Source of the DNA: Ignavibacteria bacterium
GTDB taxonomy: Bacteria > Bacteroidota > Ignavibacteria > UBA10030
DNA length: 34,520 nt
Direction: 5' to 3'
Assembly (NCBI GenBank): GCA_016873805.1
Contig: VGVZ01000031.1
Coordinates: 1-34,520, forward strand
Every line of letters begins with the position of its first letter. Position 1 is the stretch's first letter. Of the stretch, positions 1-34,520 are shown piece after piece. The notes beneath the pieces are model-generated. The model had not been told where the DNA came from and searched no databases. It worked only from the letters and a program-made list of their open reading frames with translations. A program made the position numbers and the translations under genes.

Positions 1-120
1 CGACCTATGGGCGGTACCTTCGTTAACCCGGCAAGTGCTGATCGGATCTATCACAACGTCTTTGGACTCTTAAACCACAACTGGAACAATCGCCCAGCTG
101 CTTTTACACATAACTCTTGA
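1..120 (+). CDS. C-terminal end of an unidentified protein (5' end outside window)
   Basis: Frame 1 is open from the first base and ends at TGA 118-120, giving a 39-residue C-terminal tail that ends NNRPAAFTHNS. I do not recognise the family. In type III restriction loci the gene before the restriction subunit is often the Mod methyltransferase, so this could be its tail, but nothing in these residues shows that. Base composition here is closer to the main chromosome than to the A+T-rich genes that follow, so it could equally be the host gene flanking an insertion. Another reading is the tail of a transposase. Confidence 0.5.
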   Translation, partial: RPMGGTFVNPASADRIYHNVFGLLNHNWNNRPAAFTHNS

Positions 121-140
121 CATTACCGAAGGATGAAAAA

Positions 141-356
141 ATGCTCAAAGCAGTAGAGATTGATTATGAAAAAGATAAAGTCAAAGTTGACTCGGCGAAA
201 ATCTATTCCAACATAGACATTGCCGAAACTTTATCTAACCTTACCGGCAAATGGATTAAGAAAATCAGCGACGGCGAAGTGGAGCTTGAAGACGGAACAA
301 AAATCAAGACCAAAGATTTGGATTATAAACTCATTAAGCCGTTGATTTGGTGGTGA
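141..356 (+). CDS. Small charged protein (71 aa) upstream of the type III Res gene
   Basis: The ORF runs from ATG 141 to TGA 354-356. An AAGGA Shine-Dalgarno-like sequence lies about 8 bases before this ATG, so I prefer it to the TTG at 117. The protein is rich in Lys, Asp and Glu and ends LIKPLIWW. No domain is recognised. Only one base separates its stop from the ATG of the Res gene at 358, so the two are very probably translated from one message. It shares the A+T-rich codon use of the Res gene. It may be an accessory or specificity-related part of the restriction locus, but that rests on position alone. Confidence 0.65.
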   Translation: MLKAVEIDYEKDKVKVDSAKIYSNIDIAETLSNLTGKWIKKISDGEVELEDGTKIKTKDLDYKLIKPLIWW

Positions 357-357
357 T

Positions 358-3291
358 ATGCGTCTTTATTTGCAAAACATCGTAGATGACATTTCTTTTG
401 AAAACTTGCCTGCAAAATGGCAAGGATTTGATTTTAGCCGATTTTCAAAAGATAAAACGCTTTTTGATTTTCAAAAGCAAGGCCTGCAAAACGCGCTCAA
501 AGGTTTATGGCTTTATTTCAAGGACAAAAAAGCGGACAAACAGAGTTTATTTGCTCACTATCAAGCCAACGATTTTACGGAAAATTTTGATTACGACCTG
601 AAAAAGAGAGAGGGCAAAAAGACGGCAAAATATCTTTTGGAATACGACAAAGATTATCCTGCCGTAGATTCAAAAATTCCTTTTGCTCATTTTATCAACC
701 GGATGAGTTTTTGGATGGCGACCGGTTCGGGCAAAACGCTGATTATCGTTAAACTGATTGAACTTTTGGGCAAACTCATTGCCGAGAAAGAATTGCCACA
801 ACGGGATATTCTTTTTTTGGCCCACCGCGATGACCTTTTGGACCAATTCAAAAATCATGTTGAGGAGTTTAATATCTTCAATTTTGACACAAAGATAAAT
901 CTCAAAAATTTGAGAGATTACGAAAGCGTAAAGCGCGAAAATGCTTTGCCGTTTGCCAAAAACGAAATTACCGTTTTTTATTACCGCTCCGATTTGATTT
1001 CCGATGAACACAAGGAAAAAATCGTTAATTTTCAAAATTACGACAATGGCGGGCGGTGGTATATTCTTTTGGACGAGGCGCACAAGGGCGACAAAGAAGA
1101 CAGCAAACGACAGGTTTTATACTCCATACTTTCAAGAAACGGATTTTTGTTTAATTTTTCAGCGACCTTTACCGATCCGAGGGACTTTGCGACCTGTGCT
1201 TTTAACTTCAATCTTTCAAGGTTTGTGGAAGAAGGATACGGTAAACATATTTATGTGTCCTCTGCCGAGATTAGCGCGTTTCGCGGGCGTAGCGATTTTT
1301 CACCGATTGAAAAACAAAAAATCGTTTTGAAGACATTTTTGCTTTTAACTTACATCAATAAGTATTTTGAAAAAATCAGAAAAGTTAATAATTCACTATA
1401 CCACCGCCCGCTTCTCTTAACATTGGTTAATTCTGTGGATGTGGAAGAATCTGATTTGGAGTTATTTTTCAGGGAATTGGAAAAGGTTGCGAAAAATGAA
1501 GTTAGAGCTGATTTGCTTAAAAAAGCAAAAGAGGAACTTGTCCAAGAATTTCGCGATAACGCTAAATTCGTATTTGAGGATTTAGAGTGCGTCATCAACG
1601 CTGATTTGGTTTCAAAATTGGATTACAAGGATATTTTGAAATATGTTTTGAACGCAAACACGCCGGGCAAGATTGAAGTTTTGAAAATCCCTGGCAATAG
1701 GCAAGAATTGATTTTTAGGTTAATGACGGCTGATAAACCGTTTGCCTTAATCAAGATTGGCGATATTTCCGGCTGGCTGAAAGACAAACTTGAGGGATAC
1801 GAGATAAATGAAAGTTTTGAGAACGAAAGTTATTTCCGGCGAATCAATCGCGATGATTCCGACATAAATGTTTTAATGGGCTCCCGCTCTTTTTACGAGG
1901 GCTGGGATTCTAACCGACCAAACCTGCTTTTGTTTGTGAATATCGGAGTTGGAAGCGACGCTAAAAAATTCGTTCTGCAATCGGTCGGGCGAGGCGTGAG
2001 AATAGAGCCGCAAAAATACCAAAGAAAACGGCTCCAAAATTTGTTTAATGCCAAAGTTGTAAAGGAGCAATTATTTGAGAAAGTAAAAAATCTGATTTTG
2101 CCGATTGAGAGCTTGTTTGTTTTCGGCACTAACGCCGAAAACCTGAAGGAAATAATTGCAACGCTGAAAGCAGAGAAGCAAGATAAAAACTTGGGTGATG
2201 CGTTTATTTTGAATCCCGAAGCGCAAAAACATACTCTTTTGGTGCCGGTTTATAAAACTGCCGAGAGAATTTTTGCCGAGGAAAAAGACCCGCAAAAATA
2301 TCCTGTCAGTCGTGAGGATTTTGATATAACTTCGCAATTCTATGGATTTTTAGGCGATAAAATTACTTTGGCTAAATATGATTGTGAAGTTAAGGTTTTA
2401 AAAAAGGTAAAAGAAAGTTTTGCGGAAGAAGGACGATATTATGATTTCAGCGAAAGAAACTCGCTCTTTGAGCCAGAGTTAATCCTTGACCGGATTTTTG
2501 ATTACCTCGGAGTTAAAAGCAGAGAATTTGAAAAGTTTAAGGAGTTGGAAAACGAAATCGTGCATTTCAAAAAGGTTAGATTTAGCGATGGCGAAAAATA
2601 TGAAGAAATCAAACGAAAGATAGAAGAAGTCAGACACTATCCCGAAAGACAAAAGGAGCTGGATAAACAGTATGGCAAAATTCCCAGAAAAGAATTTGAA
2701 AGACAAATGACCTTGTTTGAACAGGCGGGGAATTTTGAAATGAAAAATCAAAAGATCACTATCAAGTATTTAGCAAACCATTACTATCTTCCGGTGATAG
2801 TTTCGGAGACAGAAAAAATTGACTACCTTAATCATATTATCAATGTTGATAGCGAAGTAAAATTTGTTGAGCAACTGGAAGAATATCTTGCCAAATCCGA
2901 CAATGTATTTACGCAATTTGACTGGTGGATGTTTTCAAAACTTGACCAGACGCTGGATGAGGTTTTGATACCTTATTACAATCCTAAAGAAAATAACATC
3001 GCCAATTTCAAACCTGACTTCATTTTTTGGGCGCAAAAAGGCAAACGCTATTTAATTCTGTTCGTTGACCCGAAAGGAACCGAACACGCGGACGGATATA
3101 GAAAAATTGACGGCTTTTCAAGGATATTTGAAATTGGCGAACAAAAGCAAAGCAGGGATTTTTCATACAACGGATTTACTATAAACACAAAGCTATTGCT
3201 CAAACCGAGGAGAGGGATAGCGGAAGTTTTGGAAAATTACAAACAATACTGGTTTGACAACTTTGTTGATTTTGCGGGCAAAATCAGTTAG
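358..3291 (+). CDS. res: Type III restriction enzyme, Res (helicase/nuclease) subunit
   Basis: A 977-residue superfamily 2 helicase joined to a nuclease, the usual build and size of type III Res subunits. These couple ATP hydrolysis to cleavage of unmodified foreign DNA together with a Mod methyltransferase. Walker A is ATGSGKT at residues 121-127, the DEAH box is LLDEAH at about 237-242, motif III-like FSATF follows, and motif VI is QSVGRGVRIEP near 541. A C-terminal PD-(D/E)xK signature is visible as KPDFIFW near 886 and FVDPKG near 901. The start is the ATG one base after the preceding small gene. No Mod gene lies downstream, so its partner would have to be upstream of the window. The reading frame is intact. 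Codon use is strongly A+T-rich compared with every gene beyond 3600, which indicates acquisition by transfer. Confidence 0.9.
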   Translation: MRLYLQNIVDDISFENLPAKWQGFDFSRFSKDKTLFDFQKQGLQNALKGLWLYFKDKKADKQSLFAHYQANDFTENFDYDLKKREGKKTAKYLLEYDKDYPAVDSKIPFAHFINRMSFWMATGSGKTLIIVKLIELLGKLIAEKELPQRDILFLAHRDDLLDQFKNHVEEFNIFNFDTKINLKNLRDYESVKRENALPFAKNEITVFYYRSDLISDEHKEKIVNFQNYDNGGRWYILLDEAHKGDKEDSKRQVLYSILSRNGFLFNFSATFTDPRDFATCAFNFNLSRFVEEGYGKHIYVSSAEISAFRGRSDFSPIEKQKIVLKTFLLLTYINKYFEKIRKVNNSLYHRPLLLTLVNSVDVEESDLELFFRELEKVAKNEVRADLLKKAKEELVQEFRDNAKFVFEDLECVINADLVSKLDYKDILKYVLNANTPGKIEVLKIPGNRQELIFRLMTADKPFALIKIGDISGWLKDKLEGYEINESFENESYFRRINRDDSDINVLMGSRSFYEGWDSNRPNLLLFVNIGVGSDAKKFVLQSVGRGVRIEPQKYQRKRLQNLFNAKVVKEQLFEKVKNLILPIESLFVFGTNAENLKEIIATLKAEKQDKNLGDAFILNPEAQKHTLLVPVYKTAERIFAEEKDPQKYPVSREDFDITSQFYGFLGDKITLAKYDCEVKVLKKVKESFAEEGRYYDFSERNSLFEPELILDRIFDYLGVKSREFEKFKELENEIVHFKKVRFSDGEKYEEIKRKIEEVRHYPERQKELDKQYGKIPRKEFERQMTLFEQAGNFEMKNQKITIKYLANHYYLPVIVSETEKIDYLNHIINVDSEVKFVEQLEEYLAKSDNVFTQFDWWMFSKLDQTLDEVLIPYYNPKENNIANFKPDFIFWAQKGKRYLILFVDPKGTEHADGYRKIDGFSRIFEIGEQKQSRDFSYNGFTINTKLLLKPRRGIAEVLENYKQYWFDNFVDFAGKIS

Positions 3292-3304
3292 TTTTTTGCG
3301 GCGC

Positions 3305-3321
3305 GCCCCGCTCTGCGGGGC
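3305..3321. repeat. G+C-rich hairpin downstream of res
   Basis: A perfect 7-bp stem (GCCCCGC / GCGGGGC) with loop TCT begins 13 bases after the Res stop codon. It is the first of four hairpins in 230 bases. There is no U-run after it, so it is not a typical intrinsic terminator by itself, although it may act in transcript end protection. Confidence 0.55.
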
Positions 3322-3349
3322 ACGAAATTCGGCGGCGGCGGAAAAGCGA

Positions 3350-3398
3350 GGGCGGGCAAAAATTCCTTCCCCCCAACCCCCTTCCTTTTTGCCCGCCC
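3350..3398. terminator. 13-bp perfect inverted repeat around a C-rich loop
   Basis: GGGCGGGCAAAAA at 3350-3362 is repeated inverted at 3386-3398, separated by a 23-base pyrimidine-rich spacer. The stem is perfect over 13 bp. Because the outer half is G+C and the inner half A/T, it does not have the standard intrinsic terminator order. It may still be a 3' end processing signal for res. This kind of G+C-rich palindrome is foreign in style to the other intergenic regions in the window. Confidence 0.45.
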
Positions 3399-3478
3399 GA
3401 GCGCAAATCTTTTTCAAAATTCAGCGTTCGGATTTTCGCTAAAAAAAGTTCGGATTTCGTTCAGGGTTCGGAGCCAAC

Positions 3479-3506
3479 AAAGCCCGAGGCAAGAGCTTCG
3501 GGCTTT
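3479..3506 (+). terminator. Probable intrinsic terminator after the restriction island
   Basis: A 12-bp stem AAAGCCCGAGGC / GCTTCGGGCTTT with a single G-U wobble and a 4-base loop (AAGA), followed by GGTTT. The flanking A and T runs make it usable in both directions. It sits between res and the next plus-strand gene. Confidence 0.6.
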
Positions 3507-3515
3507 GGTTTAGGT

Positions 3516-3534
3516 CCCGCCCGACAGCGGCGGG
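3516..3534. repeat. CCCGCC...GGCGGG hairpin
   Basis: A 6-bp perfect stem with a 7-base loop directly follows the terminator-like hairpin at 3479-3506. A similar GGCGGG-rich sequence recurs near 31300, so this may be a host repeat and may mark the return to chromosomal DNA. Confidence 0.4.
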
Positions 3535-3610
3535 CTTCGCAATTTGTTTCGGTACTTGAAGTAAGATTGTTCGCGAATAGCCCGAATCGTTGTTTGTCTC
3601 AAGGGAAGTC

Positions 3611-4492
3611 ATGGGATTGGAGCTGAAGATCGTATTTCTGTTCAATGCCGTTATCACGGCACTCATCGGCTTCGCACTTCTTCTGTACCGGACGTACCAG
3701 AAGGTGTATCCCGGCTTTATTCATTGGAGTATCGGCACCTTCGTCGCCGCCCTGGCCCACACGCTCGTCTATTTTCGGTCCGACATCCCACTGTGGATCG
3801 GCGTGCTGTTTGCCAATGCTCTCTATCTGCTCGCGGGATTGATGAGAATGGACGGCGTCCTTCGGTTCCTTCGCAACGATGCTCTTCATCGTCTCACCTA
3901 TGGGAGCCCGATTCTGTTCGTGGCTCTCCTGGCGTTCTTCTACTTCTTCCATGACAGCATCATCATTCGCATCTGGATTTTCGGCTTCGGCTTGGGAATC
4001 ATCCTCTGGGCGACAGGAGCCGTTTCCGTTCTCCACGCGCCAAGGAGCAACCGCGCAATCTACTACGTTGCGGGTCTCATGAACGGGATCCTTGGGCTTG
4101 GACTCATGGTGCGCGCCCTCTTCTTCACCGTCACTCCATCGCAATCATTTCACGATACCACGCTGGTTGCAGTGATGTCAGGGGTCTTTGTTCTGGGTCA
4201 TGAGGTCGGATGGGGATTGCTTTTCTTCATGATGAACAGTCATCGCATCGAAGGAGAACTCCTCGCAGCCCAGGGAGAACTGAAGGCCTCGATCGACACA
4301 CTTCAAAGGGCAATGTCAGAAGTCAAGACCTTGCAGGGCTTGCTGCCGATTTGTTCATCCCGCAAGAGGATACGGGATGACCATGGCGGATGGAGTGAAG
4401 TGGAAGCGTATGTCCAGCGTCATTCTGAAGCTACATTCACTCACGGTATTTGTCCCGACTGCGCGAAGAGATTCTATCCGCAGACACGGTGA
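3611..4492 (+). CDS. Seven-helix membrane protein with degenerate zinc-knuckle-like C-terminal motif
   Basis: A 293-residue protein with about seven hydrophobic segments between residues 5 and 210, a short predicted coiled coil (about 211-243), and a tail reading LLPICSSRKRIRDD at 244-257 followed by HGICPDCAKRFYP at 278-290. This tail is a common module at the end of bacterial signalling proteins, normally with CSxCKxIRDD...CPxC. Here the second Cys of the first pair is Arg251 (CGC at 4361-4363), so the presumed metal site keeps only C248, C281 and C284. The start is ATG 3611, with AAGGGAAG just upstream, rather than the TTG at 3590. The layout suggests a membrane sensor or adaptor without its own kinase domain. 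It is convergent with the PGA locus. Confidence 0.7.
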   Translation: MGLELKIVFLFNAVITALIGFALLLYRTYQKVYPGFIHWSIGTFVAALAHTLVYFRSDIPLWIGVLFANALYLLAGLMRMDGVLRFLRNDALHRLTYGSPILFVALLAFFYFFHDSIIIRIWIFGFGLGIILWATGAVSVLHAPRSNRAIYYVAGLMNGILGLGLMVRALFFTVTPSQSFHDTTLVAVMSGVFVLGHEVGWGLLFFMMNSHRIEGELLAAQGELKASIDTLQRAMSEVKTLQGLLPICSSRKRIRDDHGGWSEVEAYVQRHSEATFTHGICPDCAKRFYPQTR

Positions 4493-4610
4493 TCATTTCC
4501 CGCGTCTGTCGCACCGCTCTCAGCGGGATGTTCTTGCGAGTACTCTCAGGAATGCCCTGATGGGCAGACAATGGCGGGGGAATGATCCGCTCCGATGCCC
4601 CAGCTTCAGG

Positions 4611-4631
4611 AACGCCGGTCCGTGCGGCGTT
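4611..4631 (-). terminator. Hairpin just past the end of the PGA gene run
   Basis: AACGCCG (4611-4617) and CGGCGTT (4625-4631) form a perfect 7-bp stem with a 7-base loop, 2 bases after the TAA of the minus-strand gene. No U-run follows, so termination would be weak or need a factor. Confidence 0.4.
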
Positions 4632-4633
4632 CA

Positions 4634-5941
4634 TTACTTCATCAGAATCATGCTTTTCGAAATCCTCGACGACGCGGCCGAAATCGAGTAGTAGTAAATC
4701 CCACCCGGCAAATACTCGCCCGAAAACCGGATTTGATGCCGCCCTCCCTCCTGTTCACCATTGACCAGAGTCGAAATCTTCCGACCGAGAATGTCGTGCA
4801 CTTCGAGGAGCACGTGCGTTCGCTTCGGAAGATTATAGCCGATGATGGTAACGGGATTGAAGGGGTTTGGATAGTTCTGATGGAGATGGAATTCATCTGG
4901 AGTTTCGACTGCATTGTTGTCACGCGAAACCGATGTCACAGATTGAAAAGTCATCGCCAGAGCCGTCGCCAGCTTATCCCAGTTCTGCGGCGTGTCCCTC
5001 AGTTTTGTCATGGCTTGCTCAATATGGAGAAACCGGCCATTGGTGCTCGACGGGGAGATGGTGCACGGACTCGGGCTTCCGTTGATCAGCCGTCCCTGCG
5101 TGTTCGTCGTCCCCGCCAGCCGCGTCCATCCGATGTCGATATGCGGAATCTTGAACGTCAGCGTCGGATCGATGAGCAGGAGGTTCTGCCGGAGCACCAA
5201 AAGATGGTCGACATTGCCGGCGGACGGAGCCCTTGTGGTTCCATTGCTCATGATAATATCCGGATCACCATCCGTTTTGCCAAAGCCATGCATCTGAATC
5301 ACCACGAGTCCGGAGATCTCGCTGTTCATCACTTCGGTTGTCTTTTGAAACGTACCGTCCACCACATGTGCTTGATCAGAAATCCTGTACTGTTGTTCGG
5401 TTGAACCCGAGCACACGCTCGTCGTCCCCGAGCATCCACTGGCAATCGGACTATTACACCGATGCGCACCGCTGACGAAGAACGCGCGTGCACCCAGTTT
5501 CTTGTAGATGAAAAAGCCCTGCCTCCCCGTGTTCACATCGTTGAGCGGGTGCGGACTCTGAATGCTCACAACCGGTCTCTGACTGTTTGGATTGAAGACA
5601 AACATCCCCCAGTAGTTTGTCGAACCACTCTCCCGCTCAAGCAGATAGTGTGTTTCATGCGGCACCGCCGTCGTATCGATGAAGCGCACGACACGATACC
5701 CCAGCGTCTGCGACACCGCATGAGAATCAGACAAGTTTCCTCTGAGTAGATGAGAGATTGCCGTGCCCCACTGACTGAGCTGAGGGGCGGTGGGAGGCTG
5801 GTACTTGTTCGAAGATGCCTCCGTCGGCATCGAGGAGATATGACCGTCAACGCGGGCAGTGAGATCGCCGCTGATCGTTGTCTGCGCATGAAGCGATGAG
5901 AACAGCAGAGCGAGAACGAGAATGAACGGCCGACTACTCAT
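4634..5941 (-). CDS. Putative secreted metallo-hydrolase with T9SS sorting domain, end of PGA locus
   Basis: A 435-residue protein starting at ATG 5941 with a signal peptide (MSSRPFILVLALLFSSLHA, cleavage near A/Q). A longer TTG start at 6007 is less likely because the signal peptide would not be N-terminal. The last 85 residues are a T9SS type A-like sorting domain: QNYPNPFNPVTIIGYNLP, then DILGRK, then PGGIYYYSI. The central part carries SPHPLNDVNT, FVSGAHR, VIQMHGF and FLHIEQ, a spacing of His/Asp/Glu residues that recalls zinc amidohydrolases of the N-formylglutamate amidohydrolase/M14 type. That link is tentative. It is the last gene of the PGA gene run, after pgsW. A surface hydrolase that trims or releases gamma-linked polyglutamate is a plausible role but is inference. 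Confidence 0.75.
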   Translation of the reverse strand: MSSRPFILVLALLFSSLHAQTTISGDLTARVDGHISSMPTEASSNKYQPPTAPQLSQWGTAISHLLRGNLSDSHAVSQTLGYRVVRFIDTTAVPHETHYLLERESGSTNYWGMFVFNPNSQRPVVSIQSPHPLNDVNTGRQGFFIYKKLGARAFFVSGAHRCNSPIASGCSGTTSVCSGSTEQQYRISDQAHVVDGTFQKTTEVMNSEISGLVVIQMHGFGKTDGDPDIIMSNGTTRAPSAGNVDHLLVLRQNLLLIDPTLTFKIPHIDIGWTRLAGTTNTQGRLINGSPSPCTISPSSTNGRFLHIEQAMTKLRDTPQNWDKLATALAMTFQSVTSVSRDNNAVETPDEFHLHQNYPNPFNPVTIIGYNLPKRTHVLLEVHDILGRKISTLVNGEQEGGRHQIRFSGEYLPGGIYYYSISAASSRISKSMILMK

Positions 5942-6003
5942 TATTGTCCGGGAGAAGATAGATGTCCGTTGTGCTAGAGGTGGAAGTAGTTGAAAGAAAC
6001 TTC

Positions 6004-7056
6004 TCAAGTGCTTCGGTGATTTCGCGGTCGCAAGATCGCGACGGCTGCCCCCAACACGATCAGGGCAAGAACGACCGGTAGCCGCTCCACTCCGCGCATT
6101 TCAGATATCGGCATGAGCTCATCATCCGACAATTCCGTATGGTGCCGGGTAATCCTGTATGCTGTGGCGAGTTGTTTTACATTGAGGAAGTGAAACACGG
6201 GAATGCCCGCTTCGGCAATCCTCAAGAGCAATCCGCGATCACTGTCGTCGCACGAGACCATCGAGCGGTGGAGACCATTTGATATCGAGCTCGCGTGCCG
6301 GCAGCCTCCCAGTACCGACTGATTGCCTCCGATGTTGATCAACATAGCGATTTTCTCTTTCACAAACAACTCATATCGATGCTCAATCGATTCCTCCAGT
6401 GTCCGCGGGATGAAGAGTTCTGCGCCACACCGGTCGGCTGCGCGCAACAGTTGTGCAATGCCTTCTTCAGGAATGCCTCCCCCGGAGTCTCCCTCTCCAC
6501 CGAGCGTAACAAAGCTCGAGTGAGATTGCAGTCCCCCCCGATCGCACAGCCAGCGTTCCATATCGATCCACGTCGCCTCCGGCTGATTCGCTCCATACGT
6601 GGACGCTCCTAATGAACTGACGACCACCGCTCTGGCCCCGATTGTCTGGATCGCCGCTAGAGCGGATATCCCTGCCGCAGGGAATGAACCCGAGATCGTC
6701 ACCCCAACCGAAGAGGATGAGTCGATGCCGCATTCCAACAGCACGCGCGCAAACATTGCCGCAAAGAGGGGATTTGCCGACGTGACTTTCGCATCAAGCG
6801 ATCCGAGCGTCGTCGTGATGCAGGAATACTCTTCACCGAGCATTCCAGCATTCCCCGCAGATGAGCGAACATTCTTTTCCCGTTTCATTTGGTCGATCAT
6901 CTGAAACCATTCTGCGGCCTGAGCGGATGCCCTCCTCATCTTCTCCGCGTTCGGATATTCCCCTCGGTCTCTGAATGCGATCTCAACGATCGCGAGTAAC
7001 GCCATCGCAGTAGAGGCCATGACAACGAATCGTATGGTTCGGCCTGCAGAGGACAA
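6004..7056 (-). CDS. pgsW: Poly-gamma-glutamate system protein PgsW
   Basis: A 350-residue protein with an N-terminal membrane anchor (about residues 8-27) and a second hydrophobic helix close to the C-terminus (about 325-342), suggesting a periplasmic domain held at both ends. Sequence such as TTTLGSLDAKVTSANPLF, SFPAAGISALAA, NIGGNQSVLGG and PVFHFLNV is as I remember it for the family named poly-gamma-glutamate system protein, which is found beside pgsB and pgsC. Its biochemical role is not known to me. The start is TTG at 7056, supported by AGGAG 7 bases upstream. That Shine-Dalgarno sequence overlaps the TAG stop of pgsC, so translation of the two is probably coupled. PgsA/CapA is absent from the window and PgsW may take its place in export. 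Confidence 0.8.
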   Translation of the reverse strand: MSSAGRTIRFVVMASTAMALLAIVEIAFRDRGEYPNAEKMRRASAQAAEWFQMIDQMKREKNVRSSAGNAGMLGEEYSCITTTLGSLDAKVTSANPLFAAMFARVLLECGIDSSSSVGVTISGSFPAAGISALAAIQTIGARAVVVSSLGASTYGANQPEATWIDMERWLCDRGGLQSHSSFVTLGGEGDSGGGIPEEGIAQLLRAADRCGAELFIPRTLEESIEHRYELFVKEKIAMLINIGGNQSVLGGCRHASSISNGLHRSMVSCDDSDRGLLLRIAEAGIPVFHFLNVKQLATAYRITRHHTELSDDELMPISEMRGVERLPVVLALIVLGAAVAILRPRNHRST

Positions 7057-7066
7057 GAGCGTGCTC

Positions 7067-7498
7067 CTACGGTTGAAGGAGAAGGAGAACCAAATACACC
7101 GCGACGGTCACCACTCCAAGCGCAGAGAGTGTTGGTATCGGCTCCTGGCGGGACATTTCGTTCGCGATGAGTCCGGGAATCAAATAGCCGATGGAATCGA
7201 TATCCCACCGAAGGATGTCGAGCGGCTCGATCCATTGTTGGACGATCAGCTTCAGACAGAATCCGAGCAGAAGTGCCACCAGAAGTTTTCGCTTCCCATA
7301 GACCGCCAGCCGGCTCCCCAGAAATCCAAGGAGAAACCAGACGACGACTGCAAGCACCACTGTGGAAATGATTTTGGGCGGGTCATGAATGAATAGAGCG
7401 AGATATCCCGGTGCAATGACGCCACCCGGTGAGACACCGACCAGCTCATAGAAGAGAAATCCCAAGACAAGTCCGATCAATAGCGATTCAAGGATCAT
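7067..7498 (-). CDS. pgsC: Poly-gamma-glutamate biosynthesis protein PgsC/CapC
   Basis: A 143-residue integral membrane protein with four or five helices and the PgsC signature: VGVSPGGVIAPGYLALF near residues 20-36, a KRKLLVALLLGF segment, and GYLIPGLIANEMSRQ near 104-118. PgsC works with PgsB in ATP-dependent ligation of glutamate through gamma-amide bonds at the cytoplasmic membrane. Its length matches the family (about 150). The ATG overlaps the pgsB stop in an ATGA arrangement (7495-7498), so synthesis is coupled to pgsB. Its own stop lies 10 bases before pgsW. Confidence 0.92.
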   Translation of the reverse strand: MILESLLIGLVLGFLFYELVGVSPGGVIAPGYLALFIHDPPKIISTVVLAVVVWFLLGFLGSRLAVYGKRKLLVALLLGFCLKLIVQQWIEPLDILRWDIDSIGYLIPGLIANEMSRQEPIPTLSALGVVTVAVYLVLLLLQP

Positions 7499-8673
7499 GC
7501 GGCACCCTTTGCATCTTGACCTTGATTCCGAAGTGCCTCGGAAAGGCTCATCCCATCCCCCGCAATATTACCGAATCCAAACACTGACATATCGGAAGTC
7601 GCGAGGGAACACAGCTCTTCCCTCGCGCGCGCAATCTGCGCTCGAGACCAGCAGTAGATTTTGCTCCTGTCGACATTCTGCCTCGAGAGAACGCGCCGCG
7701 CGTACGGCACATGAGTCCCCGTCAGAACAATTCCCTTCAGCCCGGCAATCGTTGCGCACCACGCGGCGAATTCGGCCGTCCGAAGTGGCCGGTCGCGACG
7801 CGTGTTCAGGATGATCATACGATCTCGGTCCTCGCCAATCGCCTGGGTCCACTGTTCCAGAAACACTCTTGCAGAGTCGACATCGTTGACCGAGAAGCCG
7901 TTCACAAATGCGATATTCCTCCCTTCCCTGTCGAACCGGACAAGATAATCGCTTTGCCTTCTTGATTCTTCAAGAATTGCTTCGCGTATTCGGAGGGAAT
8001 CGAATCCGACCGCACGACAGACTGCAATGGCAACGGCAACATTTTCAGGGAATTCTGCGTGGAACAACTCAATCCCCTCAAGCTCCTCATGAGGATTCAC
8101 GGCAACGACGGTCGCTCGCTTCAGGTCGGCGAATCGACGAATGACCGACGCATGCTTCTCGTCAGCCGTCACCACGATGGCGCCTTCAGGAATGGCGGAG
8201 CAAATTGCTTCGACTCGTTCCTCGTCCGTTGTTCCCATCTGCTCACGATGATCATCCCGGATATTCGTGATAACATAGATCTGTGGTTGAAGAAGCCGCC
8301 CCTCGAGTCGCAGCAAATCCGGGGAAATCGACATACACTCGAGCACGAGAGAGTTGACACGTGTTCGTCCTCCCTTTCGAGTGATGCATATCTGTTCCTG
8401 GACGCGAGCGCGTCCGCGCCGACGAATGATCTCCTGTGAACCGTCCGGTTGGATTACTGTGGGAACGACACCGGTGATTTTGGCGAGCACGGGCAGACCG
8501 GACGATCGTAGACCGGCTGCGACATACCGGGTGACCGTCGATTTCCCGCGTGTGCCGTTGACAAGAATCCTGATCGGAATGCACGCGACGTGACGTCTCA
8601 GATCCACCGCTTCGATGAGAAGCAGCAGAAGGACGCCAAGCAGAAAGAGAAGTGATATGGTGAGCGTAGACAA
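7495..8673 (-). CDS. pgsB: Poly-gamma-glutamate synthase PgsB/CapB (ATP-dependent amide ligase)
   Basis: A 392-residue Mur-ligase-related enzyme that activates the gamma-carboxyl of glutamate with ATP and extends the PGA chain. It has an N-terminal membrane helix (about 4-21), the P-loop NGTRGKST at 39-46, LVLECMSISPDLL near 109-121 and ITNIRDDHREQMG at 135-147, all typical of PgsB rather than FolC or MurC-F. Length equals the Bacillus enzyme class. The start is TTG 8673. No ATG or GTG occurs in frame between it and the preceding gene, and the helix-plus-RRH entry matches the family N-terminus. No clear Shine-Dalgarno sequence is visible. It follows ggt by 71 bases and overlaps pgsC by 4. Confidence 0.93.
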   Translation of the reverse strand: MSTLTISLLFLLGVLLLLLIEAVDLRRHVACIPIRILVNGTRGKSTVTRYVAAGLRSSGLPVLAKITGVVPTVIQPDGSQEIIRRRGRARVQEQICITRKGGRTRVNSLVLECMSISPDLLRLEGRLLQPQIYVITNIRDDHREQMGTTDEERVEAICSAIPEGAIVVTADEKHASVIRRFADLKRATVVAVNPHEELEGIELFHAEFPENVAVAIAVCRAVGFDSLRIREAILEESRRQSDYLVRFDREGRNIAFVNGFSVNDVDSARVFLEQWTQAIGEDRDRMIILNTRRDRPLRTAEFAAWCATIAGLKGIVLTGTHVPYARRVLSRQNVDRSKIYCWSRAQIARAREELCSLATSDMSVFGFGNIAGDGMSLSEALRNQGQDAKGAA

Positions 8674-8744
8674 ATGTGGAAGAGGATGATCTGAATGTCT
8701 CGTTCGATTCCGTCGAAATCGCCGGAGTGGGACAGAGGCTGCAA

Positions 8745-10580
8745 CTAGAACCCGACCGCCATTCCCCCGCGCCTGATGTCTGCCGAACCGTGGTACGTTC
8801 CCGTTGCAGCATCAAAGAGCGTCACTTGGACGCCTCCAAAGAACAGATCGAATTCGCCATGCACTTCGATCTGGTGACCCATCGTTTTTAGCACTTCAAT
8901 TACTTTGGGATCGGTACGGGATTCGACATGCAGGTTATCATCGAGCTTCTGGCAGAAGAAGCGCGGGGCCAGATTCGCGTCGTCCACATTCATCCCGAAA
9001 TCGACGATATTGGAGATTACCTGCACCACGGTCGCAACGATCCTGGCCGCTCCGGGCGAACCAACGGCCATGAACGGTCTTCCATTCCTCAGAACAATCG
9101 TCGGCGCAATCGAACTTCTCGGCTGTTTCCCCGGTTCGAGGAAATTCCGCCGCGTCGACTCCGAGAAGTTCGTGCGGGCGTTGTTCATGAGAACTCCCGC
9201 AATTGTCAATCCCGAGCCGAAAAACGTCCCGAGTGTCTGCGTGAGGGAGACCACATTTCCTTCACCGTCCATAACGGACAAATGAGTCGTATGACCGCCG
9301 TCTGCCTCAGTCAAACGATCGAGTTGATCTTCACGCTGGTTCCCTCTCGAGTACGGGATACCTTGAACCGCCCGATGAAGCGGGAAAGCCGGCGCATCGG
9401 CGTAACGCTCCCCCTTGCGAACCGGGATCTGACTATTCGCCTCGTCGAAGGGGCTTGGGTTCCCTTCTTTCGTTTGTCGATATTCGCGCGGAACTGGTTT
9501 TGTCCGATCGATCTCATCGAAGCGCGACCGCGCGTATTGCTTTGAGAGTAACCCTTTCAGCGGAATTTGTTCAAATCGGGGATCAGCCAGGTGAGCCGAT
9601 CGATCGGCATACACGCGCCTCATGACCTCGACGGCAAGATGCAGACTCTTTACGGACTCGGCGAAATGTCCGATTTTCCCCACATCCTCGAATTCAAGCA
9701 TGTTCAACGCCTGGATAATCGACGCCCCTGCCTGCGGCGGACTTGCACTGACGATATCATATCCTCGATACGTTCCGCGGACAGGTTCAAGCACTTGTGA
9801 ATTGAAGTCGCGGAGATCTTCGAGCGTGATGATCCCCCTGCCGCGCACAATGCCTTCCACGATCGCTTCAGCTACGGGACCTTCATAGAATCCCGCACGT
9901 CCCCGTTCGGCAATCGCCCGCAGTGTCTTCCCAAGTTGCGGCTGAGAGAGTGTCTGTCCCTCAACCAGAGGAAACCCGTCGGGTATGTAGACCTCGGCTG
10001 TCGCGGGATCCTTCATGAGAAGATCAACGTGGTCGAGAATGATCTTTCCAAGAGTCTGATCGATCGCAAATCCTTCTTCCGCGTACCGGATCGCAGGCCC
10101 AAGGACCACCGGCAACGGGAGGGATCCGTAATCCTTCAGCGCGCGCGTCAAGGCATCGACCGTTCCCGGCACGAGAACTGCTTTTGCCGAAAGCCGGTCC
10201 TTCGAAGGTTCGTACTGTACATCACGGACCCGCTGGCCAGCGCGCTGATAGTAGTTGATGTACACGGCCTTTTGTTGCTTCCCGAGATAGATCAGCATCC
10301 CTCCTCCGCCGCCCAAACCGGAACCGTCGGGCTCGACAACACTGATCGCAAACGCTGCCGCCACGGCAGCATCGACCGCATTTCCTCCGCGCCGGAACAT
10401 TTCGATGGCCGCTTCGCTGGCGAGCGGATGGGCAGCGGCAACAATTCCGTTCTTTCCTGATGCTCCTCCCCCCTCGCCGACCATTCCCGTCGCCATGACA
10501 GGCAGAAGTGACAGCGAGAGGATGAGCCAGACTTTGAACGCACGATTCAGATGCACCAGACAGACCATTCGATTTCTCAT
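8745..10580 (-). CDS. ggt: Gamma-glutamyltransferase (possible CapD-like PGA-processing enzyme)
   Basis: An N-terminal nucleophile hydrolase of 611 residues that cleaves or transfers gamma-glutamyl groups. It is normally made as a proenzyme that cuts itself before a catalytic Thr. The N-terminal region holds AAAHPLASEAAIEMFRRGGN and the glycine-rich GSGLGGGGGM. The nucleophile is the first Thr of GHTTHLSVMDGEGN at about residue 431, and SPGAARI lies in the small subunit. The start is ATG 10580, with GGAGA 7 bases upstream and a signal sequence after it, rather than the GTG at 10634. Roughly 60 residues of polar sequence (from about KPVPREYRQ to GGH) precede the nucleophile, longer than I expect for the family. 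Next to pgsB and pgsC, a role in PGA anchoring or trimming (as CapD/PgsD) is likely. Confidence 0.93.
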   Translation of the reverse strand: MRNRMVCLVHLNRAFKVWLILSLSLLPVMATGMVGEGGGASGKNGIVAAAHPLASEAAIEMFRRGGNAVDAAVAAAFAISVVEPDGSGLGGGGGMLIYLGKQQKAVYINYYQRAGQRVRDVQYEPSKDRLSAKAVLVPGTVDALTRALKDYGSLPLPVVLGPAIRYAEEGFAIDQTLGKIILDHVDLLMKDPATAEVYIPDGFPLVEGQTLSQPQLGKTLRAIAERGRAGFYEGPVAEAIVEGIVRGRGIITLEDLRDFNSQVLEPVRGTYRGYDIVSASPPQAGASIIQALNMLEFEDVGKIGHFAESVKSLHLAVEVMRRVYADRSAHLADPRFEQIPLKGLLSKQYARSRFDEIDRTKPVPREYRQTKEGNPSPFDEANSQIPVRKGERYADAPAFPLHRAVQGIPYSRGNQREDQLDRLTEADGGHTTHLSVMDGEGNVVSLTQTLGTFFGSGLTIAGVLMNNARTNFSESTRRNFLEPGKQPRSSIAPTIVLRNGRPFMAVGSPGAARIVATVVQVISNIVDFGMNVDDANLAPRFFCQKLDDNLHVESRTDPKVIEVLKTMGHQIEVHGEFDLFFGGVQVTLFDAATGTYHGSADIRRGGMAVGF

Positions 10581-10634
10581 CTCATATTCTCCGCAATATT
10601 CACCATGCGGCACGCGGCCCATGTGTGCGAGCAC

Positions 10635-11192
10635 CTACTTGAACAGCTCCTGTAAAGGGCCTGAGGCATCGGCCATCTTCTCAACAAGGTGGACGGCAAT
10701 CTTCCTGCGCGCGGCAATGTTCGAGAAGAACTGATCCTCATCCCCCTGTTTGACAACGATCAGATGGCTCGCAGCTTCTGCGGCAAGCTTGTTGAAATCA
10801 TCCGATTGTTGACCTCGTCGCGCATTTCCGCCAAGATGCAGCATCAGGATCTTGATGTTCCTCTTTTTCGCTTCCGCGATAATCGACTGCGTACGTTTCA
10901 ATTCCTCTTCCCGACTGATCCCCGCCGCACCAAGTCCTTTTGAACTGTATCCCGGAACAATAATCAGGGTCTTGATGGACTCGAGATCCTTCGTGACTGA
11001 CTTGCTTTCCAGCCTTGCAGTCAGCTGTCCTTTCTTGCAAAGAATCGAGGCCATCGTGACATCGGCGCTCTGACCGGCCGAAGTAATGAGAATGGGCTGC
11101 TCGAATTTCACCTTGGTCTGCGCCGGAGTGTCCACGATGCTGAGAGCAGCAGCAAAGATACACGCCACGACAATAATCACTCGAATGTGCAT
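10635..11192 (-). CDS. Small exported protein of the PGA locus (possibly DUF6305 family)
   Basis: A 185-residue protein with a signal peptide (MHIRVIIVVACIFAAALS...) and one compact domain. It reads FEQPILITSAGQSADVTM, then TLIIVPGYSSKGLG, then NIKILMLHLGGNARRG, then HLIVVKQGDEDQFFSNIA, i.e. alternating hydrophobic strands and helices like a Rossmann-type or periplasmic binding fold. I believe this matches an uncharacterised family (DUF6305) but cannot confirm it here. The start is ATG 11192 with GGAGA 5 bases upstream. It lies between the M14-like gene and ggt in the same run. Binding of a PGA fragment, or a chaperone role for the permease, are guesses. Confidence 0.75.
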   Translation of the reverse strand: MHIRVIIVVACIFAAALSIVDTPAQTKVKFEQPILITSAGQSADVTMASILCKKGQLTARLESKSVTKDLESIKTLIIVPGYSSKGLGAAGISREEELKRTQSIIAEAKKRNIKILMLHLGGNARRGQQSDDFNKLAAEAASHLIVVKQGDEDQFFSNIAARRKIAVHLVEKMADASGPLQELFK

Positions 11193-11228
11193 AAAGTTCT
11201 CCGTGTTGAAGAAAGTCCCGCTTCGGTT

Positions 11229-12350
11229 CTACTTCAGAAACACCCCTACTCCTTGAGCGACAATTTCGTCATGATTCGGCAGGTTTCCAAGCAGAATACT
11301 TCTTTCCGGAAACTCCTCAGCGTACGCATCGAGAACGGCGCGCAGACTCTGCAGATGTCTCCCGACCCGCCGATCGAGGGGCTCACCATCGGAATGATAG
11401 GTGATGCGTATTTTCCCGACCTCCTTTGCTCGCCGGTATCGCAAATCCACTCCGCCGAGAAGAAGTTCGGCAGACGTCGGGCCCCGAAGCCGCCCTTGAA
11501 TTGGGTTGCTCGATTCCATAAGAAACGGATAGACATCCGTACGGTCTCCCCACTCTCTGTGACTTAATCCCCGAAAGTTTGGGGGAGAAAATTCCAGGGC
11601 AAACTCCAGATTCTCCAGTTCGAGATTGAGTATCGCAGCCGCAGCGATATCTTTTCCCTTCTCATGCGTCACCAACGCATTCACGATCGGAATCTCCGGC
11701 GATGCCTCATGAAAATCGAATGCCACCCGTACATTCTCCTGCTCGATGAGCTGCATGATGGCATAGCCGATGCGCTCAGTGAAAGAGCCGTCCGGGCGGC
11801 CCGGATATGATCGGTTGAGATTGCGCGTCTCCACGCCGGATAATCGCTGACCCGACGGCTGGTGAAGATATACCAGCGGATCCGGCCAATGATCCAGCGG
11901 ATTCGCTCCCCGCGAACCGAACCGAAACCATCGCTCTCCCGAGCCGGTCGAGATGGAAAACCGTTGCGGATATCCTTCCAGGGGATCTGTACAGGTAAAT
12001 CCGCTTCTGTTTGCCTGAGGTATGACGATCAAACGACCGCGGGAGACGGTGACATTCTCAATCAGAACGACGGCGGCCACGAATCCGGCCGGTTCGTTCG
12101 CGTGCGTCCCGCCCAACACGAGAACAGTTTCCCCTTCTTCTGATCCCTCAAGAAAAAAAACTGGAGTATCGCCGTTTGTATCGCGCAGATTCGGAAGGTA
12201 GTCGCTCAGACGTCCGACAGTCGTTACGCCTGGACCTGGAACGATCTTTTCCAGCTCATGCATCCGACGGAATTCCAGGGCAGCAATTGTCGCTCCAACA
12301 GCGGCGACAACCAAGAAGAGAATTGCTCGAATGCGGTGGCTCTCGATCAT
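11229..12350 (-). CDS. Membrane-anchored M14/aspartoacylase-like (AstE-type) zinc hydrolase
   Basis: A 373-residue protein with an N-terminal hydrophobic helix (about 8-26) and a zinc carboxypeptidase-like domain. Probable metal ligands are H83 and E86 in GGTHANEPAG and H214 in FDFHEAS. NLNRSYPG at 177-184 is the substrate-carboxylate-binding motif shared with succinylglutamate desuccinylase and aspartoacylase. Such enzymes release acyl groups or terminal residues from acidic amino acids. With ggt and pgsBC alongside, the substrate is likely a gamma-glutamyl or N-acyl-glutamate compound. This is inference. The start is ATG 12350, 7 bases after the stop of the 48-aa gene. Confidence 0.85.
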   Translation of the reverse strand: MIESHRIRAILFLVVAAVGATIAALEFRRMHELEKIVPGPGVTTVGRLSDYLPNLRDTNGDTPVFFLEGSEEGETVLVLGGTHANEPAGFVAAVVLIENVTVSRGRLIVIPQANRSGFTCTDPLEGYPQRFSISTGSGERWFRFGSRGANPLDHWPDPLVYLHQPSGQRLSGVETRNLNRSYPGRPDGSFTERIGYAIMQLIEQENVRVAFDFHEASPEIPIVNALVTHEKGKDIAAAAILNLELENLEFALEFSPPNFRGLSHREWGDRTDVYPFLMESSNPIQGRLRGPTSAELLLGGVDLRYRRAKEVGKIRITYHSDGEPLDRRVGRHLQSLRAVLDAYAEEFPERSILLGNLPNHDEIVAQGVGVFLK

Positions 12351-12357
12351 GACCCGT

Positions 12358-12504
12358 CTATTTGATATGGAGGATGCGCAGGATCAATGGGATGACGATC
12401 ATCACGAGGGCGATCTGGATATCCCACTTCTTCTCCTGAAACAACTCAACGAGAACGAGGATGACAACAATCAATACTACTACGATATGAAGCCAATGCA
12501 GCAT
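12358..12504 (-). CDS. 48-aa two-helix membrane protein between permease and hydrolase
   Basis: A short frame from ATG 12504 to TAG 12358-12360 encodes 48 residues: one hydrophobic helix starting MLHWLHIVVVLIVVILVLVE, a short polar turn FQEKKWD, and a second helix IQIALVMIVIPLILRIL. TTGGAG lies 5 bases before the ATG, a good ribosome binding site. It has 18 bases to the permease upstream and 7 to the metallohydrolase downstream, so it fills an otherwise unexplained gap in a tightly packed run. It could be a small subunit of the TRAP-like permease (in TRAP systems the small DctQ protein is larger, four helices) or a regulatory micropeptide. The gene is easily missed because of its size. Confidence 0.75.
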   Translation of the reverse strand: MLHWLHIVVVLIVVILVLVELFQEKKWDIQIALVMIVIPLILRILHIK

Positions 12505-12522
12505 GGGAACTCCAATAATCTC

Positions 12523-13788
12523 TCAATACAATGATCGAACCTGATCGGCAAAGATGAGCATCGCGATACCAACGATGATTGCGAGAATCACCGGCACGAT
12601 GTTCCCCCTGAGTATGCGAAAATAATTCTTTTCCTCTACCAGTTGTCCTGCGAAAACGGTCAGGAGCATCGGCGGCGGCATCAAATCTCCGAGACTGGCA
12701 ATGAGGCAGATGGCCGACGTGACAACGATTTCATTCTGACCAAGAAATGCATACACCAGCGGTACACCCAGCACCGAAACCGCCGTGTAGGCCGACCCGA
12801 ACGCCGGCAGGATAAGGGCAACACCGAGATAGAGATACGCTTCAGGCAGTTGAAGGGCGCTCACGGCGATGAAACCGCGCACACCGGTGAGCGTCATGAT
12901 CTGGACAAACATGCCGACGCCGACGAGGATCGCGAGAATGGGCGTCGCCGCGCGGATCGCTTTTCGGGATAAGGATAAAAGTTCGATTCGTTCTCCTGTT
13001 CCAAACGCCGAGAGGGTACCGATCACGAAGATGAGCGGGACGCCGATATCGGGAATCCATGCGGGAGATACTCGAATTCCAGTCATTAGTCCCACAACCA
13101 CAATGATCGGTACGAAGAGCTTCCAGCCGTGTTTTTTGAAGACCGGCTCAGGGAGCTTCGCAATCACTTCATCAATCCGAATCTTTCGGATGAAGCGAAT
13201 CCGAAAGTACATCGCCGTCACGATCGCGAGCGGAACAGAAGCCAACAGCAGCGGAATCTCGAATCCGATGTACGGCATATCGACTCCCGCGCCTACGATC
13301 ATGACGGGAATATTGATCGGCGGCGCGATCTCTCCATAAACTGCCGACATCGCCACAAACGCACCGGCCGCATAACGAGGCATTCCCATGGCAACTAAAG
13401 CCGGCGCGACCATCGCCCCCGTTGTCAGAATGCAAGCCGAAGAGAGTCCCGTGAGCATCCCGGGAAACATGATGAATAACGCGACGAGGATCATCAGGAG
13501 CGACGGCCAGCGATAGAGGGAGGTCACCATCGCGTGGCTGATCGTCCCGAGCGCCCCGGTTGCCTCAATGACTTTCATGAATACCATCGCCGCTGCGATG
13601 ATGAGAATCGGTTCGAGGAATCCGAACGATCCTTCGACAAGATGCCGTACCGGAACGCCGTACCCCGCCACAAGCGCTCCAACGACCGATCCGAACGCGA
13701 GCGCAACCCCCGCCGGAAGTTTCAGAACGAAAATCCCGACGGCAAATGTCGCCAACATCGAAAGCAGGACAATTAATTCAATCGGCAT
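12523..13788 (-). CDS. TRAP transporter large-subunit-like (DctM-type) permease
   Basis: A 421-residue membrane protein with about eleven or twelve helices and two halves that each carry the re-entrant Pro-Pro signature of the DctM/ion-transporter superfamily: AVYGEIAPPINIPVMIVG in the first half and SLGDLMPPPMLL in the second. Such permeases move carboxylates with sodium or protons. No DctP binding protein or standard DctQ is seen. The only small membrane partner is the 48-aa protein downstream. The start is ATG 13788, with GGAGG three bases before it. It is the first gene after a 146-base gap that follows the PorV gene, so a promoter for the PGA section may lie at 13789-13934, though I see no clear consensus there. 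Uptake or export of glutamate or gamma-glutamyl compounds is inference. Confidence 0.85.
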   Translation of the reverse strand: MPIELIVLLSMLATFAVGIFVLKLPAGVALAFGSVVGALVAGYGVPVRHLVEGSFGFLEPILIIAAAMVFMKVIEATGALGTISHAMVTSLYRWPSLLMILVALFIMFPGMLTGLSSACILTTGAMVAPALVAMGMPRYAAGAFVAMSAVYGEIAPPINIPVMIVGAGVDMPYIGFEIPLLLASVPLAIVTAMYFRIRFIRKIRIDEVIAKLPEPVFKKHGWKLFVPIIVVVGLMTGIRVSPAWIPDIGVPLIFVIGTLSAFGTGERIELLSLSRKAIRAATPILAILVGVGMFVQIMTLTGVRGFIAVSALQLPEAYLYLGVALILPAFGSAYTAVSVLGVPLVYAFLGQNEIVVTSAICLIASLGDLMPPPMLLTVFAGQLVEEKNYFRILRGNIVPVILAIIVGIAMLIFADQVRSLY

Positions 13789-13934
13789 AATCCTCCGTCA
13801 CAGCTCGTCGGTAATTCCATCGTACCAACGGTACTTCTGAAGGAATTCTGAATTCGGGAATTCGAGCGACAGGCTTGATGGCACAGAATCGAGGAGTAAT
13901 CCCCGTCTCCGACCCGACAATGTGAATAGGACAT

Positions 13935-14960
13935 CTAGAATCCGACGGACAACGAGAACACATGGATCGGACCGAGCCGATGCAGTTCCGAAAAGGCGTA
14001 GTCGACGCCAAACGAGGCGCTCCCAGCCACCTCCCAGCGGAGTCCAAGTCCATAGCTCCAGTTCCGCACATCGTCGTTGAACTGGTAGCCGGATCGGAGC
14101 GCAACGAGATTGCGCCACTTGTACTCTACGCCGACGCTGGCGAATTCCGGTCCGTCGTTGGGATGATTTGCATCGACGGCGAGGATGATAGAATTTGATT
14201 CGTTTTGCATTGCGGCGTCGGATCCGCCGAGCAACTCCCAGCCAATACCGACGCGGAAATTTGTCGGCAGCTCCCACGATTCCGTTCCAAGGAAGCTCAC
14301 TGCCCCGACGTTGACTGCACTATTTGGATTCGGATCATAGGTGCGCCTTAAGTCACGCCCCTCAAGCTTCAGCGTTGTTCCGAAGTTCGAAAAGGCCATG
14401 CCGATCTTGATCCCCTGGTAGCCGGTCCTCAGCGTCGTGCCGATATCAAGTGCGACGGCGGAGGCCGATTCGTTGTAGATCTGCTGGCTGACATACTTGA
14501 CTGTTCCGCCGATCGTGAAGAAATCGACAAGTCGAACGCCGTACGAGACTCCAATTGCCACATCGGAAGCGCTGTAGAAATTCCCGGTCCCCTTCGGCTG
14601 CGTTTCTGTGGTGATCTCGATATCGTCCATGGAGAGAATCGTCGCACCGATTCCGACGGCATGATCTCCCGACACCGGCAGGATGATGGCAAAGTACTGA
14701 TGCTTAATGTCGGCAAACCAGTTCGTATGCGATGCGTAGAGCGAAAGGGAGGGAATGTCGACAATTCCTGATGGATTCCAATAGAGGGCGCTGGGGTCTC
14801 GCGCGATCCCGACCGCGGCACTCCCCATCCCCATCGAACGTCCTCCCACACCGATCTTAAGAAACTGCGCCGCGCTTGTTCCGGCTTTGTTCGATTCCTG
14901 AGCCTGCCCCAATGCGAGCATAGCGGCGATAAGCAATGCAACAAGAGATGAAGTTTTCAC
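13935..14960 (-). CDS. PorV/PorQ-family outer-membrane beta-barrel protein
   Basis: A 341-residue protein with signal peptide (MKTSSLVALLIAAMLALGQA) and the PorV/PorQ start AAQFLKIGVGGRSMGMG, then ARDPSALYWNPSGIV near residues 54-68. The rest is alternating beta-strand sequence ending in Phe, as in outer-membrane barrels. PorV-type proteins shuttle T9SS cargo or act as outer-membrane partners of it. The start is GTG 14960, 6 bases from the stop of the 952-aa protein upstream, so it is co-transcribed with it. The TonB receptor, large T9SS-type protein and PorV-like trio appears as a set, suggesting one surface complex. Confidence 0.88.
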   Translation of the reverse strand: MKTSSLVALLIAAMLALGQAQESNKAGTSAAQFLKIGVGGRSMGMGSAAVGIARDPSALYWNPSGIVDIPSLSLYASHTNWFADIKHQYFAIILPVSGDHAVGIGATILSMDDIEITTETQPKGTGNFYSASDVAIGVSYGVRLVDFFTIGGTVKYVSQQIYNESASAVALDIGTTLRTGYQGIKIGMAFSNFGTTLKLEGRDLRRTYDPNPNSAVNVGAVSFLGTESWELPTNFRVGIGWELLGGSDAAMQNESNSIILAVDANHPNDGPEFASVGVEYKWRNLVALRSGYQFNDDVRNWSYGLGLRWEVAGSASFGVDYAFSELHRLGPIHVFSLSVGF

Positions 14961-14966
14961 GGTCGC

Positions 14967-17825
14967 CTACTTTATTAGTGCAAATTTGCCGACATGGCGG
15001 TTCTTGTTCGGATCTTCCACAACATAGACATAGATGCCGAATGCGAGTGCTTGATTCCAGTCACTGAGAAGATTCCACCTCAGGGATCCCTCACCGCTCT
15101 TGTGGTCGAGCGTCTTGACGAGAGAACCGGCAATCGTGTAAATGTAGATCGTACACTCCGGTGGGAGGTACATGAAGCGCAGTTCCCGGACGTTCTGCAT
15201 CGATTCGTATCGGGAGGTGACGACATACGGATTTGGCACGACCCGGATTTGACCCAGATCAATCAGCGCCTCGTCGAAGGCGGGGGGCGAGAACTCAAAT
15301 TCAAATTGGTCATTCGCCTTCAGAGCGTTGAAGCTGGTGATGTTGATCGTCGTGCCCGTAACGGGCGGGGTATTGGGGAGATCACCCGGAGCATTATTGA
15401 TGGCGATTTGGTACGCGAATTCCTGGATTCTCGTTGCCGGATTCGGTGCACCAATCGCCGGGGCAGGAGACGGATACGGAATTCTGGTGATAAAGATGAG
15501 CTCCCCCTCATCCCACTGGTTGTTGTTGTTCAAATCCTGAATTTCAAAACAAACCTGCACGTTTGTCGTCGTGTTCCAGACGGAAAACGGTACCTGATAC
15601 CGCGCAACCGATCCCGCCAATCCCCATGTGTACGCAATCGTGGGCGTGCCCGTGAATCGGATGGCGTAACTGGCGGTTCGCGATGCGGTGTCGGCTGAGG
15701 CATTTTCGGTATAGGAAACATACCACGACTTGTCTGAGCTAAGATTCGCGATCCCCAGCACATTCTTCCCCGTCTGATCGGTAATCGATTTCAATCCTCC
15801 GATACGCGGATCGGTGGCCACTTTCAGCTTGAAGCCGTCAACCACAGGAACATTGTCGCGGTTGACTTCTCGTGCTGAAAGAACGACGCCGCCCCCCTGA
15901 CCGAGGCGAGTCACTGTCAGCCGTGTCGCCGGAGTGCCGTGAAACGTGACACGATACGGAACGAATTTCAGCGCCTTTTCATCCACAATGTCGAGAGTGA
16001 GAACGCCCGCGCCTGTACCGCTGGTCTGTGTGAGCGACTTCAGCAGCGCAGGAACCTTTCCCTGAGCAACGGGAGACGGAGTCACGTGGACAAAGTTATG
16101 CGTATGAGGCCCGTCTCCTCGCGGCGATTCCAGAGATTGCAGACTGGCTCTTCCCCGATCGTACGAGACCATCGTGTACGAATACGTGATGCCGTTGACA
16201 ACAGTCGTGTCGACCCACGTGTGTCGCAATCCTGTGTCGTCGCCGAGATAGATCAACGGATTGATCGGATCGTTCCCCTTGATGCCATTCGCCAGATCGA
16301 ATTGCGCGATCGGAACGTAACCCGCTGTTCGCCCTTTGGCGTCGGTGATCGCCTTCCCCCATGTGACGCCTCCGTCTTCGCTCCGATAGATCTTGTATCC
16401 TTCAAAACTCATCTGCCCTGTCAGCGGATCGATGAATGATTCTGGAGTGTCCTCCCAGTACAACGTCACACGTCGATCACCAGTGACACCTTTGAGGCGT
16501 GGAGCCGGAGGTGCCTTTGGACCGGTGAACTTTACGTCAAAGAGCCCCTTCGCGCGCCAGATCAAGTCGTTGTACTCTTTGTCGTCATCACCAACCATGA
16601 CCGCTATCGAAAACTTCACGGTGTCGTTGGGAGCCATGTCAAAGGGTCCGGTGGCGGCAATCCACACCAGATCCTCTTTCGCGGTAATCAGTGAAACATC
16701 GTCGATCTTTGGATTCGATCCGTGAAAGAAACTCGCGGCGGAGCCGGCCACATTTGGATTGGTCGGATCGCTCGAGATGATTGCCCAGAGGACCCGATCA
16801 TCGGTTGGTCCGGGATCAAGAAAATAGTGGAACGATGTAATCCCCAGATTCTTCGGTGTTTCCACGAAAGCAGTGCCGAACGTATACGGCTCGAGCCGGC
16901 CGAGAGGATTTGGCCGATTCGCGCCATCGATGTCCTTCTGGCCGATTGCCGTCACCTTTGATCCGTTCGCCAGCGTCGAATCGAGCCAGAGCAATTTCTC
17001 CTCGCCGTGGTCGCTGCAGTCCGGATCTTTGTAGAATCCCGAGTACACCCCGCTGAGTGCCTTGCCGCTTTTGTTGACGATGAAGAACTCGTACATGAGG
17101 ATCTTGTCCGCAAACGAGCTGGCGTAGTTGTACGACATCTCCTGAATTTCGATACCGATCGGCGGTCCTTGCTGATTGTTCTTGTCCGTGTACACCATAT
17201 AGATGTCCCGATCAGAAGCGAACTCACCTTCAATCTGCGCGCCGGTCTTCGCATCACGCCTCCAGAGTCCCGGCCAGAATGCTGTCCCGGTCGCATCGAC
17301 AGGCCACGTTGCCGGCAAATCGCTGTGTGCGAGGTACGGTACCTGGTTGTTCCACTTCAGCTCGGGATGCGGATTGGGATCAAGAGCGGCGTTGTAATGC
17401 GTCTTTCCGTACGATCCGTCCTTCGCCAGCCAATCCTCGTTGTTGTTGTCCGTCCACCCGTCAATCACATTTCCCTGATTTCCGTTCTTCGGATTCTCTT
17501 TGACCGCAAAGAAGATCGAAAAATCGTCACAGAGTCCAACGAAATTCTCACGCGGATACCGGAAATCAAAAAACGTATCGGTCGGGCGGTTTCCCACATC
17601 CTCAAAACGAGTGTCGGTAATCTGGCCGTAGTTCATCGTGAGATTCTGCAGTTGTCCGAGCGTCTGCACGCCGACCGCCTCATCGGCAAATCCCAATGCT
17701 TTCGCACTCTTTCGCGCATTCTTTCCAGGCCCGTCCGTGTCTTGCGTCGATATTGATGTCGTTCCCAGAAAGAACAACAGGGATACGGTGAGAGGGACAG
17801 AGAGGAGTTTATGATGTGTTTTCAT
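14967..17825 (-). CDS. Large secreted protein with fibronectin type III-like domain and T9SS-like C-terminal domain
   Basis: A 952-residue protein with a signal peptide (MKTHHKLLSVPLTVSLLFFLG...). Residues around 435-570 look like a fibronectin type III fold: APPAPRLKGVTGDRRVTLYW, then GYKIYRSEDGG, then YSYTMVSYDRG. The end reads LGQIRVVPNPYVVTSRYE, then IYIYTIAGSLVKTL, then GIYVYVVEDP and HVGKFALIK, a T9SS type A-like sorting domain. No catalytic motif is recognised. The N-terminal half is rich in Asp, Asn and aromatic residues. The gene lies 17 bases after the TonB receptor and 6 before the PorV-like gene. A role as a surface lipoprotein-like partner of the receptor is plausible but not shown. 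Confidence 0.85.
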   Translation of the reverse strand: MKTHHKLLSVPLTVSLLFFLGTTSISTQDTDGPGKNARKSAKALGFADEAVGVQTLGQLQNLTMNYGQITDTRFEDVGNRPTDTFFDFRYPRENFVGLCDDFSIFFAVKENPKNGNQGNVIDGWTDNNNEDWLAKDGSYGKTHYNAALDPNPHPELKWNNQVPYLAHSDLPATWPVDATGTAFWPGLWRRDAKTGAQIEGEFASDRDIYMVYTDKNNQQGPPIGIEIQEMSYNYASSFADKILMYEFFIVNKSGKALSGVYSGFYKDPDCSDHGEEKLLWLDSTLANGSKVTAIGQKDIDGANRPNPLGRLEPYTFGTAFVETPKNLGITSFHYFLDPGPTDDRVLWAIISSDPTNPNVAGSAASFFHGSNPKIDDVSLITAKEDLVWIAATGPFDMAPNDTVKFSIAVMVGDDDKEYNDLIWRAKGLFDVKFTGPKAPPAPRLKGVTGDRRVTLYWEDTPESFIDPLTGQMSFEGYKIYRSEDGGVTWGKAITDAKGRTAGYVPIAQFDLANGIKGNDPINPLIYLGDDTGLRHTWVDTTVVNGITYSYTMVSYDRGRASLQSLESPRGDGPHTHNFVHVTPSPVAQGKVPALLKSLTQTSGTGAGVLTLDIVDEKALKFVPYRVTFHGTPATRLTVTRLGQGGGVVLSAREVNRDNVPVVDGFKLKVATDPRIGGLKSITDQTGKNVLGIANLSSDKSWYVSYTENASADTASRTASYAIRFTGTPTIAYTWGLAGSVARYQVPFSVWNTTTNVQVCFEIQDLNNNNQWDEGELIFITRIPYPSPAPAIGAPNPATRIQEFAYQIAINNAPGDLPNTPPVTGTTINITSFNALKANDQFEFEFSPPAFDEALIDLGQIRVVPNPYVVTSRYESMQNVRELRFMYLPPECTIYIYTIAGSLVKTLDHKSGEGSLRWNLLSDWNQALAFGIYVYVVEDPNKNRHVGKFALIK

Positions 17826-17842
17826 ATACAGGTCTGCCTCGA

Positions 17843-20593
17843 TCAGAAGTCAACAAAGAAGCCGAATCGAAGTGCGCGGCGCGGACCGACACTTCTCGGA
17901 TTTGCTTGACGGTCCTGTGTGAAGATCGACGTCGGACCTTGCGTCCACGGTTCACCCGTGTGTGTCCACACCCGGACAGTGTTCAACGCATCGAGCACAT
18001 TCTCCGCGTCGAAGTATGCGGTCAGGCGGGTTCCGGCGATCCGAAATTCCCTGGAGACCTTTATGTCGAGCATGTTCGTCCAGGGCCGCCGGGCGCTGTT
18101 CTTGTCGGGAACAATGTTCGATTCTTCAGCCGCACGCGATGACGGTGTATACGGCAAACCGCTTCCGGAGGTGAAGATCGCGGAGAGTGAAAACTGTTCC
18201 AGCGGATGAATGCCGAAGAACTCCGGACCGAAATCTTCCGGCAACCGCACGATGAGCGTTGCGTTGATCTTGTGCCTCTGATCAAAATCGAGAGGGAAAT
18301 TCCGGTTCGGCCTCAGATGCGCTGTCTCTTCTCTGTATGAACTGTACCCTTCGGTCGGATCAGATTCATTTCCAAGCGCGTAGAGAAGCGAATACGTCAC
18401 ACGCGCGGCATAGGAGTCGCTGAATCTCTTGTCCAGCGTCAGATCGATCCCTTGCACGCGGCCGTAGTCGGCATTCGTGAAGATCGTGTAGTCTCTCCCG
18501 ACGAAGTAGTAGTAACTCGAAATAAGGTTGGTAATATCTTTCGAATATGCCGTGAGATTCACCGCCCAATCACGTGCAAGCTGTTGCTGCAAACCCACCT
18601 CATACGAGACGGTCTTCTCCGGCTTCAGACCTGGATTGCCAACGAGAGCGTCGTTCACAAGAAGATCGTTCAACGCATCGTTCCGGAAGAGATCATAGAA
18701 GGTTGGAATCTGAAAGAAATGTCCGTACGCGAAATGAATCGATGTGCGATCAGAGATCGGATGCGCCATCCCGATTCTTGGACTTACCTGCATGTGCGGC
18801 TTCACTCGCTCGCGATCGACGGCGACATACTCCGACGTGCCCGTCGGCGTCGTCCGGACGGTCAGGATGTTTGCAACGTCGGGATAGGCCGTGGTCTGCG
18901 GGCTGAAGTAGTCGACCCGCAATCCGACCTTCAACACCATAAACGTATATTCGATCTTGTCCTGCACGTACCACGATATCTCCAGCGGCTTATGCGTGAA
19001 GAACTCCAAATTCGCGCGTGGCGGCATACCAATCCGATGCCGGAAGATCTCGTGCGTCTTGATTTCAAATCCGCTCCGGATCTGGTGATGATTGTCGATC
19101 TGACTCTCGATGTTTCCCTTGGCGAGATATTGAACACTCTCCGTTTTTCTCCAATACCGGACATCGCCAAAGCGGAAATTGCTTTCGACGCCGCCGACGT
19201 AGAGTCGTGTCAGATAGTCGCTCGAAGCGAGTGTTCCGGTTGTTTCGTCAAACACAACTGTTCTGCCGGGCACAATCTCACTGTTGAAGTCGTAAATACG
19301 TGCAACAGCCACGTCGTAGAACGTACTCGATGAGAGCACATGCCGGGCTGAGACTGCCTGCCGATTGTAGGCGGAATGCTCGATCGGGTAGCTCCCCTTC
19401 CGTCCGAGTGCATCGAGCCCCGAATCAAACCATCGCCAGTACTTGTACTCATGATTGTACGTCTGGCGATGATCGTTAGACCAATCGGCTGACGTCCGCA
19501 GCGTAAAGAGCGGGCTCAGCGGATAGGTCAGCTTGAAGGTAGCAGATCGATACAGCGAATAGCCGAAGGGAAGCTGGCTATCTTCGTTTTTCATCCGCCC
19601 GGTCGCAAAGAACTTGATTCTGGGAAGGAACGGTACGGGGCCCGAAATGTTGCCGCTCCATGTACCGAGTGCATGGACCAGGAGGTACGGTTTCGCGTAC
19701 GGATCATCAAGCACGCTCACGTAGTCATAGGCAGATGTCCCGTCCGGTTTCCGAACGGCATCGAGATATCGTTGCTGTTGATCGGGTGGCAGGTTTCGAA
19801 TGTCGGACCGGTCAAGGTTCCAGTCTTTCTTGTGATACGGAGAGGGATTGATTTGAGCCGATTCATAGTAGAATCGACCGGCGTATTTGTCGCCTCCATC
19901 TTTGGTATAGATGGAGACGACTCCGTCCGCAGCGTTCCCGTATTCAGCATCAAACGTTCCGAGGTGCGCCTGCAACTCCTGCACGTTCTCCACCTCCATC
20001 TCACCTGCGAGAGTTCTGCCGAACGGATTCGTGACGGGGACCCCGTCAATCTGGTACACCATTCCTCCCGCGCGGCCGCCTCGGATGTGGAGCGTTCCTT
20101 CCGTCCCGCGCGTCACTCCTGCCTGCAGGGTCAGTATTTCCCCAATTTCCTGCAACCGCAAATCGCGCAAGACCGTTGATCCTTCCACAATCGTCCGTGT
20201 TGCGGTTCGATCCTTCTGCACCACCGGCTGTTCGGCTGTCACGACAATTTCCCGACCAAGTTCGATCGCGGAACTGGAGAGCGCTGCGTTGAGTTCTGTC
20301 GTGACATCGACCCGAATACGTACATCCTGGAAGACGACAGTCTGGTACCCCACCATACTGATCCGCACTTCGTAGCTTCCCGGAGGCACATTGTTGATGA
20401 AATAGAATCCTGTCGCATCCGTCGCCGCGCCGAGAGTCGTTCCCGCGATGACGATATTGACACCGATCAATCGTTCCCTCGTCTCCGCGTCATAAACAGT
20501 ACCGGCCAGCTTTCCCGTTTCTCCCGCGTGGATCAGTATCGGAGTCGTGAGGAGGAGCAACAGAACAAGAACTGAACGTGTTCGCATGATCAT
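17843..20593 (-). CDS. TonB-dependent receptor, SusC-like with carboxypeptidase-regulatory-like domain
   Basis: A 916-residue outer-membrane receptor. After a signal peptide, residues about 25-115 form a carboxypeptidase D regulatory-like domain (GKLAGTVYDAETRERLIGVN, DATGFYFINNVPPGSYEVR). A plug domain follows (LRDLRLQEIGEILTLQAGV, LHIRGGRAGGMVYQIDGVPV), and a long beta barrel ends in the aromatic terminus GFFVDF. Such receptors import large or scarce substrates through the outer membrane with energy from TonB. The substrate is unknown. Position at the head of the run leading to PGA genes makes a gamma-glutamyl peptide or polymer worth testing. The start is ATG 20593, or ATG 20587 two codons later. 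No strong Shine-Dalgarno sequence is seen. Confidence 0.92.
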   Translation of the reverse strand: MIMRTRSVLVLLLLLTTPILIHAGETGKLAGTVYDAETRERLIGVNIVIAGTTLGAATDATGFYFINNVPPGSYEVRISMVGYQTVVFQDVRIRVDVTTELNAALSSSAIELGREIVVTAEQPVVQKDRTATRTIVEGSTVLRDLRLQEIGEILTLQAGVTRGTEGTLHIRGGRAGGMVYQIDGVPVTNPFGRTLAGEMEVENVQELQAHLGTFDAEYGNAADGVVSIYTKDGGDKYAGRFYYESAQINPSPYHKKDWNLDRSDIRNLPPDQQQRYLDAVRKPDGTSAYDYVSVLDDPYAKPYLLVHALGTWSGNISGPVPFLPRIKFFATGRMKNEDSQLPFGYSLYRSATFKLTYPLSPLFTLRTSADWSNDHRQTYNHEYKYWRWFDSGLDALGRKGSYPIEHSAYNRQAVSARHVLSSSTFYDVAVARIYDFNSEIVPGRTVVFDETTGTLASSDYLTRLYVGGVESNFRFGDVRYWRKTESVQYLAKGNIESQIDNHHQIRSGFEIKTHEIFRHRIGMPPRANLEFFTHKPLEISWYVQDKIEYTFMVLKVGLRVDYFSPQTTAYPDVANILTVRTTPTGTSEYVAVDRERVKPHMQVSPRIGMAHPISDRTSIHFAYGHFFQIPTFYDLFRNDALNDLLVNDALVGNPGLKPEKTVSYEVGLQQQLARDWAVNLTAYSKDITNLISSYYYFVGRDYTIFTNADYGRVQGIDLTLDKRFSDSYAARVTYSLLYALGNESDPTEGYSSYREETAHLRPNRNFPLDFDQRHKINATLIVRLPEDFGPEFFGIHPLEQFSLSAIFTSGSGLPYTPSSRAAEESNIVPDKNSARRPWTNMLDIKVSREFRIAGTRLTAYFDAENVLDALNTVRVWTHTGEPWTQGPTSIFTQDRQANPRSVGPRRALRFGFFVDF

Positions 20594-20654
20594 GGGTAAT
20601 CCGGATGGACGGCGGAGCAGACCACCCCACCGTCACCGATTTGTCGTTGGTCAG

Positions 20655-22220
20655 TTATTTGAGGAGCATCAGCTTGATTGTCCGCACTCCCGTACTACCA
20701 GAGAGGCGAACGAAATACGCACCGCTTGGGACAACATTCGACGCCGCGTTCCTCCCATCCCACACAACCGAATACTCTCCGGCTTCCCGGTATCCTTCCA
20801 CTAATGTCTTGACCTCACGGCCGAGTGCATCGTACAGCTTCATCGAATAGTCCCCGCCCGCGGGTATTGCATACCGGATCGTTGTGGAGGGATTGAAGGG
20901 ATTCGGATAGTTTGCATGCAGCGTGAAGGTCGTGGGGACAGTCGCCTCGACCACACTTGAGACGAGACTGTAGGGGACGTTTGCGTACATGACAGCCGAA
21001 GTATCCTGGTTCGTGATGGCGGGATCCCTCGATTCTACCCAGGCTATGTCAATCCCGTACGTCTTCCGCACCTTGTTGGCGATCGTCGGATAGCGGGCAT
21101 CGCGGTCTGCTCTGCTGACTCGTCGTGGAGTGGACCAATTGGCGCCGGCATTTGCGCTGTATCGATATGCGACCTCATCGAGCCCTGCCGTATCAGCGGG
21201 ATTGTCCCTGCGATAGACGATATGGATGATCCCATCCGGATCAACCACAGAGGACATTCCGGGACTGAAATTGGAGCTGGAGGAATCGACCAGAAGCGTG
21301 GGCTTGGTCGACCATGTTCCGGTCCACGATTTCTTGTGCATTGCGAAATAGCGTGTCCTTGGATCTGAACCCGAAATGATCGCGATGCCGTAGAACGCAT
21401 AGATGTTTGACTGCTTGTCGATCGCGATTGTCGAGTAGCGGTTGTGATCTCTGTCCACGATCGTCGTATCGGAAATCAGGATGGGTCCCTGCCACTTCGT
21501 TCCGTCATACTGGTTCACGTATGTCTCGCGTCGAGCGGCGGTGCCTGTGAGACTGTTATCCCAGATCGCGGCAAGCTTTCCGTCCGGTCCGGCGGTGAGG
21601 CAGGCGCGGGCAACTTCAATGGAGGTGCCGAGTGTTCCTCCTGAGGATAACGTATCGACTGAGGTACTCCAGGTCGTTCCGCCGTCCGTACTCCGGACTC
21701 CGAAAAGAAATTCATTGCCTCCGCCGGCTCCATCGTTGTTGTAGACGACGTAGAGATATCCTCGGGAATCAACCGAAATCGTTGCTTCCTCGGCAGGAAG
21801 TGCGTCGTTCACAGAGACCTTCCTCGGCGCGGACCAGGTCGAGCCGTTGAACTTCGCGTAGAAGATCTGATACCTGTCGCTTGATGATGCTCTCTGCTGC
21901 CAGACAGCATGGATATTTCCGGATTCATCTGCCGAAAGGGCGGGCTGAAGCGCCCGGTCTGCTGCGTTCGAGAAGGCAACGGGAGGGGACCAGGTTTGGA
22001 ACGCATTGTCATAGATCGAATAGTACGACTGCCCCCCTGCCCCGCTTCGGTCGGTCCAGGCCACCATGAGGAGTCCGGCTGATGACCGCGCCACGTTGCG
22101 CTGGTGTGAATAGAACATGGCACCGTTGTAAGGGACGTTGTTCTGCACCACCATGGTGGTCTGAGCAACAAGCGTAACCGACAACAACGTGATGAGAACA
22201 AGAATGAGTATGTGTCTCAT
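20655..22220 (-). CDS. Secreted BNR/sialidase-like beta-propeller protein with T9SS sorting domain
   Basis: A 521-residue protein. The start is ATG 22220, with GAAGGAG 6 bases upstream, and it opens with a signal peptide (MRHILILVLITLLSVTLVAQ). The body has repeated Asp-box-like stretches such as SADESGNIHAVWQQ, VRSTDGGTTWSTSVD and YRYSANAGANWSTPR, typical of BNR six-bladed propellers. Catalytic sialidase residues cannot be confirmed from reading. The last 85 residues are a T9SS type A domain: NYPNPFNPSTTIRYAIP, DALGREVKTL, PSGAYFVRLSG. It is the most upstream gene of the minus-strand run, 61 bases before the TonB receptor gene, and lies divergent to the kinase. Confidence 0.85.
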   Translation of the reverse strand: MRHILILVLITLLSVTLVAQTTMVVQNNVPYNGAMFYSHQRNVARSSAGLLMVAWTDRSGAGGQSYYSIYDNAFQTWSPPVAFSNAADRALQPALSADESGNIHAVWQQRASSSDRYQIFYAKFNGSTWSAPRKVSVNDALPAEEATISVDSRGYLYVVYNNDGAGGGNEFLFGVRSTDGGTTWSTSVDTLSSGGTLGTSIEVARACLTAGPDGKLAAIWDNSLTGTAARRETYVNQYDGTKWQGPILISDTTIVDRDHNRYSTIAIDKQSNIYAFYGIAIISGSDPRTRYFAMHKKSWTGTWSTKPTLLVDSSSSNFSPGMSSVVDPDGIIHIVYRRDNPADTAGLDEVAYRYSANAGANWSTPRRVSRADRDARYPTIANKVRKTYGIDIAWVESRDPAITNQDTSAVMYANVPYSLVSSVVEATVPTTFTLHANYPNPFNPSTTIRYAIPAGGDYSMKLYDALGREVKTLVEGYREAGEYSVVWDGRNAASNVVPSGAYFVRLSGSTGVRTIKLMLLK

Positions 22221-22540
22221 GGGATGCTCCTTCAATTATGAGATTGAAGAGGGAAAGCTCTTGACCGGGAGGTGATGAAGAGCCATGTGAGGGTGTTCGT
22301 TTTCAGTTGACGGAACGTGATAATCGGACAATGGAACAGACGCGCGCAGATACCCCCTCTGCGAGACGTCAACAAACATGCCACTCCGGTACCCCGGCCG
22401 CTTGAGCCAAAAAAGGGAGACGAGAATGTCCCTGGGCCTAATTCGCTCGCGCCGCAGTGTGCTCAATTGACTCACCGTCTAAACAAGTTCGAAAAATGAG
22501 AATAGTTCCGCAACTCCCCGTTCCAAAAAGCATGAGCACG
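22221..22540. other. Divergent intergenic region between the T9SS/PGA run and the two-component operon
   Basis: This stretch separates the minus-strand gene starting at 22220 from the kinase. It holds a degenerate sigma-54-like element on the minus strand (22369-22383) and leads into a -7 box on the plus strand (22541). I see no convincing coding frame of its own. The plus-strand frame that joins the kinase from 22457 is probably untranslated leader. Confidence 0.5.
22369..22383 (-). promoter_or_regulatory. Degenerate sigma-54-like -24/-12 element
   Basis: On the minus strand the sequence reads TGGCATGTTTGTTGA, compared with the consensus TGGCAC-N5-TTGC. The -24 GG is kept, but the -12 GC is GA, so activity is doubtful. 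It points toward the gene starting at 22220 and would give a leader of roughly 140 bases. It is listed because an NtrC-type activator is encoded next door. Confidence 0.2.
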
Positions 22541-22548
22541 TATCTTGC
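22541..22548 (+). promoter_or_regulatory. Bacteroidota-type -7 box upstream of the histidine kinase
   Basis: TATCTTGC resembles the TAnnTTTG -7 element of Bacteroidota housekeeping promoters and is repeated as TATCTTGCAT near 34426. Transcription would begin near 22555, leaving about a 40-base leader before ATG 22595. This argues against the upstream starts at 22457 and 22532. Confidence 0.4.
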
Positions 22549-22594
22549 ATTATACCTTTTTTGTCTCCTATTTAGTGTGTTCGCGAGAATCTCC

Positions 22595-24142
22595 ATGCAC
22601 CGACTGAATCTACGATCCAAGGCCCTAGCCATCGCCTTCCTCTTCACCGCCGTGATTGGGGGAGGGACAGTCTATATTGCTCTCACTCTCCAGCAGGCTA
22701 CCGAAGAGATTATTGAACAGAACAAACTCCTTACCGAATCCGCCGCTCAGCAGATCGGGAGAAAGGCAGAATTCCTCCTCGACAGCCTGGTGAGAGAGAA
22801 CGTTCTCTCGCGTAGGATCCTCACGAGAGAAGAAGAGAAGAAGATCGACCTGATGCTCTCTGCCATTGTGTCAACGGAGCTGGAACTTTATCATGGGACG
22901 GAGGGGGGATTCTTTTTCGCGGAACTTGACGAGTTCCTGGGATATGCCTTTCCCACTTCCCCTTCTCCCAAACCGGCGTTTGGTCCACCTCCTCGATCGT
23001 ACAACATCATCCGTGATCAGATTCTCCGATCGCTTTCTGAGAGGAACAAGATCGTCGAGCTGCATGAATTCGATCCGGCCATCTTTCCTCTGGTCACAAT
23101 TCCGATTGAACGCAGCGGAAAAATCATTGGCGGTGTGTGGGCACGCGTCCATCTCGAACGAATGTTGCCGACGAAGAATCTCACAAACATCCTTGAAATC
23201 GTTGCTCTGATTGCCGCTTTCGGTTTTGTGGCCGCTCTCCTGTTCTCGTGGAATCTCAGACACCGTCTTGATGAAATTCGTCAAGGCCTGCAGCGGATGC
23301 ATCAGGATTCGTCGGTACGATTTCCGGAGCGACGCGGGATGCTGGGATTCATTACCCGGTCGATCAATGAGATGGTGGAGGCGCGGTCGAAGGAACAGGA
23401 GCGGAGTCGGGTGCTGGAGCGCGAGCTTCGGCAACGTGAAAAGATGGCCACTCTCGGTAAACTCATCGCCGGCGTCGCACACGAGGTGAAGACGCCCCTC
23501 GCAATCGTCAAAACTCGCGTACAGATGTGGCAAAGAAAACTTCGGCATCAGAACGAATCCCGCGAATCGGTCGTCTCGGACGAATCGATGAATCTTGTCG
23601 TTCAGGAAATCAACAGACTCTCCGATCTTGTGAGACGGCTTCTCGTGTTTTCGAGGCCGGTTTCGAAACCGAGCCATCCGACAAATGTGAATGACGTCGC
23701 TCGACAGACTCTTCTCTGCCTTCAACCGATGGCCGATCAACGATCGATCGCGATCGAGCCCTCCTTCGATGAAGAAGTGCCGGACCTGATGCTCGATCCA
23801 CACGCCATGGAACAGGTGTTTCTGAATGTCTGTACGAACGCGATTGAGGCCATGACCGATGGGGGATCGCTCCGGTTTCGCACGGCATTTCTGCCGAACA
23901 AGGAAGAAATCCAGATTCACATTCACGACAGCGGGCGCGGCATTCCGCCGGAAGTCCTGGACAAAGTGTTCGATCCCTTTTTCACCACGAAGGAACAGGG
24001 GGCTGGCCTCGGCCTTTCGATTTCATACGAGATTGTCCAGGCCCACGGCGGCAGAATCGAATTTGTTCAGACAAACGGAAACGGAACCGTCTGCCGGATC
24101 AGTCTCCCGTTGACCCCCGTCCCCGCTCCGATACCATCATGA
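22595..24142 (+). CDS. Membrane sensor histidine kinase, partner of the NtrC-type regulator
   Basis: A 515-residue kinase with transmembrane helices at about 10-32 and 199-220 enclosing an extracytoplasmic sensor domain of about 165 residues, then a HAMP-like region (about 221-270), a short coiled coil, HisKA with phospho-acceptor H296 in IAGVAHEVKTPLAIV, and a HATPase with EQVFLNVCTNAIEAM (N box), DSGRGIP (G1), FDPFFTTKE (F box) and GAGLGLSIS (G2). The start is ATG 22595, placing the first helix at the N-terminus. ATG 22532 or an upstream codon at 22457 would add a second hydrophobic stretch and is less likely given the -7 box. The stop overlaps the regulator start in ATGA (24139-24142). The signal sensed is unknown. 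Confidence 0.92.
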   Translation: MHRLNLRSKALAIAFLFTAVIGGGTVYIALTLQQATEEIIEQNKLLTESAAQQIGRKAEFLLDSLVRENVLSRRILTREEEKKIDLMLSAIVSTELELYHGTEGGFFFAELDEFLGYAFPTSPSPKPAFGPPPRSYNIIRDQILRSLSERNKIVELHEFDPAIFPLVTIPIERSGKIIGGVWARVHLERMLPTKNLTNILEIVALIAAFGFVAALLFSWNLRHRLDEIRQGLQRMHQDSSVRFPERRGMLGFITRSINEMVEARSKEQERSRVLERELRQREKMATLGKLIAGVAHEVKTPLAIVKTRVQMWQRKLRHQNESRESVVSDESMNLVVQEINRLSDLVRRLLVFSRPVSKPSHPTNVNDVARQTLLCLQPMADQRSIAIEPSFDEEVPDLMLDPHAMEQVFLNVCTNAIEAMTDGGSLRFRTAFLPNKEEIQIHIHDSGRGIPPEVLDKVFDPFFTTKEQGAGLGLSISYEIVQAHGGRIEFVQTNGNGTVCRISLPLTPVPAPIPS

Positions 24143-25542
24143 CGACACCGAAAAAGATCATCATAGCGGACGACGAAGCGTCGATGCGGAAGAATATCCG
24201 CGAGCTCCTCTCTGATGAAGGCTTCGGAATCCTCGAAGCGGAAGATGGAGAATCGGCCATCGAACTTGCCCGCGTCTCGTCTCCGGACGTCGTCTTACTC
24301 GACATCAATCTCCCCCGCGTGGATGGCTTGAGCGTTCTTCAGGTGATCAAGAAACTGTCACCCGACTCTCCGATCGTTGTCTTCACAGCATACGGGACGA
24401 GTGAGCGCGCCATCGAAGCAATGAAGCTCGGCGCCTTCGACTATCTCGAAAAACCATTCGAGCTTGACGAGTTCCTTCTCATCATTCGACGCGCGATCAG
24501 TTATGCCGATGCGATGAAGGAACTGCGAGACCTTCGCGGTCGGATAGACCCGAGGGGGGTACAATGGGACGGCAAACAAATGGTTGGAACAAGCGGCCGG
24601 ATGCAGGAGATCTTCAAGGTGATCGGAAAGGTCGCACCCGCCGATGCCACCGTGCTCATTCAGGGAGAAAGCGGAACCGGCAAGGAGCTCATCGCAGATG
24701 CCATTCAACGACACTCCACGCGTCGCGAAAAGCCCTTCATCAAAGTCAATTGCGGCGCCCTTCCGGAGACTCTCCTTGAAAGCGAAATGTTCGGACACGA
24801 AAAGGGGGCCTTCACCGGCGCGATCGCCCGGCGGGAGGGGCGGTTCGAACTCGCCAACGGAGGAACAATCTTCCTCGATGAGATCAACAACATGCCGGCG
24901 GCACTTCAGATGAAGCTCCTGCGCGTCCTCCAGCAGAAAACCTTCGAGCGCGTCGGAGGTCGGGAAACACTGACCGTCGACATCCGAATTATCGCCGCGA
25001 CAAACAAGGACATCGAACGAGAGATGAAAGATGGCCGCTTCCGCGAAGATCTCTTCTACCGTCTGAACGTCATCCACGTCAAAGTCCCGCCGCTGCGCGA
25101 ACACGCGGAGGATATTCCCTTTCTCGTGGAACACTTCCTCCGGCGATACAGCCCCGCTCGATCTCACATCGTCTCGCCTGATGCGATGCGGAAATTGCAG
25201 GCCTATTCATGGATGGGAAACGTAAGAGAGCTCGAAAACGTCATTCAACGCGCGTGCGTCATTGCCCAGGGGGAGGTCATCACCGTCGATCATCTTCCTC
25301 TGACGTTGAGAGCCGAGGGGGATCTCGTGCCGAAAGAAATGCTCTGGCAGGAGGGAGTCCCACTGAAGAAGATCATCGCCGACGTCGAGAAACATCTGAT
25401 CCTCAAAGCATTGCAGGAAACGAACTGGAATCGCTCAAGAGCCGCCGAGGTTCTTCACATCCATCGTCGCCAGCTTTTTTCCAAGATCAAACAGTACCGC
25501 ATCGACGCCCTCGAACCGGGCAAATCCCCAAAGCAGAAATAG
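24139..25542 (+). CDS. Sigma-54-dependent response regulator (NtrC/AtoC type)
   Basis: A 467-residue activator with three domains. The receiver domain (about 5-120) has acidic pair D11/D12, phospho-acceptor D55 in VVLLDINLP, and K105 in EKPF. The AAA+ sigma-54 interaction domain has Walker A GESGTGKE at 177-184, the diagnostic GAFTGA loop at 223-228 and Walker B TIFLDE at 243-248. The C-terminal Fis-type helix-turn-helix includes [19 protein letters not shown]. All residues needed for ATPase and sigma-54 contact are present. It is coupled to the kinase by a 4-base overlap. Targets are not known. The divergent T9SS/PGA run, with a weak -24/-12-like element, is the nearest candidate. Confidence 0.95.
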
Positions 25543-25668
25543 CCCTTGTTCCATTTTTTCCTTTTTCATTTTGAATTTTTCTTTCCCACCCCCCCCGGAA
25601 CCCTTCCTCCTTGCCTCTCGTTTTCAGTGAAGACACAACTCACTCATCTCCCCAAGAACATCCACGGC

Positions 25669-27791
25669 ATGCCAAACCGTCTCATCTCGGAAAAAAGCCC
25701 TTATCTCCTGCAACACGCCCATAATCCGGTCGACTGGTATCCGTGGGGGGACGAGGCGTTCCAGAAAGCACAAGCAGATAACAAACCGATTTTCCTTTCG
25801 ATCGGATACTCCACCTGCCATTGGTGTCATATCATGGAGAGGGAATCGTTTGAGGACCAGGCAACGGCCGAAATTCTGAACGTGCATTTCGTTGCGATCA
25901 AAGTCGACCGGGAGGAGCGCCCGGATGTCGATAGGATCTACATGAACGCGCTGCATGCGACAGGTCAGCATGGCGGTTGGCCCCTCTCGATGTTCTTGAC
26001 TCCCGACCTTAAGCCATTCTACGGCGGAACGTATTTCCCGCCTGCGGACGGATACGGACGCATCGCATTCCCCGCGTTGCTGAAGCGGATCATCGAGCTT
26101 TGGACGAGCGAACGCAGTAGGGTGCTCGAATCGGCCGAGGGGCTTACGATGTTCCTAGAGGACATTGCCGCCCGCGGATATCATAGCTCTGAGATCAAAA
26201 CAGATGTCATCAGCCGTTGTTTTGAGCAGATAAGATCATCATACGATTCGACATACGGCGGTTTCGGGTCAGCGCCGAAATTCCCGCGCCCCGTCGTGCT
26301 CGATTTCCTGTTGCGTCATTATTATGTGACCGGAGATGCAACTTCACTCGAGATGGCGCTTCACACAATGTGCGCGATGGCCAGAGGTGGTATGTATGAT
26401 CAACTCGGCGGCGGCTTTCATCGTTACTCGGTCGATCGCCGATGGTTCGTTCCACACTTCGAAAAGATGCTCTGCGATCAGGCCCAGCTTGTGAACGTGT
26501 ATCTCGATGCCTATGTGATCACGAGGGATGATTTTTTTCAGAGAACGCGCGTGAAACACTCGACTATGTTGTTCGCGACATGACTGCTCCGAAGGGAGGA
26601 TTCTATTCGGCAGAAGACGCGGACAGTCGCGACCCGGATCATTCAGAACATGTTTCAGAGGGCGCGTACTACACATGGAGAGCACGCGAGATATCCGCCC
26701 TGCTCGGGGAGGAGATGGCGACGCTTGTGCTCAAGCGGTTCGGCATTCGCGATGGAGGCAATGTTGATGCTGATCCTCATGGGGAATTCCATGGTAGGAA
26801 TATTCTGTTCGTTGAGAAGTCATTTGCGGATTTGACTGACGGATCAGATCGCGGTGCGGCCGACGTCCGAGCCATTGTTGCGAGTGCGCGAAAGAGACTT
26901 TTCGATCATCGCACCTCCCGACCGAGACCACATCTCGATGACAAGATCATCACATCGTGGAACGGTTTGATGATCGGCGCATGTGCTCGGGGATACCAGA
27001 TCATTGGTGATGCGCGCTATTTGAACGCTGCAACCCGATCGGCAGAGTTCGTGCTGACCCGTCTGTACGATGAAAAACAGGGCCGACTGAAACGGAGATA
27101 CCGTGACGAGGACGCGAAGGTTGATGCCTACCTCGACGACTACATGTTCTTCATTCATGGCCTCCTCGATCTTTATGAGGCGTCGTTCGAGGTCCACTGG
27201 CTCAAGCGGGCTATGACGTTGATGGAAACTGCCATCCGGCTCTTCTGGGACGAACCGAAGGGCGGATTTTTTGACACATCCGGCGAGGATCCCTCGATTC
27301 TTGTGCGACTCAAGGAACAGTACGACGGAGCCGAGCCCTCGGGAAACTCGGCGGCAGTCCAGAATCTGCTTCGCTTGTCGTCAATGACCTCTCGGCGTGA
27401 GTGGAGAGAGTATGGGGAGAAGACGATACGGTCCCTGGCTGCACTTCTCGACCAGGCACCGACATCGATGCCCCTTTTGCTCTCATGTATTCGGATGTTG
27501 TCAGGGGAGACGAAACAGATTCTCATCGCAGGAGAAAAAGGGGACAAACGGGTGGATCAGTTCCTGAGACACGTCCGGAATAGCTATTTCCCTCATCGGA
27601 TTGTGATGCTCGTCAGCAAGACGTCGCGTCCTGATCTTTCGTCGATACATCCATTCCTCGGAACTCTATCGACGACCGACGGTAATGCCACGGCCTATGT
27701 CTGTACGAACAACGTCTGCCAGCTCCCCACGACCGATCCGGACGTGTTCGCCCAACAACTCACTGGATCGTCAGGTCCTTCGGCTGAGTGA
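25669..27791 (+). CDS. Thioredoxin-fold DUF255 (YyaL/spermatogenesis-associated-20-like) protein, interrupted by a frameshift
   Basis: The N-terminal part has the family start [20 protein letters not shown], the C50-HW-C53 motif of the thioredoxin-like domain, and [12 protein letters not shown]. The second part continues with [11 protein letters not shown] and an alpha/alpha-barrel (AGE-like) region. The first frame stops at 26581-26583, and the downstream frame is open through 26538 to TGA 27789-27791. Adding one T to the T7 run at 26532-26538, or slipping back one base on it, joins DDFF to [15 protein letters not shown] and restores a protein of about 707 residues, normal for the family. 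The cause may be sequencing error, true mutation or programmed slippage. The start at 25669 is preferred on family grounds, as no clear Shine-Dalgarno sequence is present. The molecular function of the family is poorly known. Confidence 0.85.
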
Positions 27792-27805
27792 TCTTCTCCC
27801 AATAA

Positions 27806-27838
27806 GAAAACCCCGGCCAGCACATCACCAGGGTTCTC
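27806..27838. terminator. Imperfect hairpin between convergent genes
   Basis: GAAAACCCCGG and CCAGGGTTCTC form an 11-bp stem with two mismatches around an 11-base loop, 14 bases after the DUF255 stop. It lies between convergent genes, so it may serve either strand. There is no strong U-run. Confidence 0.35.
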
Positions 27839-27948
27839 TCAGAAATACTATCTACTATCTGCTTTCCATTTACTGTTCACAATTCGTTCTCCCGCCTGCG
27901 TGCCAACAAAGAGTGTCAGGACTTCGGCGGGCAAGCACTACATACTTC

Positions 27949-29031
27949 CTACTTCTCACTTCTCACTTCTTCTTTCTTCTTCTTGCCTGAATACCACTCA
28001 CACGTCATCTCAACCCCTTTGCGCAGCGAGGTCTTCGGTGACCAGCCAAGTTGCTTCAGCCGTGAGACGTCCATGAGTTTCCTCGGTGTCCCATCCGGCT
28101 TCGACGAATCAAAGCTGATCTCTCCTTCAAAACCGACCACCGATCGGATCAGCTCGGCGAGGTCTTTGATGCTGATATCTTCCCCCCAGCCGATGTTGAT
28201 TAATTCGCCGATTGCCTCGTAGTCCAACCGCTGCATCAGGAAGACGAGCGCGTCAGCGAGGTCGTCGACATAGAGGAATTCCCGCATCGGCTTGCCGGTG
28301 CCCCAGAGGACGACCCTCTTCTCTGTAATTCCAACCCGCTCCAGGACTGTGCGAATTTCGCGATCGTCGTATTGCCGAATTGCGGTTTCCTGTCCCATCG
28401 GACGGGCCGCAAGGTCGTTCCTCACGGAATCTATGTCTCCCGCGCCCAGCAGTCGGGCGAGATGAAATTTCCGGACCAGAGCCGGAAGTACGTGCGACGT
28501 TTCAAAGTTGAAATTGTCTCCGGGACCATAGAGATTCGTCGGCATGACGGAGATGAAGTTCGTCCCGTACTGCTCATTGTAGTACCGGCACAGTTTGATT
28601 GCGGCAATCTTGGCGATTGCGTACGGCTCATTTGTCGATTCGAGCGGACCGGTGAGGAGATAATCTTCCTTGAGAGGTTGCGCAGCAAGCTTTGGATAGA
28701 TGCAGGAAGATCCCAGATTGAGAAGCTTCTTCACGCCGTTGGTGTAACTGGCATGAATGACATTCGAGGCAATCGCGATATTGTCGTAGATGAACTCTGC
28801 TTTGTAGGTGTTGTTTGCGAGAATTCCTCCGACTTTCGCCGCGGCAAGGAAGACATATTCCGGTTTCTCCTTCGCGAAGAACTCGAAGGTCTGCTTCTGA
28901 TCGCGCAGATCCACCTCGAGGTTGGTTCTCAGAAGAAGGTCTTCATATCCCTCCCTCTTCAGCTTGCGGACGATTGCGGAACCCACAAGACCGGTATGGC
29001 CAGCGACGTAGATTTTGGAAGAGGTGTTCAA
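27949..29031 (-). CDS. fcl: GDP-L-fucose synthase (GDP-4-keto-6-deoxymannose epimerase/reductase)
   Basis: This enzyme makes GDP-L-fucose from GDP-4-keto-6-deoxymannose with NADPH, supplying fucose for surface polysaccharide. It is an extended short-chain dehydrogenase. The nucleotide-binding motif is GHTGLVG at 11-17, the Ser region is LGSSCIYP at 106-113, and the catalytic pair is Y137/K141 in PYAIAK, with [10 protein letters not shown] at 248-257. It has 360 residues, about 40 more than E. coli Fcl. The extra part lies around 195-237 before [13 protein letters not shown]. The start is TTG 29031, matching the family N-terminus, without a visible Shine-Dalgarno sequence. The last residues ([12 protein letters not shown]) are read from an intergenic-style TTCTCAC repeat, so the tail is probably an add-on. 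It is downstream of gmd and one small gene. Confidence 0.94.
27951..27983. repeat. Period-7 ACTTCTC repeat overlapping the fcl 3' end
   Basis: ACTTCTC is repeated in tandem here and degrades into TTCTTCTTT. A related block is at 29491-29516, so the two flank the segment that carries fcl and the four-helix-bundle gene. It encodes the lysine/glutamate tail of fcl. Confidence 0.6.
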
Positions 29032-29095
29032 TAGACTGATCTATTGTGAAAAGTTAAGAGTGAGAAGCAAGATGTGCATGGCAAGACGATTGTGA

Positions 29096-29458
29096 TCAAG
29101 AACGGATACTTCTGATCAGACCGCTTAGCAGCCTCTCCACGAGAGTCATCTGCCTATCAAGAATATCAGAATCCTCTCTTGAAACAAGCTCAAGCCGGTC
29201 CGCAATTTCGATCTGAGCATCAATTTCGCTTAGCGATGACCGTGCATAGCTGAGGAAGCGCAGCTTTTCTTTCTTGGTGGTCCTCGCGAGCCCCTCAGCA
29301 ATGTTCGACGGAACCGAGACTGCGGCTCGTCGCAACTGAGATTTGAGCCCGAATTCCTCTTCTCTTGGAAAGTCCTTTGTGATACGATAAAGTTGCGTCA
29401 CGAGATCCATCGATTCCTTCCAGAGCTGTAACTTCTTGTGCTGCTTTTCCCTTCCCAT
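29096..29458 (-). CDS. Four-helix-bundle protein (S23/23S rRNA intervening-sequence type)
   Basis: A 120-residue protein with the family signature LQLWKESMDLVTQLY at about 11-25, FGLKSQLRRAAVSVPSNIAEG at about 36-56, and EKLRFLSYARSSLSEID. Members form small homomeric bundles. They occur inside 23S rRNA intervening sequences, as free-standing genes, and as relatives of the Avd protein of diversity-generating retroelements. No reverse transcriptase or rRNA is nearby, so this is the free-standing form. The start is ATG 29456-29458, with AGGGGGG upstream. It sits between gmd and fcl, where an unrelated insertion is the simplest explanation. Function is unknown. Confidence 0.9.
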   Translation of the reverse strand: MGREKQHKKLQLWKESMDLVTQLYRITKDFPREEEFGLKSQLRRAAVSVPSNIAEGLARTTKKEKLRFLSYARSSLSEIDAQIEIADRLELVSREDSDILDRQMTLVERLLSGLIRSIRS

Positions 29459-29490
29459 TTCGCCCCCCTGTTATCGAATTGATCTTCCCC

Positions 29491-29516
29491 CACTTCTCAC
29501 TTCTCACATCTCACTT
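29491..29516. repeat. Period-7 CACTTCT repeat between gmd and the four-helix-bundle gene
   Basis: CACTTCT units occur twice in tandem, then CACATCT, then CACTTCT again, ending just before the gmd stop codon. It matches the block at 27951. Such short tandem blocks beside a mobile-looking small gene suggest insertion or recombination points. Confidence 0.6.
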
Positions 29517-29517
29517 C

Positions 29518-30666
29518 TCACTCCTTAATATCCAAATGAAACGAAAACCTATGACTCGTCCAGTCAAGGTTCTTCTTCTTCAGAACCGACATCCCTCCAC
29601 CGGGCGGAGTGAGTCCGACCCCCTGCAAATCATAATCCACCATAATCTTCACCAATTCCTCGAAGGAAACCGTCGGGCTCCAACCGAGCTTCTTCTTCGC
29701 TTTCGAGATGTCCGCCTGTAGAAAATCAACCTCTGTCGGACGGTAGTATTTCGGATCGATTGCGACGACGGTTGATCCGATAAGATTGCTCTTACCCCAT
29801 CGCGAGTCGATGCTCTTCACCGCTGCCACCGACTGCTCTTTTTGACCTTTCCACTCGAGCTCGACACCGGCATATGTGCTCGCAATATCCAGGAATTCCC
29901 TCACCGTGTGCGATTCCCCTGTCCCAACAACATAGTCATCCGGCTGATCCTGCTGAAGCATCATCCACATCGCCTCGACATATTCCGGAGCAAAACCCCA
30001 GTCGCGCTTGGCATCGAGGTTTCCGAGGTAAAACTTCGACTGCTTGCCGGCCAGGATATTAGCGATCGCTCGTGTGATCTTCCGCGTCACAAAAGTCTCG
30101 CCCCGTCGTGGACTCTCGTGATTGAACAGGATTCCGTTGCAGGCGTAGAGGCCGTATGCCTCCCGATAGTTCACCGCCATCCAGTACGAATAGACCTTTG
30201 CGATGGCGTAAGGACTCTGGGGGATGAACTGGGTCTGCTCGCTCTGAGGCGGCTTCGCCGCCCCAAACATCTCGGAAGAGGATGCTTGGTAGAACTTTGT
30301 CTTAATACCACTTCGTCTGATTGCTTCGAGGATTCTGGTCGTCCCGATTCCCGTCACGTTTCCCGTGTACTCGGGGAGATCGAACGAAACTTTCACGTGG
30401 CTCTGGGCGCCAAGGTGGTACACCGCATCCGGCTTCAGACTGAACATGATTTCTGCAAGAAGCCCCGGATCGGCAAGATCCCCATAGTGGAGGAAGAGCT
30501 TGGCCGACGGATAGTGTGGATCGACATAGATATGGTCTATCCTATGGGTATTGAATGTGCTGGCACGACGGATGATGCCGTGCACCTCATATCCCTTGTG
30601 AAGGAGCAACTCAGCCAGATAGGAGCCATCCTGACCGGTAATTCCCGTGATAAGCGCTTTCGGCAT
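29518..30666 (-). CDS. gmd: GDP-mannose 4,6-dehydratase
   Basis: This enzyme converts GDP-mannose to GDP-4-keto-6-deoxymannose with bound NADP, the first step to GDP-fucose or GDP-rhamnose. The 382-residue protein has TGITGQDG at 7-14, [11 protein letters not shown] at 125-135 with catalytic Ser/Glu, Y153/K157 in SPYAIAK, and [16 protein letters not shown], the usual Arg/tetramer contact region. The start is ATG 30664-30666, because [14 protein letters not shown] is the normal beginning. The frame upstream of it (to 30732) overlaps promoter-like sequence. It is transcribed before the four-helix-bundle gene and fcl, and with fcl it forms a complete GDP-fucose module. The last residues run directly up to the CACTTCT repeat. 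Confidence 0.95.
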
Positions 30667-30703
30667 GCAAAATTCCGATGAAAGTTGATTGGGTTGACAA
30701 CGC

Positions 30704-30734
30704 TGAATGTAAGGAAAAAATCTGACTCTCAAAA
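30704..30734 (-). promoter_or_regulatory. gmd: Candidate gmd promoter (-33 TTTG / -7 TACATTCA)
   Basis: On the minus strand a TTTTG (30734-30730) is followed after 18 bases by TACATTCA (30711-30704), close to the Bacteroidota TTTG...TAnnTTTG promoter. Transcription would begin around 30697, about 30 bases before the gmd ATG. Confidence 0.4.
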
Positions 30735-30746
30735 CTTCTGCTCAAA

Positions 30747-31640
30747 TGTCATCGCGAATCCCGACGTCCCGACCATGCCGGGATCGGGAGAAGTTCCGCT
30801 TTCCCGAATCCCGCGTATCGAGCGGAATTTCCGACAGCGGGACAATCCGCATAACTTGCTTCCTGATTGGACCTATGTGGAGCAGATTACTTCGTTCCGC
30901 TTGAAATGCAGCGGAACTCGTAATGACATTTCCTTTCCATTGTCATCGCGAGTCCCGACGTGACCCTGAGCGAAGTCGAAGGGTAAGTCGGGCGACGCGA
31001 TCTGCAAATCAGGTCCATCCTGTGTCCTCAATCGAGCAGATTCTTCATGCCGACTCACATCGTCGGCATTCAGAATGACATGTCCTTTCTTGAAGCGCGT
31101 CCCCAGCCCCTTGTCATTCTGATCCCGCCGTTTTCGGGACGGGAGAAGAATCCGATCCGTGTAGGAAAACACAGCTCCCAGTACCGCACCCACGCGTCAT
31201 GCCGGACGCGCTTGCCCCGTGACGCTTTCACACGGGGATCCGGCATCTGATTCTCAACGGGGCAGATTCCCTGCCTGCCATGCCTGCAGCAAGCGGGCGG
31301 CAGGCAGGCGGGGCAAGCCCGGAATGACGTTGTGGCCGAGCAGATTCCCCCGCCGGGCACGTAGCTTCACATCGGCGGGCAGGTTCGCCTGACAAACAAC
31401 GTCAGCGCTCATCGCAAAGCGATCCCTCCTGGAGAATGACTTTTCTTTTGTTAGGAGGTCTCCGTAGGCCAGTGTCATTCTGATCCCGTCCCGAACGCGT
31501 TCGGGACGGGCGAAGAATCCGATTAACCGAGGGAAACAGATCATAGGAGCTGTGCATTCCCCCGCCTGTATAGGGTACATGTCATCGCGAGCGCTTTCTG
31601 CGACGCGATCTGCATAATTTCGCTCCCCAGTGTACTTCGT
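30747..31640. repeat. Cluster of palindromic interspersed repeats
   Basis: This stretch of nearly 900 bases has no gene. It holds at least five related units that begin TGTCATTCTGA or TGTCATCGCGA and, where complete, end with the inverse (AATGACA): about 30747-30928, 30941-31080, 31112-31329, one starting 31473 and one starting 31580. A short fragment near 31411-31440 may be another. Inside the units are stems such as TCCCGACG...AAGTCGGG, and CCCGTCCCGAACG followed at once by its own inverse (31485-31510). A further copy is at 33835-33964. These are non-coding repeats, and the open frames across them are chance. Confidence 0.85.
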
Positions 31641-31696
31641 CGAGCAGGCCACATCACCGAGTCACAATCCCGCTTCACTATTGCCCCTTTTTTCTC

Positions 31697-31704
31697 TATC
31701 TTTG
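31697..31704 (+). promoter_or_regulatory. -7 box TATCTTTG directly before the mntA-type gene
   Basis: A perfect match to TAnnTTTG ends 11 bases before ATG 31716. If used, transcription would begin around 31711 and the message would be nearly leaderless. It is the best match of this class that I found in the window. Confidence 0.5.
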
Positions 31705-31715
31705 TTTTGACGATT

Positions 31716-32114
31716 ATGAACACTCAGACACAAAACCAAATCAACCAGCTCCTTGCGCACGTGAAATCGGACGGAGAGATTTTGGCAGCGATTCTCTTCG
31801 GGAGTCAGGTGGCTGATTCGCAGGAGAACCCCAATGACGTCGATATATGTCTCGTCGTTTCGGGTGATGGGAGAAACAGCGTCCGATTGTCAGAGAAGAG
31901 ACTCGAGTACTTGAAAGTATTTGGCCTCGACATACATATCTACCAACAACTTCCACTGTACATACGGCAACGCGTGCTTCGCGAAGGCCGCGTTCTGTAC
32001 TGTCAGGACGAAGACCAGCTCTACGAAATCGCATTCATGACAATTCGTGAGCTTGCCAGCTTCGAACATGTCTACCGCTATTACCTTGAAGAGGTTGCCG
32101 ATGCTCGACCGTGA
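31716..32114 (+). CDS. mntA: MNT-type nucleotidyltransferase antitoxin
   Basis: A 132-residue minimal nucleotidyltransferase. The catalytic pattern is FGS at 28-30 followed by DVD at 41-43, the GSx(n)DxD metal and nucleotide site. In MNT/HepT systems this protein neutralises the HepT toxin by adding AMP groups to it. The start is ATG 31716, since the TTG at 31707 has no ribosome binding site and lies on the promoter. The usual GSRARG sequence is replaced by GSQVADSQ, which may mark a divergent subgroup. The 3' end overlaps the hepT-type gene by 14 bases, the usual coupled order. It sits in repeat-rich DNA, consistent with a mobile module. Confidence 0.82.
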   Translation: MNTQTQNQINQLLAHVKSDGEILAAILFGSQVADSQENPNDVDICLVVSGDGRNSVRLSEKRLEYLKVFGLDIHIYQQLPLYIRQRVLREGRVLYCQDEDQLYEIAFMTIRELASFEHVYRYYLEEVADARP

Positions 32115-32544
32115 TCGGATACTCGGTAAGCTGGCGGAATTGGATTCGTACCTGCGCGAGATCGCTGAAATCAAGCCATCCACGCTGACGGAGTATCAGA
32201 CAATTGAGAAGAAGCGAAGTTGCGAACGCCTTCTACAACTCTCAATCGAATGTACTATCGACGTCTGCAAGCTTTTCGTAGTTGGACATCGCCTGGGTCT
32301 TCCCTCCGATGAAACCGATCTCTTTTCCAAGATTCACCGAAAGGGAATTATCACAGCAGAGCTTGAGGAAAAGCTCCGTGAGATGAGGGGTCTCCGAAAC
32401 ATTCTCGTTCACGAGTACGGAGCAATTGACGATAATATCGTCTTCCGAGCATTGATTTCCCGGCTGGCCGATTTCGGACTCTTCAAAAAGCAGATGATCC
32501 AGGCACTCCAAGGAGCGATGGAGGCAAGAGGGAGTGGAGAGTAA
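32101..32544 (+). CDS. hepT: HepT-type toxin (HEPN domain, DUF86)
   Basis: A 147-residue helical HEPN protein. The RNase signature Rx4HxY is intact as R99-NILV-H104-E-Y106. Family toxins cleave RNA, and modification of the Tyr by the partner MNT protein blocks them. The start is ATG 32101, inside the end of the mntA-type gene. The longer frame from 32047 would overlap too far. No second copy of either gene is present. Neighbouring repeats and the downstream HTH-ATPase gene suggest an accessory region. Confidence 0.88.
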   Translation: MLDRDRILGKLAELDSYLREIAEIKPSTLTEYQTIEKKRSCERLLQLSIECTIDVCKLFVVGHRLGLPSDETDLFSKIHRKGIITAELEEKLREMRGLRNILVHEYGAIDDNIVFRALISRLADFGLFKKQMIQALQGAMEARGSGE

Positions 32545-32689
32545 GCAGGAGGGATATGCGGGCTCAGTGGCAGAACCGATCTGAGTTCTTGGTCATCGCC
32601 GACTCTGGTGAGGAGCGATGTGCAGGAAGTGAGAAGAAATAAGGAAGAAGCGATAAGTAATAAGTGCGTGTGAGCGACACTACTCCTCC
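32531..32689. repeat. Diverged two-module repeat downstream of hepT
   Basis: Two modules, AGCAGGAGGGA...CTCAGTG.CAGAA.CGA at 32531-32600 and AGTGCGTGTGAGCGACACTA near 32662-32681, recur in the opposite order at 34110-34180 and 34000-34029. Together they bracket the HTH-ATPase gene. No coding frame is convincing here. Confidence 0.55.
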
Positions 32690-32745
32690 CCAATCCTCAA
32701 TCACCGTTCCTTCCAAGATAGACCCCCATCCTTACCAACCTCGAT

Positions 32746-33795
32746 CTATTGCATCGTTCCACCACGCACATGTTGAATCATGAATGCCACGTTCTCATTT
32801 GCATTGCGTACGGAAATCGTTATCTCGGGATGATGTTGCTTCCAGACACGAAAGACTTCGTCGGCAAAACCCTGACCAATCGTCTCCACGCCGGAAAAAT
32901 CAATAACCACTTCTTTGAACTCGTCAAGTCCCGACAGCAATCGTCGCGCTTCCGAGCGTGACACGTATCTCCCCTTTGTCTTGTACAGATCGACGGTAAC
33001 GACAGTCCGCCCGAAATCAAACTCTTCCGTAGTGTATTCTCTGAACACATCACCCAGAATTCGTGGTGATCCGGTGGAGAGTCTGAATTCCACTTCAGTG
33101 CCAACGATTGGCCTCATGTCCTCGACAAAGACATCAGGAAGGAGATTATCATACGTGAGTTTCTTTGCTGAACCCCTGAGGACAAGACGATCGGCCACTT
33201 TTGAGGTGAAAAAGATCCCTTCACCGCTGTGATGTTCGGGTTCAGTGGTTTGCTTCCCTTTGAGGAGATCCTGAATGGCCTCGAGTTCCGATGCAAGTCC
33301 TCGTTTGGCCATGATATTGTTGAAAATCCCGATACCGTGATCTTTCACGCGGAAACGCACATCATTTGTGGTCCGATCCATAAGGATCATAATATGCGTT
33401 GATCGTGAATGCTCGATGGCGTTGTTCAGCATTTTGGTAAACGCGTAATCAATTATGCGCGAAACGTTTTCGGCCATATCTATGAAGATGCCCGTGTCTC
33501 GCTTGATTTCGTCCAGGACGACATCTTCCGACAGGTCTTTATTCTTCAGGATCCGCTGAATCTTCTGGACACGCCGTTTTGCACGTCGAACTCTGGTAGG
33601 GGTAGCCGGGACATACTTCGCCTGATTGGCCTTCCCGACGAGAACGATCTTTCCCTCTCGCCGTAGTTGTTGGAAGAATCGATTGACGTATGCACGGGAA
33701 AGACCGGTTTTCTTTACTATCTCAGAGGTTCGCACTTCACCATGTCGCTTGAGAAAACTCAGGATCGTGCTCGTGATATCATGTGTGCCGGCCAT
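32746..33795 (-). CDS. HTH / GHKL ATPase / STAS-like (DUF4325) regulator
   Basis: A 349-residue protein with three parts. Residues 1-62 are a winged helix-turn-helix (VRTSEIVKKTGLSRAYVNRF). Residues about 100-240 are a GHKL ATPase fold of the anti-sigma/histidine-kinase class with MLNNAIEHS (N box), VKDHGIGIF (G1) and HHSGEGIFF (G2), but no phospho-acceptor His domain. Residues about 280-349 form a STAS-like DUF4325 domain (VVIDFSGVETIGQGFADEVFR). It may combine DNA binding with a partner-switch type signal. The start is ATG 33793-33795. Extension to 33858 would run into the palindromic repeat. The gene stands alone, convergent with mntA-hepT, and is flanked by repeats on both sides. Confidence 0.85.
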   Translation of the reverse strand: MAGTHDITSTILSFLKRHGEVRTSEIVKKTGLSRAYVNRFFQQLRREGKIVLVGKANQAKYVPATPTRVRRAKRRVQKIQRILKNKDLSEDVVLDEIKRDTGIFIDMAENVSRIIDYAFTKMLNNAIEHSRSTHIMILMDRTTNDVRFRVKDHGIGIFNNIMAKRGLASELEAIQDLLKGKQTTEPEHHSGEGIFFTSKVADRLVLRGSAKKLTYDNLLPDVFVEDMRPIVGTEVEFRLSTGSPRILGDVFREYTTEEFDFGRTVVTVDLYKTKGRYVSRSEARRLLSGLDEFKEVVIDFSGVETIGQGFADEVFRVWKQHHPEITISVRNANENVAFMIQHVRGGTMQ

Positions 33796-33834
33796 GCGAA
33801 TCTCATCTATCGGGGGTTGAAAAACGAGGCCCAA

Positions 33835-33964
33835 TGTCATTCTGAATCCCGACGTCACCCTGAGCGAAGTCGAAGGGTAAGTCGGGATGAAGAATCTGGC
33901 TCATAAAGCGAGATTCTTCAGTCGCTCCTGCTTGTTGCAGGCAGGTCGCTCCTTCAGAATGACA
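33835..33964. repeat. Complete palindromic interspersed repeat with 12-bp terminal inverted repeats
   Basis: TGTCATTCTGAA (33835-33846) is matched by TTCAGAATGACA (33953-33964), giving a 130-base element. Inside are GAAGAATCT...AGATTCTTC and TCCCGAC...GTCGGGA arms. It is the cleanest single copy of the family clustered at 30747-31640 and lies 39 bases upstream of the regulator start. Confidence 0.85.
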
Positions 33965-33999
33965 GAAAAAAACCTTTTCAACAACCTGCTAGTGAAACG

Positions 34000-34180
34000 T
34001 AGTAAGTGCGCGTGAGCGACACTATTCCCGAATGCGTCGCTTAAGGCCATCCGGCAGGCGCTTTGACAAAGGTATGCGGAATGTGCGGAACGATTAGGCG
34101 GCAGCGGGTAGGGAGTAGGGAGCAGCAGGAGGGAGAAAGCGGTCTCAGTGACAGAAGCGACCTGGATTCGCGATCATCGC
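34000..34180. repeat. Second copy of the two-module repeat
   Basis: AGTAAGTGCGCGTGAGCGAC at 34001-34020 and AGCAGGAGGGAG...CTCAGTGACAGAAGCGA near 34121-34170 match the modules at 32531-32689 in swapped order, separated by unrelated sequence. No gene is seen. Confidence 0.5.
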
Positions 34181-34237
34181 GTGGAGCATCCTGCTCGCGA
34201 GTACCGACGCTTGGACGGAATTTTGGAATGGTGGAAT

Positions 34238-34378
34238 ACTAGTGCCGTTCCAACAAAGTAATCTTGTGTCCTATCATCAAGCATCAAGTTGGAACGAGCA
34301 CTAGTGCTCGCTCCCACTAACCGATCCCGTATCACAACGCAATATTTATTTTTGGGAGCGGCACTAGCGAGGTACGGG
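34238..34378. repeat. Nested inverted repeats built from a CTAGTGC.G.TCC unit
   Basis: The unit occurs four times in alternating orientation: CTAGTGCCGTTCCAAC from 34239, its inverse at 34288-34304 (with one extra base), CTAGTGCTCGCTCCCA from 34301, and its inverse ending in CACTAG near 34356-34368. ATCCCGTA/TACGGGAT arms (near 34324 and 34372) nest within the second pair. It looks like a pair of adjoining palindromic elements or a small non-autonomous transposon end, just upstream of a probable transposase gene. Confidence 0.6.
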
Positions 34379-34425
34379 ATTTCTTGGAGCTAGTGGACTG
34401 TTACCATAATTAACTGAAAATTCAG

Positions 34426-34433
34426 TATCTTGC
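34426..34433 (+). promoter_or_regulatory. -7-like box TATCTTGC before the terminal ORF
   Basis: TATCTTGCAT here repeats the box upstream of the histidine kinase and resembles TAnnTTTG. Transcription would begin near 34440, about 30 bases before GTG 34471. Confidence 0.35.
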
Positions 34434-34470
34434 ATGCATTCTCTCATGTATCACATTCAATGGAGGATGT

Positions 34471-34520
34471 GTGCGCAAACAAAAATATCCCGTTAACCTG
34501 AGCAAGAAGCAGCGGAACGA
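34471..34520 (+). CDS. N-terminal start of a probable transposase (runs off the window)
   Basis: GTG 34471 is preceded by GGAGG four bases upstream, and the frame stays open to the window end, giving (M)RKQKYPVNLSKKQRN. A short basic start of the form RKxYxVxLxxxQR is common in IS630-type transposases, and the inverted repeats just upstream fit an insertion sequence edge. With only 16 codons visible this is a tentative call. The ATG at 34467 is in another frame and soon stops. Confidence 0.45.
   Translation, partial: MRKQKYPVNLSKKQRN

Follow-up and report, generated by a model that had tools for sequence, protein, structure and literature searches.

A DctM-like permease, a 48-aa membrane protein, an AstE/AspA-family metallohydrolase, and a DUF6305 protein, encoded beside the synthase genes PgsB, PgsC, and PgsW in an Ignavibacteria bacterium, form a conserved module that is linked to PgsBCW in two phyla. 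Most of what is known of poly-gamma-glutamate (PGA) comes from Bacillus, where it forms capsules and slime, and to our knowledge the role of PgsB and PgsC in double-membraned bacteria has been little tested. The module gives the poorly understood DUF6305 protein, 48-aa protein, AspA-like enzyme, and PgsW one shared context and separates two classes of PgsW locus. We read the locus as one operon that would make, trim, and recover a gamma-linked glutamate polymer in a didermic bacterium from the Ignavibacteria/Chlorobi side of Bacteroidota, a reading to which we give about an even chance.

The DNA analyzed (the window) comprised positions 1 to 34,520 of contig VGVZ01000031.1 (GenBank assembly GCA_016873805.1; Bacteroidota; Ignavibacteria; UBA10030), from an assembly that is 99.13% complete in 60 contigs. 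The nine genes named in the original prediction (4634 to 13788) were confirmed in place on the minus strand, with families assigned by profile scores. From the permease gene to that of a T9SS-tagged protein, intergenic gaps were −4 to 71 bases, with two 4-base overlaps, one of them between pgsC and pgsB. The predicted limits did not stand, as the same-strand run goes on upstream to 20593. Here lie three further minus-strand genes, probably of the same operon, at gaps of 146, 6, and 17 bases: a PorV/PorQ-family outer-membrane protein (13935 to 14960; NF033709, 205.7 bits; cutoff, 90), a large exported protein (OMprot; 14967 to 17825), and a TonB-dependent receptor with a SusC-like N terminus (17843 to 20593), which at 53.8 bits falls below the curated SusC cutoff (TIGR04056, 368.25). 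Promoter-like sites (7 seen, 9.7 expected) and terminator-like sites (20 seen, 14.5 expected) were near chance and an Rfam search of the locus returned no match, so the operon is argued from spacing and conserved order.

All three synthase genes passed curated models: PgsB, the gamma-glutamyl ligase subunit (7495 to 8673; TIGR04012, 261.9 bits; cutoff, 222.7), PgsC, the membrane subunit (7067 to 7498; TIGR04011, 108.1 bits; cutoff, 96.45), and PgsW (6004 to 7056; TIGR04332, 280 bits; cutoff, 100). PgsW was modeled as an alpha/beta domain flanked by two long hydrophobic terminal helices (pLDDT, 89.8; pTM, 0.86). No confident fold was found for this model in the PDB (Foldseek, none at an E value of ≤0.001; best VIA Z score, 9.0 over 115 residues), a PDB sequence search with the PgsW profile gave nothing meaningful, and a PgsW search of phages gave no match. 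Kinship between PgsW and DUF6305 was considered and rejected (profile comparison, only 8.8% probability).

CapA/PgsA had been reported as absent from the window, and a PF09587 search of the whole genome also found no match (the same search matched in 7 of 14 control genomes). Of 19 module-bearing genomes tested, 15 had CapA-family genes, in every case on a contig different from that of the module, a separation that in fragmented assemblies is no proof of distance; the family also matches in Escherichia coli, and a match alone is no proof of PgsA. According to PMC6029982, Bacillus subtilis makes PGA from pgsBC alone and PgsA is dispensable. The lack of PgsA is less surprising on both counts, and it was dropped as the main novelty.

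The DctM-like permease (12523 to 13788; TRAP large-subunit family) passed PF06808 (43.2 bits; cutoff, 23.8) and has 11 hydrophobic segments (Kyte-Doolittle). Among the ten genes scanned, the DctP and DctQ families had no Pfam match at E values up to 0.1; the 48-aa protein and DUF6305, next to DctM, perhaps stand in for them. The 48-aa protein (mem48; 12358 to 12504) has two hydrophobic stretches, and its open reading frame is kept in four relatives (44 to 52% identity in alignment) and annotated in Cetobacterium, at 47 aa. The exported DUF6305 protein (10635 to 11192) passed PF19823 (167.1 bits; cutoff, 25), and a PDB sequence search with its profile gave nothing meaningful. The membrane-anchored AspA-like enzyme (11229 to 12350) passed PF24827 (AstE/AspA, 36.4 bits; cutoff, 25) and starts with a hydrophobic segment. 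Its motif is intact: all 20 sequences in the alignment share H83xxE86, R180, H214, and E279, which we take to be the HxxE...H zinc motif, NxNR, and the catalytic Glu.

A single PgsW query over named genomes found no match, while an alignment of 11 PgsW rows found 21 loci; six of these proved to be contigs from genomes already in the set and were left out of the tallies. The 54 nonredundant PgsW loci carried DUF6305 in 20 cases, a gene termed B1 in 29, both in none, and neither in 5. PgsW loci with a permease and hydrolases, whose lack in relatives would have counted against the original prediction, do occur: all 20 DUF6305-bearing loci have DctM, 19 have AspA (the remaining locus stops at a contig end), and 13 have Ggt. 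The 29 B1-type loci carry a secreted B1, mostly with a beta-barrel-like B2 (23/29), and none has DUF6305, DctM, or AspA. B1 had no match in any of 22 module-bearing genomes (control, 10 of 10 B1-type genomes, four of which helped build the B1 model), an exclusion that may reflect few evolutionary events on the tree. Because the partners are different in 29 of the 54 loci, the module represents one of two settings for PgsW and is not a property of PgsW itself. When counted from DUF6305, 25 nonredundant loci had DctM in 24, AspA in 24, mem48 in 23 (tblastn), PgsB in 21, PgsW in 20, and Ggt in 18, where some misses are contig ends and the DctM miss is a contig fragment (L092).

Three gene orders were found, and they fall on different branches in the PgsB tree: the window-type order A, order C (PgsB-C-W-DUF6305-DctM-mem-AspA in L090, L091, L093, L095, L096, and L097, the last cut in DctM), and that of Fusobacteriota (Ggt-DUF6305-DctM-mem-AspA-PgsB-C-W). 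Class C cassettes and L098 had no Ggt in the stretch seen. Full-length PgsB scores against TIGR04012 were 227 to 267 bits in window-type and class C loci (16 genomes) and 390 to 460 bits in B1-type loci (9 genomes); the Cetobacterium PgsB scores 381.9 bits, so the low scores are a trait of the Bacteroidota lineage, not of cassette logic. PgsB distances correlate with those of DctM (0.80) and AspA (0.89), values that are uncorrected for the species tree and were not counted as evidence.

The same neighborhoods bear on whether the locus is first of all for utilization. In that case the TonB receptor, surface hydrolase, AspA, Ggt, and permease would harvest gamma-glutamyl polymers made by others, like a polysaccharide utilization locus, and PgsBCW would be an attached storage or capsule function, not the source of substrate. 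One genome (G156) has the module and no PgsB or PgsW match, so the module is not only for self-made polymer, and no synthase adjoins the module in L090 (its first module), the contig fragment L092, or L094, although a class C cassette is present elsewhere in those genomes. At least one of the PorV, OMprot, and TonB genes stands beside 7 of the 25 DUF6305 loci, the window counted: PorV in the same order in L026, OMprot in L026, L094, L103, L031, and L123, and the TonB receptor in L026, L027/L031, and L094. Some relatives add an exported glutamate racemase homologue and N-formylglutamate-amidohydrolase-like proteins, which would also suit harvesting. OMprot has no full-length paralogue in the window's genome, where the next match down reaches 51.6 bits across about 85 residues. 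However, the fetched stretches of 18 of 25 DUF6305 loci, including Cetobacterium and some short ones, hold none of these three genes, and relatives of OMprot (L106/L043) and of the TonB receptor (L106/L043 and L107) also occur in B1-type loci. PgsB is present in 21 of the 25 DUF6305 loci, and in six genomes a diverged, differently ordered module comes with its own PgsBCW. Both findings point to a direct connection between module and synthesis, and we regard utilization as the primary role as somewhat unlikely.

The Ggt-family protein (8745 to 10634) passed TIGR00066 (436.9 bits; cutoff, 357.85). In alignment, its T449 falls on the residue that begins the small subunit in solved GGTs, the catalytic and autoprocessing Thr, a position that is Thr in 21 of 21 aligned Ggts. 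The donor site is altered, with Y129 and N489 in place of E. coli R114 and D433 (alignment to E. coli GGT). Bacteroidota module Ggts have N at the D433 site in 17 of 17 and Y at the R114 site in 16 of 17, the remaining one (L100) being doubtfully aligned there. Canonical R and D are kept in L023, L024, L130, and Cetobacterium; given the last, the alteration was rejected as a mark of the whole cassette and is taken as a Bacteroidota-lineage trait. According to PMC8062742, the D433N change in E. coli GGT abolishes transpeptidation and keeps 82% of hydrolysis, D445N costs B. subtilis GGT 90% of its activity, and other GGTs in which the Arg is Leu, Asp, or Phe have no or almost no activity. The altered Ggt could therefore be a poor enzyme. 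Two further GGTs are encoded in the window's genome.

TRAP-type permeases take up acidic solutes, and DctM may feed glutamate into synthesis instead of reclaiming it. In a supply operon of this kind, DctM, mem48, and DUF6305 would import free glutamate for PgsB, the N-acyl substrates of AspA and the T9SS-tagged protein would be other ones, and Ggt would only anchor or release the polymer like CapD, with no recycling. It would accord with CapD, a GGT-family protein that anchors PGA in Bacillus (PMC8062742), and with the sole NCBIfam match of AspA, the deacetylase DoeB (40.7 bits, far under the cutoff of 402.7). The permease module is also found without PgsBCW, however, and the R114Y/D433N pair of Bacteroidota Ggts is unlike a transpeptidase donor site (compare the E. 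coli D433N result above; PMC8062742), and we judge a pure supply role improbable.

The T9SS-tagged protein (4634 to 6007) passes TIGR04183 with its tail (26.0; cutoff, 23), which lies just under the PF18962 cutoff (26.3 versus 27). Its domain (residues 43 to 368; pLDDT, 81; pTM, 0.85) is predicted to adopt a zinc-hydrolase fold close to those of phage poly-gamma-glutamate hydrolase and N-formylglutamate amidohydrolase. VIA fold matches were 2odf (Z score, 12.5), 2q7s (N-formylglutamate amidohydrolase; 11.8), 3a9l (the phage hydrolase; 10.7), and 5onj (9.8), with 21dc also among them (within 12.5 to 9.8), and an H/D/H/E set is invariant across eight domains. The predicted fold is broad; carboxypeptidases also score about 10, and the best Foldseek match was a putative metallopeptidase (E value, 3.9e-5). 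PF05908 and PF05013 had no match, only T9SS and FlgD tails being found at E values up to 0.1, and a PDB sequence search with the protein's profile gave nothing meaningful. PMC6506827 likewise names 2odf and 2q7s as the structures that, PghP apart, come closest to PghL.

For the make-and-reclaim reading, PgsB and PgsC would polymerize glutamate at the inner membrane, with PgsW replacing PgsA/CapA. We read the B1-B2 pair of the other PgsW class as a putative outer-membrane export route and, because it is missing here, a large share of the polymer is probably retained in the periplasm or crosses it. Long chains would be cut by the surface T9SS hydrolase and oligomers finished in the periplasm by the altered Ggt and the anchored AspA-like enzyme. 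Glutamate or short gamma-glutamyl products would re-enter the cytoplasm through DctM, acting with DUF6305 and the 48-aa protein, and fragments from outside may enter by way of the TonB receptor. The joint pathway originally proposed gains from the genome-wide lack of a CapA match and from a grouping that recurs in three orders and two phyla; it is limited by the PgsW loci with other partners and by the G156 module. A fuller version is possible but doubtful: a self-contained PGA cycle in double-membraned bacteria, in which a PgsW-type synthase would make a largely envelope-held glutamate reserve, re-imported by a new minimal TRAP-like importer in which DUF6305 would be the binding subunit alongside DctM and the 48-aa protein. 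The altered Ggt, the anchored AspA-like gamma-glutamyl hydrolase, and, where a member has one, an exported glutamate racemase would feed this importer. That the genes are neighbors through shared regulation or history, with no common substrate, would fit support that consists of gene neighborhood, sequence, and predicted fold, but the linkage survives three gene orders and two phyla at 30 to 49% protein identity between the window and Cetobacterium, and we think it very unlikely. Make-and-reclaim can be tested by gene removal, because the module occurs in a cultured organism.

That organism, the fish-gut Cetobacterium somerae (Fusobacteriota), has all eight core genes on plasmid p1 (NZ_CP143320.1, 403968 to 411375): ggt, DUF6305, the TRAP large permease, the 47-aa protein, succinylglutamate desuccinylase, pgsB, pgsC, and pgsW. 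It differs from the window in gene order, in its canonical Ggt donor residues, and in having no T9SS hydrolase in the listed stretch. Fusobacterium nucleatum is reportedly a PGA producer (Candela et al. 2009). Compared with the Bacillus PgsBCA(E)/CapBCA systems with PgdS/CapD/Ggt, the window shares PgsB and PgsC that pass curated models and a GGT-family gene in the operon, like capD in Bacillus anthracis, but it has PgsW instead of a CapA/PgsA match and adds permease, DUF6305, AspA-like, and T9SS hydrolase genes. The PgsB-PgsC-PgsW-B1-B2 loci of Bacteroidota, Zixibacteria, and Omnitrophota share the three synthase genes and their order with the window and differ in their secreted B1, frequent B2, and lack of DUF6305, DctM, and AspA. 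To PghP/PghL and N-formylglutamate amidohydrolase, the T9SS-tagged protein is alike in predicted fold and conserved H/D/H/E set, a fold-level likeness with no PF05908/PF05013 match. With DctP-DctQ-DctM TRAP transporters, the window shares a DctM-family large permease, here adjoined by the 48-aa protein and DUF6305 in place of any DctP or DctQ match among the ten genes scanned.

The nine-gene locus originally predicted at 4634–13788 was confirmed and widened, both by an upstream run of genes and by linkage across three gene orders and two phyla. Its genes, all on the minus strand, encode in transcription order DctM, a 48-amino-acid (aa) membrane protein (mem48), AspA, DUF6305, Ggt, PgsB, PgsC, PgsW, and a T9SS-tagged zinc-hydrolase-like protein (T9SS protein; 4634–6007), which ends the run at 4634; intergenic spacing is −4 to 71 bases, including two 4-base overlaps. 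These boundaries hold as given, but the same-strand run extends upstream, beginning with a TonB-dependent receptor (17843–20593, minus strand), a large exported protein (OMprot; 14967–17825, minus strand), and a PorV-family protein (13935–14960, minus strand) directly before DctM (spacing upstream of DctM for the PorV, OMprot, and TonB genes, 146, 6, and 17 bases).

The window spans all of contig G000:C31, from a genome of 3.2 Mb and 99.13% completeness. Elsewhere on its plus strand, two overlapping open reading frames (ORFs; 25546–26583 and 26580–27791) share the sequence of one protein, presumably thioredoxin/YyaL-like, a split suggestive of a frameshift or an error in assembly. A small nucleotidyltransferase-like ORF overlaps a HEPN/DUF86-like ORF (31707–32544, plus strand), a pair that we take to resemble an MNT-HEPN toxin-antitoxin pair, and a 977-aa helicase-like protein close to the contig end (358–3291, plus strand) matched a phosphorothioation restriction enzyme model weakly (19.7 bits; cutoff, 600).

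PgsW (TIGR04332) was matched in 11/296 genomes sampled across the phylum, 27/98 genomes of the order, and 40/391 genomes sampled in the class (38 above cutoff); the corresponding figures for DUF6305 (PF19823) were 7/296 (6 above cutoff), 16/98, and 23/391 (22 above cutoff). PgsW co-occurred in 14 of the order's 16 DUF6305 genomes, the exceptions being G377 (82% complete) and G378 (contig breaking off within pgsB), and in 19/22 class-wide, with G156 as a third exception. Loci were scored by tblastn with 12 window proteins, 5 added references, and 6 references from a second gene order (class C), and six loci whose shared sequence confirmed them as duplicates were dropped before counting. The fetched PgsW neighborhoods, which leave out the class's two sub-cutoff genomes (G476 and G565), gave 54 nonredundant loci, with DUF6305 in 20, the secreted protein B1 in 29, both in 0, and neither in 5 (L044, L086, L104, and L133, cut by contig ends, and L049, without PgsB). 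Among 25 DUF6305 loci, DctM was present in 24, AspA in 24, mem48 in 23 by tblastn (and in L089 by phmmer), Ggt in 18, PgsB in 21, and PgsW in 20.

The module (DctM, mem48, AspA, and DUF6305) adjoins the synthase in three arrangements. Class A, that of the window, runs DctM-mem48-AspA-DUF6305-Ggt-PgsB-PgsC-PgsW. Class C (six genomes, all of the window's own family) runs PgsB-PgsC-PgsW-DUF6305-DctM-mem-AspA, with diverged proteins and no Ggt within the stretch seen (L097 is cut in DctM). Plasmid p1 of the cultured species Cetobacterium somerae (Fusobacteriota) is annotated ggt-DUF6305-TRAP permease-47 aa-succinylglutamate desuccinylase-pgsB-pgsC-pgsW, with identities to the window of 49% (AspA), 49% (DUF6305), 45% (DctM), 38% (mem48), 36% (PgsC), 35% (Ggt), 32% (PgsW), and 30% (PgsB). 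Fusobacterium nucleatum has reportedly been cited as the first Gram-negative producer of poly-gamma-glutamate (PGA). In the PgsB tree, class A fell to one side of a branch supported at 100/98, class C lay on another (100/99), and Cetobacterium was a separate long branch beside the B1 class; in a PgsW tree made by a quicker method, it fell outside the C and B1 groups taken together. Several rows had long branches. The module therefore accompanies several deep synthase lineages. That its genes share no pathway is very improbable, given that linkage persists in three synthase-bearing orders, including that of Fusobacteriota.

The original prediction read the locus as making, trimming, and retrieving a gamma-glutamyl polymer, with PgsBCW as the synthase and the neighboring hydrolases and permease cutting and reimporting the product. 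Linkage of the module to PgsBCW in 20/54 PgsW loci favors this reading, but B1 partners take its place in 29/54 and the module also occurs without synthase (G156); we regard it as partly supported, with an even chance of being right. That the locus supplies synthesis is improbable. B1 (~300 aa, exported) lies 3′ of PgsW, and B2 (~380 aa, weak beta-barrel matches) is present after PgsW in 23/29 of these loci, which come from Bacteroidota, Zixibacteria, and Omnitrophota. A B1 profile matched 0/22 module-bearing genomes and 10/10 B1-type genomes, four of which had supplied profile rows. We infer that B1-B2 is an outer-membrane export route absent from cassette genomes (those with module and PgsBCW together); judged from the PgsB tree, the exchange of module and B1-B2 may represent very few evolutionary events. 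CapA-family domains were seen ~8 kb from the PgsW of two B1-type loci, within ORFs of >1000 aa (G055:C38:37402–38214 and G247:C15:70679–71482).

The G156 locus holds DctM, mem48, AspA, DUF6305, and Ggt, together with genes for an N-formylglutamate-amidohydrolase-like protein and an exported homologue of glutamate racemase; neither PgsB nor PgsW was matched anywhere in that genome. A synthase is also missing beside modules in L090, where the module neighbors a class C cassette, in the contig fragment L092, and in L094; these genomes carry a class C cassette elsewhere. In the AspA tree, copies from synthase-less modules group among class A and include the window's closest rows. Such modules suggest that the module can function more generally in taking up gamma-glutamyl matter, and they speak for use of a foreign polymer by the locus, a reading that we consider unlikely though well above negligible. 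PorV, OMprot, or TonB genes adjoin 7/25 DUF6305 loci, but OMprot and TonB relatives also flank the B1-type locus L106, and a TonB relative L107, so these neighbors are not module specific. L090 (G338 contig 111) has two diverged modules within ~10 kb, only one of them with PgsBCW; the DUF6305 of this synthase-linked module is possibly broken or misassembled, because it matches in two pieces.

Glutamate-racemase homologues occur in 4/25 DUF6305 loci; the two scored pass PF01177 and fall below the curated glutamate-racemase cutoff. Both cysteine motifs are present in L029 and L123, and the first alone in L090 and L094. The L029 (4895–5881) and L123 (15128–16108) homologues adjoin the module and have apparent signal peptides; an exported racemase seems unusual. 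One of three N-formylglutamate-amidohydrolase-like proteins scored exceeds the PF05013 cutoff, and L123 unites cassette, racemase, amidohydrolase-like, PorV, and OMprot genes.

For the T9SS protein, H111, D115, H140, D169, H172, H198, and E288 (alignment numbering) are common to eight homologous domains. Its model (pLDDT, 81; pTM, 0.85) best matched 2odf (Z, 12.5) and then N-formylglutamate amidohydrolase 2q7s (11.8); further matches included phage PGA hydrolase 3a9l (10.7), and carboxypeptidases, amidases, and succinylglutamate desuccinylase score similarly. PMC6506827 likewise gives 2odf and 2q7s as the structures closest to PghL after PghP. The hydrolase domain also sits inside longer proteins (L099:9113–13453 and L025:15429–17771), the first carrying an M23 peptidase domain and the second seeming to by eye, which may hint that peptidoglycan as well as polymer is involved. 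PgsW is predicted as an alpha/beta domain flanked by two terminal hydrophobic helices, and its model gave no confident structural fold match.

AspA carries a membrane anchor at its N terminus, and its HxxE/NxNR/H/E set is intact in 20/20 aligned sequences. The window Ggt retains the catalytic Thr, with Tyr at the Escherichia coli R114 position and Asn at the D433 position; among 17 Bacteroidota module Ggts, Asn is found in 17/17 and Tyr in 16/17 (L100 being doubtful there). R and D are retained in Ggts near B1-type loci (L023, L024, and L130) and in Cetobacterium, and the source genome has two further GGTs, one canonical. According to a review (PMC8062742), E. coli D433N abolished transpeptidation and kept 82% of hydrolysis, Bacillus subtilis D445N lost 90% of activity, and E. 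coli R114L/D and Bacillus licheniformis R109F were inactive. By analogy with these mutants, the window-type Ggt would either bind its donor differently or be weak on classic substrates.

CapA (PF09587) had no match in the 99.13% complete source genome. The family matched in 22/30 genomes searched (source included) and in 15/19 module-bearing genomes, always on a different contig from the module; because the family also matches in E. coli, a match does not by itself establish PgsA. B. subtilis lacking pgsBCA and given pgsBC made 26 g/liter PGA with a D/L ratio of 5/95 (PMC6029982), which by analogy suggests that the window polymer would be L-rich.

No mention of TIGR04332 or DUF6305 was found in the open-licence literature searched, and among the matches listed for PgsW/poly-gamma-glutamate, the string "pgsw" gave only unrelated papers. 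No open-licence paper was found that mentions three or more of poly-gamma-glutam, aspartoacylase, TRAP transporter, and gamma-glutamyltransferase, nor, among the matches listed, one describing the cassette, most subscription papers lying outside this scope. For Cloacimonadota, a 2026 paper proposes PGA synthesis via CapB, CapC, and CapA (PMC13082233), an arrangement different from that of the window cassette.
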